The position numbers were made by a program, and so were the translations under genes. The notes under the pieces were generated by a model. The model saw nothing but the letters and a program-made list of their open reading frames with translations, made no database searches and was not told the origin of the DNA. 64,000 bases of DNA from an uncultured Campylobacter sp. Lineage in GTDB: Bacteria; Campylobacterota; Campylobacteria; Campylobacterales; Campylobacteraceae. Positions 1 to 64,000 of the stretch are shown in pieces. Location: positions 1-64,000 of the forward strand of contig CAKVAF010000008.1 of assembly GCA_934718785.1 (NCBI GenBank). The letters are read 5' to 3'. How positions within the stretch are numbered: the stretch's first letter is position 1; every line of letters begins with the position of its first letter.

Positions 1-1384
1 CTCAGCGCTCAATTATGAGATCAACAAGCAAAATATCATCATCGATGAGCTTAAAATTAGAGATGATGAGCTTGAATTTAATGTTTTAGATCCAAATGAT
101 AGCCTTAAAATCGATGCGCTTTTAAAAGAAATTCAAGGGCTTGACATTATTAAATCAAACTCTCATTATACCGTGCGTTTAAGCGCGGCTGAAGTGAAGG
201 CGACTGAGGATTTTGCGCTTTTGCAAGCGGTGGAGACCATTAGAAACCGCTTGGATGAATTTGGCCTTGCTGAGCCTACTGTTGCTAAGCAAGGCGAGGA
301 TAAAATTTTAGTCGAGCTTGCAGGCATTAAAACAAGGGCTGATGAGGATTTGGCTAAAGAGCGTATCACAAAGGCAGCGCATTTGCAGTTAATGGAAATT
401 GATGAAGCTAGAATGGCTATGGCAAATAATTTAAGCGCCGCAAGTGCTGCAAGTTATGGCGATGTGATTTTAGAAGATGCTAAAAACCCTGCTATAAAAT
501 ATGCGCTTAAGGCTATTCCTGTTTTAGACGGAAGCACGCTTACTGATGCGCGCGTTGCCTTTTCTCAAGATCAGAACACGCCTATTATTAATTTTAGTTT
601 AAACTCACAAGGAGCGCGCATTTTTACTGATTATACAGAAAAAAATGTCGGCAAACGCCTTGCTATCGTGCTTGATAATAAGGTCTATTCAGCCCCTAGA
701 ATCAATGAAAGAATTGGCGGGGGAAGTGGGCAAATCAGCGGAAATTTCACGCCTAATGAAGCGCGCGATGTAGCCGTGGCTTTAAGAAGTGGGGCATTAA
801 TCGCTCCTGTAAAGCTGCTTGAACAGCGCAGCATAGGACCATCTCTAGGCAGTGATAGCATAGAAAAATCAATGATAGCTTTAATGGGAGCAAGCATTGC
901 TATCGTGCTTTTTATGATGATATATTATGGTATTGCCGGTGTTTTTGCAAATATCGCTTTAGTGGTCAATATCTTGGTCGTCGTGGCTGTGATGGCTATT
1001 TTTGGAGCGACTTTGACCCTGCCAGGAATGGCCGGACTCGTGCTGACTGTTGGCATGGCAGTGGATGCAAATGTCATCATTAATGAGCGCATAAGAGAGC
1101 TTTTAAGAGAGGGTAAAAGCATTAAAGAAAGCGTAAATAATGGCTATCAGCACGCTATGAGCGCGATTATGGACTCAAACATCACCTCTTTGGTTACTGC
1201 AATCGCTCTTTATGCTTATGGAACAGGAGCTGTAAAAGGCTTTGCCGTAACCACTGGAATTGGCATAGTCGCAAGTATGATTACAGCCATTTGGGGCACG
1301 CACTCACTTTTTGATATGTTTATGGATAAAATGATGAAAAGTGGCAACACAAGGCTTTGGTTTGGTTATAGGAGAAAAATTTAA
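1..1384 (+). CDS. secD: Protein translocase subunit SecD (5' end cut by window)
   Basis: SecD pairs with SecF and SecYEG and uses the proton gradient to help pull secreted proteins across the inner membrane. The reading frame is open from base 2, so the gene begins outside the window. The visible part has the periplasmic P1-like region (AVETIRNRLDEFGLAEP, typical of SecD) and the C-terminal membrane half with several hydrophobic segments, including the conserved GMAVDANVIINERIRE stretch in the fourth-helix region. The stop TAA overlaps the secF ATG by one base (TAATG), so the two are translationally coupled. An internal ATG at 173 is not the start, because the upstream frame also reads as SecD. 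Identification is very secure. Confidence 0.97.
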   Translation, partial: SALNYEINKQNIIIDELKIRDDELEFNVLDPNDSLKIDALLKEIQGLDIIKSNSHYTVRLSAAEVKATEDFALLQAVETIRNRLDEFGLAEPTVAKQGEDKILVELAGIKTRADEDLAKERITKAAHLQLMEIDEARMAMANNLSAASAASYGDVILEDAKNPAIKYALKAIPVLDGSTLTDARVAFSQDQNTPIINFSLNSQGARIFTDYTEKNVGKRLAIVLDNKVYSAPRINERIGGGSGQISGNFTPNEARDVAVALRSGALIAPVKLLEQRSIGPSLGSDSIEKSMIALMGASIAIVLFMMIYYGIAGVFANIALVVNILVVVAVMAIFGATLTLPGMAGLVLTVGMAVDANVIINERIRELLREGKSIKESVNNGYQHAMSAIMDSNITSLVTAIALYAYGTGAVKGFAVTTGIGIVASMITAIWGTHSLFDMFMDKMMKSGNTRLWFGYRRKI

Positions 1385-2355
1385 TGCAGTTTTTTAGCGA
1401 GAAAAAAGTTTATGATTTTATGAAAATGCGCTTTGCTGCTTATGCAGTGAGTGCCTTTTTAGTCGTGGCAAGTGTGTTTTTATTGATTTTTAATGGGCTT
1501 CAATATGGCATTGATTTTAGCGGGGGCACACTTTTACAGCTAAAATATGAAAGCAAAGCGCCCATCGCTGAAATTCGCACAGCCTTAGAAAACGGCGGCG
1601 AGTTTCAAAATTTAAGCGTTACAGAATTTGGCAGCGATGATGAGATTACCATTCGTTTTCTAGGCTCAAATGATAGCGTGAATGAAAATATCGCCACGCA
1701 AATTTCAAGCCTTTTAAAAGATACAGGTAAATTTGAAATCAGGCGCGTGGATGTCGTGGGTCCTAAGGTGGGCGATGAGCTTAAAAATAAGGGCATTATG
1801 GCTATTAGCGTTTCACTTATTGCGATTTTGATTTATATTGCTATTCGCTTTGAGTGGCGTTTTGCTATGGCTGCGATTTTAACGACCATGCACGATGTTT
1901 TAGTTACAATTGGCGCGATTTCTTTACTTAAAATCGATGTGAATTTAGACACGCTCGCAGCGGTTTTAACCGTGCTTGGATACTCTTTAAATGATACGGT
2001 GATTATTTTTGATAGAATTCGTGAGGGCGTAAAAACAAGCAAAAGCACAAATTTAGATAAAATCATTAATGAAAGCGTTTCGGCTACCTTAAGCCGCACC
2101 GTGCTTACTTCTGGGCTTACTTTGGCTACTGTGGTGATTTTATATTTCTTTGGTGGCTCGATGATAGAGGGCTTTTCACTGGCTATGATAGTAGGTATAG
2201 TGGCTGGGACTTTAAGCTCGATTTTTGTGGCAAGTCCGGCTCTTTTGTGGTTTAAATTCAATGTGAGTGATTACAGACAAAAAGAACTTGATAAAATCAA
2301 ACGCAAGCAAGAAAGCCTCAAACAAAGGGCATTATATGAAAAAGGAAGCGTGTAA
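1384..2355 (+). CDS. secF: Protein translocase subunit SecF
   Basis: 323-residue membrane partner of SecD. The first transmembrane helix is at about residues 17-38, followed by the diagnostic GIDFSGGTLLQLKY motif in the first periplasmic domain, then five more hydrophobic segments. The conserved GYSLNDTVIIFDRIRE motif in the fourth-helix region is present. Length is normal for the family. The start ATG shares its A with the secD stop codon, and leuS begins on the base after the secF stop, so secD-secF-leuS look like one transcription unit, as in C. jejuni. Confidence 0.97.
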   Translation: MQFFSEKKVYDFMKMRFAAYAVSAFLVVASVFLLIFNGLQYGIDFSGGTLLQLKYESKAPIAEIRTALENGGEFQNLSVTEFGSDDEITIRFLGSNDSVNENIATQISSLLKDTGKFEIRRVDVVGPKVGDELKNKGIMAISVSLIAILIYIAIRFEWRFAMAAILTTMHDVLVTIGAISLLKIDVNLDTLAAVLTVLGYSLNDTVIIFDRIREGVKTSKSTNLDKIINESVSATLSRTVLTSGLTLATVVILYFFGGSMIEGFSLAMIVGIVAGTLSSIFVASPALLWFKFNVSDYRQKELDKIKRKQESLKQRALYEKGSV

Positions 2356-4854
2356 ATGGGCTATAATGCAAGCGAGATAGAAAAAAAATGGCAAGACATT
2401 TGGGCTGCAAGCGAAGCTTTTGAGCCAAGCAAGGATTATGAAAAGCCTAAGAAATACATACTTTCGATGTTTCCTTATCCAAGCGGGCGCATTCATATGG
2501 GGCATGTGAGAAACTACACTATAGGAGATGCGTTTGCAAGGCATTTTAGAAAGCTTAAATTCAATGTTTTGCACCCTATAGGCTTTGATAGCTTTGGTAT
2601 GCCTGCTGAAAATGCTGCGATTAAAAATAAAGTGCATCCTAGAACTTGGACTTATGAAAATATTGATTATATGACAAAGGAGCTTTTTTCTCTGGGTTTT
2701 AGCTTTTCACGCAAAAAAATTTTAGCCACTTCAGATCCTCTTTATAGTAAATTCGAGCAAGAATTTTTTATCAAAATGTTTGAAAAAGGGCTCATTTATA
2801 CAAAAGACGCTTTGCTTAATTGGTGTGAAAACGATCAAACGGTCTTAGCAAACGAGCAAGTTGAAGAGGGCAAATGCTGGCGGTGTGGTGAAGAAGTGGT
2901 GCAGAAAAAAATGCCCGGTTATTATGTGAAAATCACAAATTATGCTGAAGAATTATTACAAGATCTTAAAAAGCTCGAGGGCAAATGGCCTGCGCAGGTT
3001 TTAACTATGCAAGAAAATTGGATAGGAAAAAGCGTGGGGCTTAGCTTTGTTTTTAATCTTGATGAAGAAAGCGCTAAAAAGGCTGAAGTTAAAGGCTTTG
3101 AGGTTTTTACCACGCGCGCAGATACGATATATGGTATTTCTTATGTGGCGCTGGCTCCTGAGCATGAAATTGTGGCGAATTTAGTTAAAAAAAATCTTTT
3201 AAATGATGAAACAGCGGCGCAAATTAAAAAAATTCAAAATCAAAGCCCAAGACAAAGGCAGATGGATGATAAAGAAGGCTTTTTCTTAGGCATTTACGCA
3301 CTTCATCCACTCACTAAAGAAAAAGTGCCTGTGTGGGTGGCAAATTTCGTGCTGGCTGATTATGCAAGCGCGGCTGTGATGGCTGTGCCTGCGCATGATG
3401 AAAGAGATTTTGAGTTTGCTTTAAAATATGATTTGCCTATTAAAAAAGTGATTGAAGAGCCTGAGAATAAAAAAGAGCAGAACTTAAGCTCAAATGAAAA
3501 TTTAAATTCTCATTTAAAAGAAAATTCAAAGCCTCAAAAAGCCTACACCGAAAAAAAGGGCGTTTTGATTAATAGTGGTGAGTTTAGTGGGCTTGAGTGC
3601 AACGAGGCAAGAAAAATTATCATTGATGATTTTGAGCAAAAAGGCTTAGGCAAGGCTGTGATGAATTACAAGCTAAGGGACTGGGGTGTTTCAAGGCAGC
3701 GTTATTGGGGATGTCCTATTCCTATGGTGCATTGCAAAACTTGCGGCTTAGTGCCTGAAAGACTTGAGAATTTACCTATCACTTTGCCAGATGATATTGA
3801 GATTACAGGCGAGGGCAATCCTTTAGAAAAGCATCCTAGCTGGAAGTTTTGCAAATGCCCTAAATGTGATAAAGAAGCACTTAGAGAAACAGACACTTTA
3901 GATACTTTTTTTGAGAGTTCTTGGTATTATGCGCGTTTTGCAAGCGATGAGGACACTTGGCAAGAGTGCGCGCTTGATAAAAAAAGCACTTCTTACTGGC
4001 TTAGCGTGGATCAATACATTGGCGGAATCGAACATGCGATTTTACATTTACTTTATGCACGCTTTTTTCAAAAGGCTTTAAGGGATTTGGGCTTTTTAAC
4101 ACAAGATGAGCCTTTTTCTCATCTTTTAACGCAAGGTATGGTGCTTAAAGAGGGTGCAAAGATGAGCAAGAGCAAGGGAAATGTAATCGATCCTGATTTT
4201 ATCATACAAAAATATGGTGCTGATACAGCAAGGCTTTTTATTTTATTTGCCGCACCGCCTGCAAAAGAGCTTGAATGGAATGATGACGCGCTTGAGGGAA
4301 GCTACCGGTTTTTATGCAGGCTTTGGGATAGGGCTTTAAAATTAGAGGGCAAAAGTTTGAATAAAATCAATCAAGCCAGCTTAAATAAAGAAGAAAAATA
4401 CGCGCGCCTTAAGGTCTATGAAGCGGCTAAAAAGGCACAAGATGTTTTTGAAAACACCTTTGCTTTCAATACTTTAATCGCTGCTTGTATGGAGGGGCTT
4501 AATGCTATAAGCGTAGCTAAGAATGAAAATTTAGAGCTTGAAGCACTTTTTATCATCTTAAATTTACTTGAGCCTATCGTGCCACACATTGCTTATGAGC
4601 TTTCAAATAGGCTTTTTAAGTGTGAAAATTTCAAAGAAGTAGAGCTTTTAGATGAAGTTTTTATCAAAGATAGCTTTAATATAGGAATCAGCGTAAATGG
4701 CAAAAAAAGGGGCGAGCTGGAGATAGAAGCGAGTTTAAGCAAAGATGAAATTTTGCAAAAAGCTAAACAAGAAGTGGCAAAATGGCTTAAACAAAAAGAG
4801 CTTGTAAAAGAAATTTATATCGATAAAAAGCTTGTGAATTTGGTTGTGAAATAA
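2356..4854 (+). CDS. leuS: Leucyl-tRNA synthetase
   Basis: Class I aminoacyl-tRNA synthetase that charges tRNA-Leu. The HIGH signature appears as HMGH at residues 47-50 and the KMSKS loop at 602-606. The CP1 editing domain is recognisable by its threonine-rich TTRADTIYG and the later [12 protein letters not shown]. At 832 residues it is longer than I expect for Campylobacter LeuRS. The extra length is a hydrophilic Asn/Glu/Lys-rich segment at about residues 368-395 (DNA about 3457-3540), inserted between the editing-domain motif just named and the conserved [16 protein letters not shown]. This is one of several such insertions in the window. It begins on the base after the secF stop. Confidence 0.97.
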
Positions 4855-4863
4855 GGAAAAATA

Positions 4864-5397
4864 ATGCAAAAAATGAAGCTTTTAAGCCTTGAGTTTTTTT
4901 TAAAAACAGGCTTTATTTTTTGTCTTTTAGCCTTTTTAAATGCTTGTGGTTACAAGCCTTTGAGCCAAATTTCAAATAATCTTTTTAGTGATAAAATTTA
5001 TGTTCGTGTTGAAATTTCACAAAGCGATCCTAGAAATAGCGTTTTTGTTGTGGATACTTTAAGAGAAATTTTAATCAATAAGCTAGGCAAAGAGCCTGTG
5101 CTTTATGAAGAAGCAAAGGATTTTATCGATGCTAGGATGAATAGTCTTAGCTTCACGCCTATTGCTTATGATGAAAATGGCTATGTAAGCATTTATAGAG
5201 CAAGGCTTGAACTTGATTTTAGAGTGCGTTTTGAAAATGGCAAAGAAGAGCATTTTAAAACAAGTGGCAATTATGATTTTGTCATCTCGCCAAATAGTAT
5301 CATAAGCGATAGCGCAAGACTTGAGGCCATTCGCGCCGCGTCAAATGAAGCCTTTGATGAGTTTGTTTCCATTTTAGCGATAAAAGGCTTAAAGTGA
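4864..5397 (+). CDS. lptE: LPS-assembly lipoprotein LptE-like
   Basis: 177-residue predicted lipoprotein. The N-terminus has a hydrophobic signal and the lipobox LNAC, with the acylated Cys at residue 28 followed by GYKPL, the usual start of mature LptE/RlpB proteins. LptE is the outer-membrane plug partner of LptD, which inserts lipopolysaccharide or lipooligosaccharide. It lies 9 bases after leuS, as in C. jejuni and many other proteobacteria. Sequence conservation in this family is weak, so the call rests on lipobox, size, GYKP motif and neighbourhood. Confidence 0.82.
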   Translation: MQKMKLLSLEFFLKTGFIFCLLAFLNACGYKPLSQISNNLFSDKIYVRVEISQSDPRNSVFVVDTLREILINKLGKEPVLYEEAKDFIDARMNSLSFTPIAYDENGYVSIYRARLELDFRVRFENGKEEHFKTSGNYDFVISPNSIISDSARLEAIRAASNEAFDEFVSILAIKGLK

Positions 5398-6785
5398 GCA
5401 ATATCAGCGATTTAGCCAAGCAAACTTTGATTTTACTTAATCAAAGAGGGCTTAAACCCACGCCTGAAAACTACACCGAAGTCTTTGAAGAACTTGCTTT
5501 AAAAAAGGGAATGAGTGGCGGCACAAAGCAAAAGATTGATAAGTTTAAAGCCCTTTTGCTGCCTGATTTAAAAGAAGAGCTAAACAGCCGTAAAATTTCA
5601 AATATTGACGAGTTTTTAAGCTTTTTAATCTCTAAAATCAACCGCCAAAGCACGCAAAATGAGCCGCAGTTTTTTGATTTACTCAAGCAAATTTTAAAAG
5701 CACTTTTAATCAGCAAAGATAGAAAAGTCAAGGAAATGGCTTCTAGCTCGCTTTCTCATTTATCGCGCGTGATGGATGATGAGACGCTTTTTTTGCTTGA
5801 GAAAAAATGGGCGAGCTTTAATAAAGACTATGATGATAAAGATTTGGACGCTGAGCTTTTAAAAGTTGGCATAAAAAATGAAGAATTTAGCGTGAGTATA
5901 AAAAAGCTTTTAGCTCAGCTTAAAGCTAGAAGTTATGAGCGCTTTGCCGAGCTTATCGCGCTTTGTTTGGCACCAAGTTTAACGCAAAGTAAAGTCATTG
6001 ATGAGTTTGAAAAAAAGCTTTTGCAAAAGCCCTTTATTATAGCACCTGATGAAAATCAAGACAGTTTTAAAAATGAGCTTTTAAGCATTGTGAATAAGCG
6101 CGTGAATGTGGATAATATGTTTATACAAAAAAATCTTAACTTTTTTGACGCGAATTTGCAAAAATTAAACACGCTTTTAGACACACTTCACAGCATAAGC
6201 CAAAAAAATATTGAGTTTGTAAGCGCTCTTAAAAGTGATGAAAAGGGCGATGTGAGCGTGAGTTTGGCAAGCTTAAAAGAAAAATTTGAGGCTTTAAAAG
6301 AGCGCATTTTAGGCATTGAAGAGCAGGTTAAAATCACGCAAGATTCTAAACTTAGACAAAATTACAGCCTAAAATCTCACATTTTAAAGCTGGATGAAAA
6401 TTTTGTCAATTTCAAAATGAATTACGCGCTGTGCGTTTTTAGCGTGAGTAATTATCGCTTCATTATGGAAAAATACGGCGTTGCGAATTTAAGCGAAATT
6501 TTAGTGCGTTTTAAAAGGATTTTAAAGCAAAATGCTAGTGAGCTGGATGAGCTTTGGTTGCTCGATGAAAAGTCTTATTTGCTCATTTTGCGTGGCAAGG
6601 ATCTTCAGGATATTTTAGATATCATGCAAGATAAAATCGCTAGGATTGAAAATTTTAAGTTCATCTACAAGCAAGAGATTATCACGCCCAAAGTGATCAG
6701 CTTTTTTTTAGACAAACAAACTTATCCGCATTTAAATTTACTCGATGAGATTAAGAAAAGACTCGATGAAGAAGAGCAAGCTTAA
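5394..6785 (+). CDS. Conserved Campylobacter protein with a degenerate GGDEF-like C-terminus
   Basis: 463 residues, no signal peptide and no membrane segment. The start overlaps the lptE stop by four bases (GTGAGC context), so it is co-translated. The N-terminal 30 residues (LLNQRGLKPTPENYTEVFEE) resemble helical N-terminal modules seen in some epsilonproteobacterial GGDEF proteins. The middle is helical and coiled-coil-rich. The last 130 or so residues have the alternating pattern of a nucleotide-cyclase fold (CVFSVSNYRFIMEKYG... LWLLDEKSYLLILRG) but no GG(D/E)EF active-site motif, so cyclase activity is unlikely. Function unknown; the cyclase-fold suggestion is inference from pattern only. 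A syntenic gene stands at this place in C. jejuni. Confidence 0.7.
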   Translation: MSNISDLAKQTLILLNQRGLKPTPENYTEVFEELALKKGMSGGTKQKIDKFKALLLPDLKEELNSRKISNIDEFLSFLISKINRQSTQNEPQFFDLLKQILKALLISKDRKVKEMASSSLSHLSRVMDDETLFLLEKKWASFNKDYDDKDLDAELLKVGIKNEEFSVSIKKLLAQLKARSYERFAELIALCLAPSLTQSKVIDEFEKKLLQKPFIIAPDENQDSFKNELLSIVNKRVNVDNMFIQKNLNFFDANLQKLNTLLDTLHSISQKNIEFVSALKSDEKGDVSVSLASLKEKFEALKERILGIEEQVKITQDSKLRQNYSLKSHILKLDENFVNFKMNYALCVFSVSNYRFIMEKYGVANLSEILVRFKRILKQNASELDELWLLDEKSYLLILRGKDLQDILDIMQDKIARIENFKFIYKQEIITPKVISFFLDKQTYPHLNLLDEIKKRLDEEEQA

Positions 6786-7932
6786 AGCCTTTTTGCAAAG
6801 TCGCGCACTTGAATACAGGGCGATTGATAAATTTCGCGCCTTTAGAATGTATGAAAAATACAAAAAGCATTTTAAATTAAATTACACCATTCAAATCGTG
6901 GGCACCAACGGCAAGGGAAGCACAGGGCGATTTTTAGCGCAAATGCTTGCAAATTTAGGCTTTAATGTAGGCCATTTTAGTAGCCCTCATTTATTTAAAT
7001 TTAATGAAAGATTTTTTTATAAAAAGCGCGTTGCTAAAGATAGCGAGCTAGAAAGCGCACACAGTGAGCTAGAAGCTATTTTAGGCAAGGATTTACAAAA
7101 GCTTAGCTATTTTGAATACGCTACTTTTTTAGCAGCTATTTTATTTAAAAATTGTGATTTTGTGATTTTAGAGGCTGGGCTTGGTGGAGAATACGATGCG
7201 ACTTCAGTGTTTAAAAGAAAATTAAGCGTTTTTACACGCATTGATTTTGATCATACTGAGCTTTTAGGAGATAGCTTAGAAAAAATCGCAAGGACAAAGC
7301 TTAAAACTATGGCTAAAAAAGCTATAATTTCAAGCAAACAAGAAAGCGAAGTTTTAAGCTTAGCGTGCAAAATCGCCCTTTTAAAAAATGTAAATTTAGC
7401 CTTTGATGATGAGCTTTTAAGCTCAAGTTTTAAAAAAGAAATTTCAAATTTTATTAAAAAGAAAAATTATGCAAATTTCTTAGAACAAAATTTAAGTTTA
7501 GCTGTGGCAGCTCTTTTAAAAATTGTGTCTAAAAACGAAGCCTTAAGAGCCTTAAAAAAGCTTGAAAAATTAGATTTAAAAGGACGGCTTGAACAAATTT
7601 CAAAAAATCTCTTCATCGATGTAGGGCATAATGAAAACGCTGCAAGTGCTATTTTAGAGCATTTTAAGGGACAAAAAATCAATCTCATTTACAATTCATT
7701 TTTAGATAAAGATATTTTTCAAATTTTAAGTAAATTAAAGCCTATAATTGATAAAATTATGATTTATGAATATGAGAGCCAAAGAGAATTAGCGGGGCAA
7801 AAAATTGCAGAATTTGCTTTAAAACTAGGCATTGAAAGTGAAAATTTCAAGGGCTTAGAAGCTGGCAAAACACATCTTGTCTTTGGCTCTTTTTTACTTG
7901 TGGAGAATTTTTTAAATCATGGACTTAAGTAA
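6766..7932 (+). CDS. folC: Folylpolyglutamate/dihydrofolate synthase
   Basis: ATP-dependent ligase that adds glutamate to dihydropteroate and folates. The Mur-ligase P-loop VGTNGKGSTGRF is near residue 43, the ILEAGLGGEYDATS motif follows, and the C-terminal domain has the LKGRLEQI...LFIDVGHNENA segment. The start is placed at the ATG at 6766 (MKKSKLKAF); an in-frame ATG seven codons upstream would only lengthen the overlap with the previous gene. Even so the genes overlap by 20 bases. The 3' end overlaps the next gene by 14 bases. Confidence 0.93.
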   Translation: MKKSKLKAFLQSRALEYRAIDKFRAFRMYEKYKKHFKLNYTIQIVGTNGKGSTGRFLAQMLANLGFNVGHFSSPHLFKFNERFFYKKRVAKDSELESAHSELEAILGKDLQKLSYFEYATFLAAILFKNCDFVILEAGLGGEYDATSVFKRKLSVFTRIDFDHTELLGDSLEKIARTKLKTMAKKAIISSKQESEVLSLACKIALLKNVNLAFDDELLSSSFKKEISNFIKKKNYANFLEQNLSLAVAALLKIVSKNEALRALKKLEKLDLKGRLEQISKNLFIDVGHNENAASAILEHFKGQKINLIYNSFLDKDIFQILSKLKPIIDKIMIYEYESQRELAGQKIAEFALKLGIESENFKGLEAGKTHLVFGSFLLVENFLNHGLK

Positions 7933-8839
7933 AAAGCCTCCTAAAAAAAGGCTGAGTAAATTTACCATCACCATCACAGATATCAACGGCTCAAGGCATT
8001 TTTATCTCAGTCAAATCATCAAAAAAGTCGCCCTTTACATTTTACTTTTTATTTTGACTTTTTTGATTTTTGCAGCCTTTTATATTCATTATTTAGACAC
8101 GCAAATTTCAAGTCTTGATGCAAAAAGAGATGAGCTGATAGAAAAGGGCAAGGAGCTTGAGTTTTTAAACTCTACGATGCAAAAAAGCATCCAGCAAAAA
8201 AGCGAGCAATATGCTGCTATTGAAGATAAAATCGCCCTTTTTGAAGAACAACTTGGCCTTGATAGCGAAAATAATCTTACTTTAAATGCGCGCCTTGATA
8301 AATTAAGCCTTACAAATGAGCAGCAAACGCAAATTTTGCTTCAAATTCCAAATGGCTATCCTATAAGAAATGGTGCTATTTCGGGCAATTTTGGTTGGCG
8401 CACTCATCCTATTTTAAAAAGGCAGGAATTTCACACAGGCATTGATTTGCGCGCTGAGATTGGCACGCCTGTTTATGCGCCGGCAAATGGCGTGGTCGAG
8501 TTTTCCGGCTTTAATAATGGCGGTTATGGACAAATGGTCGTTTTGCTTCATAATTTTGGCTTTAAAACCGTGTTTGCGCATTTGATGAGAAAAGAAGTTG
8601 TAAAAGCTGGTGATGTCGTTGGCAAAGGTCAGCTTATAGGATATACTGGAAACACAGGCACCAGCACGGGTCCGCATCTTCACTATGAGGTGCGCTTTAT
8701 CAATAAACCTTTAGAACCTAGCTATTTTTTAAACTTAGAGCGTAAGAATTTAAATAATTTTTTTAATCAAGAAAGGAGAGTACCATGGCAATCTTTGGTA
8801 AAGGCGATAACAGCTCAAGCCACACAGAAACAACCGTAA
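7919..8839 (+). CDS. pgp3: M23 peptidoglycan endopeptidase, Pgp3/Csd1-type cell-shape protein
   Basis: 306 residues. A basic N-terminus is followed by one membrane anchor (about residues 39-60), a coiled coil (about 62-115) and a C-terminal LytM/M23 domain. The zinc ligands are intact: HTGIDL (HxxxD) and the HLHYEV motif, with an intervening GYTGNTGTSTGPHLH. It therefore should be an active metalloendopeptidase that trims peptidoglycan crosslinks. It sits directly before a bactofilin gene, the same pairing as csd1-ccmA in Helicobacter and pgp3-bactofilin in C. jejuni, where the pair sets helical shape. The 3' end overlaps ccmA by 55 bases in a different frame. Confidence 0.88.
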   Translation: MDLSKKPPKKRLSKFTITITDINGSRHFYLSQIIKKVALYILLFILTFLIFAAFYIHYLDTQISSLDAKRDELIEKGKELEFLNSTMQKSIQQKSEQYAAIEDKIALFEEQLGLDSENNLTLNARLDKLSLTNEQQTQILLQIPNGYPIRNGAISGNFGWRTHPILKRQEFHTGIDLRAEIGTPVYAPANGVVEFSGFNNGGYGQMVVLLHNFGFKTVFAHLMRKEVVKAGDVVGKGQLIGYTGNTGTSTGPHLHYEVRFINKPLEPSYFLNLERKNLNNFFNQERRVPWQSLVKAITAQATQKQP

Positions 8840-9168
8840 TCGCTTCAGGAGCGAGAATTGAAGGACAGTTTTATTTCAGCTCTATGCTTCATATAGATGG
8901 AGAAATCAGCGGAGTCGTGCATTCGCAAAGCTCTGTTGTAGTCGGTAAAAACGGCGTTTTAAAAGGTCAGTTAAGTGCGGATAGAGTCGTTATAAATGGG
9001 CTTTTTGAGGGCGAAATTGATGCAAATCATTTAGAAATTTTAATGGGTGGCTTTGTCAATGGCAATGTAGCCGTGCGCACTATGGCGATAGAAAATGGTG
9101 GCAGGCTCAATGGCTCATCAAAAATAAAAGATGATAATGTAAATTTAATAGAAAACACACAAGAATAA
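8785..9168 (+). CDS. ccmA: Bactofilin CcmA
   Basis: 127-residue bactofilin. The sequence is a run of short beta-helix repeats with regularly spaced Gly and hydrophobic residues (GARIEGQFYF, GEISGVVHSQ, GVLKGQLSAD, GLFEGEIDAN, GFVNGNVAVR). Such proteins polymerise into filaments and position wall enzymes. A strong ribosome site (AGGAG) at 8772-8776, eight bases before the ATG, lies inside the coding sequence of the upstream peptidase and fixes this start. The stop overlaps the mfd ATG by one base. Partner of the upstream M23 peptidase by conserved adjacency. Confidence 0.92.
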   Translation: MAIFGKGDNSSSHTETTVIASGARIEGQFYFSSMLHIDGEISGVVHSQSSVVVGKNGVLKGQLSADRVVINGLFEGEIDANHLEILMGGFVNGNVAVRTMAIENGGRLNGSSKIKDDNVNLIENTQE

Positions 9169-12100
9169 TGCAAGCAAGGCTTTTTGAGTTTTTACAAAGT
9201 GGAGCAAGCTGTGAGCTTTTGCTTTGTGAAGATGATAAAGAAGCCTTAAATTTAGCTGAAGTGGCTAAATTTATGGGCTTTACGCCCTTTGTTTTGCCTG
9301 ATTTTAGAGCTGAGCTTAATGAGGATTTAAAGCCCTATTCAAAGGAGCTTTTCAAACTTTGTGCTGTGCTGAGTGCTTATCATAATGAAGCTCAAGAAGC
9401 TTTAGAGCTTGAAAATAGCAAAGAATTCAAGCCCAGTTTTGCTAAAGAACATCTCAAAACAGCGGCTCAAGTCAATTTAAATGAAAATTTAAACACGGAT
9501 GAAATTTTAAATCAAAACTTAAACTCAAATAAAAATGTAAAATCTAGCAAAAAACTTCTCATAAGCCCTATAAGAACAGCACTTCATAAATTGCCAAGCA
9601 AAGAAAATTTAAAAAATCTCAGGCTAGATTTAGGACAAAAGCTTGATTTAAAAGCTCTTAAAGACAGCCTTTTAAGAATGGGTTATAATTTTGTAGATAT
9701 GGTGCAAGATAAGGGCGAAGTAAGCTTTAGAGGCGATATAATGGACATTTTTGCCATCAATACTCAAGCTCCTTTTAGAATTTTATTTTTTGATGATGAG
9801 ATTGAAAGTATAAGAGTTTTTGATATAAATACTCAAAGATCTATTAAAGAAGAGCTAAAAAGCATTTTTATCTGCCCTTTTTTAGCCTTTTTAAATGAAA
9901 GATCTTATGAAAACTTACAAGAAAAGCTAGCTTCAAACACGCAAATTTTAATCAGCGATATAAACTCACAAGGCTTTTGGTGTATGAATGACTTTTTTGA
10001 TTATCTAAGCCTTGATTTTAGGGCGATTAAAAGCTTTGATGAAAGAGAAATTGATAAAAATTTAAGCTTTATTAATGCTAAAGTTTTGCCAGAGGCTAGA
10101 AATTACAAAGATTTAAATAGCTCTTATTCACAGGATTTTTTCTCTTTTCATAAGGATAAAAAAATTATCATTTTAGCTAGAAACGAAGCTTTATTAAAAC
10201 AAAAAAATATTGATTTAAAAGAGCTTGGTGCAAGTTTTTTAAATGAAAATGATTTAAATTTAAATGAAATTTTAAATACAAATTTAAACTCTATAAATTC
10301 AAATATCTTTTTTATTCAAAGTGAGCTTTATTTAAATTTAATCAGCTCTAAGCTCATCATTTGCTCTTTTAATAGCCTTAAAAAGACTAAAATTAGAAAT
10401 AAAAAGCCCAGCCTCTTGATTGACGAGCTTAAAAAGTGTGATTTTGTAAGCCATGAAGATTATGGAGTGGGTAAGTTTTTAGGGCTTGAGAGTATTAAAA
10501 TTGCTGGGGCGCAAAAAGAATTTATATCTCTTTTATATCAAAACAATGACAAGCTTTTGCTGCCTGTTGAAAATCTTTATTTAATAGATAAATTTATAGG
10601 CACAAATGCCGTGCCAGTGCTTGATAAGCTAGGTAAAACAAGCTTTTTAAAACTTAAAGCGCGTTTAAAAGAAAAGCTTTTAGCCCTAGCTAATGAGCTT
10701 ATTCAAATGGCAGCTGCTAGGGCTTTAATAATGCCTAAAAAACTTGTTGTTGATGAGGTGCTTCAGCAAAGTTTTATTCAAAGTGCGCCTTTTGAATACA
10801 CTAAGGATCAAGAAAAAAGCGTGAGAGAAATTTTAAGTGATTTTAAAAGTTCTCATGTTATGGATAGGCTTTTAAGTGGGGATGTGGGCTTTGGTAAGAC
10901 TGAAGTGGCGATGAATGCGCTTTTATGCGTGCTTAAAAATAATTTTACCGCCTTTTTCTTCGTGCCTACCACGCTTTTATGTCAACAACATTTCAAAAGC
11001 CTTAAAGCGCGCTTAAGTGCCTTTGATATAGAAATTTTTAGGCTAGATAGATTTACAAATACTAAAGATAAAAAGCTTATTTTAGAGTATTTAAAGACAA
11101 ATAAGCCTTGTGTTGTTGTAGGAACTCACTCTCTTTTAAGCATTAAGTGTGAAAATTTAGCCCTTGTCATTATAGATGAAGAGCATAAATTTGGTGTCAA
11201 GCAAAAGGAGAAATTAAAAGAATTTAGCAAAGAAGCTCATATTTTATCAATGTCTGCAACGCCTATTCCAAGAAGTTTAAATCAAGCCTTAAGTAAGATT
11301 AAAACTTACAGCGTTTTAAGCACTCCACCAAGTGAAAGACTAGATGTCAGAAGCTTTGTAAAGGAAAATGATGAAGCCTTGATTAAAGAAGCGATTTTAA
11401 GAGAGCTTAGGCGCGGGGGGCAAATTTTTTACATTCACAATCACATAGCAAGTATTCAAAGCTGTGCTAAAATGCTTAAAGAGCTTGTGCCAAGCCTTAG
11501 AATTCTCATTTTGCATTCAAAGATTGAGAGCAAAAGTGCTGAAGAAGAAATGCTTAAATTTGAAGATAAACAATACGACCTGCTTTTAAGCACGAGCATA
11601 GTAGAAAGTGGCATTGATTTGCCTAATGCAAATACTATTATAATAGAAAATGCGCATAAATTTGGAATGGCTGATTTACACCAGCTGCGCGGGCGAGTAG
11701 GGCGTAGCGATAGGCAAGCTTATTGTTATTTTTTAATTCCTGATAAAAACGCACTGAGCGAAGAAGCGTTAAAGCGCCTTGTAAGCCTTGAGAGCAATTC
11801 ATTTTTAGGTGCTGGAAGCATTTTGGCAATGCACGATCTTGAAATTCGTGGCGGGGGAAATTTACTTGGCGTTGATCAAAGCGGTCATATAGAGCAAATT
11901 GGCTACGCACTTTATTTAAAAATGCTTGAAGATGCCTTAAATGAGCTTTCAAAGCAGAATAAAGAAGCGCAAAACTGCGAGCTGAAATTAAATGTAAGTG
12001 CTTTTTTAAATAGTGATTTAATTGCTGAGGACAATTTACGCCTTGAGCTTTATAAAAGGCTGAGTAAGTGTGAGAGCGTGAATGAAGTTTATGAGATAGA

Positions 12101-12332
12101 AGGCGAGATTAATGATAGATTTGGCGCGCTTGATAGCTACACGAAACGTTTTTTAGAGCTTATTATCATAAAAATTTTAAGCAAGAACCGCTTTAAAATG
12201 ATCAGTAATTTTGAGGCTAATATCCAGCTTACAACGCTTAATGATGAAAAGATTTTTTTAAAAGCTGAATATAAAGACGATGAGAGTGTGATTGAGGGTA
12301 TTTTAGAGTTTTTGCGAAAAAAAGAGAAGTAA
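9168..12332 (+). CDS. mfd: Transcription-repair coupling factor Mfd
   Basis: SF2 DNA translocase that removes RNA polymerase stalled at lesions and recruits UvrA. Walker A is LLSGDVGFGKTEVAM at about residue 567, the helicase box II is IIDEEHKFG at about 666, and SATPIPRSL and the LRGRVGRSDRQAYCY box VI follow. The UvrB-like N-terminus, RNAP-interacting domain (CDFVSHEDYGVGKFLGLE) and C-terminal TRCF domain are present. At 1054 residues it is longer than I expect for Campylobacter Mfd. The extra length lies in two Asn/Leu-rich inserts, about residues 80-127 and 355-380. The first contains an in-frame copy of the 16-bp repeat at 9456-9471. Confidence 0.96.
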   Translation: MQARLFEFLQSGASCELLLCEDDKEALNLAEVAKFMGFTPFVLPDFRAELNEDLKPYSKELFKLCAVLSAYHNEAQEALELENSKEFKPSFAKEHLKTAAQVNLNENLNTDEILNQNLNSNKNVKSSKKLLISPIRTALHKLPSKENLKNLRLDLGQKLDLKALKDSLLRMGYNFVDMVQDKGEVSFRGDIMDIFAINTQAPFRILFFDDEIESIRVFDINTQRSIKEELKSIFICPFLAFLNERSYENLQEKLASNTQILISDINSQGFWCMNDFFDYLSLDFRAIKSFDEREIDKNLSFINAKVLPEARNYKDLNSSYSQDFFSFHKDKKIIILARNEALLKQKNIDLKELGASFLNENDLNLNEILNTNLNSINSNIFFIQSELYLNLISSKLIICSFNSLKKTKIRNKKPSLLIDELKKCDFVSHEDYGVGKFLGLESIKIAGAQKEFISLLYQNNDKLLLPVENLYLIDKFIGTNAVPVLDKLGKTSFLKLKARLKEKLLALANELIQMAAARALIMPKKLVVDEVLQQSFIQSAPFEYTKDQEKSVREILSDFKSSHVMDRLLSGDVGFGKTEVAMNALLCVLKNNFTAFFFVPTTLLCQQHFKSLKARLSAFDIEIFRLDRFTNTKDKKLILEYLKTNKPCVVVGTHSLLSIKCENLALVIIDEEHKFGVKQKEKLKEFSKEAHILSMSATPIPRSLNQALSKIKTYSVLSTPPSERLDVRSFVKENDEALIKEAILRELRRGGQIFYIHNHIASIQSCAKMLKELVPSLRILILHSKIESKSAEEEMLKFEDKQYDLLLSTSIVESGIDLPNANTIIIENAHKFGMADLHQLRGRVGRSDRQAYCYFLIPDKNALSEEALKRLVSLESNSFLGAGSILAMHDLEIRGGGNLLGVDQSGHIEQIGYALYLKMLEDALNELSKQNKEAQNCELKLNVSAFLNSDLIAEDNLRLELYKRLSKCESVNEVYEIEGEINDRFGALDSYTKRFLELIIIKILSKNRFKMISNFEANIQLTTLNDEKIFLKAEYKDDESVIEGILEFLRKKEK
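9456..9471 (+). repeat. Repeat A copy inside mfd
   Basis: AAAACAGCGGCTCAAG, two mismatches from the intergenic consensus AAAACAGCGGCGCGAG. It is read in frame (encoding part of LKTAAQVNLNEN) and lies at the left edge of the Asn-rich insertion of Mfd. Its position inside an insertion, rather than in a conserved domain, suggests that it arrived with the inserted DNA. Confidence 0.65.
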
Positions 12333-12387
12333 AAGATTTTAAAAATAGCCAAGCGATAAAATTTAAAAAGAGAGTTAAGGATATAAA

Positions 12388-13068
12388 ATGAATGGAGCGG
12401 ATATTTTTAAGCATTTTTGCACTTTAAATCTAAATTATCAAGACTTTGACTGGCTGGAAAATAAAAACTTAAGCGAGTTTGAACTTTTAATTTCTGTGAT
12501 TTTAACGCAAAATATAAAATGGGACAATGTCTTAAAAGCTTTAAAAAATCTTAAAAATTCTAAAATTGAAAGCTTAGAAAAGCTTGTAAGCTTAGAAAAT
12601 GGGGCTTTAGCTTCTCTTATCAAGCCCAGTGGCTTTTATAACACTAAGGCAAAAAGGCTGAAAATACTTTGTGAGAGTATTTTAAAAGACTTTGAAAATT
12701 TGCAAAATTTCAAAGAACAAGTAAGCAGAAAATGGCTTTTAAATGTGAAAGGGCTTGGTTTTGAAAGTGTGGATAGCATTTTAAATTATTTATGTAGGCG
12801 CGAAATTTTAGTCGTGGATAGCTATTCTGCAAGGCTTGCCTTTCATTTGGGCTATGAGTTTGAAGATTATGAAGAATTAAGAGAGTTTTTTCAAAGCGGC
12901 ATCAAAGAAGAAACGAAGCAAATTTGTGAAATTTTAAATCACAAACAAGAATTATACCAGCTTTATCAAATCTTTCACGCTCAAATCATCGCCTTTGCTA
13001 AGGCTTATTTTAAGGGTAAAGCTTTAAGCGAAGATGGGAAGCAAATTTTAAAAAATTTGAAAAATTAA
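12388..13068 (+). CDS. magIII: 3-methyladenine DNA glycosylase, MagIII type (endonuclease III superfamily)
   Basis: 226-residue helix-hairpin-helix glycosylase. The HhH motif is LLNVKGLGFESVDSILNYL, followed about 12 residues later by the catalytic Asp region LVVDSYSARL. The four cysteines of the iron-sulfur cluster of endonuclease III are absent at the C-terminus, which fits the Helicobacter MagIII subfamily that removes 3-methyladenine. A ribosome site (AAGGA) is eight bases before the ATG. The gene converges on gmhA with about 20 bases between stops. Substrate assignment is by family resemblance. Confidence 0.82.
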   Translation: MNGADIFKHFCTLNLNYQDFDWLENKNLSEFELLISVILTQNIKWDNVLKALKNLKNSKIESLEKLVSLENGALASLIKPSGFYNTKAKRLKILCESILKDFENLQNFKEQVSRKWLLNVKGLGFESVDSILNYLCRREILVVDSYSARLAFHLGYEFEDYEELREFFQSGIKEETKQICEILNHKQELYQLYQIFHAQIIAFAKAYFKGKALSEDGKQILKNLKN

Positions 13069-13089
13069 GATAAATCAAATTAGGATATA

Positions 13090-13650
13090 TTAAAACGCTT
13101 CATCGATGAGCTGACAAATGGCGTGTATGCTTAAAATGTGCATTTCTTGAATGCGCGCTGTATCATCACTTGGCACGACTAGATTTATATCACAAAGGCT
13201 GTTCATCGCACCCCCGCCTTTGCCACTAAGTCCCAAGCAGTGCATTTTAAGCGCTTTAGCACTTTCAAAAGCCTTTAAAACATTTGCACTTTTACCACTT
13301 GTTGAAATGCCTATGAGAGCGTCGCCCTCGCACCCTAGTGCTTCAACTTGCCTAGAAAACACCACATCAAAGCCATAATCATTGCCTATAGCCGTTAAAG
13401 CCGAAGTATCCGTTGTTAAAGCTACTGAAGCAAGGGCTTTTCGCTCTTTTTTATAGCGTCCGCTAAGCTCAGCCGCAAAGTGCTGGCTATCAGCTGCACT
13501 GCCACCATTTCCGCAAATTAAAATCTTACCCCCGTTTTTAAGCGTGGTGTTTAAAATTTCAGCCATTTTAGCAATTTGTGGCATTAAAACTTCGCTTGCC
13601 TGCAAGGTTTTTAAATGCTCTTGCCATTCTTTTTGAATTAAATTTAGCAT
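13090..13650 (-). CDS. gmhA: Sedoheptulose-7-phosphate isomerase
   Basis: First enzyme of ADP-heptose synthesis, converting sedoheptulose 7-phosphate to D-glycero-D-manno-heptose 7-phosphate. The SIS-domain signature [17 protein letters not shown] and the [12 protein letters not shown] loop are present, with the [17 protein letters not shown] segment between them. 186 residues is the usual size. Its start overlaps the hldE stop by seven bases, so it is the last gene of a four-gene minus-strand operon for inner-core heptose. Confidence 0.95.
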
Positions 13651-15041
13651 TTTTGCTTCCTTATTTTTTCTATGATTTTTGTGGTGCTAAAGCCTTTTTC
13701 AAACTCGATGAGTTCAGTTCTTTGCACAAACTCAGCCCCCACAACTTCTTTATTTTTATAATCTGCCCCTTTTACCAAAATATCAGGCTTTAAGGCTTTG
13801 ATTAAATTTAGTGGCGTTAATTCATCAAAAATCACCACAAAATCCACAAAATAAAGAGCCGCAAGCATAGCAGCGCGCTCAAACTGCGAGTTTATAGGTC
13901 GCTCTTTGCCCTTTAAGCTGCGCACACTTTTATCGCTATTTAAGCCCACCACGAGCAAATCGCCTAAACTCCTTGCTTTTTCTAAATATTTTATGTGTCC
14001 AAAATGCAAAATATCAAAACAACCATTTGTAAAAACGATTTTTTGCCCAGAAATTCTAGCCTTTTGAAGCAATTTTTCACACTCTTTTTTACTCTTAATC
14101 TTGCTTTCAAAAGGAGTTTTTTCAAAATCTTTTATCTCATCAAGGCTTACACTCACGCTTCCTACCTTGCCTACAACCACTGCTGCAGCTTTATTTGCAA
14201 ACTCACAAGCGGTGTGAATGTCTATTTTAAGGGCAAGACAAAAGGCAAGGCTAGCTATGACGCTATCTCCAGCCCCTGTTACATCAAAAACTTCTCTAGC
14301 CTTCGCAGGAATAATGCTTAAGCTTTTATCAAAAAGTGCGATACCATCTTGTGAAAGCGTGATGATGGAGTATTTTAAGTCTAAATCTTTTTTAAGTTTT
14401 TCAATGCCAAATTTAAGATTAGCCCCGTTTAAATCGCTAAATTTCAAGGCTTCAAGGGCTTCTTTTTTATTAGGCGTTAAAAGGGTCGCGCCTTTGTATT
14501 TGCTATAATCGCTTCCTTTTGGATCAATTAATACAGGCACTTTTAAGGCTTTTGCGTACTTGATAATGCCCTGACACAGCTTAGGCGTTAAAACACCCTT
14601 GCCATAATCACTCAGCACCACAGCTTCAAAGCCCTTAACAAGCTTTTCAAACTCAGCTAAAAGATCCTTTTCAAGCTCGATATCTTCGCTACTTTCGCTA
14701 TCAAGTCTTAGCACTTGCTGATTGTGCGAGATTATGCGGTTTTTAAGCGAGGTTTTGCGCCCCTTTTGAACGAGTAATTTAGCCCTTAAATGCTTGCTTA
14801 AAAACCTGCCCTCGCTATCATCGCCTACCACGCTAAGCGCAAAAACATCAGCTCCTAGGCTTTTTAAATTCGCATACACATTAGCAGCTCCGCCAAGACG
14901 GCGATCCTCGCTCTTTGCACTTGCGATTAACACAGGCGCTTCAGGACTTACGCGCTTACAATCACACCAAATATAATTATCCACCATCAAATCGCCCACT
15001 ACAAGCACTTTAGGACTTTTATTTTCTAAAAACTCAAACAT
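13644..15041 (-). CDS. hldE: Bifunctional heptose 7-phosphate kinase / heptose 1-phosphate adenylyltransferase
   Basis: 465 residues with two domains. The N-terminal PfkB-family kinase (about 1-310) has [10 protein letters not shown] near the start and the [17 protein letters not shown] anion-hole motif. The C-terminal cytidylyltransferase-like domain (about 330-465) begins with [20 protein letters not shown]. It phosphorylates heptose 7-phosphate and later adenylates heptose 1-phosphate. It overlaps hldD by eight bases and gmhA by seven, indicating tight translational coupling. Confidence 0.96.
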
Positions 15042-15987
15042 TGATTTCTTCTTTATAAATTCTTTTAATTTCGTTTAGATAATCTTTTATCCCATCTTCA
15101 AGGCTAAATGCGCTCTCATAAGAAAAGCTCTCACTTTTTTTAGCCTCAGTGTGAAACTGATAGGCGTTTTTGTAAGGATTTTCAAAATACTCGCTCTTAT
15201 AATTTGTGCCAAGCTCATTTTGTAAAATATCCACTATATTTTGAAAGCTTCTAGCCTTAAAACTTCCTACATTATAAACCCCACTTTTACTCTCAAGTGC
15301 CTTTAAATTCGTACTCACAACATCTTTGATATAAACAAAATCTCTATAAATTTTATCACTTCCCTCAAACAAGCGAGGATTTTTGCCCGCTAGAATTTGC
15401 AAGCCAAATTGCAAAATCATTGAGGCCGTTTTGCCCTTAAAAAACTCATTTTTACCATAGACATTAAAATAGCGAAGCCCCACAATATGAAGCTTATCAA
15501 GGTATTTTAAGGCAAGTTTATCCATCATTAATTTTGAAAAGGCATAAACATTGCGCGGTGCTTCGCTAAAGCCCACTGCTTGCGGGCTAGGCGCATTGCC
15601 ATAAACAGCGGCTGAGCTAGCGTAAATGAGCTTAGAATTAAGCTTTAAAGCTAAATCAATAAAGCTTTGAAAGCTGTTTAAATTGACTTTTAAAACCTCG
15701 CTTTGATTACTCGCAGTGGTATCTGAAATGGCTGCTTGATGAAAGATAATTTCAGGCTTAAAGCTTTCAATTTTTTGCAAAGTTTCACTCTCGCAAATAT
15801 CGCCCACAAAAAGCTCGCCCTTAAAATCAAGCAGATTTTTAAAATGCCCTAAAGCCTTTAAATTTCCATTTTCAAAGCGCTCATCACTTCTCATTTTATC
15901 AATAGCTAAAATTTCGTTACTCTCTTGCAAGCTAAGGGCTAAATTTGAGCCTATAAAGCCAGCACCGCCTGTGATTACAATACGCAT
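15034..15987 (-). CDS. hldD: ADP-L-glycero-D-manno-heptose 6-epimerase
   Basis: 317-residue short-chain dehydrogenase/epimerase. The NAD(P) site [12 protein letters not shown] is at the N-terminus and the catalytic Tyr-Lys appears in [12 protein letters not shown]. The [13 protein letters not shown] and DFVYIKDVV motifs are typical of this enzyme. It makes the L,D-form of ADP-heptose used for the LOS inner core. The gmhB stop lies 27 bases upstream of its start codon. Confidence 0.95.
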
Positions 15988-16014
15988 TTTTTTCCTTTAA
16001 TTTTCATTTAATTT

Positions 16015-16569
16015 TTACTTAAATTTTTCATTTTCCACGGCTTTTAAAAGCTCGTTTAAATTTGAAAAAGTCCTAAATTTGCCTTTTTCAAAATCTTCAT
16101 TAAATTCTTTTTTCTCAAGTAAATTTAAAGCGTGCTTTCCCACTAAAAAAAGCCCTTTAACGCCCGCATTAATGCCTGCGCTCATATCTGTAAAATTATC
16201 TCCTATAAAAAAACTTTGCTCTAAATTTATGCCCAGCTCATCACGCGCTTTTAAAAGCATACCGGGCTTTGGCTTGCGGCATTGGCAGTTTTGTAAGTGT
16301 GGGCAGTGATAAACTCTGTCAATTTTAATGCCCTTTTTTGCAAACTCAGCGCGCATAAACTCGGTGATTTTCTCAAAATCAGCTTCGCTGTAAAAACCTC
16401 TTGCTATGCCTGATTGATTAGTTATCACAACGATTTTAAAGCCCTTTTTAGCAAAAAACTCACAAAGAGCAAAAATGCTCTCGCAAAACTCAAAATCCTC
16501 ACGCTTATAAACATAATTTTTATCGACATTAATCACGCCGTCTCTATCTAAAAACAAAGCCTTAGTCAT
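16015..16569 (-). CDS. gmhB: D-glycero-beta-D-manno-heptose-1,7-bisphosphate 7-phosphatase
   Basis: 184-residue HAD-family histidinol-phosphatase-type enzyme. Motif I is FLDRDGVINVD; the zinc-binding loop CPHLQNCQCRKPKPGML and the HAD motif IV region FFIGDNFTDMSAG are clear. It dephosphorylates heptose bisphosphate between the two HldE steps. First gene of the gmhB-hldD-hldE-gmhA operon, divergent from the cytochrome gene. In C. jejuni the same four genes close the LOS locus; here no glycosyltransferases are next to them. Confidence 0.94.
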   Translation of the reverse strand: MTKALFLDRDGVINVDKNYVYKREDFEFCESIFALCEFFAKKGFKIVVITNQSGIARGFYSEADFEKITEFMRAEFAKKGIKIDRVYHCPHLQNCQCRKPKPGMLLKARDELGINLEQSFFIGDNFTDMSAGINAGVKGLFLVGKHALNLLEKKEFNEDFEKGKFRTFSNLNELLKAVENEKFK

Positions 16570-16625
16570 AGATAAATTATAATATAAAATTATTAAATTT
16601 TATGTAAATATAGGCTAAATTTGTG

Positions 16626-16631
16626 TATAAT
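16626..16631 (+). promoter_or_regulatory. Probable sigma70 -10 box for cytochrome c553
   Basis: TATAAT preceded by TTTGTG, an extended -10 of the Campylobacter kind (no clear -35). It lies 33 bases before the ATG at 16664, and an AAGGAG ribosome site is at 16653-16658. Confidence 0.75.
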
Positions 16632-16663
16632 TAAAGCGCAAAAATTTTCAAAAAGGAGAGAAA

Positions 16664-16969
16664 ATGAAAAAGATTTTATTTGCAAGTTTGCTTGCTGGAG
16701 CCTGTATGAGTGCGTTTGGGGCTGATGGAGCAGCACTTTATAAAAAATGTGCGGTTTGTCATGGCGCTAATGCTGAAAAAGTTTATTTAGGCAAAGTGCC
16801 TGCGCTTAATACTTTAAGCTCAGCCGATAGACTCGCTGCACTTAAAGAATACGCTGCTGGCACTAAAAACAGCTACGGACAAGGTAAATTAATGACTCTT
16901 AATGTCAAAAACCTTAGCGAAGAAGACTTCAAAGCCATTGAAAGCTATATCGAAAGCTTGAAAAAATAA
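16664..16969 (+). CDS. Periplasmic cytochrome c553
   Basis: 101-residue class I c-type cytochrome. An N-terminal signal peptide (cleavage after about residue 19, MSAFGA) is followed by the haem-binding CAVCH and a distal Met in the GKLMTLNVKNLSEED segment. It should carry electrons in the periplasm between the bc1 complex and terminal oxidases or peroxidases. Single gene with its own promoter and a strong terminator; it follows the heptose operon divergently, as in C. jejuni. Confidence 0.93.
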   Translation: MKKILFASLLAGACMSAFGADGAALYKKCAVCHGANAEKVYLGKVPALNTLSSADRLAALKEYAAGTKNSYGQGKLMTLNVKNLSEEDFKAIESYIESLKK

Positions 16970-17002
16970 GCTTTTTAGCCATTTTGCTTGAAGCCTTCTT
17001 GC

Positions 17003-17035
17003 AATGTAAGCCTGAAATTTGGGCTTACATTTTTT
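17003..17035 (+). terminator. Rho-independent terminator of cytochrome c553
   Basis: Inverted repeat AATGTAAGCC / GGCTTACATT (10 bp, 9-nt loop) followed by TTTT. Lies about 35 bases after the cytochrome stop. Confidence 0.88.
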
Positions 17036-17076
17036 AAAATTTATCTAAAATTTACTTTTTTTGTCCTAATTTAAGC

Positions 17077-17082
17077 TATAAT
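17077..17082 (+). promoter_or_regulatory. Probable sigma70 -10 box for the pseF cassette
   Basis: TATAAT in the context AAGCTATAATTC, 25 bases before the pseF ATG; a weak AAGGA ribosome site follows. The genes from pseF to the formyltransferase could all be read from here. Confidence 0.65.
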
Positions 17083-17106
17083 TCTTTTTAAAATTTTAAG
17101 GAAATT

Positions 17107-17895
17107 ATGAAAAATCTTTGCATTATCCCAGCGCGCGGCGGTTCAAAGCGCATTAAGCATAAAAATATCATTGATTTTTGTGGTAAGCCCTTGATTGCTA
17201 GAAGCATTGAAAATGCGCTAAATTCTGGCATTTTTGATGAGGTGATGATAAGCAGCGATGATGAGAAAATCATCGAAGTGGCTTTAAGTTGTGGCGCAAG
17301 CTCGCCTATAAAGCGTCCTAGCGAGCTAAGCGATGATTTTAGTAGTTCAAGCGAGGTTGTTAAATTTATGATAAAAGAGCTTGAAAAAAGGGGCTTAAAA
17401 TATGATAGCGTGTGCTGTTTATACGCGACTGCGCCTTTAATATCAGCTGAAATTTTAAAACAAGCCTTTGAAAGCTTTAAAAAAAGTGCTTTTAAAAACG
17501 AAGTTTTAACTAAAAATTCAAATGAAAATTCAAAGCAAAAAAATAAAAATGTGAATGAAAATTTAAAAACAAATTTAAATGAAGAATGCGAGTTTTTATT
17601 TGCCGCAACTGCTTTTGATTATCCCATACAAAGAGCTTTTGGGCTACTTGATGATGATAGAGTGAGCATGTTTGATGAGAGTAAATATTATGCGCGCAGT
17701 CAGGATTTAACGCCTGCATATCACGATGCTGGGGCGTTTTATTTTGGTAAAAGTAGGGCTTGGTTTGAAAAGGATTTTATGTTTAAGCCCTATGCAAAGG
17801 CGTTTTTACTGCCTAGACACTTAGTTTGTGATATAGACACGCAAGAAGATTTGGAATTTGCTAAGAAGCTTTTTATGATAAATAAAGGAAAATGA
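17107..17895 (+). CDS. pseF: Pseudaminic acid cytidylyltransferase PseF
   Basis: Activates pseudaminic acid with CTP for flagellin glycosylation. The CMP-sialate-synthetase-type motif IIPARGGSKRIKHKN is at residues 6-20 and the later MISSDDEKI, ARSQDLTPAYHDAGAFYF and CDIDTQEDL motifs are intact. 262 residues is about 30 more than I expect. The excess is an Asn/Lys-rich stretch at about residues 130-160 (KNSNENSKQ, NENLKTNLNEE), next to a variable loop rather than in a motif. It starts a cassette in which pseG and pseH follow only after three other genes. The next gene begins on the base after its stop. Confidence 0.93.
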   Translation: MKNLCIIPARGGSKRIKHKNIIDFCGKPLIARSIENALNSGIFDEVMISSDDEKIIEVALSCGASSPIKRPSELSDDFSSSSEVVKFMIKELEKRGLKYDSVCCLYATAPLISAEILKQAFESFKKSAFKNEVLTKNSNENSKQKNKNVNENLKTNLNEECEFLFAATAFDYPIQRAFGLLDDDRVSMFDESKYYARSQDLTPAYHDAGAFYFGKSRAWFEKDFMFKPYAKAFLLPRHLVCDIDTQEDLEFAKKLFMINKGK

Positions 17896-18582
17896 ATGTT
17901 TGTAGGTAAGGTAAAGGGCTTTAAATACCCTGATGTAGAGCTTGTGAGATGGTTTTTTAAAAGCCATTTAAACGAGCTTAAAGATAAAAAGGTGCTTGAG
18001 TTTGGCTGCCATAATGGCAATAATTTAAGCCTTTTTGCAAGCTTTGATTATGAATGTTTGGGCGTTGAACTTGAAGCAAAAAATATAGAAAATGCAAATT
18101 ATAATTTTAAAGAGCTTGAAAAATATGAAAAATGCGAGTTTTTTAATGCAGATATTAAAGAATTTGCAGCGTCTCAAAGCGGCATTGAAGCAGATGTTTT
18201 TTTAATCCCTAATGTGATTAATTTTTTAACAAAAGATGAGTTTAAAAGCTTGCTTGAAAACTCGCGTAAAAACCGCCTTTATAGGCATGGGGGGGGGGCA
18301 TTTGATTATTCTCATTTTTTCTTAAGAGCAAGAAGCATAAAAGATCATCGCTACGGGCTTGGCAAAAACTTAAAAAATGGCTCGTTTTTGCTTGATGATG
18401 ATGAGTTTAGTGGAGAAAAAGGCTTAATTTGCACGGCTTATGAGGAGTGGGAGCTGGTAGAGCTTTTACAAAAATATTTAAAATTATATGATTTTGAAGT
18501 GCTTACAAGTGAAAATATCAATATCAAGGATAAAATTTTTATCAAAGATAGCGATATTATCGTTTATGGAAAAATATCTTAA
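17896..18582 (+). CDS. SAM-dependent methyltransferase, phase-variable (paralogue 1)
   Basis: 228-residue class I methyltransferase-like protein. The SAM motif is VLEFGCHNGNNLSLF at about residues 33-47, followed by an acidic GVELEAKNI. It is clearly paralogous to the next gene: both start KGxKxPDxxxV and share NGNNLSLFA, ENANYNF/SNANYNF and KDxRYGLGK. A G10 tract at 18289-18298 encodes HGGGAF; at this length the frame is open. One base more or less would end translation within about 15 codons, leaving about 135-145 residues. Where the paralogue has KKGAHFF this one has RHGGGAFDYSHFF. Placement inside the pse cassette suggests modification of a nonulosonic acid or flagellin glycan; the substrate is inference. 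Confidence 0.82.
   Translation: MFVGKVKGFKYPDVELVRWFFKSHLNELKDKKVLEFGCHNGNNLSLFASFDYECLGVELEAKNIENANYNFKELEKYEKCEFFNADIKEFAASQSGIEADVFLIPNVINFLTKDEFKSLLENSRKNRLYRHGGGAFDYSHFFLRARSIKDHRYGLGKNLKNGSFLLDDDEFSGEKGLICTAYEEWELVELLQKYLKLYDFEVLTSENINIKDKIFIKDSDIIVYGKIS
18289..18298 (+). repeat. Homopolymeric G10 tract (phase-variation site, ON)
   Basis: Ten consecutive G inside the first methyltransferase gene, in the length range that slips in Campylobacter. G10 keeps the gene open; G9 and G11 both lead to early stops. Confidence 0.9.
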
Positions 18583-18593
18583 AAGGAGAAAAC

Positions 18594-19280
18594 ATGTATT
18601 TAAGGGATTTGAAAGGGCTTAAATTTCCTGATTTGGCGGTGGTGAAGTTTTTTTTTAAAACTGGCTTTCACAAAGAAGAAGTGAGAAAAGATAACGCAAG
18701 AGTGCTTGAGTTTGCCTGCTCTAATGGCAATAATTTAAGCCTTTTTGCAAATTATGATTATGAGTGCTTGGGCGTTGATTTAAGCTCTGAAAATATAAGT
18801 AATGCAAATTACAATTTTAAAGAAGTGATAAAGGCTAAAAAATTTGAGTTTTTTAATGCCAATATGCTTGAGTTTGTAAAGCAAAATAAGGGGCTTAAGG
18901 TTGATATATTTATGATTCCAAATGTGATTAATTATCTTAAAAGAGAAGATTTTTTAAGCCTTTTAAAAGACGCTAAGGAAAATGAACTTTATAAAAAAGG
19001 CGCACATTTTTTTATAAGAACAAGAGACATTAAAGACTATCGCTACGGGCTTGGCAAGAAAATTGCGCACAATAGCTTTTTAATAGAAAATGATGAGATT
19101 ACAGGCGAGCGAGGTTGTATCAACACGCTTTATCAAGAATATGAGCTTGTAGGCTATTTAAAAGAATATTTAGGGCTTTATGATTTTAAGGTGCTTCATT
19201 ATGAAAGCACGAATGTAATGGGCTCTGATGATAGATTGGTTACTGATAGTGATATAGTGGTGTATGGAAAAATTCAATGA
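18594..19280 (+). CDS. SAM-dependent methyltransferase (paralogue 2)
   Basis: 228 residues, the same length as its upstream neighbour, with the motif VLEFACSNGNNLSLF and GVDLSSENISNANYNF. It lacks the G tract, so it should be expressed constantly while its twin switches. An AAGGAG ribosome site lies directly upstream (AAAAGGAGAAAACATG). Its stop overlaps the next ATG (ATGA). The tandem pair looks like a local duplication followed by divergence. Likely acts on the same class of glycan as paralogue 1; acceptor unknown. Confidence 0.82.
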   Translation: MYLRDLKGLKFPDLAVVKFFFKTGFHKEEVRKDNARVLEFACSNGNNLSLFANYDYECLGVDLSSENISNANYNFKEVIKAKKFEFFNANMLEFVKQNKGLKVDIFMIPNVINYLKREDFLSLLKDAKENELYKKGAHFFIRTRDIKDYRYGLGKKIAHNSFLIENDEITGERGCINTLYQEYELVGYLKEYLGLYDFKVLHYESTNVMGSDDRLVTDSDIVVYGKIQ

Positions 19281-20008
19281 AAATTGCCATTATGCAGCCT
19301 ACTTTTTTGCCTTGGCTTGGCTATTTTGAGATGATTAAGGATGTGGATATTTTTGTTTTTTTAGACTGCGTGCAATTTGAGCAAAGAAGCTGGCAAAGTC
19401 GCAATAAAATCAAGCTTAATGATAAGGAGTTTTTTATCAGCCTTTGCCTTAAAAAAGCACCTCAAAAAACACTCATCTCAAATATGCTTTTAAATGATGA
19501 AAAAAAGTGGAAAAATAAGCTTTTACTCACATTTCATCATGCTTATTCTAAGGCTTTAAATTATGCGCGCTATGAAATGCTTTTGCGCGAGGCTTTGTTT
19601 AATTTCACTCATTTGTGTGATTTAAATATCTTTTTAATCACTGAATTTTGCAAGGATTTAGGCATAAAAACGCCCTTAAAAAAGGCTTCAAATTTAAAGC
19701 TTAGTGGTAAAAGAGAAGTGCTTTTGCTTGAAATTTGCAAGGCTTTAAAGGCTGATAGCTATTTAAGCCCTGAGGGTTCTAAAAATTATTTAGAAAAAGA
19801 AGCTGCAAGAAAGATTTTTAAAGACAGCGGGGTGGAAATTTCATATTTTGACTTTGTCCATCCTGTTTATAAGCAACAAGGAAAGGGCTTTTTAGAGTAT
19901 TTAAGTGCGCTTGATTTTTTGATGAATATTAAAAATGCGAGTGCTGAATTTGCTAAATTTCAAAGCAGTGAGATTAAAGAAAGCATTTTAAAAAGCGAGG
20001 CTTTATGA
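19277..20008 (+). CDS. WbqC-family protein
   Basis: 243 residues beginning [20 protein letters not shown], the hallmark of the WbqC family found in O-antigen and glycosylation clusters. Further family features are [19 protein letters not shown] and the C-terminal [12 protein letters not shown]. The biochemical role of the family is not settled; some members have been proposed to act on amino-sugar precursors. It overlaps both neighbours by four bases (ATGA at each end), so it is translationally coupled to the second methyltransferase and to pseG. C. jejuni, as I recall it, has pseF and pseG adjacent, so this gene and the two methyltransferases are an insertion. Confidence 0.83.
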
Positions 20009-20832
20009 AAGTGCTTTTTAGAAGCGATAGCTCAAGTAAAATAGGCTACGGACATATTAAACGCGATTTGATATTAGCCAAGCAATATGATGATGTGAGC
20101 TTTGCTTGTCTTGATTTAAAAGGCTCATTAATCGATGAAATTCCCTATCCTGTGTATGTTTTAGAAAATGAGGGCATTCGCTTTTTAATCGAGCTCATTT
20201 TAGAAGAAAAATTCGAGCTTTTAATCATCGATAATTACGCCATCACTTATGAAGATGAAAAATATATCAAAGAGGTTACAAAGATTAAAATTTTAAGCTT
20301 TGATGATGAGATAAAGCCTCATTTTTGCGATATTTTACTCAACGTAAATGCTTATGCAAAGCCTAAATTTTACAAGGGCTTGGTGCCAAAGGACTGTGAG
20401 CTTAGGTGTGGCTTTGCTTATGCTTTAGTCGGGGATGAGTTTTATGCTGAAGCTAAGGAAAAGCGAAAGAAAATTTATGATTTTTTTATTTGTATGGGTG
20501 GGGTGGATGTGAAAAATTTATCCGCTAATATTGCTCTAAATTTAGGGCGAGAAAATAAAATCATCATCGCTACAAGCAACGCAAACAAGCATTTAAAAGA
20601 GCTTGAAAGATTTATCAAAGAGCATTCAAATATAGCTCTAGCAGTAGATAGCAAAAATATAGCAAAATTAATGAATGAGAGTAAAAAGCTCATCATCACG
20701 GCTAGTTCTCTTGTGAATGAAGCGTTGATTTTAAAGGCTAAATTTAAAGCAATTTGCGTGGCGAAAAATCAAGAAAAATTAGCGCATTGGCTTAAAATGC
20801 AAGGGCGCGAGGTGGAGTTTTATGAGGATTAA
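20005..20832 (+). CDS. pseG: UDP-2,4-diacetamido-2,4,6-trideoxy-beta-L-altropyranose hydrolase PseG
   Basis: 275-residue GT-B-fold nucleotide-sugar hydrolase that releases UDP in the pseudaminic acid pathway. The N-terminal [18 protein letters not shown] contains the glycine loop and catalytic-type His of the family, and a second half has FICMGGVD, the UDP-binding segment. Length matches the family. Translationally coupled to the WbqC gene by a four-base overlap. The pathway order here is pseF, then pseG, then pseH; pseB, pseC and pseI are not in the window. Confidence 0.9.
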
Positions 20833-20856
20833 TTTAAGCCATTTTAAGGAGCTTAA

Positions 20857-21318
20857 ATGAGCATTAGCCTTAAAAATTTTACCGAGCTAAACGAGGCTGA
20901 AATAAAGCTCATTTGGGAGTTTAGAAATGATGAAAGAGTGGCTAGCTTTATGAAAACGGCGCATTTTTGCTATGAAGAGCATTTAGAGTTTATAAAAAAT
21001 TTAAGCAAAGATAATACAAAGTTTTATTTTGCCGTGTTTGAAAATGAAAAAATTATAGGCGTGATTGATTTTACAAAGATTGAGAATGAAACTTGTGAGT
21101 TTGGACTTTATCAAAATCCAAATTTAAAAGGCTACGGCCAGCTTTTAATGCAAGCTATGCTTGATTATGCTTTTAAGGATTTAAAGATGAAGCAAATTTC
21201 AGCTTATGCGATGAATTTTAACGAAAAAGCGAAAAATCTTTATCTTAAAAACGGCTTTAAACTTGTAAAAAAAGATGCGCAAATGAGCTATTTTATTCAC
21301 AGGGGGGGGGGGGATTAG
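20857..21318 (+). CDS. pseH: UDP-4-amino-4,6-dideoxy-AltNAc N-acetyltransferase PseH, phase-variable 3' end
   Basis: GNAT-family acetyltransferase of pseudaminic acid synthesis. The N-terminus SLKNFTELNEAEIKLIWEF and the GVIDFTKI...CEFGLYQNPNLKGYGQLLMQ region match PseH, with the acetyl-CoA loop in GYGQLLM. Ribosome site AAGGAG lies 9 bases upstream. The last codons run through a G12 tract (HRGGG, then Asp and stop), giving 153 residues. With G10 or G13 the protein would gain about 30 residues and end at 21401, overlapping the next gene's start as TTGA. With G11 it would end after a few residues. The catalytic core lies before the tract. Confidence 0.88.
   Translation: MSISLKNFTELNEAEIKLIWEFRNDERVASFMKTAHFCYEEHLEFIKNLSKDNTKFYFAVFENEKIIGVIDFTKIENETCEFGLYQNPNLKGYGQLLMQAMLDYAFKDLKMKQISAYAMNFNEKAKNLYLKNGFKLVKKDAQMSYFIHRGGGD
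21302..21313 (+). repeat. Homopolymeric G12 tract at the 3' end of pseH
   Basis: Twelve consecutive G. It sits after the acetyltransferase core, so slippage changes the tail and the distance to, or overlap with, the downstream formyltransferase start rather than the enzyme core. Confidence 0.9.
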
Positions 21319-21397
21319 ATCCTTGTGATTTAGCATTTTTTATACTTTCAAAGACTTTAATTTTACACTCAAGTCATATAAATTTAAGGCTAGCTTC

Positions 21398-22051
21398 TTG
21401 AAAATAGCCATTTTAAGCTCGCCAAATCAATGGTTCATCCCCTACGCAAAAGCACTGAGCAAAAGGCTTAAAGCCCCTTTTTATGAAAATCATAAAGATA
21501 TAAAAAATGCCGATATAATCTTTGTTTTAAGCTATCATAAAATCATAGAAAAAGAATTTTTAAACAAGGCTTCATTTTTCATTATACACGCTTCAAACTT
21601 ACCGCAAGGAAAGGGCTGGTCGCCTCTATTTTGGCAGGTTTTAGAGGGTAAAAAAGAAATTGTTTTTACTCTTTTTAAGGCTAGTGTGGGCGTAGATAGT
21701 GGGGACATTTATTTACAAAAAACGCTAAAACTCACAGGGCTTGAGCTTTTTGATAAACTTCGCAGCAAGCAGGGGCAAATGTGCGTGAAAATGTGCATAG
21801 AGTTTTTAAAAAATTATTCAATTTTAAGGCCTATATCTCAAAAATTACTTTTAAAAAAGGGTGCTAAAGAAAGCTTTTATACTAAAAGAAGCCCTAAAAA
21901 TAGCAAGCTTGATATAAATAAAAGCCTTGATGAAAATTTTAATCTTTTACGCATTTGCGATAATGAAAATTTCCCGGCCTTTTTTTATAAAAACGGAGTT
22001 AAATTCATAATTAAAATTTATAGCATATCAACTGATGAATACTTTAAGTGA
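21398..22051 (+). CDS. Sugar N-formyltransferase-like protein
   Basis: 217 residues related to the formyl-transfer domain of methionyl-tRNA formyltransferase. The catalytic region reads FIIHASNLPQGKGWSPLFWQ, followed by VGVDSGDIYLQ, which supplies the His and Asp of the usual Asn-His-Asp triad. The Asn normally two residues before the His is Ile here, as I recall for the WSP-type sugar formyltransferases found in nonulosonic acid clusters. The start is a TTG (KIAILSSPNQW follows) with AAGG nine bases upstream; no ATG is available before it. It is last in the pse cassette and probably formylates an amino sugar. Acceptor is inference. Confidence 0.75.
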   Translation: MKIAILSSPNQWFIPYAKALSKRLKAPFYENHKDIKNADIIFVLSYHKIIEKEFLNKASFFIIHASNLPQGKGWSPLFWQVLEGKKEIVFTLFKASVGVDSGDIYLQKTLKLTGLELFDKLRSKQGQMCVKMCIEFLKNYSILRPISQKLLLKKGAKESFYTKRSPKNSKLDINKSLDENFNLLRICDNENFPAFFYKNGVKFIIKIYSISTDEYFK

Positions 22052-22406
22052 GTTTTTAAATAAATTTTTATTATTTTAAGCTCTTTTATCATTAAAAAGG
22101 CTTAAAAATGTCTAAAACAAATATAATAGCTAGCTTAAAATAATATAATTTTAAGCATTATTAAAAATTAAAGACCAAATTTAAGGATAAGAAAAACTTA
22201 AATTGTGAAAATATAAAAAAGTTTAATTTTAAATTTATATTTTAATGCACTCAGCTGTTTTGAAAATTTAAAATTTCAAAATCACCATAAATCAAGGCTA
22301 TTTAAATTATAAATAAGGCAAGCTTAAAGCCCTTTAAATTGAGTCTTTAAAGGGCAATTTATGAAAGAGATACTAAAAGCTAGGCTTAGATTTATTTAAG
22401 TTAAGC
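22052..22406. other. Non-coding gap after the pse cassette
   Basis: 355 bases, very AT-rich, no convincing gene. It holds two hairpins listed separately, one for each converging gene. I see no intact copy of the window's dispersed repeats. Confidence 0.7.
22329..22355 (+). terminator. Hairpin, probable terminator of the pse cassette
   Basis: Perfect 10-bp inverted repeat GCCCTTTAAA / TTTAAAGGGC with a 7-nt loop. It lies 280 bases after the formyltransferase stop and has only a weak T-rich flank (AATTTA), so it may be bidirectional. Confidence 0.55.
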
Positions 22407-22409
22407 CTA
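22381..22409 (-). terminator. Hairpin overlapping the tpx stop codon
   Basis: TAGGCTTA / TAAGCCTA inverted repeat (8 bp) with one arm covering the tpx stop codon. On the minus strand it is followed by GCTTTTAG. Probable tpx terminator. Confidence 0.55.
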
Positions 22410-22937
22410 ATGTGAGCAGCCACATCCACATCCACCGCTTTTAGCACCAAAAAAGCTATCAAGCGCCGCGATATCAGGCATTTCTGTAATTTCTTTAACA
22501 AGCTCTTTGTAAGCAATTTTGCCATCTTTTATCACAAACACAGCGCGTGCTAAAAGCCCTTTTAAAGCACTATCAGCGATTAAAACGCCATATTTTTCGC
22601 CAAATTCTTTTGACACAAAATCACTTGCTACTTTTAAATTGCTAATGCCATCTGTCTCGCAAAAACGTCCCATCGCAAAAGGTAAATCCTCGCTAACCAC
22701 GATAACTTCAGCTCCAGAATAGCTTGCAACTTTTTTATTAAATTCTCTCGCTTCATTCGCGCACACTGGTGTATCAAGGCTTGGCACGCTAAGCACGATT
22801 TGTGTTTTGCCCTTTTCGCCTACAACGATGTCGCTTAGATCTTGTGCTTTGAGCGTTACTACAGGAGCATTGTCGCCGACATTTAGGGTATTTGCGCTCA
22901 GTTTTACCGAGCCTCCTTTGAAAGTTACAGAACTCAT
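22407..22937 (-). CDS. tpx: Thiol peroxidase Tpx with a Cys-rich C-terminal tail
   Basis: Atypical 2-Cys peroxiredoxin reducing hydroperoxides. The catalytic motif is SLDTPVCANEAREFN (peroxidatic Cys) and the resolving Cys is in GRFCETDG. The usual Tpx core ends at about residue 165; here the protein continues to 176 with GGCGCGCSH, three Cys and a His in the last nine residues. Such a tail is not part of the Tpx fold as I know it and resembles a metal- or thiol-binding appendage. Monocistronic: own promoter and terminator hairpin. Confidence 0.93.
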   Translation of the reverse strand: MSSVTFKGGSVKLSANTLNVGDNAPVVTLKAQDLSDIVVGEKGKTQIVLSVPSLDTPVCANEAREFNKKVASYSGAEVIVVSEDLPFAMGRFCETDGISNLKVASDFVSKEFGEKYGVLIADSALKGLLARAVFVIKDGKIAYKELVKEITEMPDIAALDSFFGAKSGGCGCGCSH

Positions 22938-23346
22938 CTTTTATCCTTTGTTTTAAATTAAGCTTTCGCTTGCAAGCATTATATAAAAGGATAAATAACC
23001 AAATGTAAATTGTAAAAATTTTAAATTCTTTAAAAATCCCCAAACCCTACGCTTGATTTGAGATTTAAATTTAACTTCGAAATATAAAATAAACTCTAAA
23101 ACAGTGGCGCGAGATTTGAAAATTTAAATTTGAATGTAAAATGAATTGTTTGATTTTGCATCCTGTAATGATTTAACAATCGCGCTATTTTGAGAAAAGT
23201 TGCTAGATTTAGGGGCAATTTTAATTTTACATTAAAAAAATAAATTGCCAAGTAAAGAATGTCTTGTTTGGATTTTTTAAACGCTCGCAATGACCTACTT
23301 ACAAGCGTGAGTTTATCATTGCGAGTTTGTGTAGCAATTTCAAAGA
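22938..23346. repeat. Intergenic region with dispersed repeats A and B
   Basis: 409 bases between tpx and the next minus-strand gene. After the tpx promoter it holds a copy of repeat A at 23098-23113 (AAAACAGTGGCGCGAG, one mismatch from consensus) and a B-type palindromic segment at 23282-23340 (CTCGCAATGACC ... TCATTGCGAG ... GTAGCAATTT). A weaker B-like piece is at 23156-23185. No gene is seen; short open frames here are repeat sequence. Confidence 0.7.
22978..22983 (-). promoter_or_regulatory. Probable -10 box for tpx
   Basis: TATAAT on the minus strand, about 40 bases before the tpx start codon, followed by a GCTTGCAAGC palindrome in the untranslated leader. AAAGGAT serves as ribosome site. 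Confidence 0.6.
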
Positions 23347-23775
23347 CTAATCGTCAAATTTTTGCCCTAAAATATTGCCTGCAGTGTCGGTATAAACTTT
23401 CATCCTGTTATTAAGCTTAAGCTTAAAGCCTGAAATTTGTCTCTCTACATCGATAATTTGCGCGCCATTATGTGCTGCTTGCACCTTTGCAGCAAGTCCA
23501 TTTGGCAAAAATGTCGTCGGTATAGGCTTATACTGCCCATCAACATCCTTCCAGTCGCCATTTAGTGTGAAATCAACTTCTGTGCCGTCATTTAGCGTAA
23601 CATCGTAAGAGTCCATATCTTTTTTCACAAGTGCGATATTTGCACCCTTAAAATGCTGGCTCAAAAAGCTCTGAGCTGGGGCTGGAAGCGCATTTGGCGC
23701 AACGATAAGGCTGTCTCTATCAGCATAAAGTGCTGATGCACATAATAAACTTGCTAAAACGAGTTTAGTTTTCAT
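23347..23775 (-). CDS. Periplasmic PepSY-like (DUF2874) protein
   Basis: 142 residues from the ATG at 23775, which has a strong AAGGAG ribosome site; a longer frame upstream lacks one and would bury the signal peptide. Residues 1-18 (MKTKLVLASLLCASALYA) are a signal peptide. The rest has two copies of the beta-lactamase-inhibitor-like PepSY-like module, seen as GANIALVKKDMDSYDVTLNDG and GAQIIDVERQISGFKLKLNN. Such small periplasmic proteins are common in Bacteroidetes and Campylobacterota; their role is unknown. Alone between two repeat-rich gaps. Confidence 0.75.
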   Translation of the reverse strand: MKTKLVLASLLCASALYADRDSLIVAPNALPAPAQSFLSQHFKGANIALVKKDMDSYDVTLNDGTEVDFTLNGDWKDVDGQYKPIPTTFLPNGLAAKVQAAHNGAQIIDVERQISGFKLKLNNRMKVYTDTAGNILGQKFDD

Positions 23776-24138
23776 TTTTTCTCCTTTTTGAATTGAATTG
23801 GTGAAATTGTAGAATAGTTTTGTGAATTGAATGTGAAGTTTTAAAAAATAATTGAATTTTTGTTTATCTTTTGCTTTTATAAAATTTAAAATACTATGAA
23901 TTGTCAAAATATTAATTTACTCTCAAATAAAATTACAATAAAACAAATCTAAAGCCCACTCGAACCTGATTGAAATTTTAAAAATCACAAAACAGCACCG
24001 CAAGTTTTAAAATTATACTTTCATAATAAATTTTAAGAAAAATTAAGATAAAATAAACGCGGTTTTAAATCTTTGAGAATTTATATTTTGGATGAAATTT
24101 ATGGGATTTAAGCTAGTTTTAAGATTTATTTAAGGCAA
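23776..24138. other. Non-coding gap between divergent genes
   Basis: 363 AT-rich bases upstream of both the PepSY-like gene and psd. It holds a diverged repeat A (23989-24004, AAAACAGCACCGCAAG, three mismatches). I see no gene and no clear promoter for psd. Confidence 0.55.
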
Positions 24139-25152
24139 ATGATGACATTCTCAAATTTCATTTCAAGGCTTTTTGGTGGCGTGGCGAGTGCGCGTTTGCC
24201 GAGTTTTTTACAGCGCTTTATCAATGCGTGGTATGTGAGATATTTTAAGATTGATTTAAGCGAATTTGGGCCTTTAGAGCATTATGAGAGCTTAAATGCA
24301 CTTTTTACGCGCAAATTAACGCGTCAAAGAGCGCTTGAGTCTGGCTTTATCAGCCCAAGCGATGGCAAGATTTTAGAGTGTGGCGCAAGCAGCGAGCTTG
24401 GTGATGAGCAAGTAGCACTCAGCATTAAAGGCTTCACATATAGCATTGATGAGCTTTTAGGTGGTGCTTTAAAGCAAGATATGGCAAGCTTTGAATATGG
24501 AAAAAAATCTCAAGATGAAATCAATTTAAAAAGCGTTGCAAATAATGAAAAGGTGAATAACTTAAAAAACAGCGGCGCGAGTTTTGAAAATCAAGGCGCA
24601 AGTGATGAAAGTGGAACACAAAGTAGTAAAAAGCGCGAGAAAATATGCTTTGAGTATGTGAATATTTATCTTTCGCCACGCGATTATCATCGCTATCACT
24701 GCCCTGTGAATATGCGCGTTAAAGCTGCTTTTTACATCAGCGGTGCGCTTAAAAGCGTGAGTGAAAAAAGTCTTGAAAAAGTGGCTAATTTGTATGCTAG
24801 AAACGAACGTTTCGTGCTAGAATGCGAGACTTTAGATAGGATTTTAAACGACAATTTAGAAAAAAGCGAGCAAAAAAATGCTTCAAAGCGCTTTTTTATG
24901 GTCTTTGTTGGTGCTTTAAATGTCGGTAAAATGTGTTTTAATTTTGATAAAAAATTGCAAAAAAAAGCGTACCTCGGGGCTAATTTTTCAAAATTTTATG
25001 ATAAAATAGAGCTTAAAAAAGGCGATGAGCTGGGGCATTTTGAGCTGGGTTCGACCATTGTGCTTTTGTTTAAAAAAAATGATTTTAAACTTTGCGTAAA
25101 GCCTTATGAAAGCGTGAAATTTGGGCAGCAAATTGCCGAGATTTTAAAGTGA
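24139..25152 (+). CDS. psd: Phosphatidylserine decarboxylase with repeat-derived insertion
   Basis: Makes phosphatidylethanolamine from phosphatidylserine at the inner membrane. Conserved blocks include FFTRKL-like NALFTRKLTRQR, ISPSDGKILE, the histidine-bearing YLSPRDYHRYHCPV, and the self-cleavage site LGST (Ser305, source of the pyruvoyl group) 33 residues from the end. At 337 residues it is well above the roughly 270 I expect. The excess is at about residues 113-168, between two core blocks, and is rich in Ser, Asn, Lys and Gln. An exact copy of the intergenic 16-bp repeat A lies inside it (24566-24581) and encodes KNSGAS. The insertion keeps the frame, and both catalytic regions are intact, so the enzyme is probably active. 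Confidence 0.93.
   Translation: MMTFSNFISRLFGGVASARLPSFLQRFINAWYVRYFKIDLSEFGPLEHYESLNALFTRKLTRQRALESGFISPSDGKILECGASSELGDEQVALSIKGFTYSIDELLGGALKQDMASFEYGKKSQDEINLKSVANNEKVNNLKNSGASFENQGASDESGTQSSKKREKICFEYVNIYLSPRDYHRYHCPVNMRVKAAFYISGALKSVSEKSLEKVANLYARNERFVLECETLDRILNDNLEKSEQKNASKRFFMVFVGALNVGKMCFNFDKKLQKKAYLGANFSKFYDKIELKKGDELGHFELGSTIVLLFKKNDFKLCVKPYESVKFGQQIAEILK
24566..24581 (+). repeat. Exact repeat A copy inside psd
   Basis: AAAACAGCGGCGCGAG, identical to the intergenic copies at 26022 and 46735, read in frame within the extra segment of Psd. The flank (TTTTGAAAAT) resembles flanks of other copies, such as 31313 onward. Confidence 0.85.
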
Positions 25153-25246
25153 TTTAAATTAAAGAGACTAGGGCTTCGTTGAAATTTGGGCAAAAGAAGC
25201 TGAATTTAAAAAAATTATAAGCAATAAAGATAAAAAAGGCTATAAA

Positions 25247-25390
25247 ATGGGGATTTTAAATGCTTTGATGATGATTTTATTTATAGGCTTTATTGTGATT
25301 TTAGTCGTGGGCTTTAACCGCCAAATGATGGCGCGCAATAAAGAGCGCGAAGCAAAAAATATCAAATTTAAGGAGAAAAAAGATGAGTAA
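25247..25390 (+). CDS. Small single-span membrane protein
   Basis: 47-residue open frame: MGILNALMMILFIGFIVIL begins it, a hydrophobic span at about residues 4-22, then a basic/charged tail (NRQMMARNKEREAKN...KEKKDE). The codon pattern and positive-inside topology look like a real small membrane protein. It overlaps the start of the following DJ-1 family gene by eight bases, and the downstream gene's ribosome site is within it, suggesting coupling. The upstream ribosome site is weak. Function unknown. Confidence 0.55.
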   Translation: MGILNALMMILFIGFIVILVVGFNRQMMARNKEREAKNIKFKEKKDE

Positions 25391-25934
25391 AAAAGTTTTA
25401 GTGCCTTTGGCACAGGGCTTTGAAGAGATTGAGTTTATCAATATCGTGGATTTACTGCGCCGAGCTGGGCTTGAAGTTTGCATTACAGCCTTAAATACCG
25501 AGCTTTCAGTCAAGGGCGCACACGAAATTTATATCAAAGCTGAGCGCTTTTTGGAAGAAATTGACGCCAGTGAATTTGACGCCATTGCCCTTGCTGGTGG
25601 CTATGAAGGGATGTGTAATTTAAAACAAAACGCCAAAGTGCTGGAGCTTTTAAAGGCAATGAGCGCGCAAAACAAGCTTATAGCAGCCATTTGCGCTTCG
25701 CCGATTGTGCTTAATGAAGCAGGGCTTTTACAAGGCGATTTTACTTGTTATCCGGGCTGTGAAGTGGGGCTAAATGGGCATTTTATCAGCAAAAGCGTTG
25801 TTGTAAATGAAAACATCATCACAGGGGCTGGCGTGGCGGTAGCAAGCGACTTTGCACTGGCTTTGGTGCGCTATTTGTGCGGCGACGCAGCGGCAAAAAA
25901 GCTGGGCGATGGAATTTTAATGCCTTGGCGCTAG
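25383..25934 (+). CDS. DJ-1/PfpI family protein (YajL-like)
   Basis: 183 residues with the DJ-1 signature: FEEIEF near the N-terminus (catalytic-type Glu), ALAGGYEGM, and the nucleophilic elbow IAAICASPIVL with the reactive Cys. The C-terminus ALALVRYLCGDAAAKKL is typical of the YajL branch. Family members are protein/glyoxal repair or oxidative-stress chaperone-like proteins. AAGGAG ribosome site just upstream, within the preceding small gene. Confidence 0.87.
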   Translation: MSKKVLVPLAQGFEEIEFINIVDLLRRAGLEVCITALNTELSVKGAHEIYIKAERFLEEIDASEFDAIALAGGYEGMCNLKQNAKVLELLKAMSAQNKLIAAICASPIVLNEAGLLQGDFTCYPGCEVGLNGHFISKSVVVNENIITGAGVAVASDFALALVRYLCGDAAAKKLGDGILMPWR

Positions 25935-26021
25935 CGGGAGTTTTAAGATTTGTTTGTGAGTTTGGGATAATTTAAATAGAATTTAGGATAAATTTTAAAA
26001 TAATATTGTGGAATAAATTTC

Positions 26022-26227
26022 AAAACAGCGGCGCGAGTTTAAATTTAGTGTCATCGCAAAGCCTTTAGGCTGAAGCAATCCATACTTTAATTTTACAAAA
26101 TTCAAATTTTTTCTCATATAAATTTATGGATTGCCACGCATTTGCTGACGCAAATTCTCGCAATGACAAACTATTAAATTTATCGCATATTTTCTTGCAA
26201 AGCCCCAAAACTTCGCGCCGCTGTTTT
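26022..26227. repeat. Composite inverted-repeat element A-B-B'-A' (type copy)
   Basis: Repeat A (26022-26037) and its reverse complement (26213-26227) form the ends of a 206-bp unit. Inside are two B-type palindromic repeats in opposite orientation: 26050-26084 (GTCATCGCAAAG ... GAAGCAATCCATA) and 26127-26166 (ATGGATTGCCACG ... TCGCAATGACA). The 35-bp segment 26050-26084 recurs inverted at 59529-59563 with two mismatches. No coding capacity. The layout is like that of a non-autonomous palindromic element (MITE-like); no target duplication is obvious. Confidence 0.75.
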
Positions 26228-26351
26228 ATAATTTTGCATTTAAAATTTTATGAAATTTCGTAATCTGTGCTTTGTCATTGATTTTTTGTTACGCATTTAC
26301 TTTATATTTTGATTTTTCTTTATTTTTATGCGAATTTATGCAAATTTTGGT

Positions 26352-26357
26352 TATAAT
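26352..26357 (+). promoter_or_regulatory. Probable -10 box for the DUF465/chemoreceptor pair
   Basis: TATAAT in GGTTATAATAAG, 30 bases before the ATG at 26387, followed by AAAAGGAG. Confidence 0.7.
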
Positions 26358-26386
26358 AAGGCTTTTAATATCAAAAAGGAGCTTTT

Positions 26387-26605
26387 ATGTGGCACGAGTA
26401 TAGGGAGTTGATGAGTGAATTAAAGGGCAAGGATGCGCACTTTGACAAGCTTTTTGACAAACACAATGAACTGGATGATAAGATTAAGGATGCGGAAGCG
26501 GGACGTATTTTCCTAGATTCGCTTGAAATTTCACAACTTAAAAAAGAAAAATTGCTCGTTAAAGAAGAACTTGGCGAGTATTTGGCTAATTATTCGAAAA
26601 AATAG
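26387..26605 (+). CDS. DUF465 (YdcH-type) small protein
   Basis: 72 residues of two charged helices with the DUF465 pattern: LKGKDAHFDKLFDKHNELDDK, followed by a hairpin and LKKEKLLVKEEL. Small coiled-coil proteins of this family have no agreed function. In C. jejuni the same gene lies next to a chemoreceptor gene, as here (12 bases apart), which suggests co-expression. Confidence 0.88.
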   Translation: MWHEYRELMSELKGKDAHFDKLFDKHNELDDKIKDAEAGRIFLDSLEISQLKKEKLLVKEELGEYLANYSKK

Positions 26606-26617
26606 GGGGACAAGGCT

Positions 26618-27763
26618 TTGTTTGGTTTAGGAAAAAGCGGGGAAAATCAAGCCGCAAGCAATGCTGAAATTCAAAAATTACAATCTCAAATTCAGCAACT
26701 TAGGGTCGAAAATGCCGAGCTGAAAAAGCAAATTCAAAATGCGATGAAAAACGACGCACAAAAAAATCTCAATCACAATTTGCTTGAAATTATGCTCTCA
26801 GGTGCGCTTGAAGATATCGCTATCGTGCAAGAGGACATGCTTGCAAATGTCAATAAAGCTGAAGTCATCTCAGAATCATCCAATTCATCGCTTCACGAAA
26901 TGGACGAACTTGATGAAATCACAAGCTCAATCAATGGTTCGCTTTCAAATATCATCGAATCAGCCAATAAATCGCGCGACACCGCAGGCACACTACATAG
27001 AAGCGTTGATGAGATCACAAATGTTATCAATTTAATCAAAGATGTATCCGATCAAACCAATTTGCTCGCTCTTAACGCAGCGATCGAAGCAGCGCGCGCA
27101 GGTGAGCATGGGCGTGGCTTTGCAGTCGTTGCCGATGAAGTAAGAAAGCTTGCTGAAAAGACACAAAAAGCAACAGCTGAAGTTGAAATGAATATCAACT
27201 TACTCAAGCAAAATGCCAATGAAATGTTCTCTCAAAGCGAGCAAGTCGAAAAGGTGTCAATGGACTCTAATGAGCACATTATGCAGTTTTCACAACGTTT
27301 TAATGAGCTAAAAACTAAGGCAAGCGAGAATAATGTCAATGCGACAAATATCGTCTCAGAAGCCTTTGTATCGCTTGCAAAGCTCGATCATGTCGTGTTT
27401 AAACTTAATGGCTATAAGCAAATTTTTGCGCACTCTGGCAATAAGCTGAGCGATCATTTTTCATGTCGCTTAGGCAAATGGCTTGTAAATGATGGCAAAA
27501 AGCGCTTTGGAAGTAATGTAATGTTCTCTCAAATCAACGAGCCACACGCCAATGTGCATGAGACTATCAATGCTGCTATAGATCTAGCACACCAAGACGC
27601 GGTGGCAAATACAGGCGAAATACTTGATAAGTGTAAGGAAGCTGAAAAATCATCACTCAAGCTTTTTGATATATTCAAACAAATGATCAATATCGCTCAA
27701 GGCAAAAGCTCTAAAAAGGCAGAAGAGCAAAACAGCGGTACTCAAAGCGAAGAGAACAAATAA
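26618..27763 (+). CDS. Cytoplasmic chemoreceptor with C-terminal CZB zinc domain
   Basis: 381 residues without membrane segments. An N-terminal coiled coil (about 15-45) leads into the methyl-accepting signalling domain, whose hairpin tip is [32 protein letters not shown]. The C-terminal part is a chemoreceptor zinc-binding domain: [22 protein letters not shown] and PHANVHE supply the His/Cys ligands. This is the TlpD/Tlp6 type of soluble receptor, linked in relatives to sensing of oxidative stress or energy state. Start is TTG (FGLGKSGEN follows) with a GGGGGA ribosome site; no ATG is near. The last 20 residues are a low-complexity tail whose DNA (27729-27738, AAAACAGCGG) partly matches repeat A. 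Confidence 0.9.
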
Positions 27764-28307
27764 GCCTTAGCGTAGCGTTATTTTGATGTAGCGTTACTTT
27801 TCAAGGGAGTGTGGAGCGGGTCTAGTAATCTTGGATTAAACTCAAGTCGCGTTTGACTTGAGTTTAAATAAATTCACGTGTAGGTTTAAATTTCTAATCT
27901 TAAAATTTTTGATTTTTAAAATTCTTAAAAGCTTTCAAAATTGAATAAAACTTTCAAAATTTAAAATCACAAAACAGCGGCGCGAAGTTTAAATTTATTA
28001 TCAAGAGCCAGCTTGTTGACAGCGCAGCAATATATAAATTTTTAAAAAAAACTTAAAAACTTGTGTCATTGCAAGTGAGGTTTTATAATGGGCTGAATTT
28101 ATCATTGCGAGCGTTACTTACAACGCATGGCAATCCACAAATTTTTATGAAAATCAAAAAATTGACTTCTTAGTCTTTTAAAATTTATAAATTTAAGTTC
28201 TTACAAGTTTTAAAAATTTTAATTTTTTTTATTTAAATCTTAAATTTTGTGAAATTTAAATTTTTTAATTTATAAAAATTTCAATTTTAAAAAATCATTT
28301 TTCTATC
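27764..28307. repeat. Intergenic region with repeats A and B
   Basis: AT-rich gap after the chemoreceptor. It holds repeat A at 27971-27987 (AAAACAGCGGCGCGAAG) and B-type palindromic repeats from about 28066 to 28144. The 44-bp segment 28101-28144 matches 57034-57077 with five differences. No opposing A copy is seen, so the element is incomplete or decayed. No gene seen. Confidence 0.7.
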
Positions 28308-28326
28308 TTGGAACGATTTTTGCTTT
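28308..28326 (+). promoter_or_regulatory. Sigma54 (RpoN) promoter
   Basis: TTGGAACGATTTTTGCTTT: GG at 28310-28311 and GC at 28322-28323 with exactly ten bases between, the -24/-12 arrangement. It lies 40 bases before the next start codon. In Campylobacter, sigma54 drives middle flagellar genes. Confidence 0.8.
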
Positions 28327-28365
28327 ATGTTTAGAAATTTCTTAAGTAAATTGAAAGGATAGACA

Positions 28366-28854
28366 ATGAGTAGCGAACTTGAGATTTTAAAAAAGCATTT
28401 GGGTGAAGTTGAAGGTAAGGCAAGCTTTGAGGCCAAGCAACTTTGCTTGCAGATTAATGATGCAAATGACTTTATCGGCGCTTTGCAGGTGCTTGATATA
28501 TCGCTAAAAAAGGTCGAAAACAATATCAAAGAGCGCGGCAGTGATGAGATGGCAAATCGCGCGCTTGATGCCAGCACGATGAAGCTCATTTCAAATTGTG
28601 CTTTTATGGGCGAGAGCCTATTTGATAATACTTTCAAGGTCAATGTCGGCGGGCGTGAATTTGGCTTTGAGATACAAAATCCTATGCTCTTACTCGAAAA
28701 CAACGGCTTTGAAGGTGTTTTAGCCTATGTGCAAGATAAAAGAGAAGAAATTTTAGCCTTGCTTTTAGATTTAGCTACTGCAATCACACTTGGCTCAAGC
28801 TTTGCTACACCGCAAACTGAAGCGAAATTTGATTATAAAAATTTGTTTAGATAG
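28366..28854 (+). CDS. Sigma54-controlled protein, possibly a FliS co-chaperone (HP1076-like)
   Basis: 162 residues, no signal peptide or membrane span. Residues 1-95 are helical; then comes a short beta segment (FKVNVGGREFGFEIQNP) and a final helix region (FEGVLAYVQDKREEILALLLDLATAI). This helix-bundle-plus-strands layout and size resemble the Helicobacter flagellar co-chaperone HP1076, which binds FliS; the assignment is by pattern, not alignment. The perfectly spaced sigma54 promoter upstream supports a flagellar role. GAAAGGAT is the ribosome site. Monocistronic; a 10-bp stem (28863-28872 / 28885-28894) follows the stop. Confidence 0.55.
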   Translation: MSSELEILKKHLGEVEGKASFEAKQLCLQINDANDFIGALQVLDISLKKVENNIKERGSDEMANRALDASTMKLISNCAFMGESLFDNTFKVNVGGREFGFEIQNPMLLLENNGFEGVLAYVQDKREEILALLLDLATAITLGSSFATPQTEAKFDYKNLFR

Positions 28855-29128
28855 AAATTGCAGAGTGTAAAACCTTAAACTCATTTTTGCACTCCTGCAA
28901 AATTTTAATAAACTCTCGTTTATCCTTGCGCGATATTTTAATTTTGTGTGAGTTAAATTTATGCCTTGTTTCGTGTTTTTAAACGCTTTTAATAATAAAA
29001 AGTTGAAATTTTATTATTAAAAGAAAATCCACAGGATTAGTGATAATCTATAAAATTAAATACTATATTAATTTATTAAATCAGGGTTTAATCTCGCCGT
29101 TTTTGCTTTCAAATTCTTTGATTTTTTC

Positions 29129-30205
29129 TTATAAAAGGTGTAAATCATAGTTTTGAATTTCTTGGTTCAGTGTGTTAAAATAGTCGCTCATATTTTGCGC
29201 ATTTAAAATGTGCTGGTGATTTTTTATGGCTTGAAGTTGTATTGAATTCATATCATTATTATAATGAGTTAAGTCCTTATAATTGGCCAAATCCTTGGTG
29301 TAAGTTAAATCATCAAAGCCATAAATACGCACATTAGGATATTTGCTTGCTTGAGTGATAATAAACTCAAGCAGTTGTCGCCATTTTCCAAAAACTTGCG
29401 CAGGCTCTTCTCCTTTATATGCCTTGTAAAATGCTTTAGAATAAGCAGGAATGATGAGTTCAAATTCTACATTAGGGTTGCTTTTGATAAAAGAAAAAAG
29501 ATTTTTATCGATGTGATTTTCTTGCTCTTTTAGATCAAATTTGTTTTGAATAATTTGAAATTCATTGCTTGCTTTTTTAATATAAAACAAATCTTTTGGA
29601 AGATAATAATCCTTTGAAAGCCATTTATCAAAGCCGCCAAAAAGGCGTATTATTTTTTGCTCATTTTTCCAAGTGGCGATATTAGAAATATCTACATCTT
29701 TACTTCCTATACATTTGCCACTGCGAGAATAAATAATCGCACAGCTTATAAAATGGCGGTTTAAATAAAAGCGCATACGTTCTAAGAAACTGCCATATAT
29801 CTTAGCATTTAACTTATTTTTGTATGTTGCATTTAAAAGATATATATCTAAAGAATAAATCACGCGTTTGATTTTCTTGTGTTTAAATATAAAATCAAGC
29901 AGTATAGCCCTTTCACTTGGTGTTGCTCCACCTATAGATAAATTTACCCACTTGCCACCCAGCAGACTTTTGACTTCTTTTGGCTCTGTATTTTGAAGCA
30001 TAGAACTGCCTAAAATCACGCTATCAAAATCAAAATTTTCGATAATATAGCGCTCGCTCAGCCTTTCTTTAAAGCTCATATCCCTAAAATAAGGCTTATG
30101 AAAGAGCATACCCGCATCATAAATATAAAGTAAAATACACAAAAATATCAACATTAAAAAACCAGAAAATGGCACTAAAAGGCTAAATTTCCTAAAAGCA
30201 TTCAT
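29129..30205 (-). CDS. SGNH-type (DltD/PatB-like) periplasmic acyl-transfer partner
   Basis: 358 residues with one N-terminal membrane anchor (about residues 9-30). The SGNH block I Ser is in VILGSSMLQN and the C-terminal Asp/His block is in DLTHYNNDMNS. An NLSIGGATPS block carries the Gly/Asn region. Such proteins hand acyl groups delivered by an MBOAT protein to a periplasmic acceptor. The gene is 8 bases downstream of an MBOAT gene, the same arrangement as the peptidoglycan O-acetylation pair patA-patB of C. jejuni. The acceptor could be peptidoglycan or another glycan. The MBOAT partner is broken in this sequence. Confidence 0.75.
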   Translation of the reverse strand: MNAFRKFSLLVPFSGFLMLIFLCILLYIYDAGMLFHKPYFRDMSFKERLSERYIIENFDFDSVILGSSMLQNTEPKEVKSLLGGKWVNLSIGGATPSERAILLDFIFKHKKIKRVIYSLDIYLLNATYKNKLNAKIYGSFLERMRFYLNRHFISCAIIYSRSGKCIGSKDVDISNIATWKNEQKIIRLFGGFDKWLSKDYYLPKDLFYIKKASNEFQIIQNKFDLKEQENHIDKNLFSFIKSNPNVEFELIIPAYSKAFYKAYKGEEPAQVFGKWRQLLEFIITQASKYPNVRIYGFDDLTYTKDLANYKDLTHYNNDMNSIQLQAIKNHQHILNAQNMSDYFNTLNQEIQNYDLHLL

Positions 30206-31296
30206 AAAATTCCTTAAAAATTAAAATAAATAAATTCGCTATAATTATCCCCAAGCATTGCCACTAAAGCTAGTGCAAACAAAAGTGCCATCAAAAAAGC
30301 AAAGCTTAAGCTAGGCTTAAAGCTCTCTAGCTTTTGCCACGAGTTTTTAAATCCAAGCACGATGATAAAAGAAATGATAAGAAAATACAAAAAGGCATTA
30401 TCGCCATCAATAGCGGCAAAAAGCTCTTTTGTGCGCCAAAACTTTTGTGGCAACTCTATCCAGGTGTTTAGCGCAAACATTGATTTAATAATACTTAAGG
30501 CAGAATTCACACTTTCAGCACGAAAGAAAATCCAAGCTAAATTCACAAAATTAAAACACAAAAACCACGCGCAAAAATGATAAAATTTAGAGTGCAAAAA
30601 TCCTAAATTTAGGCCCTTAGAACTTAAAAATTCTAAGAAAAACTTATAAATTCGGCAAATTACAAGAGCCATACCATGTAAAATGCCCCAAATCACAAAG
30701 CCCCAGCCAGCCCCATGCCAAATACCACTTAAAAAGCGACGATGAAAAGATTACGCAAATTAAGCCACTTGCCTGAGCGGTTTGAGCCCAGTGGGATATA
30801 AAGATAAGCTTTTAAAAAGCGCCCCAAGGTAATGTGCCAGCACCGCCAAAACTCAGCGATATTGCGCGCTTTATAAGGCGAGTTAAAATTAAGCGGTAAA
30901 ACAATGCCAAATAAAAGCGCCAAGCCAATTACCATATCACAATATGCGCTAAAATCAAAATAAATTTGAAAAGTATAGCTAAGACTCGTCGCCCAAGCTT
31001 CTGCAATGCTTAGCACTTCGCCCTTTAAAGTCGCGTCAAAGCTAAGACTTGCGTGCTTTGCAAAAGTATCTGCGATGATTGTTTTTTTAAAAAGCCCAAT
31101 GATAAAGATAAAAACGCCTTTTGCAAACTTATCCCAAGCAATGAAGCGCGCATTTTTCGAGTTTGCAAATTGAGGCATCATTTCTTTATGATGGACTATA
31201 GGACCTGCGATGAGTTGTGGAAAAAAGCTGATAAAAAGACAATAATCTAAAAAGTCAATGCGGACTGAGCTTTTAAATTTAGACTGAGAAATTTCT

Positions 31297-31312
31297 AAAA
31301 CAGCGGCGCGGG
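31297..31312 (+). repeat. Repeat A copy inside the MBOAT gene
   Basis: AAAACAGCGGCGCGGG on the plus strand, one mismatch from consensus; the gene is on the minus strand, so it is read as TRAAVLE. It lies in the family-atypical segment between the IDTYKG and FLDYCLFISFFPQLIAGP motifs. Confidence 0.75.
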
Positions 31313-31593
31313 TTTTGAAGTTTTTATCTAAATTTTGACTAGGATTAAGTTCTTCTAAATCCCTTAAATCAACGCCTTTGTAAGTATCTATTAAAAAGGC
31401 GATTTGCTGAAAGGTAAAAAATGAAATCCCCAGTGGCAAGATGATATGAGGTAAGGGCACATTAAAATCTAAATTTAAAAGCTTTGTAAAAAGATTGAAA
31501 TTTTCTAAGAAAAAATCTGTATATTTGAAAAAGCCTAAAAGAAGCAGGTTAAAAAGGACGCCAAGGATAATTAAAGGCTTATTGAGTTTTAAG

Positions 31594-31603
31594 CCCCCCC
31601 CCC
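31594..31603 (-). repeat. Homopolymeric G10 tract in the MBOAT gene (phase OFF)
   Basis: C10 on the plus strand. The current length runs into TAA right after the tract (DRGGGA, stop); 8 or 11 G would connect to the frame encoding KLNKPLIILGV and the rest of the enzyme. Confidence 0.85.
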
Positions 31604-31904
31604 TCTGTCATTTATATTTGAGCTTAAAAGCTTGATTGAAGCTAGGTTTTGAAGCATTTTTGAAGCGATGAAATAATTGATTAAAATTGAAAAAAGCAGC
31701 AAAAACACAAGTTTTGGCTCAAAAAAGCCATAAAAATAAAAGCTGGCTAAAACAAGAAAAATTTTAGCGGCGATGAATCTTTTAAAATATTTTAAAAGAT
31801 AAAAAAACCACAAGTGTTATAGGTAAAAATGCAAAAACAAAAATCGCTGAATTAAAGAGCATGAAAATCCTTATGGCTTAAATTTAAATTGATTTAAGCT
31901 TTGA

Positions 31905-32465
31905 TTATTTTAAAATCCTAGGTAAAGTTATGCCCCTTTGAGCTTGATATTTGCCCTTTTTATCCGCATAAGTGATATCGCATTTCTCATCGCCTTGTAA
32001 AAACAGCACTTGAGCGATACCCTCGTTGGCATAAATTTTAGCAGGCAGGGGCGTTGTATTTGAAATTTCAATCGTAATATGCCCTTCAAAACCAGGCTCA
32101 AAAGGCGTTACATTGACAATTATCCCACATCTTGCATAGGTGCTTTTGCCAAGGCAAATGGCCAGCACATCTTCAGGCATTTTAAAATACTCCACCGTCC
32201 TTGCAAGCGCAAAGGAATTTGCAGGCACGATACACACATCGCCCACAAAATCGACCACATTTTCTTCTAAAAAATTCTTTGGATCCACTACGGTGGAATT
32301 GACATTTGTAAAGATTTTAAACTCCCTACCCACGCGTATATCATAGCCATAACTTGAAAGACCGTAGCTGACGACGCCTTTACCGATATTTGCTTCGCAA
32401 AAAGGCTCGATCATCTTTTTTTCAACCGCCATTTTTCTTATCCAGTTATCTGCTTTTAAACCCAT
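31905..32465 (-). CDS. dcd: dCTP deaminase
   Basis: 186 residues from the ATG at 32465 ([12 protein letters not shown]), the usual start and length; eight codons further upstream remain open but lack a ribosome site. Converts dCTP to dUTP for thymidylate synthesis. Conserved stretches: [14 protein letters not shown], the catalytic-region [20 protein letters not shown], and the C-terminal [12 protein letters not shown]. Single gene with its own promoter. Confidence 0.95.
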
Positions 32466-32490
32466 ATTTAGCCTTAAATTTAAATGCAAA

Positions 32491-32496
32491 ATTATA
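32491..32496 (-). promoter_or_regulatory. Probable -10 box for dcd
   Basis: TATAAT on the minus strand in the extended form TTGTATAATTTTG, 26 bases before the dcd start codon. Confidence 0.7.
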
Positions 32497-32576
32497 CAAT
32501 ATTTTAGAAAATATTAAAAAAAAATGTGAGTTTTATTTGAAATTTAAATTCTAACATTATTTTAAGTTTTATTTTG

Positions 32577-32582
32577 TATAAT
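32577..32582 (+). promoter_or_regulatory. Probable -10 box for the Bcr/CflA exporter
   Basis: TATAAT in the extended form TTTTGTATAATCAC, 38 bases before the ATG at 32620; AAGGAT ribosome site. Confidence 0.7.
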
Positions 32583-32619
32583 CACAATTACATTTTTAAA
32601 GTAAATTTAAGGATAGTAA

Positions 32620-33822
32620 ATGCCAGCGCAAATCAAAGGCTTTGAAAAATTTAAAATCATCATTGTATTATCCTTTATGTCAGCAGTGGCGCCACTTTCA
32701 ACGGATATGTATTTGCCTGCTTTGCCATCCGTGCAACACAGCTTTGAAACGAGCGAGTTTTTAACCCAATTATCTTTAGCGAGCTTTTTTATCGCTTTTG
32801 CACTGGGTCAGCTCATTTATGGACCGCTGAGTGATGTTTTTGGGCGTAAAAAATTAGCCTGCATAGGCATAGTTTTGTTTATTTTTTCAAGTTTTACCTG
32901 TGTGATTGTAGATAATGTTTATGTTTTTGTGGCGTTTAGATTTTTACAAGGGCTGGGCGGTTGTGCTGGAGTGGTGATTGCAAGGGCGGTGGCAAATGAT
33001 TTGTTCGAGCTTAAAGAAGCGGCGTCTGTTTTTGCTTTGATGATGGTTGTAACTTCGCTTGCTCCTATGCTATCGCCCTTTTTTGGCTCGATTTTGCTGG
33101 GCTTTTTTGCGTGGAAAAGCATTTTTATGGCGCTTTTCATTTTAGGAATTTTGCTTTTGTGTTTCATTGTTTTTGGACTTAAAGAAAGCGCTCCTAATTT
33201 AAAAGGGGCAAAATTTTCACACAAAGACACGATAAAGCGTTATAAAAAGGTCATTTGCGATAAGATTTTTTTAATTTATGTCTTTTCGGGCGGGCTTGTG
33301 ATGGCGGCGATGTTTGCTTATATTACCGGTTCTTCTTTTGTTTTTATGCAGTTTTTTGGATTGAGTGAGAAAAGTTTTAGCCTGCTTTTTGCTTTTAACG
33401 CACTTGGCTTTGTGATTTGTGCGAATATCAATGCTAAAATTGTGCTTAAAATTTCGCCTTTTAAAATTCTAACTAAAGCCTTTTTGATGATATTTTTAAG
33501 CGCGATTTTACTTTTGATTTTTGGAAGTTTTAAAATTTTCTTAGGTTTTGAAATCGCACTTTTTCTAAATATCGCTATGCTTGGCTTTTTGCTTCCAAAT
33601 ATCACAACTCTAGCTATGGCGCGTTTTAAGGATATGTCAGGCACAGCTTCAGCGGTACTTGGCACTTCTCAATTTGCATTTGCTGGGCTTTTAGCCTTTA
33701 TCGTAGGGCTTTTAAATGCAAACAATCCTTTGATTTTAGCCCTTGTGATGAGTGTATGTATCATCAGTGGCTGTGTGCTTTATTTTTATTTTGCTAAAAA
33801 ATTATCCCAAATTCTTAAATAA
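32620..33822 (+). CDS. Bcr/CflA-family MFS drug exporter
   Basis: 400 residues with 12 hydrophobic segments. The family markers are APLSTDMYLPALP after the first helix, MFS motif A as GQLIYGPLSDVFGRKK, and FRFLQGLGGCAGVVIARA in the fourth-helix region. Proton-driven efflux of drugs or metabolites across the inner membrane; actual substrate cannot be read from sequence. Own promoter; the next operon (ftsE) begins 83 bases later. Confidence 0.9.
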   Translation: MPAQIKGFEKFKIIIVLSFMSAVAPLSTDMYLPALPSVQHSFETSEFLTQLSLASFFIAFALGQLIYGPLSDVFGRKKLACIGIVLFIFSSFTCVIVDNVYVFVAFRFLQGLGGCAGVVIARAVANDLFELKEAASVFALMMVVTSLAPMLSPFFGSILLGFFAWKSIFMALFILGILLLCFIVFGLKESAPNLKGAKFSHKDTIKRYKKVICDKIFLIYVFSGGLVMAAMFAYITGSSFVFMQFFGLSEKSFSLLFAFNALGFVICANINAKIVLKISPFKILTKAFLMIFLSAILLLIFGSFKIFLGFEIALFLNIAMLGFLLPNITTLAMARFKDMSGTASAVLGTSQFAFAGLLAFIVGLLNANNPLILALVMSVCIISGCVLYFYFAKKLSQILK

Positions 33823-33904
33823 TCTTAAATTTTTTCTAAAATTTCTTAAATTTTAAGCTAAATTAAAGCATAATTATGAAATTTAAAAAGAATTAAGGCA
33901 AAGA

Positions 33905-34570
33905 ATGAGTGTCCTTGTAAAAGCCCAAGATCTGTGCTTAGGCTATGATGAAATGGTCATTAGGCGGGCGAATTTTACCTTTATGGATAATGATTTTGTT
34001 TTTATCACTGGAAAAAGCGGTAGCGGTAAATCCACACTTTTAAAGTCTTTTTATGGAGATTTATCCCCACTTTCAGGCTCTTTGTTTGTTTGTAATGAAA
34101 GCTTAGATGATATAAGCACGCAAAATTTACTGGATTTAAGGCAAAGGCTTGGCATTATTTTTCAAGATTATAAGCTCATTAAGGAGTATTCTATAGCTAA
34201 AAATGTGATGCTACCCTTAATGATAAAAGGTTATAGTAAAAAAATTTGTGAAGAACAAACGGCAAAGCTTTTAAAGCATGTAGAACTCAGCTTCAAAGCT
34301 GATAAAATGCCTGCTCAGCTCAGCGGTGGCGAGCAGCAACGCGCTGCGATGGCAAGAGCGCTTGCGCACAATCCCAAGCTTTTACTCTGCGATGAGCCCA
34401 CAGGAAATTTGGACGAATACAGCTCAGATATCATTTGGACGCTTTTAAAATCCGCTCATCAACTACTTGGCACCTGCGTTGTCGTGGTAACTCACAGAAT
34501 TCCCGTAAATTTAAGGCTTAATTACCGCCGTTTTAATATAGAAAATGGAAAAATGAATGAAATCATTTAA
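33905..34570 (+). CDS. ftsE: Cell-division ATPase FtsE
   Basis: 221-residue ABC ATPase. Walker A is [12 protein letters not shown], the signature is [15 protein letters not shown], and Walker B is [12 protein letters not shown]. The [18 protein letters not shown]-loop region is typical of FtsE. With FtsX it forms the ATP-driven switch for septal wall hydrolysis. Overlaps ftsX by 14 bases. In C. jejuni the same gene heads the ftsEX-M23-pyrH-rpoZ-spoT run. Confidence 0.92.
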
Positions 34571-35363
34571 AACTCATCTTAGTCTCATCCTACCCTTGCT
34601 TTTTATGATGCTTGCTTTTGAGTTTATTCTCATCATCAACGCTTCTATAAATCACTATGAAAAAGTGCTAAATAAAGACTATAACATCATCATCGCTAGC
34701 ACCAACGAGCTAAGTGCTTCCACGCTTAAGCCTTATGTGCCACAAATAAGTGCTTTAAATGCCTTAAGCGTAGATAGTATGCTAAGCAGACTTAAAAATG
34801 ACATTTCAAATGCAAATTTAGCAAATTTAGAAAAGTCTTTGCCTAAATTTTATAGTATAAAGCTTGAGAACTTTCCCTCTCAAAGTGAGCTTAAAAACAT
34901 TAAAAATAATCTTTCAAAACTTAATAGCATAGTCAAAATAGAAAGCTTTTCAAAGACTTATGAAAAAGTGCATAGCTTGCTTGTTTTCATTCAATTTGTG
35001 CTGTGGTTTTTCCTTTTTATCATTATACTTTTAAGTTTTGTTTTATTTTTAAAGCAAATGAAAATTTGGCTTTTTGAGCATACTGAAAGGGTTGAGATTA
35101 TGTGTTTATTTGGTGCGCCTTTTTGGTTTCGCTCTTTAATGCTCGTTAAAATAGTCTTTGTAGATTGTCTCATCGCTTTTTTAATTTTGCTTTTGTTTTT
35201 CACTCAAATTTATGAGCTTGACTTTGTAAAAGCTATGCTAAGCGCGCTTGATTTAAGCCTGCCGCAAATTAATTTTTTACTTCAGCTTAGCATAATATTT
35301 GCATTTACGCTTGCAATTAGCTTATTTTGTGTTAATGTGGTGATGTTTAGGGTGAAAAGATGA
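34557..35363 (+). CDS. ftsX: Cell-division permease FtsX
   Basis: 268 residues with the FtsX topology: one N-terminal membrane segment (about 8-28), a large periplasmic loop (about 30-140), then three membrane segments, with the cytoplasmic MKIWLFEHTERVEIMCLFGAPFW motif that contacts FtsE. The periplasmic loop should bind the M23-type protein encoded next. It overlaps both neighbours (14 and 4 bases). Confidence 0.9.
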   Translation: MKSFKTHLSLILPLLFMMLAFEFILIINASINHYEKVLNKDYNIIIASTNELSASTLKPYVPQISALNALSVDSMLSRLKNDISNANLANLEKSLPKFYSIKLENFPSQSELKNIKNNLSKLNSIVKIESFSKTYEKVHSLLVFIQFVLWFFLFIIILLSFVLFLKQMKIWLFEHTERVEIMCLFGAPFWFRSLMLVKIVFVDCLIAFLILLLFFTQIYELDFVKAMLSALDLSLPQINFLLQLSIIFAFTLAISLFCVNVVMFRVKR

Positions 35364-36535
35364 AATTTTTTTTCGTTTTTTTGCTTCTTTTTTCTGTCTT
35401 AATAGCTGATGAAATTGAAGAAAAAAATAAAAATTTAAAAGAAAATGAGCGCATAACAAAGCAGCTTAATAAAAAGCTTGAAGAACTTGCAGCTGATATT
35501 ATAAATGGAGAAAAAAAGCTTGAGAGCTTGGGCGAGCAAATTTCAAATTTAAGCACTCAAACTTCACAGCTTGAAGCAAGTGCAAAGGAGCAAAACAAAG
35601 AATTAGCAAATTTAAACTCGCAAAATCAAAGCTTACTTAAAGATAGGCAAGGTATGCAAAATAAGCTTGTGGATTTAATCGCTAAGGATTTTGCCTTTGA
35701 ACTGCCTGTTCCACAAGGCTATATCGAGGCTGAGGATAGCTTTGTAGCCTTTGAAGTGCTAGCAAGTCTTGATGCGGTGCTTAAAGATGAGTTTTATAAA
35801 ATTTCAAAAGATTATGAAAGCATTTCAAAGCAAATTTTGCAAAAAGAAAGTCAAATTTCACAGATCAAAGACAGTCTTAAAACTTATAACAATCAGCTTA
35901 AAAAACTTGAAGATTTAAAAATAGCTCAGCTTAAAGAAATCAATCAGCAAAAAACAGATAGAGCAATTTATAGTAAAAAACTTGATGATTTGAAAAAGCA
36001 GCAAGATGAGCTTAGAAAGACCTTAGCTGAGCTTAAAATTGTCGATGATAAAAAAGAAGAAAAAGAAAATAAAAAAGTTGCTTCAAGCTCAAGCCAAAGC
36101 GTGCGCCAGCTAGGCTCAAGCTATCAAGGCTCAAATATCAAGCGCTATACAGGCAAAAAGACCATAGCCCCGCTTGATAATTTTTCTGTGAAGCAAGAAT
36201 TTGGCAACTACACCGATCCCATTTATCAAATCAAGCTTTTTAATGAAAATGTGATTTTACACTCAAAAAACAGCGACGCCGTCGTTAAAAGCGTTTTAAA
36301 TGGCAAAATCGTCTTTGCAAAAGAAACAAATTTACTCCAAAGAGTAGTTATAGTAGAGCACAGTAACGGCCTACACACCATTTATGCACACCTTGATAAA
36401 ATCGCGCCCACAGTGAAAGTGGGCAAAAATGTCAAAAAAGGAGAAATTCTAGGACGCGTGAAAAATGACCTTACTTTTGAAGTCACGCAAGAAAAATTTC
36501 ATATCAATCCTTTAGAATTAATCTCATTAAATTAA
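35360..36535 (+). CDS. EnvC-like amidase activator with degenerate LytM domain
   Basis: 391 residues. A signal peptide (1-15) is followed by a long coiled coil (about 18-240) and a C-terminal LytM/M23 fold (about 270-391). The metal-binding residues are missing: the HxxxD position reads LHSKNSDAV and the HxH position reads LTFEVTQ. It therefore cannot be a zinc peptidase and fits EnvC, which binds FtsX and activates amidases. The matching amidase AmiA is in the same gene run. The coding overlap with ftsX (4 bases) makes the FtsX link strong. Confidence 0.85.
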   Translation: MKFFFVFLLLFSVLIADEIEEKNKNLKENERITKQLNKKLEELAADIINGEKKLESLGEQISNLSTQTSQLEASAKEQNKELANLNSQNQSLLKDRQGMQNKLVDLIAKDFAFELPVPQGYIEAEDSFVAFEVLASLDAVLKDEFYKISKDYESISKQILQKESQISQIKDSLKTYNNQLKKLEDLKIAQLKEINQQKTDRAIYSKKLDDLKKQQDELRKTLAELKIVDDKKEEKENKKVASSSSQSVRQLGSSYQGSNIKRYTGKKTIAPLDNFSVKQEFGNYTDPIYQIKLFNENVILHSKNSDAVVKSVLNGKIVFAKETNLLQRVVIVEHSNGLHTIYAHLDKIAPTVKVGKNVKKGEILGRVKNDLTFEVTQEKFHINPLELISLN

Positions 36536-36558
36536 TGAAGTTTAAAGGCTTTTTTTGT

Positions 36559-36564
36559 TATAAT
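36559..36564 (+). promoter_or_regulatory. Internal -10 box before pyrH
   Basis: TATAAT in TTTTTTGTTATAATGTC, 20 bases before the start of pyrH; an AAGGAG ribosome site lies between. Confidence 0.65.
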
Positions 36565-36574
36565 GTCAAGTTAA

Positions 36575-37300
<726 letters not shown>

Positions 37301-37377
37301 ATAATATTTTTAATTCAAGTCTTAAAATTTAGCTTTAAATTGAGCTTGATTAAATTTAGATTAAATTTAAACATTAA

Positions 37378-37416
37378 AAAACCGCTGCCGATGATTTTAA
37401 ATTTTAAATGCGGCAG
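37378..37416. repeat. Repeat A2 copy with hairpin
   Basis: AAAACCGCTGCCGATGATTT at 37378-37397. A reverse-complement relative lies at 52984-53003 with one mismatch. Here CTGCCG (37385-37390) pairs with CGGCAG (37411-37416), so it may also serve as a transcription terminator between pyrH and rpoZ. The CCGCTG core is the reverse complement of the CAGCGG in repeat A. Confidence 0.5.
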
Positions 37417-37462
37417 AGTGTTGAAAGATTAATTTTAAAAATAAATATTTTAAGGAGAAAAA

Positions 37463-37672
37463 ATGCAAAGATTAGAAGAAATCGCAGCTCTAGCGCTAAA
37501 GAATTTAAACAATGATCGCTACAAGCTTTCACTTGTGGTTGCAAAAAGAGCTGAAGAGCTTGCAAATGGGGCTTTGCCTTTGGTTGAAGCGGATAAAAAA
37601 ACGATGAAATTTGCAGATATTGCCCTGCTTGAAATCGCTGAAAATAAAATTTCTTTGGAAGATAAAATTTGA
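37463..37672 (+). CDS. rpoZ: RNA polymerase omega subunit
   Basis: 69 residues, small omega subunit that stabilises the polymerase and binds ppGpp in other bacteria. Conserved core [18 protein letters not shown] followed by [25 protein letters not shown] ribosome site. Overlaps the start of the downstream ppGpp synthetase/hydrolase gene by four bases, an arrangement shared with many proteobacteria (rpoZ-spoT). Confidence 0.93.
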
Positions 37673-39867
37673 AAAATGAAGAAGAAAGCTTAAGCCTTGA
37701 AACGCTCATTGAAAAAATCACGCAGTGCAAGGATTTAGATACTGCAAAAGCAATTCTTTCTAGCGTTTGCAAGGAAGATGAGCTGATTTTAAAAGCCATT
37801 CAATTTTGCATTGACGCTCATAATGGACAGCTGAGAAAAAGCGGCGAGCCTTACGCGGTTCATCCCTTGCTTGTGGCTTCTATCGTCGCGTTTTTAAGCT
37901 CTAATGAAAGCATGATTATCGCTTCACTCTTACACGATGTCATTGAGGACACGCAGCACAGCGAAGAAGAGCTTAAAGAACTTTTTGGAAGCGAGGTTAC
38001 AAGGCTTGTTAGAGGACTTACCAAAATCACAGCCATAAGAGAAGATAATCTCACTCGTGCGAGTAAAAATCTCACCAAATCCGCCCTCACTTTTCGCAAT
38101 ATGCTTTTAGCAAGCATTGAAGATGTGGGCGTTTTAGTGATAAAACTTTGTGATAGACTTCACAATATGCTTACCCTACAAAGCCTAAGGGAAGATAAAC
38201 AAAAAAGAATCAGCGAAGAAACTCTCGTCGTTTATGCACCTATAGCGCATAGGCTTGGGATTTCAAGCATTAAAAATTATTTAGAAGACTTAAGCTTTAA
38301 GTATTTAATGCCTGAAGAATACGCTCAAATTAATAATTACATCAACGCAAACGATCAGTCCATGCAACTCAGTTTCAACGAGTTCATTTCAAAAATCGAG
38401 CTTTTATTTTTAAAAAATGGCTTCAGACAAGGCAGCTTTGAAATTCATAAACGCATCAAACACAGCTACTCAGTCTATCTTAAAATGCAAAGAAAAGGCA
38501 TCAGCATTGAAGAGGTGCTGGATTTGCTTGGAATTCGCATTTTGGTTGAGAATGTGCTTGATTGCTACCTTGTTTTAGGCATTTTACACACGCATTTTAA
38601 TCCTTTAGTCTCGCGCTTTAAAGACTATATCGCTTTGCCTAAGCAAAATGGCTATCAAACCATACACACCACGCTTTTTGATACTAAAAATATCATCGAA
38701 GCTCAAATTCGCACCTTTGATATGCACAAAATCGCAGAATACGGCGTCGCAGCGCACTGGAAATACAAAGAAGGCGGCTCGGTCGCCACGCCAAAGCTGG
38801 ACTGGATCAGCGATATTTCTATGCAAGCTGCACACACTAAGGCTGAAAACACCGAAGATTACAACGCTATCGAGCTTTATGAATACGCTAAAGATAGCCT
38901 TTATGTCGAAGATATCGCCGTTTATTCTCCAAAGGGCGAGATTTTTACCCTACCGCGTGGGGCGACCGTGCTTGATTTTGCCTATGAAGTGCATACTAAA
39001 ATAGGACTTCACGCAAAAAGTGCTTATGTAAACCGCATAAAAGTGCCACTTTTAACCGAGCTTAAAAATGGCGACATCGTGCGCGTGGTTACAAGCAATG
39101 ATAAATTTTATCGTTGTTCTTGGGTTGATAGTGTGAAAACAGGCAAGGCAAAGGCAAATATAAGAGAATTTTGCAAGCAAAAGATTAAAGAGATCAATTT
39201 GCAAGTGGCTTTAAATATTTTAAGCTTTGTTTTCAATGAAAAGATTGAAGTTATTCAAGATTGGATAGAAAAAGAGCATTTGAATAAAAAAATTCGCTTC
39301 TTAAGCACGGATTTAATTTATTTTAAAGATGTCATCGCAGCCTTGAAAAAATACGCGAGAAAGTCTTATATCTTTGACAGATACGAGCTTAAAGAGCAAA
39401 TTTTTGACACCATTTGCCTTGTAAGCAATCATAAAATTTCAAGCCTGAGCTTTGATTATTGTTGTCGTCCTAAAAGAGGCGATCAAATCATTGCTTTTGT
39501 GCAAAAAAACGAAGCCATCATTCATCACAAGCTTTGTGATAAGGCGGATAAAATGCTTGAAAATGGCGAAAGTGCTGTATTTGCTATGTGGAGCGTGAAA
39601 CAAGGAAAAAGTTATAAACTCATCTTCTCGCTTGAGGATAAAAAGGGCGTTTTGGCTGAGTTTTTAGGCTTTTTGGCAAAAATCGGGGCGAATGTTTTAA
39701 GCATTAATCTTACAAGCTCGCAAAACTCGAGCGTGGATTATTTTACCGCTAAGATTGAATTTAGCGAAAACGCTAAGATAGAAAGCATAGAAGAGCGTTT
39801 AAAAGCGCGTTATAAAATCATTGATTTTACTTCATTAAATGATGCTTATGATAAAGTTAAGGGATAA
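37669..39867 (+). CDS. spoT: Bifunctional (p)ppGpp synthetase/hydrolase
   Basis: 732 residues. Order: HD hydrolase domain (LLHDVIEDT, about residue 85; [14 protein letters not shown] [13 protein letters not shown]), synthetase domain ([34 protein letters not shown]), TGS domain ([22 protein letters not shown]) and C-terminal ACT domain ([20 protein letters not shown]). The sole stringent-response enzyme in this genus. Start is TTG overlapping the rpoZ stop (TTGA); a nearby ATG is out of frame, so the TTG is the best choice and implies coupling to rpoZ. Confidence 0.95.
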
Positions 39868-39869
39868 AA

Positions 39870-41096
39870 ATGAGTGCAGATTTAAAGATTAAAGAAGCTA
39901 TGGCTGATATTAAAAAGGGCGTGGCTGAGATTATCGATGAAGAAAGACTTTTAAGCTTGATTGAAAATTATTATAAAAAGGGGCAAAACTTTTTGGTAAA
40001 AGCAGGCTTTGATCCTAGTGCACCTGATTTACATTTAGGTCATAGCGTGGTTTTAGCAAAAATGGCGCTTTTACAAAAGCATGGCGCAATCGTGCAGTTT
40101 TTAATCGGCGATTTCACCGGTCAAATTGGCGATCCAAGCGGTAAAAACGCCACGCGCAAAAAGCTTGATAAAGAAAGCGTGCTTAAAAACGCTAAAACTT
40201 ATGAAGAACAAGTTTTTAAAATTTTAGACAAAGAAAAGACACAAATTTGCTTTAATTCAAAATGGCTTAACGAGCTGGGCGCTGTGGGCATTTTAGAGCT
40301 AACTTCTACTTTTAGCGTGGCTAGAATGCTAGAACGTGATGATTTTGCTAAAAGATACAAAGAGCAAAGCCCTATTTCAGTAAGCGAGTTTATGTATCCG
40401 CTACTTCAGGGCTATGATAGCGTGGCGATGAAATGCGATATAGAAATGGGTGGCACCGATCAAAAATTTAATTTGCTTATGGGTAGGCATTTACAGCGCG
40501 TTTATAATGTAGGCAAAGAACAAGTTGTGATGATGATGCCCCTTTTAGTAGGACTTGACGGGGTGCAAAAGATGAGCAAGAGCCTAGGAAACTACATCGG
40601 CGTGGATGAAAGTGCTAATGAAATGTATGCTAAGGTGCTGAGCATTAGCGATGAATTAATGCTTACTTATTATGAGCTTTTAAGCGAAATTTCAAGCAAG
40701 GATTTTGAAAAACTCAAACTCGATTTAGAAAATGGCGCGCTTCATCCAAAAATCGCTAAAGAAAATTTAGCTTTAGAACTTGTAGCAAGATTTCATTCAC
40801 AAGAAAAGGCTAAAATGGCAAAAGATGAATTTGACCGCGTGCATTCTCAAAACGCCCTACCAAGCGATATGGCCGAGTTTAGCTTACAAAGTGATGATAA
40901 AAACGAGCTTTGGCTTGTGCGCGCTCTTGTGGAATGCGCCCTAGAAAGCTCAAGTTCTAATGCAAGAAGAGACATCAAAGCAAGGGCTGTGAGCGTGAAT
41001 GGCGAAAAAATTGAAGATGAAAATTTTCAGCTTGCAAGGGGCGAGTATATCTTGCAAGTGGGCAAACGCAAATTTGCAAAATTAAAGGTGTTATAA
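39870..41096 (+). CDS. tyrS: Tyrosyl-tRNA synthetase
   Basis: 408-residue class I synthetase. HIGH-type motif in FDPSAPDLHLGHSVVL, KMSKS intact (VQKMSKSLGNYIG), and a C-terminal S4-like RNA-binding domain (SSNARRDIKARAVSVNGEKI). This is the TyrZ/TyrRS-alpha type found in Campylobacter. Starts two bases after the spoT stop. Confidence 0.95.
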   Translation: MSADLKIKEAMADIKKGVAEIIDEERLLSLIENYYKKGQNFLVKAGFDPSAPDLHLGHSVVLAKMALLQKHGAIVQFLIGDFTGQIGDPSGKNATRKKLDKESVLKNAKTYEEQVFKILDKEKTQICFNSKWLNELGAVGILELTSTFSVARMLERDDFAKRYKEQSPISVSEFMYPLLQGYDSVAMKCDIEMGGTDQKFNLLMGRHLQRVYNVGKEQVVMMMPLLVGLDGVQKMSKSLGNYIGVDESANEMYAKVLSISDELMLTYYELLSEISSKDFEKLKLDLENGALHPKIAKENLALELVARFHSQEKAKMAKDEFDRVHSQNALPSDMAEFSLQSDDKNELWLVRALVECALESSSSNARRDIKARAVSVNGEKIEDENFQLARGEYILQVGKRKFAKLKVL

Positions 41097-42194
41097 ATGG
41101 AGTTAAAACCTCTAAAAATAGGCAAACATACGATAAAATATCCCATTTTTCAAGGCGGAATGGGACTGGGCATAAGCTGGGATAAATTAGCCTCAGCCGT
41201 CTCACTAAACGGCGCACTGGGCATTATTTCATCAGTGGGCACGGGCTATTATGAAAACAGAAGCCATATTTATAAAGAACTCAACTCAAAGCCCTATGGC
41301 AGTGAAAATTTCTATTCTAAAGCGGGCTTGCAAGCCGTGATTAACAACGCGCGCAAGGTTTGTGGAGATGCGCCTTTGGGCTGTAATATTTTATGTGCGA
41401 GCAATGATTATGCAAGAATTGCTCATGATGCCTGTGAAGTAGGCTTTAATGTCATTGTAAGTGGGGCGGGCTTGCCTACAAATTTACCTGAATTTACGGC
41501 TGATTTTCCCGATGTCGCACTTGTGCCTATAGTTTCATCTGCTAAGGCTTTAAGAATCATTTGCAAAAGGTGGCAAAGCCGCTATAACCGTCTGCCCGAT
41601 GCTATCGTGGTTGAAGGGCCTAAAAGTGGGGGACATCAAGGCTTTACTTACGAGCAGTGCTTAGATCCTAATTATCAGCTTGAAGCCATTATCCCACCAA
41701 TTGCGGCAGAGGTTAAAGAATGGGGCGATTTTCCTATCATGGCAGCAGGAGGGATTTGGGATAAAAGCGATATTGAAAGAGTGATCAATTTAGGCGCAAG
41801 TGGCGTGCAAATAGGCACGCGCTTTATAGGCACTTTTGAGTGTGATGCAAGTGCTGAGTTTAAAGAAGTGCTTCTAGCTTGCAAAGAAGAAGATATCGAG
41901 CTTTTAAAATCGCCTGTGGGCTATCCTGCGCGTGGGGTTCGCACAAATTTGCTTGATTTAGTGGATAAAAGAATGGGTCCAAAGATAAATTGTATTAGTA
42001 ACTGTGTCGCTCCTTGTCAGCGCGGCAAAGAAGCTACAAAGGTAGGCTACTGTATAGCCGATAGGCTTTATGATGCTTGGAGTGGTAAAAAAGAAACGGG
42101 GCTTTTTTTCACAGGGGCTAATGGCTACCGCTTAAATAAACTCATCAGCGTAAAAGAGTTGATATATAAGCTTGTGAATGGGGAAGATGTTTAA
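41097..42194 (+). CDS. Nitronate monooxygenase family FMN enzyme
   Basis: 365-residue TIM-barrel flavoprotein of the 2-nitropropane dioxygenase/NMO family. FQGGMGLGISWDKLASAVS at the N-terminus, VVEGPKSGGHQGFTYEQC with the active-site His, and AAGGIWDKSDIERVINLGASGVQIGTRF near the phosphate site. Physiological substrate not known; some relatives are enoyl reductases. A C-terminal Cys cluster (CISNCVAPC) is present. Directly abuts tyrS and overlaps amiA by one base. Confidence 0.88.
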   Translation: MELKPLKIGKHTIKYPIFQGGMGLGISWDKLASAVSLNGALGIISSVGTGYYENRSHIYKELNSKPYGSENFYSKAGLQAVINNARKVCGDAPLGCNILCASNDYARIAHDACEVGFNVIVSGAGLPTNLPEFTADFPDVALVPIVSSAKALRIICKRWQSRYNRLPDAIVVEGPKSGGHQGFTYEQCLDPNYQLEAIIPPIAAEVKEWGDFPIMAAGGIWDKSDIERVINLGASGVQIGTRFIGTFECDASAEFKEVLLACKEEDIELLKSPVGYPARGVRTNLLDLVDKRMGPKINCISNCVAPCQRGKEATKVGYCIADRLYDAWSGKKETGLFFTGANGYRLNKLISVKELIYKLVNGEDV

Positions 42195-44164
42195 TGCTTT
42201 TTAGGCTCTTTTGTTTCTTTTTACTTTTTTTTAGCCTTGCTTTTGCAGCCTACGAAAAGGAGCTTAGTCGCTTTGATAGCACTTTTACAAGCAGCAAGGA
42301 TAAGCAAAGTCTTTATTTAGAGCTTAAGAATTTTTATATACAAAGCATTATCAATGAAGATGAAAAGAGTAAAATAGAGCTTTTAAAAAGGCTAGTAATA
42401 GGTGCAAATGCGCTAAATTTAGACAGTAGTGAGTATGAAAAAGAGCTTAAAAATGCTGGCTTTAAAGATGAATATATTCAAAGTTTAAAAAACGCTTATA
42501 AAAAAGATAGCGAGCAAGATTTTTTAAAAAAGCAAGAATATGATGAAGCTAAAAACTCAAATAATCAAAAAAAAGAAAATGAAAAAATCACGCAAAAACC
42601 CTTTGTTTTAAAGGCTAGCAAGCTTGAAAATGGGGTGAAATTAAGCTTAAATTTTAATTTAAACAAAAAAGATATCAAAAAAAGCATACTCAAGCAAAAA
42701 GATAATGTGCGCTACATTTTTGACTTTAACGCAGCCCTTGATACAGGGGCTTTAAGCTTTAAATTTAAAGATTTTTTTATCAATATCGCCCAGTTTAATC
42801 CCAAAATCACGCGCTTAGTCATCAATGCAAAAGAAGAAAGTGCTTATAATTTAAAGCTTGAAGATAAAAGCCTTATTTTAATCTTTGATGAGAATTTAAA
42901 AGAAGCAAAAAACCCCAGCATACAAAATAAAGAAAACTTAAAAGAAACAAAAAATTCAAACACTTTAAAAGAAAATCAAAAAAGCACACAAGAAAGCTTA
43001 AAAGAAAATTCACAAACAAATTCAAAAGAAAATTTAGAAAAAAACTCGACAAATTCTACTAAAAAACTTTATATTTTATCAAGCAAATCAAGTGAAATGG
43101 GAGTTGTTTTAAGCTTAAATAGAGATTTAGACGAAGATGAACTAAAAATAGTAAGCTTTAAGGATAAAAATCTTTATAGAAAAATTTTAAGCTTTGAGGG
43201 CGTTTTAGAAGGGGGACGCAAAAACTTCACCCTAAATAAAAAGTTCATCACCCTAACTCAATACACGCCAAAAATCGTTCGTGTGGTGCTTTCAAGCCCT
43301 GATGATTTTGAACTTTTTAAGGATTTAGAGAATAAAAGAGCCTTTTTTGGCTTTGAAAAAAGCTCAAATTTAAGCTCAAAAAATCAAACAAATTCTAGTA
43401 AAAATACAAAAGCAGCGCAAAACACTACAAAAACTAGCTCAAAAAGCACACAAAAAAGTGCGCAAAGACCTGCAAATTTAGCCAAAAATAAAATCATCGT
43501 CATAGACGCAGGGCACGGCGGCAAGGATGTGGGCGCGATAAATGGCAAGCTTTATGAAAAAAATATAGTTTTAAATGTGAGCTTAAAGCTAGGAAAAGAG
43601 CTTGAAAGGCTAGGCTACAAGGTCTTTTACACGAGAAATAAGGATAAGTTTATCAATCTTAGAGACAGGACTAAGCTAGCTAATGATAAGAAAGCAAATC
43701 TTTTTATCTCCATTCACGCCAATGCTGCTCCAAACAAGGCTAAGGCTGATTCTATGCAAGGAGTTGAAACCTTTTTCTTAAGTCCAGCTAGAAGTGAGCG
43801 CAGCAAACAAGTGGCTGAAAAGGAAAATCAGGCTGATTTTGAAGAAGCAAATTTTTTCTTAAAGCAAAATTTTCTCTCAGCTCTAAGCCGTGAAAAAATC
43901 ATCGCTTCAAACCGCCTTGCCATAGACATTCAAAAGAATTTGCTTGAATCTGTGCGTAAAAGATATAAAGTAATAGACGGAGCCGTTAGAGAAGCACCTT
44001 TTTGGGTGCTAGTAGGCGCGCAAGATATGCCAGCCGTGCTTATAGAAATAGGCTATATCACGCATCCTGAAGAAAGCAAAAGACTTGCTAATAATATTTA
44101 TCAGCAGCTTTTAGCCGAGGGTATAGCAAATGGGGTGCAAAATTATTTTATCAATAATCCATAA
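42194..44164 (+). CDS. amiA: N-acetylmuramoyl-L-alanine amidase AmiA
   Basis: 656 residues: signal peptide (1-19), an N-terminal helical region, two AMIN-like beta domains (about 135-230 and 292-385), then a zinc amidase_3 domain (about 430-655). Catalytic residues are in [30 protein letters not shown] and [14 protein letters not shown]. It cleaves the peptide stem from glycan strands during daughter-cell separation. Two low-complexity linkers rich in Asn, Ser, Lys and Thr separate the domains (about 233-291 and 389-429). The EnvC-like activator and FtsEX are encoded 6-8 kb upstream in the same direction. Confidence 0.94.
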
Positions 44165-44172
44165 GATTTTCA

Positions 44173-46107
44173 ATGCAAGAAGCAAGGCTCATTTTTAAAG
44201 AGAACACGCCTTATTCGCTTGATTTTGAAGACTTTTATTTCAATTCAAAAGACGGCGTCAAAGAAAGCGAGTTTATCTACATAAAAGCTTATGAATACAA
44301 GCAGCAAAATACTTTCATCATCGCCGAGCTTGGCTTTGGCATAGGGCTTAATTTTTTCTTAAGTTTAGAACGTTTTGAAAACTCTAAAATACGCCCGCAA
44401 AATCTTTTTTATGTGAGTTTAGAAGCCTTTTATATTGAGCCTGAGCTACTTAGAGAAATCTATCAAAAACTAGGACTTTATGAAAGATTTAAGCCAAATT
44501 TAGAGCAATTTTTGAAATTTTATCCTAAAAAAAGGGCTGGGATTTACCGTTTTTATTTTAAAAATTGCTTTTTAGATTTAGTTTTTGGCGAGGCTCAAAC
44601 TATGCTTAAAGAACTTGATTTCAAGGCAAATGTGTGGTTTTTAGACGGCTTTGCACCCAGTAAAAATCCTTCAATGTTTAATGATGAAATTTTAAAAGAA
44701 GTGGCTAGACTTTGTGATAAAAATGCCAAAATTTGCACCTTTTCAGCCGCCTCTTCTTTAAGAAAGGGCTTAGAAAAGCTAAATTTTAAGGTAGAAAAAG
44801 TTGCAGGCTTTAAAAAAAGGCAGATGATAAGGGCTGTTTTTAAGGGCTTTGATGATGAAAATAAGCAAAATGAGGGCTATTTTGCACGTCCTTTAAATTT
44901 AAATCACTCTTTAAACTCTAAATTCTTCAAAAACAAAAAAATCGCCATTATAGGAGCTGGCATCGCAGGGGCGAGTTTAGCTTATGAGCTTTCTTTGCGT
45001 GGCTTTGAAATAGAAGTATTTGAAAAAGAAAACGCTCTAGCTTGTGGGGCGAGTGGGAATTTAAGCGGAATTTTAAGCGCGCTTATTTTAAAGCCTGAGG
45101 TGAGTTTGGCTAAATTTAGTGAAAATGCCTTTTATGAGGCTTCGCGCTTTTATAGGCAGGTTCTAGGGCTTGAGATGAAAGGAGTTTTTGAGTTTGCTTA
45201 TAATGAATTAATGCTTGAGCGTTTTTGTTTGCAAGCGCGAAATTCTTTGTTTAAAATAGAAAAAAATCACGCTTTTTTAGAAGATGGCACCACTTTAAAG
45301 CCCTTTAAAATAGTGCAAAATCTTTTAAGCCTTTCAAATGCAAAACTTAATTTAAATGCTGAATTTATAAGCTTTAAGCTTGATGAAAAAAATAAATTTA
45401 TCTTAAATTTCAAAGATAAGAGCGAGCTAAAAGGCTTTGATACTCTAGTTTTTGCTATGGGAACAGACATTAAAAGCTTTTTAAACTATGATGAAATGAA
45501 GCTTAGCAGCGTGCGCGGTCAAGTAACACACGCAAAACCTTTTTTTAACACGCCTTTTGCTTTAAGTGCTGCGGGCTATCTTTGCCCTGTAAATGATGAT
45601 TTGCAAGTTTTTGGCGCAAGCTATGATAGGCTAAATCAAAATAAAGAGCCTTTAAAAAGCGATGATGAAGCAAATTTAAACAAATTAAGCGAACTTTTAA
45701 ATAGTTTTGATGATAGAATTTTAAAGGTTTTAAATTTATCTCAAAACGAGCTTTTAGAAGCAAAAAAAAGCCTAAAAAATATCAAAATCACAGGCTCAAA
45801 GGTCGGCTTTCGCTCTTATTCAAGCGATAGATTTCCCATTGTAGGAGCCTTTTATGATGAGAGTTTTTATAAAAATGCTTATAAATCTTTATTTTGGAGT
45901 AAAAACAAGCCCCAAATCATCCCGCCTAAAGCTTTAAGCTTATACTTCATCGCAGCTCTTGGCTCAAGAGGCTTTGCTTACAGCATATTAGCAGCGCGCT
46001 TTGTTGCAAGCCTTATAAATGACGAACCACTAGGCTTTGAGGCTAAATTTATCAAAGAAATTCATCCTGCAAGATTTTTAATAAGAAGGCTTAAAAAGGG
46101 ACTTTGA
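44173..46107 (+). CDS. mnmC: Bifunctional tRNA mnm5s2U biosynthesis protein MnmC
   Basis: 644 residues. The N-terminal methyltransferase domain (DUF752; [15 protein letters not shown] and [18 protein letters not shown]) is fused to a C-terminal FAD-dependent oxidoreductase ([17 protein letters not shown] at about residue 258; [16 protein letters not shown]). Together they finish the wobble uridine modification begun by MnmE-MnmG; the thiolase MnmA of the same nucleotide is also in this window. The inter-domain linker is Asn-rich ([12 protein letters not shown]). Confidence 0.93.
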
Positions 46108-46268
46108 AGCTTCAAATCATTAAAAAGTGCGCTCAAATTCTCATTTTTTCATTAAATATTTTTTAAACAAGCCTGTTTTTCGCGCTTTTTTTGATAAAAT
46201 TTGCAAAAAAACGCTAAATTTTCGCAAATTTTTTTAAAAAAGCCTTGCAAAAGCTTATAACAATGTGT

Positions 46269-46274
46269 TATAAT
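46269..46274 (+). promoter_or_regulatory. Probable -10 box for hup
   Basis: TATAAT in AATGTGTTATAATTCG, 32 bases before the hup ATG, followed by AAAAAGGAG. A strong promoter is expected for an abundant protein. Confidence 0.75.
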
Positions 46275-46305
46275 TCGCATACTTTATTTCAAAAAAGGAG
46301 CTTTT

Positions 46306-46602
46306 ATGACTAAAGCAGATTTCATTTCAAAAGTTGCTCAACTTTCTGGGCTTACAAAAAAGGACGCTACAACTGCAACTGACGCTGTTGTGGGTGCAAT
46401 TACTGAGATTTTAGCAAAAGGTGATAGCATCAGCTTCATCGGCTTTGGTACATTCTCAACTGCGCAAAGAGCAGCTAGAACTGCTAGAGTGCCAAGCACA
46501 GGCAAGACTATCAAAGTTCCTGCGACTAAAGTTGCTAAATTTAAGGTAGGTAAAAACCTTAAAGAAGCTGTTGCCGCTGGCAAAGTTAAAAAGAAAAAAT
46601 AA
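46306..46602 (+). CDS. hup: DNA-binding protein HU
   Basis: 98-residue HU/IHF-family nucleoid protein. MTKADFISKVAQLSG start, the GFGTFSTAQRAARTARVP segment and the beta-arm region PSTGKTIKVPATKVAKFKVGK. The C-terminal KVKKKK is a lysine-rich extension. Sole gene between its own promoter and a strong terminator. Confidence 0.96.
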   Translation: MTKADFISKVAQLSGLTKKDATTATDAVVGAITEILAKGDSISFIGFGTFSTAQRAARTARVPSTGKTIKVPATKVAKFKVGKNLKEAVAAGKVKKKK

Positions 46603-46609
46603 TTTTTCA

Positions 46610-46635
46610 AAAGGCTAGAGCTTTCTAGCCTTTTT
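46610..46635 (+). terminator. Rho-independent terminator of hup
   Basis: AAAGGCTAGA / TCTAGCCTTT stem (10 bp, GCTT loop) ending in a T run, 8 bases after the hup stop. Confidence 0.93.
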
Positions 46636-46734
46636 CAAACTCCTATTTTTATATATTTCAACTTTATTTTAAATTTTATTTTTATCGCTCAATTTATTTT
46701 TAAATTTTAATGTTTAAATTTAAAAATAAATTCC

Positions 46735-46750
46735 AAAACAGCGGCGCGAG
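46735..46750 (+). repeat. Solo repeat A
   Basis: AAAACAGCGGCGCGAG, exact consensus, alone between hup and cysM with no B repeat beside it. An AT-rich inverted repeat (AATAAGTTTTAAA / TTTAAACTTATT) follows at about 46759-46790. Confidence 0.75.
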
Positions 46751-46897
46751 TTTTTACAAATAAGTTTTAAACTCAAATTTAAACTTATTTAATGCTCTAT
46801 CAAAGGCGTAAAATTATCAAAATTTAGCGTAATTTTATCTCTTTTAAAGCTTAACATTGTAAAATATCCTTGCAAAAATCTTATTTAAGGAGCTTTT

Positions 46898-47818
46898 ATG
46901 AAAGTTTATAACAGCGTTACCGAATTGATCGGTAGGACACCTCTAGTGGCTTTGAAAGGTTTTGGTGAAAATTTATATGGAAAATGTGAGTTTTTAAACC
47001 CAAGTCACTCAGTCAAAGATAGAGCCGCTTATGCGATGATAAAAAGGGGCTTGGATGAAGGTAAAATCAACAAGGATACAACGATTATCGAATCAACAAG
47101 CGGCAATATGGGCATCGCTCTAGCGATGATTGCAGCAAGCTTAGGACTTAAAATCATCATCACAATGCCTGAGTCTATGAGCTTAGAGCGCCGCGCGATG
47201 ATGAAGCTTTTTGGTGCGCGCCTCGAGCTAACCCTTGCAAGTCTTGGTGTTAAAGGTGCTTATGATAAGGCCATTGAGCTTCAAAAGCAAACGCCAAATT
47301 CTTTCATCCCAAGTCAGTTTGAAAATGTAGCGAATAAAAACGCACACAGAGAACACACTGCGGTTGAAATTCTAAATGATTTAGACGACAAGATCGATTA
47401 TTTCGTCGCTGGTGTAGGTACGAGTGGGACGATTAGCGGTGTGGGCGAAGTCTTAAAAGAAAAGCTTGGCGACAAGGTTAAAATCATCGCGATTGAGCCC
47501 TCAGCTTCACCACTTCTTAGCGAAGGCAAAGCAGGACCGCATAAAATTCAAGGCATAGGTGCAAATATCGTGCCTGAGATCTTAAACCGCTCAGTCATTG
47601 ATGAGATTAAAACCGTAAGCAATGAAGATGCGATCAAAACAGCACAAACTTTAGCACGTCAAAATGGGCTTATGGTGGGCATTTCAAGCGGGGCAAATGT
47701 TTTCATCGCTAGCGAAATCGCCAAAGCAAATCCTAATAAAATCATCGTTACCATGCTTAATGATACCGCAGAGCGCTATCTCTCAACCGATCTTTTTGCG
47801 ACACTGAGTGATAATTGA
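46898..47818 (+). CDS. cysM: Cysteine synthase (O-acetylserine sulfhydrylase, CysM type)
   Basis: 306-residue PLP enzyme. The PLP lysine is in NPSHSVKDRAAYAMI, the substrate loop is ESTSGNMGIALAMIAA, and the phosphate-binding loop is GVGTSGTISGVGEVL. It makes cysteine from O-acetylserine and sulfide. Campylobacter uses this enzyme as its main cysteine synthase. The AAGGAG ribosome site and hup-cysM neighbourhood are conserved; a terminator follows. Confidence 0.95.
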   Translation: MKVYNSVTELIGRTPLVALKGFGENLYGKCEFLNPSHSVKDRAAYAMIKRGLDEGKINKDTTIIESTSGNMGIALAMIAASLGLKIIITMPESMSLERRAMMKLFGARLELTLASLGVKGAYDKAIELQKQTPNSFIPSQFENVANKNAHREHTAVEILNDLDDKIDYFVAGVGTSGTISGVGEVLKEKLGDKVKIIAIEPSASPLLSEGKAGPHKIQGIGANIVPEILNRSVIDEIKTVSNEDAIKTAQTLARQNGLMVGISSGANVFIASEIAKANPNKIIVTMLNDTAERYLSTDLFATLSDN

Positions 47819-47834
47819 TCGCGCGTATTTTTCT

Positions 47835-47865
47835 AAAGCTTGTGATATTCACACTCACAAGCTTT
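47835..47865 (+). terminator. Terminator of cysM
   Basis: AAAGCTTGTGA / TCACAAGCTTT, a perfect 11-bp stem with a 9-nt loop, followed by AAGTTTATTT. Confidence 0.82.
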
Positions 47866-48060
47866 AAGTTTATTTAATTTGCGGATAAAATCTGCAAATT
47901 CTTTCTGAGTTTCTTTTAATTTTAAAATTTAAAACAAATTTTTAAAACAAACCCATAAACCCCAGCGCAGGGTTTTAAAAATTATCTTTGGGATTTAATT
48001 TTTAGATTGTAGTAAAATTTTTGCAAATTTTTCTCAGTGATACCATGAAATGGTGCAAAA

Positions 48061-48606
48061 TCATTTCTTATTAGCATTTTGCTTCATATCCACATCAAAA
48101 TAAAAGCCCAAAGGCTTATTTGCATTAAAAAACTTTATGCGGTAGCGCATAAGATCCATTACACAAGCTGAAAAGATGACTTTTGCACTATATTCATTTT
48201 CATTCAGTGCTTGAAATGAAGATGAAATTTCGCCCATATACATATTTAAAGCGTAAATTTTGGCGTTTAAATCTTTAAAACTACCTAGATTGCTGATGAT
48301 AATCTCGTTTTCTTGCATAGCGCGCAAAGGTTTATTTTTAAGCTCTACACGCACTAAACGCCCTTGAAATTCATACTCGCAAGCCTTTGTATTTAAATCA
48401 CACGCCAAAGGCTTTAAATCCTGTGTATCGATAAATTCTCTAGCCATTTCTTTAGTGTTTTGTGCTAAATTTTGCGCGCTGGGATTTTGTGAGTTTGAGT
48501 ATTTAAATGCAAAAAAGCCACCGATTAAAAAAATAGCAAAAAAGATGAGTTTGAGAAAATTTGCACTTTTAAAAGCTTTTTTGGGCGAAAAATTTATCAT
48601 TATCAA
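48061..48606 (-). CDS. Membrane-anchored periplasmic protein, possibly FixH/YtkA-like
   Basis: 181 residues with a single N-terminal membrane anchor (about 17-36) and a periplasmic domain. That domain has a Cys pair (LACDLNTKACEYEF), a KPLRAMQENEI stretch, a NMYMGE Met segment and a late Cys in FSACVMDLM. This ordering resembles small copper-related FixH/YtkA-type proteins that in C. jejuni lie close to cysM. The match is a pattern seen by eye, so the copper link is tentative. Convergent with cysM, divergent from pgp2. Confidence 0.5.
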   Translation of the reverse strand: MIMINFSPKKAFKSANFLKLIFFAIFLIGGFFAFKYSNSQNPSAQNLAQNTKEMAREFIDTQDLKPLACDLNTKACEYEFQGRLVRVELKNKPLRAMQENEIIISNLGSFKDLNAKIYALNMYMGEISSSFQALNENEYSAKVIFSACVMDLMRYRIKFFNANKPLGFYFDVDMKQNANKK

Positions 48607-48686
48607 GCCTTTTTTTTGAGAGATTGAAGCTGATTTTATTTTAGCACATTATTGCTAGATTTTAGTTATTTTAACAAAAATTATTG

Positions 48687-48692
48687 TATAAT
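48687..48692 (+). promoter_or_regulatory. Probable -10 box for pgp2
   Basis: TATAAT in TTATTGTATAATTTCG, about 36 bases before the start codon. Its position excludes translation from an earlier in-frame ATG at 48684. Confidence 0.7.
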
Positions 48693-48725
48693 TTCGTTTT
48701 GAAATTTACACATAGGAGAAAAGTG

Positions 48726-49706
48726 TTGAAAAAAATTTGTATTTTTTTGATGATTTTGATAAACTTAGCAAGCCTTAGTGCTGCGGATTTAGCGCGCATT
48801 TATCTTAATGAAGGTCTTGAGGCTGTGGGCAGAGAGCTTGAAAAAGAGCTTGCAAATAAAAGCTTTTGGCTTGAAGAGCTTAAGGGCAAGGATGTGAGCC
48901 TAGGTTATTACGATGATGAAGCGACAATCGCTCTTGTAAATAAGACAAATAAGACCTTTCGCGTGTATTTGTATCAAAATGGCAAGCTCACGCAAGAGTT
49001 TGAGCAAAAAAATGTACTCACAGGACTTATGGGCGATAAAGAAGTTGAGGGCGATTTAAAAACGCCGATAGGATTTTACGAGCTTGGGCGTCAGTTTGAC
49101 CCTAAAAATACTTACTATGGGCCTTTTGCTTTTGCGACGACTTATCCTAATTTATACGATCAACTTCAGGGCAAAACAGGCGGCGGGATATGGATACATG
49201 GTTATCCGCTTGATGGCACACGCTTGGATGAATACAAAACTAGGGGTTGCGTGGCGCTTTTAAATGATAATCTTCAAAGTTTTGGCAAGCTCATCGCCGG
49301 GCGTAAAAATGTCTATGCGATGACCGAAGAAAAGGACGAAGTGCGCGCAAACGCTGATGAAATCGCTTCTATCGTCGCTTCACTTTTTGAATGGAAGCAC
49401 AGCTGGACGATAAATGATACCAAAACTTATCTCACATTTTACGATGAAAAGGACTTTCGCCGTTTTGATGGAAAGAAATTCAACGAATTTGCAACGATGA
49501 AAGAGCGCATTTTTGCTAAAAAAGAGCGCAAAAGCATTAAATTTTCTAAAATTTCAATCAGCCCTTACCCAAATGCCAAGGGCGAAAAGATGTTTCGCAT
49601 AGCTTTTTATGAGGATTATTACGCACCAAGCTATCAATTTAGGGGCGATAAGCTGCTTTATGTTAAGCTTGATAATGGAAAGATGAAAATCCTAGCAGAA
49701 CAATAA
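48726..49706 (+). CDS. pgp2: LD-carboxypeptidase Pgp2 (Csd6-like)
   Basis: 326 residues from TTG at 48726 (seven bases after AGGAG; the adjacent GTG at 48723 is an alternative). A signal peptide (about 1-19, ending LSAA) precedes a YkuD-type domain with IWIHGYPLDGTRLDEYKTRGCVAL, which holds the catalytic His and Cys. This matches the helical-shape enzyme Pgp2 of C. jejuni and Csd6 of Helicobacter, which trim tetrapeptides to tripeptides rather than making 3-3 crosslinks. The C-terminal NTF2-like half binds substrate in those relatives. Overlaps alr by one base. Confidence 0.9.
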   Translation: MKKICIFLMILINLASLSAADLARIYLNEGLEAVGRELEKELANKSFWLEELKGKDVSLGYYDDEATIALVNKTNKTFRVYLYQNGKLTQEFEQKNVLTGLMGDKEVEGDLKTPIGFYELGRQFDPKNTYYGPFAFATTYPNLYDQLQGKTGGGIWIHGYPLDGTRLDEYKTRGCVALLNDNLQSFGKLIAGRKNVYAMTEEKDEVRANADEIASIVASLFEWKHSWTINDTKTYLTFYDEKDFRRFDGKKFNEFATMKERIFAKKERKSIKFSKISISPYPNAKGEKMFRIAFYEDYYAPSYQFRGDKLLYVKLDNGKMKILAEQ

Positions 49707-50896
49707 TGGCTTTCATAAGACTTGATTTTAAGGCTTACACGCAAAATTTAACGCAAATTGCCAAAAAAGCAGGGGGCTTTGAAAAGCTCATTTGTGTGTT
49801 TAAAAACAACGCTTACGCTCATGGTATAAACTTGCTTTCCCCCATTGCTAAGGCTTTGGGCGTGAGTTTTATCGCGCTTAAAAATGAAAGAGAGGCTTTA
49901 GAGCTTGAGATCTTTTTTGAGTTTTTAAATAAAGCCTCAAAAAATATCAAAAAAGATTTTTTAAATCCTGCTTTTTTAAATAAAATAAATGAAAGCCACC
50001 CCGCTTTTTCTAGCCCAAATTCAGCTTCTAAAACTTCTAAAATCTCTAAAAACGCGAGCTTTGAAAATATTTTAATTCTTTCGCATATCCCAAATGGCAA
50101 GGAAAATCCCAAATTCATCTACGCAGCTAATGATATAAAGAGCTTTGAAGCTTTTAAAAAAGGCACAAAGCTTCATCTAGTCATCGATACGGGTATGCAC
50201 AGAAATGGCGTTTTGCTTAAAGACATAGAAAAAGCCTTTCAAAAAGCAAGGGCTTTAAAGCTTGAAATCACAGGCATTTTCACACATTTTGCAGGCAGTG
50301 ATGAAATGGATGCGAGCTTTTTTGTGCAAAGGCAAAAATTTGATGAAGCTAAAAAAATAGCGCAGAAAGCCGCCCTAAATTTAGGCTTTAAAAAGCTTAT
50401 TTTTCACGCTTCAAACTCAGCCGCTTTGTTTCGCAGCAGCAAAATCCCTACTGATGAGCTTTGCCGAGTGGGCTTGGCACAATTTGGCTACAATGATTTT
50501 GCTAAACTTAAAAAAGTGCTGAGCCTTTATGCTGAAAAACTCAGCTCATGCATCCTTGAAAGCCACGAATGCGTAGGCTATGGCGGCAAATTTAGCGCGT
50601 CAAAGCCCCTTAAAATCGCCACTTATGATTTAGGTTATGCGGACGGACTTTTTCGCTTTGATGGTGCTAGTTTTGATCAAAGTTCGCTTTTAAAGCCTAA
50701 AGATACTCAAAAACTCACTTTAGCTAATGACAAAAGCTTGCTGGGGTGTATGTCTATGGATAGTTTTTCGTGCGAGGATGTGGGCGCTCAAGTTTGTGTT
50801 TTTAAAGACGCAGATATTTTCGCGCGCTATTTTAACACCATTAATTATGAAATTCTAGCCAAACTCAGCCCCTATATTAAGCGCATTTTAGTTTAA
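49706..50896 (+). CDS. alr: Alanine racemase with internal low-complexity insertion
   Basis: PLP enzyme making D-alanine for peptidoglycan. The PLP lysine is Lys33 in VFKNNAYAHG, THFAGSDEMD and HASNSAAL follow, and the second catalytic base Tyr is in CVGYGGKFSA. At 396 residues it is well above the roughly 330 I expect. Residues about 69-121 are extra, with runs such as NSASKTSKISKNASFEN, placed between the EREALEL helix and the ILILSHIP strand. DNA 50048-50068 at the end of the insert resembles the right half of repeat A plus flank as found in psd (NASFEN here, SGASFEN there). Confidence 0.92.
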   Translation: MAFIRLDFKAYTQNLTQIAKKAGGFEKLICVFKNNAYAHGINLLSPIAKALGVSFIALKNEREALELEIFFEFLNKASKNIKKDFLNPAFLNKINESHPAFSSPNSASKTSKISKNASFENILILSHIPNGKENPKFIYAANDIKSFEAFKKGTKLHLVIDTGMHRNGVLLKDIEKAFQKARALKLEITGIFTHFAGSDEMDASFFVQRQKFDEAKKIAQKAALNLGFKKLIFHASNSAALFRSSKIPTDELCRVGLAQFGYNDFAKLKKVLSLYAEKLSSCILESHECVGYGGKFSASKPLKIATYDLGYADGLFRFDGASFDQSSLLKPKDTQKLTLANDKSLLGCMSMDSFSCEDVGAQVCVFKDADIFARYFNTINYEILAKLSPYIKRILV

Positions 50897-50940
50897 ATTC
50901 TAAGGAATTTAAAAACTCAAAGGATTTGAAAATAAAATTT

Positions 50941-51067
50941 AAAACAGCGGCACGAGTTTTTTAATCCAATTATTACGAGCGCTAGCAAAGCAATTTATAT
51001 TAAATAGCAAAGATAAAAAATGCCTTGCCACGACAAAACTTTGTTTTGTCTTGCAAAGATAAATTTT
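50941..51067. repeat. Repeat A plus B-type repeats
   Basis: Repeat A at 50941-50956 (AAAACAGCGGCACGAG, one mismatch) followed by a B unit at 50971-51000 (TATTACGAGCGCTAGCAAAG...), which matches 63121-63150 with five differences. A degenerate palindrome follows at about 51020-51060 (GACAAAACTTTGTTTTGTC). Lies between the convergent genes alr and mnmA. Confidence 0.7.
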
Positions 51068-51111
51068 AAATCAGATTCTCTAAAAAACACAAAGCTATTT
51101 CTTGGCAAAAA

Positions 51112-52131
51112 TCAGCTGATAAAGCCGCTGGCAAGCACCTTATCTTTATCATAAAACACCGCCATTTGACCGCTGGCAAGCCCATACACTTCTTCTTTTA
51201 AAGCGATTTTTGCGCCGCCATTTGGCAGGATTTGCACATTGCAAGGCGTGGATTTGCTGCGGTAGCGGATTTTAACCTCGCAATCTAAATTTGTAGCATT
51301 ATCCACGAAAAGATTGATTTTATCCAGTTCAAATTCTTTGATTTTAAGCTCTTCTTTTTTGCCGACGATGATTTGATTGTGCTTAGGATCGATTTTAAGC
51401 ACGAAATGCGGCTCATGCGCGCCTCGCACCTCAAAGCCGCGCCTTTTGCCGATAGTATAGTGCATGTAGCCCTCGTGTCTGCCCACGACCTTGCCACTGC
51501 TATCAAGCACATCGCCCGGGATATTTGTATCCATAAATTGATTTAAAACTTGCACATAAGTATCTTCTACAAAGCAAATTTCAGCACTTTCTTTTTGCGT
51601 GGCAAAGCTTTCAAGCTCCTTAATCGTCGCGGCAAAGGCTTTGACCTCTTCTTTGCGCTTTTCGCCCAGTGGGAAAATGAGATATTTTAGCGCTTCTTTA
51701 TCAGCACTGGCTAAAAAATAGCTTTGATCCTTAGTCTCATCGTGCGCGGTTTTGATAAAGCCATCTTCAATGCGCGCGTAATGCCCAGTAGCAAGCTTCT
51801 CACAGCCAAGGCTTTTGGCAAATTCAAGCAGTTTGCCAAGCTTAATAAATCGGTTGCACCAAGCGCAAGGATTTGGCGTTTTGCCCTCTTTGTAGGTATT
51901 GACAAAAGGCATATAAACGCGCTCTTTGAAGTCTTCTTGTAGGTCTAAAATGTGGTGTTTGATGCCTAAGAATTTCGCGGCTTTTTTGACTTTTGCGATG
52001 TTTGCTTCGTGATAACCGGGCTTGCCGTGAAGCTTCATATAACAGCCCTCGACCTCGTGTCCTTGCTTGAGCAAGGTATAAGCTGTAACGGTGCTATCAA
52101 CGCCACCGCTCATTGCAACTAAGATTTTCAT
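51112..52131 (-). CDS. mnmA: tRNA-specific 2-thiouridylase MnmA
   Basis: 339 residues. PP-loop [13 protein letters not shown] at the N-terminus, first catalytic Cys in [13 protein letters not shown], second in [10 protein letters not shown], with the [10 protein letters not shown] and DQSYFLA motifs between. Thiolates U34 of Lys, Glu and Gln tRNAs. Single gene. The Asp-Gln-Ser-Tyr motif and both cysteines are intact. Confidence 0.96.
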
Positions 52132-52291
52132 AGCTCTTCCTTTAAGCTTTTAAAGTCCCTTTAAATAGGGCTTTGCGCTTTGCCAAAATTTGCAAAGGCT
52201 TTTTTTAAAGCGTTATTATATCTTAAAAAACATTTACTTTTTTAAATAAAGGGCTAAAAAAATCTTAAATTTTACAAACCTAAAGTTAAGT

Positions 52292-52912
52292 TTAAAGCAA
52301 TTCTTGCTTCAAACTTTCAAGGATGAACTCTAAATCATCGCTGATTTGATATAAGCTCTCATCGCCTTTTGAAATGACTTCAAGCCCCAGCAAAGTGCCT
52401 TTGATAAACTCATCAAGTCCTTGCCAAAACTCGCTGCCAACGAGAAAAATCGGCACTTTTTTAAAGCCAAGCTGCTTTAAGGTAAGCACTTCTAAAAGCT
52501 CATCCAGTGTGCCAAAACCGCCCGCAAAGATCACAAACGCAAGGCTTTTATCAATGAGCGCCATTTTACGCACGGCTAAGTTTTCAAAAGTGAGATTAAA
52601 GCCCACGAATTCGTTTGATTTTTGCTCAAAAGGCAGGTGGATATTAAAGCCAATGGATCTTTGACTAAGCTCTAATTTTAGGGCTTTGCATGCTTCATAA
52701 GCGCCTAAATTTGCAGCCTGCATAATGCCCCCGCCAGCTCCACTTACAACGCTAAAGCCCGCATTCACACACATAAAAGCAAGTTTTCTAGCAAGCTTAT
52801 AATGCATTGAGCCTTCTTTAAGCCTTGCTGAGCCAAAAAAAGTGATAGGATTTTTAAGATTTTTAATGCTTGAAAATTTGGCTAAATCCTGCGTGATTTG
52901 CTTTTTAAACAA
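52292..52912 (-). CDS. LOG-family (lysine decarboxylase-like) phosphoribohydrolase
   Basis: 206 residues of the Rossmann-like LOG/TIGR00730 family. The nucleotide motif is FAGGFGTLDELLEVLTLKQ, where the usual PGGxGTxxE has Ala for Pro, and GAGGGIMQAANLGA is the second glycine loop. Plant and bacterial LOG proteins release the base from nucleoside monophosphates; the substrate here is unknown. As in C. jejuni it lies beside mnmA, 160 bases upstream on the same strand. Confidence 0.82.
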   Translation of the reverse strand: MFKKQITQDLAKFSSIKNLKNPITFFGSARLKEGSMHYKLARKLAFMCVNAGFSVVSGAGGGIMQAANLGAYEACKALKLELSQRSIGFNIHLPFEQKSNEFVGFNLTFENLAVRKMALIDKSLAFVIFAGGFGTLDELLEVLTLKQLGFKKVPIFLVGSEFWQGLDEFIKGTLLGLEVISKGDESLYQISDDLEFILESLKQELL

Positions 52913-53233
52913 TGATTTTCCTTTGATTTTTCTAAAATTGAATTTTGATTTTTTCTAAACTTCAAATTGTAAAATAAATTTCTAAATCATCAGCAGCGGT
53001 TTTAAAATTTATTTTACAATTTTACAATTTTGTTTTTGTAGATTTGGAAATTGCTTTGTTTGTGCTTTATAAATGACGCATTTAGCAAAATGCAAAATAA
53101 ATTTACAATTGCCTTAAATAGCAAAATGCAAATTATTAAATCCAAATTCAAGTCATTTTCGGCTAAAAATAATCTTTTTTAAAGCAAAAAAGCGCTAAAA
53201 TAAGCGCGCAATTTTTTTTACAAATGAGAAATT
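52913..53233. other. Divergent intergenic region before ispG
   Basis: 321 AT-rich bases. It holds repeat A2 in reverse (52984-53003) and, 15-40 bases before ispG, a short hairpin GCGCT / AGCGC (53192-53207) followed by a T8 run (53212-53219), a terminator-like structure in the ispG leader. No gene seen. Confidence 0.55.
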
Positions 53234-54298
53234 ATGGCTTATCAAAGGTTTAAAACAAAGCAAATTAAAGTGGGTAATGTGCTTATAGGAGGGGACGCGC
53301 CTATATCCACGCAGTCCATGCTCTTTAGCAAAACGCGCGACATTCAAGGTTGCTTAGAGCAGCTCAACCGCCTTTATTTTGCGGGTGCTGATATCGTGCG
53401 CTTAGCCTGCCTTGATATGGTTGATGCAAGAGCGCTTAAAGAAATTAAGGCGCAAAGCCCCTTGCCTTTGATTGTGGATATTCATTTTAATCACAAATTA
53501 GCGGTGTTTTGTGCCGAATTTATCGATGGAGTGCGCATAAATCCGGGCAATATAGGCGGCAAGGAAAATGTCAAAGAAGTGGTAAAAGCGTGCAAAGAAC
53601 GCTCTATACCTATAAGAATAGGCGTCAATCACGGCTCTATTGAAAAGCAATTTGCCGATAAATACGGATATGGCATTGACGCTATGCTTGAAAGTGCCTT
53701 GTATAATATCAATCTTTTAGAGGATTTTGACTTCACAGACATTAAAATTTCTATGAAAACTTCGGATGCGCAGAAGACCATAGAAGCTTATGAGCGCTTG
53801 CGTCCGCTGTGTGAATATCCTTTTCATCTAGGAGTTACTGAGGCGGGGACGAAATTTCACAGCACTGTAAAAAGCTCCATAGCCCTTGGAAACTTACTTT
53901 TAAAGGGCATTGGCGATACGATGCGAGTATCGATGACGGGCGAGCTTGAAGAAGAAATTCGCGTGGCTAAAGCGATTTTACAAGATAGCGGGGTGCAAAA
54001 AAGCGGGATAAATATCATCTCGTGTCCTACTTGTGGGCGCATACAAAGTGATTTGGTAAAAGCCATTAAAATCGTTGAGGAAAAAACTAAGCACATCAAA
54101 GAGCCTTTAAATATCAGCGTGATGGGCTGCGTAGTCAATGCTTTAGGCGAGGCAAAGGGCGCAGATGTCGCCATAGCCTTTGGTAAAGGACAAGGCCTAG
54201 TTATAAGACACGGCGAAGTGGTGGCAAAACTTAAGGAAAACGAGCTTGTCGAGCGCTTTTTGCTTGAAGTGGAAGATGAAGTCAAAAGCAGGGCTTGA
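53234..54298 (+). CDS. ispG: 4-hydroxy-3-methylbut-2-enyl diphosphate synthase (IspG/GcpE)
   Basis: 354-residue iron-sulfur enzyme of the MEP isoprenoid pathway. The N-terminal TIM barrel has [10 protein letters not shown] and [10 protein letters not shown]; the 4Fe-4S ligands are in SCPTCGR and the later [10 protein letters not shown], with the downstream Glu present. Normal length. Stands alone, divergent from the LOG gene. Confidence 0.95.
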
Positions 54299-54511
54299 GA
54301 TGAATTATGCAAAGCAAAAAACAGATTACAAAAAAACAAAGAGCGCATTAGAAAATTTCATAGAAATTTAGTCTAAATTATAAAACTGCGGCTGATATGA
54401 AAAACAGGGCGTAAATTTCAAAAAACTAAATGTAGATTGTAGAATTTACATTTAAAATCACAAATTTTAAATCACAGCTGCGAGCGATGATTTAAAATTC
54501 ATTCAATTTAA

Positions 54512-54536
54512 AAATCTCGCTTATAAAGCGAGATTT
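54512..54536 (-). terminator. Hairpin between ispG and the B-box protein gene
   Basis: AAATCTCGCTT / AAGCGAGATTT, a perfect 11-bp stem with a 3-nt loop, five bases after the stop of the minus-strand gene. T-rich on both sides, so it may serve both convergent genes. Upstream at 54381 and 54473 are weak relatives of repeat A2. Confidence 0.8.
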
Positions 54537-54541
54537 GAATT

Positions 54542-55153
54542 TTAATTTTGAATGTGTGTATTTTGCGCATTTGCTTCTATGGACGCTAGTTCTTCAGTCT
54601 CTAAAGTCTCCTTAAAGGCTTTAGCTTTTTGTATGTCTTTTTTGACAAAATTGCCTGCAAAAAGCACATAAAAGATGAAATACACAGGAAAAAGGATACT
54701 AGAAACAACAAAAACGATAGCTACGCCCGCTATTTTAAATCCTAAGCTCATCCATGGATATTGCGCAGCAAAAACACCATCGCTTACCTGTGCGCTTATG
54801 CTTGTATTTCTATTACTCCAGTCATAATACCCTAAAGCACCAGGACATCCCCACAAAAAGAAAAATAACACAAACCACCATCCGCTCGTTATATATTCAT
54901 TGGACCGCAAGTAAAAGACAACCAAACCTGAAACAAGCAAAATCGCATAAAGAATTTTTTTACCCAGTACTCCACCTAGCCTTTGCTCCAACTCATCGAT
55001 ATAAGCTTCTTGTAATTTGATAGCGCAAGGACTACAAATAGGCTTTGTGCCAGCTTTTAGAGTAGTATCTTTGAAACATTTAGCACAAAGACCCACACCA
55101 CACTCACTGCAAGTTGCTACTGCAGGCTCGCTTGTATGAGTTATACAATTCAT
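54542..55153 (-). CDS. Membrane protein with N-terminal B-box-like zinc finger
   Basis: 203 residues from the ATG at 55153 (AAGGAG just upstream; ten more codons upstream are open but unlikely). The first 45 residues form a Cys/His zinc-binding module: CITHTSEPAVATCSECGVGLC, then CFKD and CSPCA. About four hydrophobic segments follow (about 66-80, 90-110, 140-165 and 165-180). The C-terminus is acidic. Zinc-finger-plus-membrane proteins like this occur sporadically in bacteria; function unknown. Flanked by repeats and AT-rich gaps on both sides. Confidence 0.7.
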   Translation of the reverse strand: MNCITHTSEPAVATCSECGVGLCAKCFKDTTLKAGTKPICSPCAIKLQEAYIDELEQRLGGVLGKKILYAILLVSGLVVFYLRSNEYITSGWWFVLFFFLWGCPGALGYYDWSNRNTSISAQVSDGVFAAQYPWMSLGFKIAGVAIVFVVSSILFPVYFIFYVLFAGNFVKKDIQKAKAFKETLETEELASIEANAQNTHIQN

Positions 55154-55488
55154 TTTTTCTCCTTTTTTAAATAAATTTTTCAAATTATAACAAAAAAAAA
55201 AAAAATATTATCAAGAGTAAATTTAAGAAATTTTTAAGAAAATAGTGGAATTTTTTGATTAAAATGCCGATAAAATAGCGCTTCAAAATCATAAAAAATT
55301 TATTGAAAAAATTTTAAAATTTTTCAAAACGATAAAATGAAGCATAAAATTTAGATGAAATTACTTTAAATTTTTATATTGACCTTAATTTCACACTCAT
55401 TAAAAAAGGCTAAAATTTGTTTAAATTTTAGTTACGATTAAGGATAAAATTATAAAATTTAACTTAGAAATTTATTTTAGGATGTAAA
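55154..55488. other. AT-rich divergent gap
   Basis: 335 bases between the zinc-finger membrane protein gene and the HDOD gene, including an A12 run at about 55193-55204. No gene, clear repeat or convincing -10 box seen. Confidence 0.55.
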
Positions 55489-56358
55489 ATGCTAGAGAAT
55501 AAAACAGGCGATATGAATGAGCTTTTACTCAAAAGCACCGAAGAGCTGCCACCGCTGCCGCAGACTGTGCGCGAACTTCAAACTTATGTGAGCGAGGCGG
55601 GCGCGAATATGCGCATTGACAAGGTCGCTGAGATTATACAAGGCGATCCTGTCGTTACTACAAGGCTTTTGCAGCTTGCAAATTCGCATTATTATGGCTT
55701 TTCAAGAGAAGTGACGACGATATATCAAGTTGTTAATTTACTCGGCGTTTCAAATATCAAAAATATCATCACCACTCAAAGCATACAAAGCAATTTCAAA
55801 GTCGATATATCCGCATATGGCATAGATACAAACAAATTTTTAAAAAGCTCAAACGAAGAAGCGCAGTTCATCTCCACTTGGCTTTTAAATGAAGATAAAA
55901 AGCTGTCCTACCTGCTCGTGCCTTGCGCGATACTCATTCGCTTTGGGATGATAGTTTTTTCAAATTTTTTGATACAAAACAAAAAAGACGCTGAGTTTTT
56001 AAAGGCTCTAAAAGACAGCAATTTTTCTAATATCGCGGCGGTGGAAGAGCAATTTTTGGGCGTGGATCACATTTCTTTTCTTTCTTATTTGTTTCATAAA
56101 TGGAACTTTGATGAAGTTTTAATCGAAACAGTGGCTTTTGTCAATACCCCGCACGCAGCAGATGGCAATATCAAGCGAAATGCCTATGCTCTGGCTATTG
56201 CAAATGATATTTTTGCTCTTTATGATAGCAGCTCAGAATTTCGCGTCAGCCACGCACTCTCTTTGATAAAAGAAGCCAAAGGGCAAGGCGTGAGCTTTAA
56301 TACAGAGAATTTTTTAAGCAAATTACCAGACTTTGCGCGCAAAAACTTAGAGCTTTAA
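55489..56358 (+). CDS. HDOD-domain signalling protein
   Basis: 289 residues. The HDOD core spans about residues 12-215, with LPPLPQTVRELQTYV, KVAEIIQGDPVVTTRLLQLANS and IYQVVNLLGVSNIKNII. It lacks the HD and GYP residues of true phosphodiesterases, as usual for HDOD. The C. jejuni homologue (next to the same downstream gene) affects motility and colonisation, according to what I recall. Mode of action unknown. Confidence 0.87.
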   Translation: MLENKTGDMNELLLKSTEELPPLPQTVRELQTYVSEAGANMRIDKVAEIIQGDPVVTTRLLQLANSHYYGFSREVTTIYQVVNLLGVSNIKNIITTQSIQSNFKVDISAYGIDTNKFLKSSNEEAQFISTWLLNEDKKLSYLLVPCAILIRFGMIVFSNFLIQNKKDAEFLKALKDSNFSNIAAVEEQFLGVDHISFLSYLFHKWNFDEVLIETVAFVNTPHAADGNIKRNAYALAIANDIFALYDSSSEFRVSHALSLIKEAKGQGVSFNTENFLSKLPDFARKNLEL

Positions 56359-56382
56359 AGCGCTTTTAAGCTCTAAATTTCA

Positions 56383-56859
56383 ATGCCAAGTCTCACGCTA
56401 GCACCCAATGCCTTTTTGAATGATTATGTTTTAAACGCTCAGTTTCACAAGCTTGCCGGCGTGTCTAAAAATGCCTTTAAATTTTGGAAAAAATGCTTTG
56501 TGGCAAGGTATAGTGGCTCTAGGACTATATTTTTACGCAAAGATAGCCTTCCTTTAAAATACGCGCCAAATATCTATGAATGCGATGATTTGAGCGGCTT
56601 TGTGCTGGCAAGTGCTTTTTGCTCCTTTACCACCTTAAGCCCCTCACATTTAGTCGCTAAAAACAACTCACAAGTCTATCATTTACTAGAGATTAAAGAG
56701 CTTTGTGGTGTCAAACTTGTGAATTTAAAGCGCTTTTATGATGATTTAAAACTCAGTTATGACAAATACATTTACATTGAAAAGTGCCATTTTTTCAGCC
56801 CCACACCCCTTGAAAAGCGCATAAAACTCACTTCTAGTTTATGTGTGGGTTATTATTAA
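56383..56859 (+). CDS. Hypothetical protein downstream of the HDOD gene
   Basis: 158 residues, soluble, basic and aromatic, no motif I recognise. Features: FWKKCFVARYSGSRTIFLRKD in the N-terminal half and YDKYIYIEKCHFF near the end. It starts 24 bases after the HDOD stop without a strong ribosome site (CAATG context). A gene of this size stands in the same place in C. jejuni, so it is likely real and co-transcribed. Confidence 0.6.
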   Translation: MPSLTLAPNAFLNDYVLNAQFHKLAGVSKNAFKFWKKCFVARYSGSRTIFLRKDSLPLKYAPNIYECDDLSGFVLASAFCSFTTLSPSHLVAKNNSQVYHLLEIKELCGVKLVNLKRFYDDLKLSYDKYIYIEKCHFFSPTPLEKRIKLTSSLCVGYY

Positions 56860-56878
56860 AATTTCTTTAAATCAATTT

Positions 56879-57203
56879 AAAACAGCGGCTCGGGTTTGAA
56901 ATTTCAAAAAAACTAAAAATTGTGTTATTGCAAGAAAATCCACAGGATGATTTCTATCATCGTGAGCGAGTTTCTTAAAACGGCGTGGCAATTATTTTAC
57001 CGTCATTGCAAAATTCGCGGCAATCCATAAATCATCATTGCGAGCCTTGCCTACAACGCGTGGCAATCTACAAATTTAAATTTTATTTTTACTTTCATAA
57101 AAATACAGATTGCTTCGCTGCGCTTGCAATGACTGGGCTAGTTTTGCTTTGGCAATGCACTATTTCGTTATGTATGGGAATTTAAAACTCGCGCCGCTGT
57201 TTT
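56879..57203. repeat. Composite inverted-repeat element (325 bp)
   Basis: Repeat A at the left end (56879-56894, AAAACAGCGGCTCGGG) and its reverse complement at the right end (57188-57203, exact). Between them are several B-type palindromic units: 56925-56955, 56986-57030 and 57034-57077, plus an inverted one at 57107-57135 (AGATTGCTTCGCTG...GCAATGAC). Same plan as 26022-26227 but with extra B units. It fills the gap between the hypothetical gene and the decayed SnoaL-type gene. Confidence 0.75.
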
Positions 57204-57212
57204 TTAAATTGA

Positions 57213-58031
57213 TTAAAAGCCAAATTTAGAATTTTGATTTTTAGCTTCTTTTGGGCTTAAAATAGGCTCGATGATGTCCCAGTGCTCAGCGATTTTATCA
57301 TTTTGCACGCGAAATAAATCATAGCTTGCAAGCCTTTGCTTGCCCATCTTATCCTCAATCTCGCCCACAACTAGCACGAAGTCATTTTGCGCGATGATTT
57401 TATGAATTTTTTTATACTTTGTCTTTCTCAAAGGCGAGCTCAAATAAGCCTTGAAGCCCTGCAAACCATCGCTTACAAAGGCATTGTGCTGGATATAATT
57501 TTGCGCGTTAAAATAGCTTTCAAGATTGCTGAGATTTTTCCCCATTAAAATATCTTCTACAAAGCCTTTGACAAGCTTTTTGCTCGCTTTTGTGTCCGCG
57601 TTTTTATCTAAAGTGGCGGTGCCATCAATTTGGCTTCTGCCACTTGAATTTAGGGGCATTTTAGGGGCGAGATTGTCCCAGTGCTCGACAATTTTACCCT
57701 TTTTAATGCGGAAAATATCAAAGCCCACGCCTTGATGATTGTTTTCGCTAAATTCATTATGAAGCACGACTAAATCATTCTCGCCAAAGGCTCTAACGAT
57801 CTTCATCTCGTCCTCAAAATAAGGCAAAGCCTCTAAAATCGCCTTTTGCCATCTGCGTAGTGTTGATTGTGCTGCGTGTAAGTGCTTCCTAATAAGCTTT
57901 CAACGCGGACTTTATCTTGTGCGTATAAAGCGTTTAAAAAGCTTTTTGCAAGCTCTATATTTTCATCATTTGCGCTCATTTTGCAAACCAAAATAAAGCT
58001 TAAAAATCCCAAAAAGTATGAGTTTTTTCAT
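57213..58031 (-). pseudogene. Secreted SnoaL-like (NTF2-fold) protein, frameshifted
   Basis: Conceptual lipoprotein or secreted protein of about 270 residues starting at the ATG at 58029-58031, which has an AAGGAG ribosome site. Two SnoaL-like units occur: QHNQHYADGK...FRIKKGKIVEHWDN and IQHNAFVSDGLQGFKAYL...FRVQNDKIAEHWD. Two single-base indels interrupt the 5' part: one T too many in the run in GGGATTTTTAAGC (removal restores LFGILSFILVCKMSAND), and one A missing in GGCAAAAGGCG (addition restores DGKKAILEALPYFED). The last 204 codons are open. Either a recent pseudogene or homopolymer base-calling errors. Confidence 0.72.
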
Positions 58032-58065
58032 TTTTTCTCCTTGATTAAATTCTAGCTCAAAAGGC

Positions 58066-58698
58066 TTAATACTCGCTTATAGCGGTGAGTCTTTTTTGCT
58101 TGTTGCCACCCTTAAAGATGAGATCTACTATCATCACAGCCAAATCCGCATAAGAAATTTTACTCTCGCCCTTTGAGTTTAAAATCAGCTCATCGCCGCC
58201 AAGCGTGTATTTTCCCGTTTTTGGCGCGTTAAAATCATAATCAGCTGCTGGACTTATATATGTGTAGTAAAAATCTTGCGTGCGCAAAAAGTCCAAAACT
58301 TCGGCTGTTGCTTTGGCCACGCCTAAATACTCTTTTGGAAACTCAGGCGTGTCTAAAAGGCGCGTTTTATGCTCCTTATCCACATACAATGAACCCGCCC
58401 CGCCCACGACAATAAGGCGCGTATCGCCAAGGTCTTTAAAAATCTTTGCCAAATGCTCGATATGCTTTTTATGCAAAGTTAAATTTTCCCACTCAGCAAA
58501 TGCATCGACCACTACATCATAGCCCTTTAAATCCTCCCTTGTAAGCTCGAAAATGTCCTTTTTCACGCGCTCGATATTTTTAGGCAAATTCGCACAAGTA
58601 CTGCGGATAAAGGCATTCACATGCAAATTTCTTCCCATAGCTTCTTTGACGATGCAAGAACCTGACTTGCCATTAGCGGCTAAAACGGCTATTTTCAT
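58066..58698 (-). CDS. NAD(P)-binding oxidoreductase of the atypical SDR class
   Basis: 210 residues. The Rossmann motif is VLAANGKSGSCIVKEA; VVVGGAGSLYVD and YTYISPAADYDF are typical of NAD(P)H-dependent SDR proteins of the YwnB/NmrA-like group. Divergent from an HxlR-type regulator (250 bases apart), the same gene pair as Cj1555c and the regulator RrpB in C. jejuni. The regulator probably controls it. AAGGAG ribosome site. Confidence 0.82.
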   Translation of the reverse strand: MKIAVLAANGKSGSCIVKEAMGRNLHVNAFIRSTCANLPKNIERVKKDIFELTREDLKGYDVVVDAFAEWENLTLHKKHIEHLAKIFKDLGDTRLIVVGGAGSLYVDKEHKTRLLDTPEFPKEYLGVAKATAEVLDFLRTQDFYYTYISPAADYDFNAPKTGKYTLGGDELILNSKGESKISYADLAVMIVDLIFKGGNKQKRLTAISEY

Positions 58699-58955
58699 TT
58701 TTTCTCCTTTGATTTAAATTCAAGCTAAGTTTTAAAATATGCTTTAAACTTAACTTTGATAAATATAATTTTATAAGATTTAGTTTATGAAATCAAGTAG
58801 ATATTAATTTATAATCTAGTATCTAAATTTTAACTATTATGAAAAAATAATGATTTAAATCAAATAAAATTTTTTAAAATTTGATTTTATTTTAAAGATA
58901 AATTCAGTAAAAAATTCTATAATTTGCAAAATTTATCCCTGCTAGGAGTTTGAAA

Positions 58956-59297
58956 ATGAATGCTTATTATTCGCCTTGTCCTGTGGAAACGACTTTGAAT
59001 TTAATCGGCAACAAATGGAAACTGCTGATTATCAGCAAGCTACTTGAAGGCACGAAGCGCTTTGGCGAGCTTAAAAAAGAACTGGGCGCGACCAAAAATC
59101 AAAGCATTTCTCAAAATGTCTTAACGCAAAACCTGCGCGAGCTTGAAAACGCCAAAATCATCAAGCGCAAGGTTTATGCTGAAGTGCCACCACGCGTGGA
59201 GTATTCGCTTACTTCGCTAGGGCTTAGCCTTGAGAGCATTTTAACAAGCCTTGAAACTTGGGGCGAGAATTACCAAAAAAACTGCAAAATTAAATGA
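58956..59297 (+). CDS. HxlR/MarR-type redox regulator (RrpB-like)
   Basis: 113 residues from the ATG at 58956 (AGGAG at 58944-58948). The HxlR winged helix begins CPVETTLNLIGNKWKLLIISKLLEG and continues RFGELKKEL...ISQNVLTQNLRELENAKIIKRKVY. The Cys at position 8 is in the place of the redox-sensing Cys of QorR/HypR-type HxlR proteins. Related to RrpA/RrpB of C. jejuni, which respond to oxidative and aerobic stress. Divergent from the NAD(P)-binding protein gene. Confidence 0.85.
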   Translation: MNAYYSPCPVETTLNLIGNKWKLLIISKLLEGTKRFGELKKELGATKNQSISQNVLTQNLRELENAKIIKRKVYAEVPPRVEYSLTSLGLSLESILTSLETWGENYQKNCKIK

Positions 59298-59786
59298 AAT
59301 TTTAATTTCAAAATTTAGATTAATTATTTAGATTTAAGTTTAATTTTTTAAAACCGCTACCAATGATGCGGCGATTCATAATTTGATTTTAATAAGAAGT
59401 TATGGATTGCTTTGTCTCTTCGCTTCTTGCGATGACAAAGCTAACCCAGTCATTGCGAGAAAATCCGCAGGATTTTCGTGGCAATCCATTCTTTTGTATT
59501 AGAAAAAATTTAAATTTGTAAAATAAACTATGGATTGCTTCAGCCTAAAGGCTTCGCAATGACGGATATTAAATTTTCTCTTAAAATAAAGTATAGATTG
59601 TTTCGCGTTTTTCAAAGCCCAGCAATGACTTCGCCTAGTTAAATTCTAACTCGCGCCGCTGTTTTGGAAATTCTTCTAAATTTAAAACTTTAAATCGATT
59701 GTAAATTATTAAAAAAATATTAAAAATTTAAGAAAGTTTTAAATACAAATAAGATAAAATTATTGATTTTATATGAAAGAAGTGTA
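59298..59786. other. Repeat-filled intergenic region
   Basis: 489 bases between the HxlR regulator and the MFS carrier. Two thirds is a composite repeat element (59349-59665, listed separately). The last 120 bases before the MFS gene are AT-rich without an obvious promoter. Confidence 0.65.
59349..59665. repeat. Composite repeat element (about 316 bp)
   Basis: Left end is an A2-type end (AAAACCGCTACC at about 59349), right end is repeat A reversed (59650-59665, exact). Between lie B-type units: 59402-59440, 59450-59490 (CATTGCGAGAAAATCCGCAG...GTGGCAATCC), 59529-59563 (35 bp, inverted match to 26050-26084 with two differences) and a diverged one at 59590-59630. Confidence 0.72.
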
Positions 59787-61199
59787 ATGCAAACTAAAAC
59801 TTTAGGCAAAAAAGAAGTCAAAATACTCGGTTTGTCTTCGCTTGGCGGGACTTTGGAATTTTATGATTTTATCATTTTTGTCTTTTTTGCCAGTATTATT
59901 TCGCAGCATTTTTTCCCTGCGGATTTGAGCGAGACTTGGAAGACGATTAATACTTATGGAGTCTTTGCGGCAGGGTATTTGGCGCGTCCTTTGGGCGGGG
60001 TTGTGATGGCGCATTTTGGCGATAAATTTGGGCGTAAAAATATGTTTATGCTCAGCATTTTACTCATGGTAATACCGACTTTCTCGCTTGCTGTGATGCC
60101 GACTTTTGAGACTATTGGCTATGCGGCGCCTATATTTTTGATTCTCGTTCGCATTTGTCAGGGCATTGCTGTGGGCGGTGAGCTACCGGGAGCTTGGGTT
60201 TTCGTGCATGAGCACGCGCCAAAGGGACAGAAAAACACTTATCTAGGCTTTTTAACCGCTTCTGTTGTCGGTGGTATCATGCTTGGCTCGCTTGTGTATT
60301 TACTTACTTACACACTTTTTGATAGTAAAGAAGTCGCAGACTGGGGCTGGCGTGTGCCTTTTGCGCTGGGTGGGGTGTTTGGCATTATTTCGGTATATTT
60401 GCGTCGATTCCTTGAGGAAACGCCTGTGTTTCAGCAGATGAAAAGCGATAATGCCTTGGCGAAATTTCCGCTTAAAGAAGTGCTTAAAAACTCGAAATTT
60501 GGCATTGTCGTGTCGATGCTCATCACTTGGGTGCTTACTTGTTGTATTGTGATTTTTATCCTGCTTATTCCAAATTTTACAAGCGCGATGCCGCAATTTG
60601 CTTTCTCGCCTTTTGAAAAGACTTATTTTCAAATTCTAGGGCTTGTGTCTTTGGTGAGCTCGATCATTTTGGTGGGCGTTTTGAGTGATAAACTCGCGCC
60701 ACATAAGGTTTGTATCGTCTTTGCTATCGGCTTTGGCTTGTTTAGCTTTTTGTTTTTTAAGGAATTCACTTCGCCTGAAGCAAGCATCGTAAATCTTGTA
60801 TCACTTTATTTTCTCACTTGCTTTTGCGCGGGCATTATGATATTTTGCCCGATTTTTATGAGCGATGTTTTCAAGCCGCATATTCGTTTTAGTGGAATTT
60901 CTTTTGCTTACAATATCGCTTATGCGATTGCAGGTGGCTTTACACCACAACTTGCTGCGTATTTTAATGCCGAGACTTTGAAAAATTCAGTCCTTTATGT
61001 GTGTGCAGAATCTAGCGAGCTAGCAAAATGCTTCAAGGGCTATAAACAGCCTGAAAATCTCAATGAAATCGCACGTTCTAGCTTTGAGGTCTTTGTGAGT
61101 AATTATGGCTTAAGCATCTATGTGCTTGTCATCGCCCTTGTCGCCTTTATCTCAGCACTTTTGATGAGCATGGTTTATAATAACACAAAAACGGTGTAG
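59787..61199 (+). CDS. MFS metabolite:proton symporter (ProP/KgtP family)
   Basis: 470 residues from the ATG at 59787 (QTKTLGKKEVKIL follows). Twelve hydrophobic segments. Family markers: SSLGGTLEFYDFIIFVFFA, GYLARPLGGVVMAHFGDKFGRKN (motif A), and ICQGIAVGGELPGAWVFVHEHAP. Members import organic acids, betaine or shikimate with protons; substrate here unknown. Ribosome site is weak (GAAAGAAG). Acquired-region look: repeats upstream and a decayed gene downstream. Confidence 0.87.
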   Translation: MQTKTLGKKEVKILGLSSLGGTLEFYDFIIFVFFASIISQHFFPADLSETWKTINTYGVFAAGYLARPLGGVVMAHFGDKFGRKNMFMLSILLMVIPTFSLAVMPTFETIGYAAPIFLILVRICQGIAVGGELPGAWVFVHEHAPKGQKNTYLGFLTASVVGGIMLGSLVYLLTYTLFDSKEVADWGWRVPFALGGVFGIISVYLRRFLEETPVFQQMKSDNALAKFPLKEVLKNSKFGIVVSMLITWVLTCCIVIFILLIPNFTSAMPQFAFSPFEKTYFQILGLVSLVSSIILVGVLSDKLAPHKVCIVFAIGFGLFSFLFFKEFTSPEASIVNLVSLYFLTCFCAGIMIFCPIFMSDVFKPHIRFSGISFAYNIAYAIAGGFTPQLAAYFNAETLKNSVLYVCAESSELAKCFKGYKQPENLNEIARSSFEVFVSNYGLSIYVLVIALVAFISALLMSMVYNNTKTV

Positions 61200-61372
61200 A
61201 GCAAGATATTTGCTTGCTGAGTGGATTTTTGTATCAGGTAATAATAGATTTGTATTTTCGAGCTAAATTTTTAAATTCTATTTAGAGTGTGAATTTCAAT
61301 TAATAAATTTTTAAAAGCTATTATTTTTTTAATTTGCTTTAAAATTGTAAGAAAAATAGCGTTGTTTTAAAT

Positions 61373-61742
61373 TTATTTAGGGTTTGAAAGTTCGGCAATT
61401 TGGGCGTAGAGCTTGATGATTTGAGACATAATTTGACTTGCTTGTGCGTTGAACTGAGCTTTAAGCTCGAGACTTTGAGCGGTGCTTTGCCATTTTATTG
61501 ATTTGTGCGAGTTAATTTTCAAGCTGTTTGATTTGCTTTAAAAGTAGCTCGATAGTTTGTTGTTGTATCTTTGCAAGAGCATTTGAGCTTGTGCTTTTTT
61601 CATCTTCGCCTTTTAAGTTTTGATTGAGTTCTCTTAACGCTTGCGTTGTTTGTTCGCTTTTAGCTGGATAAGCTGAAGAATCTTGCGTTTTATTTAAATT
61701 TTCTGTCGGTGAAAATGAAAAATTAGCACTTGAAATTTGCAT
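61373..61742 (-). pseudogene. Decayed small coiled-coil protein gene
   Basis: An open frame of 76 codons from 61742 (MQISSANFSFSPTEN, ending KQIKQLEN then TAA) is followed in another frame by WQSTAQSLELKAQFNAQ, SQIMSQIIKLYAQIAELSNPK and a stop at 61373. The two parts join sensibly if the TAA were CAA (QLAQINK) and one A were removed from the AAAA run after it. The whole would be a Gln/Ser-rich helical protein of about 120 residues. The first part alone may still be made. No family recognised. Confidence 0.45.
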
Positions 61743-61929
61743 TTTAACTCCTTGCTTGAATTTATATCGACATTTTTTTAAAAAAATTAACTTTTAAATA
61801 TAAAAATTAAAATTTATTTGCATGTTTAAAAGCTTTGAAATGACAATTTTGATAATGATAAATTTAAGTGTTTGAAGCTTGAAAAGATTGTTAAAACTTT
61901 GAAAATTATCTTAGAAAGAGAAATTAAAA

Positions 61930-62015
61930 TGGTGCGGTTAGCGAGATTTGAACTCGCACACGCGATGCGCACTACCCCCTCAAGATAGCGTGTCTACCAA
62001 TTCCACCATAACCGC
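61930..62015 (-). tRNA. tRNA-Leu(GAG)
   Basis: 86 nt on the minus strand. 5' GCGGTTA pairs with TAACCGC, discriminator A, CCA encoded. The T arm is GCGAGTTCAAATCTCGC and the D region is TGGAATTGGTAGACA. The anticodon loop TTGAGGG in the stem CTATC/GGTAG gives anticodon GAG. The long variable arm (TGCGCATCGCGTGTG region) is typical of class II tRNA-Leu. Confidence 0.95.
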
Positions 62016-62024
62016 AAGAGTTTT

Positions 62025-62047
62025 AAAGCCCCAAATTTAGGGGCTTA
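62025..62047 (-). terminator. Terminator of atpE
   Basis: AAGCCCC / GGGGCTT stem (7 bp, 7-nt loop) just after the atpE stop on the minus strand, followed by TTTAAAAC and then the tRNA gene. Confidence 0.75.
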
Positions 62048-62054
62048 ATCAATT

Positions 62055-62405
62055 TTACGCTGCTGCAGCAAAAGCAATGAATGGATTTGCATAAAGTGCG
62101 ATAAGGGCGATAACAAGAGCGTAGATAACTTGCGCTTCGATCATCGCAAGAGCGATAAACATCGTTGTCATCAGCTTGCCGCCAAGTCCTGGGTTTCTAG
62201 CAGTTCCTGCAATCGTCGCTGCTGCAGTATGTCCCATACCAATAGCACCGCCAAGTGCTGCCACGCCTAAGCCCACGCCTGCTGCAAGCACGGAAAAGGC
62301 TTTAATCCACACATTGATAGCTTCTTGCTCGATCACAGCACTTGCTGCTGGAGCTGCAAAAGCCACACCACTCAAGGCTAACGCCAATAAAATAAACTTT
62401 TTCAT
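62055..62405 (-). CDS. atpE: F0F1 ATP synthase subunit c
   Basis: 116 residues from the ATG at 62405 (AAAGGATATTTTATG); an upstream in-frame start eight codons earlier lies in the structured leader and is unlikely. A cleavable-looking N-terminal hydrophobic stretch (MKKFILLALALSGVAFA) precedes the two-helix hairpin. The polar loop is ARNPGL and the proton-carrying Glu is in ALAMIEAQVIYALV. Encoded apart from other ATP synthase genes, as is usual in Campylobacter. Confidence 0.95.
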   Translation of the reverse strand: MKKFILLALALSGVAFAAPAASAVIEQEAINVWIKAFSVLAAGVGLGVAALGGAIGMGHTAAATIAGTARNPGLGGKLMTTMFIALAMIEAQVIYALVIALIALYANPFIAFAAAA

Positions 62406-62472
62406 AAAATATCCTTTCTTTCTAGCCACCCGTTCGGCTTGCGTGTCCCTACTTGTGATGAGCTAAAGTGTA

Positions 62473-62478
62473 ATTATA
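62473..62478 (-). promoter_or_regulatory. Probable -10 box for atpE
   Basis: TATAAT on the minus strand in AATGCTATAATTAC, about 68 bases before the atpE ATG. The leader between is unusually GC-rich for this genome and can fold (AGCC / GGCT around GAACGGGT, about 62418-62433). Confidence 0.7.
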
Positions 62479-62565
62479 GCATTTTTTGCTTTATTTTTGT
62501 TGAAAATTCCTTGATAAATTTGCTAAAATTTATATCAATCAATGAATTTCAAAACAAGGATAGAG

Positions 62566-62955
62566 ATGAAAATTCGCGTATATTACGAAGACACCGATGT
62601 TGGCGGAGTTGTTTATCATAGCAATTATTTAAATTTTTGCGAAAGAGCTAGGAGTGAGCTTTTTTTCGAGCGTTTGCCTGAGATTTTTGACGCTCGCATG
62701 GGGCATTTTTTGCTTGTGAAAGCAGAATGCGAGTTTAAAAAAAGTGCCAAGATTGGCGATATTTTAGAAATTAAAAGCACACTTTTAGAGCTTAAAAAGG
62801 CTTCTGTAAGGCTCAAGCAAGAAATTTTTAAAAATGAAACGCTGATTTTTAGGGCTATTTTCACGCTTGCTTTTGTCAAAAGTGGCAAGGCAAGTGCGAT
62901 GAGTGAGAAAATCAGCACCGCATTTAAAGAACTTTTTACCAAGGATGAATCTTAA
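62566..62955 (+). CDS. ybgC: YbgC-type acyl-CoA thioesterase
   Basis: 129 residues from the ATG at 62566 (AAGGA upstream). Hotdog-fold 4-hydroxybenzoyl-CoA thioesterase family: RVYYEDTDVGGVVYHSNYLNFCERAR holds the catalytic Asp and the family motif. Relatives hydrolyse short-chain or phospholipid-derived acyl-CoA/ACP and are linked to the Tol-Pal system in other proteobacteria; no tol genes are near. Divergent from atpE. Confidence 0.9.
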   Translation: MKIRVYYEDTDVGGVVYHSNYLNFCERARSELFFERLPEIFDARMGHFLLVKAECEFKKSAKIGDILEIKSTLLELKKASVRLKQEIFKNETLIFRAIFTLAFVKSGKASAMSEKISTAFKELFTKDES

Positions 62956-63333
62956 ATCAAGCCTGCTTTAAAACCGCTACTTGATTTAAATTTAAATTTA
63001 TAAATCACAAAACAGCGGCACGAGATTTCAATTTAAAAATAAATTATAGATTGTTTTGTCAGTAAAATCGGCTCTTAATGATGAAGTGTAGAGTTTAGCT
63101 CAATGTATTGCATTTTTTGTCATTGCGAGCGCTAGCAAAGTAATTCATAAATATTTTGTAAATTTTTTTTAGATTGGCACGAATTTGCTTTTACAAATTC
63201 TTACAATGACTTGAGCTAGGTTTGGTCTATGTCTTTTTTTTGCAATGACTCGAGCTAAAGACTATCACGCAAGGATAAGCTGCATTGTAGTGGTAAATTG
63301 TAGTTTATAAATTTATGAATAATCAATAAAATT
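62956..63333. repeat. Intergenic region with repeats A2, A and B
   Basis: 378 bases with no gene. A2-like AAAACCGCTACT at 62970-62987, repeat A at 63009-63024 (AAAACAGCGGCACGAG), then B-type units: diverged at 63045-63080, clear at 63117-63150 (TTGTCATTGCGAGCGCTAGC) and inverted at 63170-63212 (GATTGGCACGAATTTGC...ACAATGAC). No closing reversed A copy is seen. It borders the glycosyltransferase gene. Confidence 0.7.
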
Positions 63334-64000
63334 TCAAGGCTTTTGCACACCTTGCCAATTAAAATTATTGTAAATTTCTAGGATTTTCTTTTCATCTAGC
63401 ATTTTAGGATCGATTCTAGTGCCAACGAGAGGGCTTTTCTTCATTTCATCAATGGTAATAATGTTTGAGCTTTTAAGAAACTCTTCTATAAGAGCTCTTC
63501 TTGAATTTTTTACAAGGAGAAAATGCCAATTATTAAGCTCGGTATGAAAGAACCTGTGTGTTTGATTGCTGTATTTAAGCCCTTCATAGTAGCCACCATC
63601 TGCTGTTCTTGTTTCAATCGTTTTGATATTTTTATTAAAAATAAGCCAATGATCCATTCCTAATGCTAAATAATCAATGTTATTTAAGGTATCTTTTACT
63701 TTAAATGTATAAATTTGCTGATTTTTGATGATAAAATTTATTCTTGAGACAAAGACCACATCACAAGGCTTTCTAGCCAAATAAAAACTCTTAAAAAGCT
63801 TTGCTCCGTCATATACATGATCGACATCGATTTTAATGAACCATTCATTTTTAGGGATAAAACTAAGCACGAAATCATAGTATTTATAAAGCTTGTTTTC
63901 TTCGCTCTGTGGGTTTTGAATTTGCACTTCGTAGGGGTATTTTACAGGGATAAAGCTAGGATATTGCTTGCAAAATTCTAAAATAATCTCTTCGCTGCCA
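63334..64000 (-). CDS. cgtA: CgtA-like beta-1,4-N-acetylgalactosaminyltransferase (5' end outside window)
   Basis: The minus-strand frame is open to the window edge (64000), so only the C-terminal 221 residues are visible. They read [25 protein letters not shown]... and [24 protein letters not shown], closely matching, from memory, the CgtA GalNAc transferase of the C. jejuni LOS locus. That enzyme adds GalNAc to sialylated galactose in ganglioside-like outer cores. The DVD in IDVDHVYD would bind the metal and nucleotide sugar. The C-terminal third (after [13 protein letters not shown]) differs more, so acceptor or donor specificity may differ. It marks the edge of an LOS or capsule locus. 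Confidence 0.8.

Follow-up and report, generated by a model that had tools for sequence, protein, structure and literature searches.

The closest described precedent for a repeat that occupies both spacers and reading frames is the Rickettsia palindromic elements (RPEs), which are 105-146 bp long, carry terminal inverted repeats, form long stem-loops and occupy 19 genes in frame, one enzyme having been tested (PMC2229807). In-frame repeats in conserved enzymes are documented for Rickettsia, and reports are cited for Wolbachia and others (PMC2229807). In a 64-kb stretch of Campylobacter DNA (the window), we characterized a short repeat that the first-pass annotation had likened to RPEs. The likeness holds for the outcome, in-frame coding copies: as with RPEs (PMC2229807), a spacer repeat also lies in frame in protein genes, here in two firm copies, one of which sits in a gene that is broken, and homologous genes of relatives have an empty site, the exceptions (P0002, G069, G076 and G077) carrying other sequence. 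It does not extend to the anatomy. Whereas RPEs have a unit of 105-146 bp with a palindromic stem-loop (PMC2229807), about 40 bp is shared here (further in some pairs of copies) and the core stretch folds no better than shuffles. Because hairpin folding and unit length both differ, we do not class the repeat as an RPE.

MITEs and other small mobile repeats (Correia/NEMIS, RUP, ERIC) are likewise short, located in spacers and in some cases arranged as facing inverted pairs (PMC2229807). Unlike MITEs, the present repeat has no fixed length and no proven target duplication, and no partner transposase was found among 23 scanned proteins; MITE-type terminal inverted repeats are approached by two facing core pairs, the remaining copies being single. 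With the DNA uptake sequences known from Pasteurellaceae and Neisseriaceae, the repeat has in common a conserved motif with many copies in spacers and coding DNA (PMC2346458). Among the matches listed from the open-access literature, titles and abstract openings report no Campylobacter repeat of such kind. Unlike uptake sequences, the core is tied to palindromes, has flank variants restricted to subsets of copies and is longer.

The core is a 16-mer, AAAACAGCGGCGCGAG, and its five exact copies were all found at the positions and on the strands given in the first-pass annotation: 24566(+), 26022(+), 46735(+), 57188-57203(-) and 59650-59665(-). That list lacked six one-mismatch copies, at 23098, 26212-26227(-), 27971, 31297, 50941 and 63009, and two with two mismatches, at 9456 and 56879. 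The resulting 13 sites at up to two mismatches (10 in spacers, 3 in genes; about one per 5 kb over the 64 kb) compare with a mean of 0.08 and a maximum of 1 in 100 shuffles, which rules out a chance origin of the excess. The annotation had regarded its reading as lost should the 16-mer be no commoner genome-wide than chance; within the window, 13 copies stand against 0.08. Relaxing the search to three mismatches yielded two further sites, at 3208 in leuS and at 23989 in a spacer.

Conservation extends over about 40 bp, with a GC-rich stretch of 16-20 bp set in AT-rich sequence on both sides; in most copies the flanks read roughly AAATT.[CT] 5' of the core and TTTT.A 3' of it. A 36-bp profile was trained on 11 spacer copies alone, with no coding copy, and scored these at 35-47; the simulated maximum was 13.7 (6 windows). 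Genic sites scored 39.6 (psd), 42.0 (31297), 24.7 (leuS 3208) and 16.6 (mfd 9456). When the core was left out and flanks alone were scored against random coding positions and random spacer positions, the psd copy (P = 0.00035 and 0.003, respectively) and the copy at 31297 in an MBOAT gene (P = 0.00045 and 0.004) remained distinctive; leuS 3208 gave P = 0.004 and 0.02, and the mfd copy was not significant (P = 0.15 and 0.33). Spacer copies, each left out in turn, had flank scores ranging from -13.4 to 13.6, so that flanks are non-uniform even among spacer copies.

The psd gene (24139-25152, + strand) encodes a phosphatidylserine decarboxylase of 337 aa that matches PF02666 (E = 2.8e-44) and NF003038 (313 bits, cut-off 285). 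The exact core at 24566-24581(+), recovered by search, profile and flanks, lies in frame as the first-pass annotation reported; its codons, (A)AA AAC AGC GGC GCG AGT, read N-S-G-A-S, and a tandem-like NSGASFE/NQGASDE is present at the core. The annotation also described a segment of about 55 residues that Psd homologues lack. Pairwise alignment to Campylobacter sp. MIT 99-7217 (G109), the genome most alike among those listed (MBOAT, 83%; larger part of Mfd, 74%), gives 50 residues without counterpart (24481-24630, +), and a multiple alignment of 32 chosen proteins places the extra segment between ...ELL and FEYVNIYLSP. That the 50-residue segment as a whole is the repeat is not supported, since the shared sequence spans about 40 bp. 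At the segment's edge lies the left copy, GCTTTGAATATG (24488-24499, +), of a 12-bp near-direct repeat whose right copy, GCTTTGAGTATG (24647-24658, +), differs by one mismatch and lies 159 bp downstream. Its score of 9 falls between the 95% and 99% points of the null (8 and 11; P between 0.01 and 0.05), and a target duplication is possible.

A search with a C. gracilis-type Psd (P0089) located psd in 146 of the 153 genomes of the family. The compact Psd (265-273 aa) of C. jejuni, C. coli, C. lari and others are without the segment, and the loop was short at 32 of the 36 loci where it was read directly (L059 could not be parsed, and L006 and L066 are one and the same gene). Longer loops of unrelated sequence occur at L044 (G069), L048 (G077) and L050 (G076), the latter two with some 25-30 additional residues at the same place. 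A Psd 57% identical to the window protein (P0003) has a nearly short loop, and one from a metagenome relative (P0002, 62% identical) has about 31 added residues of other sequence. Furthermore, of the 120 proteins listed, many are Psd of the C. gracilis type, 300-356 aa long and with their own insert at the loop. The empty site that the first-pass annotation proposed to look for is present in the compact proteins and at the 32 short loci, and is filled with other sequence in P0002, G069, G076 and G077. Since P0002 and C. gracilis-type Psd bear inserts of their own, the alignments indicate that more than one lineage has acquired sequence at this loop position. The C. gracilis-type insert was considered as a parallel case, a 14-mer of its DNA being present 12 times in G069 versus 2 for the reversed control; because the 12 flanks share no longer sequence by eye, we took this as word usage.

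An AlphaFold2 model of P0001 (336 aa; numbering is that of the open reading frame minus 1) had a mean pLDDT of 82.5. Within the segment it predicts a helix at 109-139; the stretch after it is of low confidence, and pLDDT falls below 50 at residues 143-153, which include most of the core-encoded part. The best solved structural matches are E. coli PSD (TM 0.54 by query and about 0.7 (0.73) by target, rmsd 7.3 A). The strand after the loop leads to the catalytic His motif known from E. coli PSD. The psd gene is essential in E. coli. Because the model shows this loop as disordered, and it is open to sequence in several lineages, we infer that the enzyme tolerates the core-bearing loop. Assembly error is argued against by the P0001 protein cluster, whose 8 member sequences span 132 contigs.

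The second firm coding copy (31297-31312, +; one mismatch; supported by profile and flanks) lies antisense to a DltB/MBOAT gene, in whose frame it reads T-R-A-A-V. The surrounding 25 residues (31275-31349, - strand), without counterpart in relatives by alignment to MIT 99-7217, are missing at all 24 readable loci of 30. The listed MBOAT homologues that have an N-terminal piece stop at query residue 32-39 and restart at 57-67; G014 is without the second piece. The gene (30729-31816) has several frame breaks and is probably a dead pseudogene, and its copy is for that reason uninformative on tolerance.

A weaker core-like site in mfd (9456-9471, +; two mismatches; scored by profile and flanks) reads K-T-A-A-Q and lies in an Asn/Leu-rich segment of 51 residues (9387-9539, +). 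Alignments place this segment as absent from MIT 99-7217 and from 13 homologues shown of 24 aligned, an examination that leaves out the Mfd frames of G012 (1044 aa) and G070 (1029 aa). At the same place in Mfd, a sister-lineage protein (P0122) has a different Asn/Leu-rich segment. We downgraded mfd as a firm third coding case, since its flanks are unmatched and P0122 carries other sequence there; the site may be a coincidence. Because P0002 in psd and P0122 in mfd bear other sequence at the same places, loop expansion may have preceded arrival of the repeat. The three-mismatch site at leuS 3208 is not at an insertion, and its score of 24.7 exceeds the simulated 13.7.

Thus, psd and MBOAT hold coding copies with spacer-type flanks, mfd a weak third, and all lie in segments that relatives lack. 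Relative to MIT 99-7217, this is true of 3 of 3 coding cores at up to two mismatches and of 3 of 4 when leuS 3208 is counted. The comparison covered 51 window frames, taken stop to stop and hand-chosen among MIT 99-7217 matches after overlapping or hitless frames were dropped, at about 47-92% identity. It gave 24 window-only segments of at least 6 residues, together 464 of 15,869 aligned residues (2.9%), at least 4 of which (6739, 18558, 48681 and 59736) are at frame starts and may precede the true start codon. By simple product, the probability of all coding cores falling in window-only segments is about 2.5e-5 for three and 8.5e-4 for the two firm copies. Segments present only in MIT 99-7217 numbered five (351 residues), of which 267 + 67 residues come from a broken or window-end-cut frame and the rest measure 6, 6 and 7. 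Many window-only segments abound in Asn, Lys, Ser and Leu (3460-3519, 10218-10295, 17479-17574, 42887-42961, 49916-50059 and others) and occur in LeuS, Mfd, alanine racemase and other proteins. With 24 segments in one direction and 5 in the other, two of the latter being frame artefacts, the lineage seems, from these alignments, to expand protein loops in general.

The frame in which the core is read differs among the coding copies, as does the strand; it is therefore DNA and not peptide that is shared, and a peptide motif is ruled out (N-S-G-A-S, T-R-A-A-V, K-T-A-A-Q). The extra segments measure 75 bp in MBOAT, 150 bp in psd, 153 bp in mfd and about 160 bp in the spacer at the HU gene; the inserted unit therefore varies in size. 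In each of them the core is nearly central, within 1 bp in mfd, about 8 in MBOAT, about 12 in the HU spacer and about 6-18 in psd, where the value depends on which edge is taken; the edges are approximate. No clear target duplication was found at mfd or MBOAT, the psd repeat being the sole notable one at core-bearing gene segments.

Single spacer copies located by core search are at 23098-23113(+; one mismatch), 46735-46750(+; exact; between the gene for HU and the one after it) and 50941-50956(+; one mismatch; downstream of alr). The copy at 23989-24004(+; three mismatches), upstream of psd, has a profile score of 39.3 and belongs to the training set. Core and palindrome searches together identified copies accompanied by palindromes at 27971-27986(+; one mismatch; palindromes downstream), 59650-59665(-; exact) and 63009-63024(+; one mismatch). 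Two composites contain facing cores: 26015-26234, in which 26022(+) and 26227(-) enclose GTCATTGCGAG/GCAATCCATA palindromes (arms of 22 nt, 91% complementary), and 56852-57232, in which 56879(+) and 57203(-) enclose palindromes (arms of 46 nt, 72%, and 31 nt, 77% complementary). End to end, the cores within these facing inverted pairs are 206 and 325 bp apart, and the other spacer copies are single.

Cores occupy 9 of 25 spacers longer than 120 bp. Repeats like GTCATTGCGAG or GCAATCCATA are present in 6 of the 9 core-bearing spacers versus 0 of the 16 core-less ones (Fisher P = 0.0005; P = 0.002 among spacers of at least 200 bp), at a loose threshold that gave 11 hits outside the listed spacers and with hand-set gene/spacer limits. 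At the threshold used, no palindrome match was found in the psd or MBOAT segment, nor in the core-bearing spacers of 23989, 46735 and 50941. We take the GTCATTGCGAG...GCAATCCA palindromes to resemble REP/BIME-like palindromic mosaics. Unlike REP/BIME, the core stretch forms no stable hairpin and is uncommon in palindrome-rich genomes.

In the HU spacer, the distance from a terminator-like hairpin to a leader block, both common to MIT 99-7217, is 199 nt here versus 39 nt there, and the core sits inside the additional stretch, downstream of the separate hairpin. Folding of single core stretches covered 10 sequences of 40-41 nt, from 8 spacer copies, psd and MBOAT (the last on both strands, making 11 folds); z-scores were -0.88 to 1.22, with no stable hairpin. 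A stable RNA hairpin or terminator accordingly gains no support, the terminator-like hairpin near HU being separate; as to known RNA families, the window holds only a tRNA-Leu.

Pairs of spacer copies were alike in their flanks (P < 0.01) in 11 of 55 cases, the likeness in places reaching 28-55 nt from the core (26022 and 59665 are alike over 55 nt upstream), and pairs of psd or MBOAT with spacer copies in 3 of 22; part of this signal comes from positions belonging to the common flank motif, which the test counts. Copies 23989, 27971 and 63009 form a subset with AAAATCAC or AAATCAC in the flank, and 46735 and 59665 are alike over 29 nt upstream. These subsets speak for copies descended from one another rather than for repeated independent origins.

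A second GC-rich island, AAATCATC.GCAGCGGTTTT, was seen in spacers at 37378-37397, 52984-53003 and, more loosely, 59350-59369. It is built alike, with a GC core between A and T runs, and the one at 59350 faces core 59665. In addition, gene order differs at 55489-61199, where a block with genes 57213-59297 parts genes that are neighbours in MIT 99-7217. The first gene of the block is without a match in that genome, and both edges of the block are core-bearing spacers. The repeats may mark rearrangement points.

In the genomes searched, the core is scarce. Its inner 10-mer, AAACAGCGGC, occurs 14 times in the 64-kb window versus 0 times in 1.53 Mb of MIT 99-7217. Of 153 Campylobacteraceae genomes, 13 had the 16-mer at up to one mismatch, none more than 4 times, and of 398 Campylobacterales genomes, 17 had a 19-mer form at up to two mismatches, none more than twice; neither of these partly overlapping sets contained a genome enriched in the core. 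Given these counts, and within the genomes searched, the repeat is private to this Campylobacter lineage. Eighteen viral contigs with a single exact 16-mer each were taken as chance matches. The GTCATTGCGAG...GCAATCCA palindromes, searched as an exact gapped pattern, occurred in 27 of 153 Campylobacteraceae genomes (546 in G145, 208 in G138 and 0 in MIT 99-7217). Such palindromes, their loops varying, are highly abundant in some Campylobacteraceae, among them G145, G138, G149, G072, G076, G077 and G123, and most other genomes are without the exact pattern.

Collectively, we consider it fairly probable that the core is part of a short interspersed repeat whose enrichment, in the genomes searched, is confined to this Campylobacter lineage and which has spread by DNA-level copying. 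Copying of some 40-60 bp or more would spread the repeat, often together with palindromic repeats, and the repeat would likely be non-autonomous, moved by an enzyme encoded elsewhere. Copies would survive mostly in spacers, and in genes where the frame is kept and the loop is unimportant. One copy is envisaged to have entered the Psd loop just before the strand toward the catalytic His motif, keeping the frame and bringing no stop, with the enzyme presumably tolerating it. The first-pass annotation had proposed that this Campylobacter has its own mobile or spreading repeat. Abundance far above chance, psd flanks like those of spacer copies and a second coding copy agree with that proposal; as to a mover, scanning of 23 window proteins, a subset of those encoded, with Pfam or NCBIfam disclosed no transposase or other candidate. 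Counting against an interspersed repeat are this negative scan, the unequal segment sizes, the borderline score of the psd direct repeat, the other sequence of P0002 and P0122 at the psd and mfd places, the non-uniform flanks and leuS 3208 in a non-inserted place, and all copy statistics derive from one 64-kb window with small n.

A different account makes the core a DNA motif under selection or drive, for example an uptake sequence or protein-binding site. Here the psd loop would have grown first and the site evolved inside it, copies arising by mutation and being kept through use in spacers and tolerant protein segments. Uptake sequences typically have frequent copies, a conserved core, AT-rich flanks and no fixed element length. 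The density of about one copy per 5 kb, the conserved core, the AT-rich flanks and the variable element length all suit such a motif, as do the differing loop sequences that sister lineages have at both sites, P0002 in psd and P0122 in mfd, and the leuS near-match in a normal, non-inserted place. We nevertheless judge it unlikely, for flank variants common to subsets of copies are needless for a functional site, the core is tied to palindromes, and known uptake sequences are shorter than this motif. A bolder form of this account makes the core a sequence for uptake or self-recognition, the first of its kind beyond Pasteurellaceae and Neisseriaceae, which arose since the split from MIT 99-7217 and colonised tolerant loop insertions of Psd and other proteins; we regard it as a long shot. 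Uptake sequences are not known beyond those two families, and none is known in Campylobacter, in which self-DNA recognition is generally attributed to methylation.

The inverted pairs at 26015-26234 and 56852-57232, which enclose palindromes, raise the prospect that the core is the outer arm of a larger palindromic composite and that the psd and MBOAT copies are remnants left by deletion or partial copying. This appears improbable, given that the psd and MBOAT segments and the spacers of 23989, 46735 and 50941 are without palindrome matches, and that the core is uncommon in the 27 of 153 genomes with the palindromes. Finally, the psd segment might be a loop expanded in low-complexity sequence, its 16-mer being a coincidence or peptide-level likeness. 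The 24 window segments of at least 6 residues absent from MIT 99-7217, many with a high content of Asn, Lys, Ser and Leu, and the tandem-like NSGASFE/NQGASDE speak for this, but it is highly improbable for an exact 16-mer that shuffles yield 0.08 times even at two mismatches, whose flanks match spacer copies too and whose remaining coding copies are in other frames and on the other strand.

An interspersed repeat copied at the DNA level remains our preferred reading. Repeat DNA as part of a protein is a rare case, seen here in the floppy loop of a lipid-making enzyme. If true, a repeat confined to one Campylobacter lineage would let one ask how repeat DNA enters genes, and it would bear on the order in which loop and repeat appeared and on the limits of an essential membrane enzyme. 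For Campylobacter, the core also provides a definite candidate for a motif of the uptake type.
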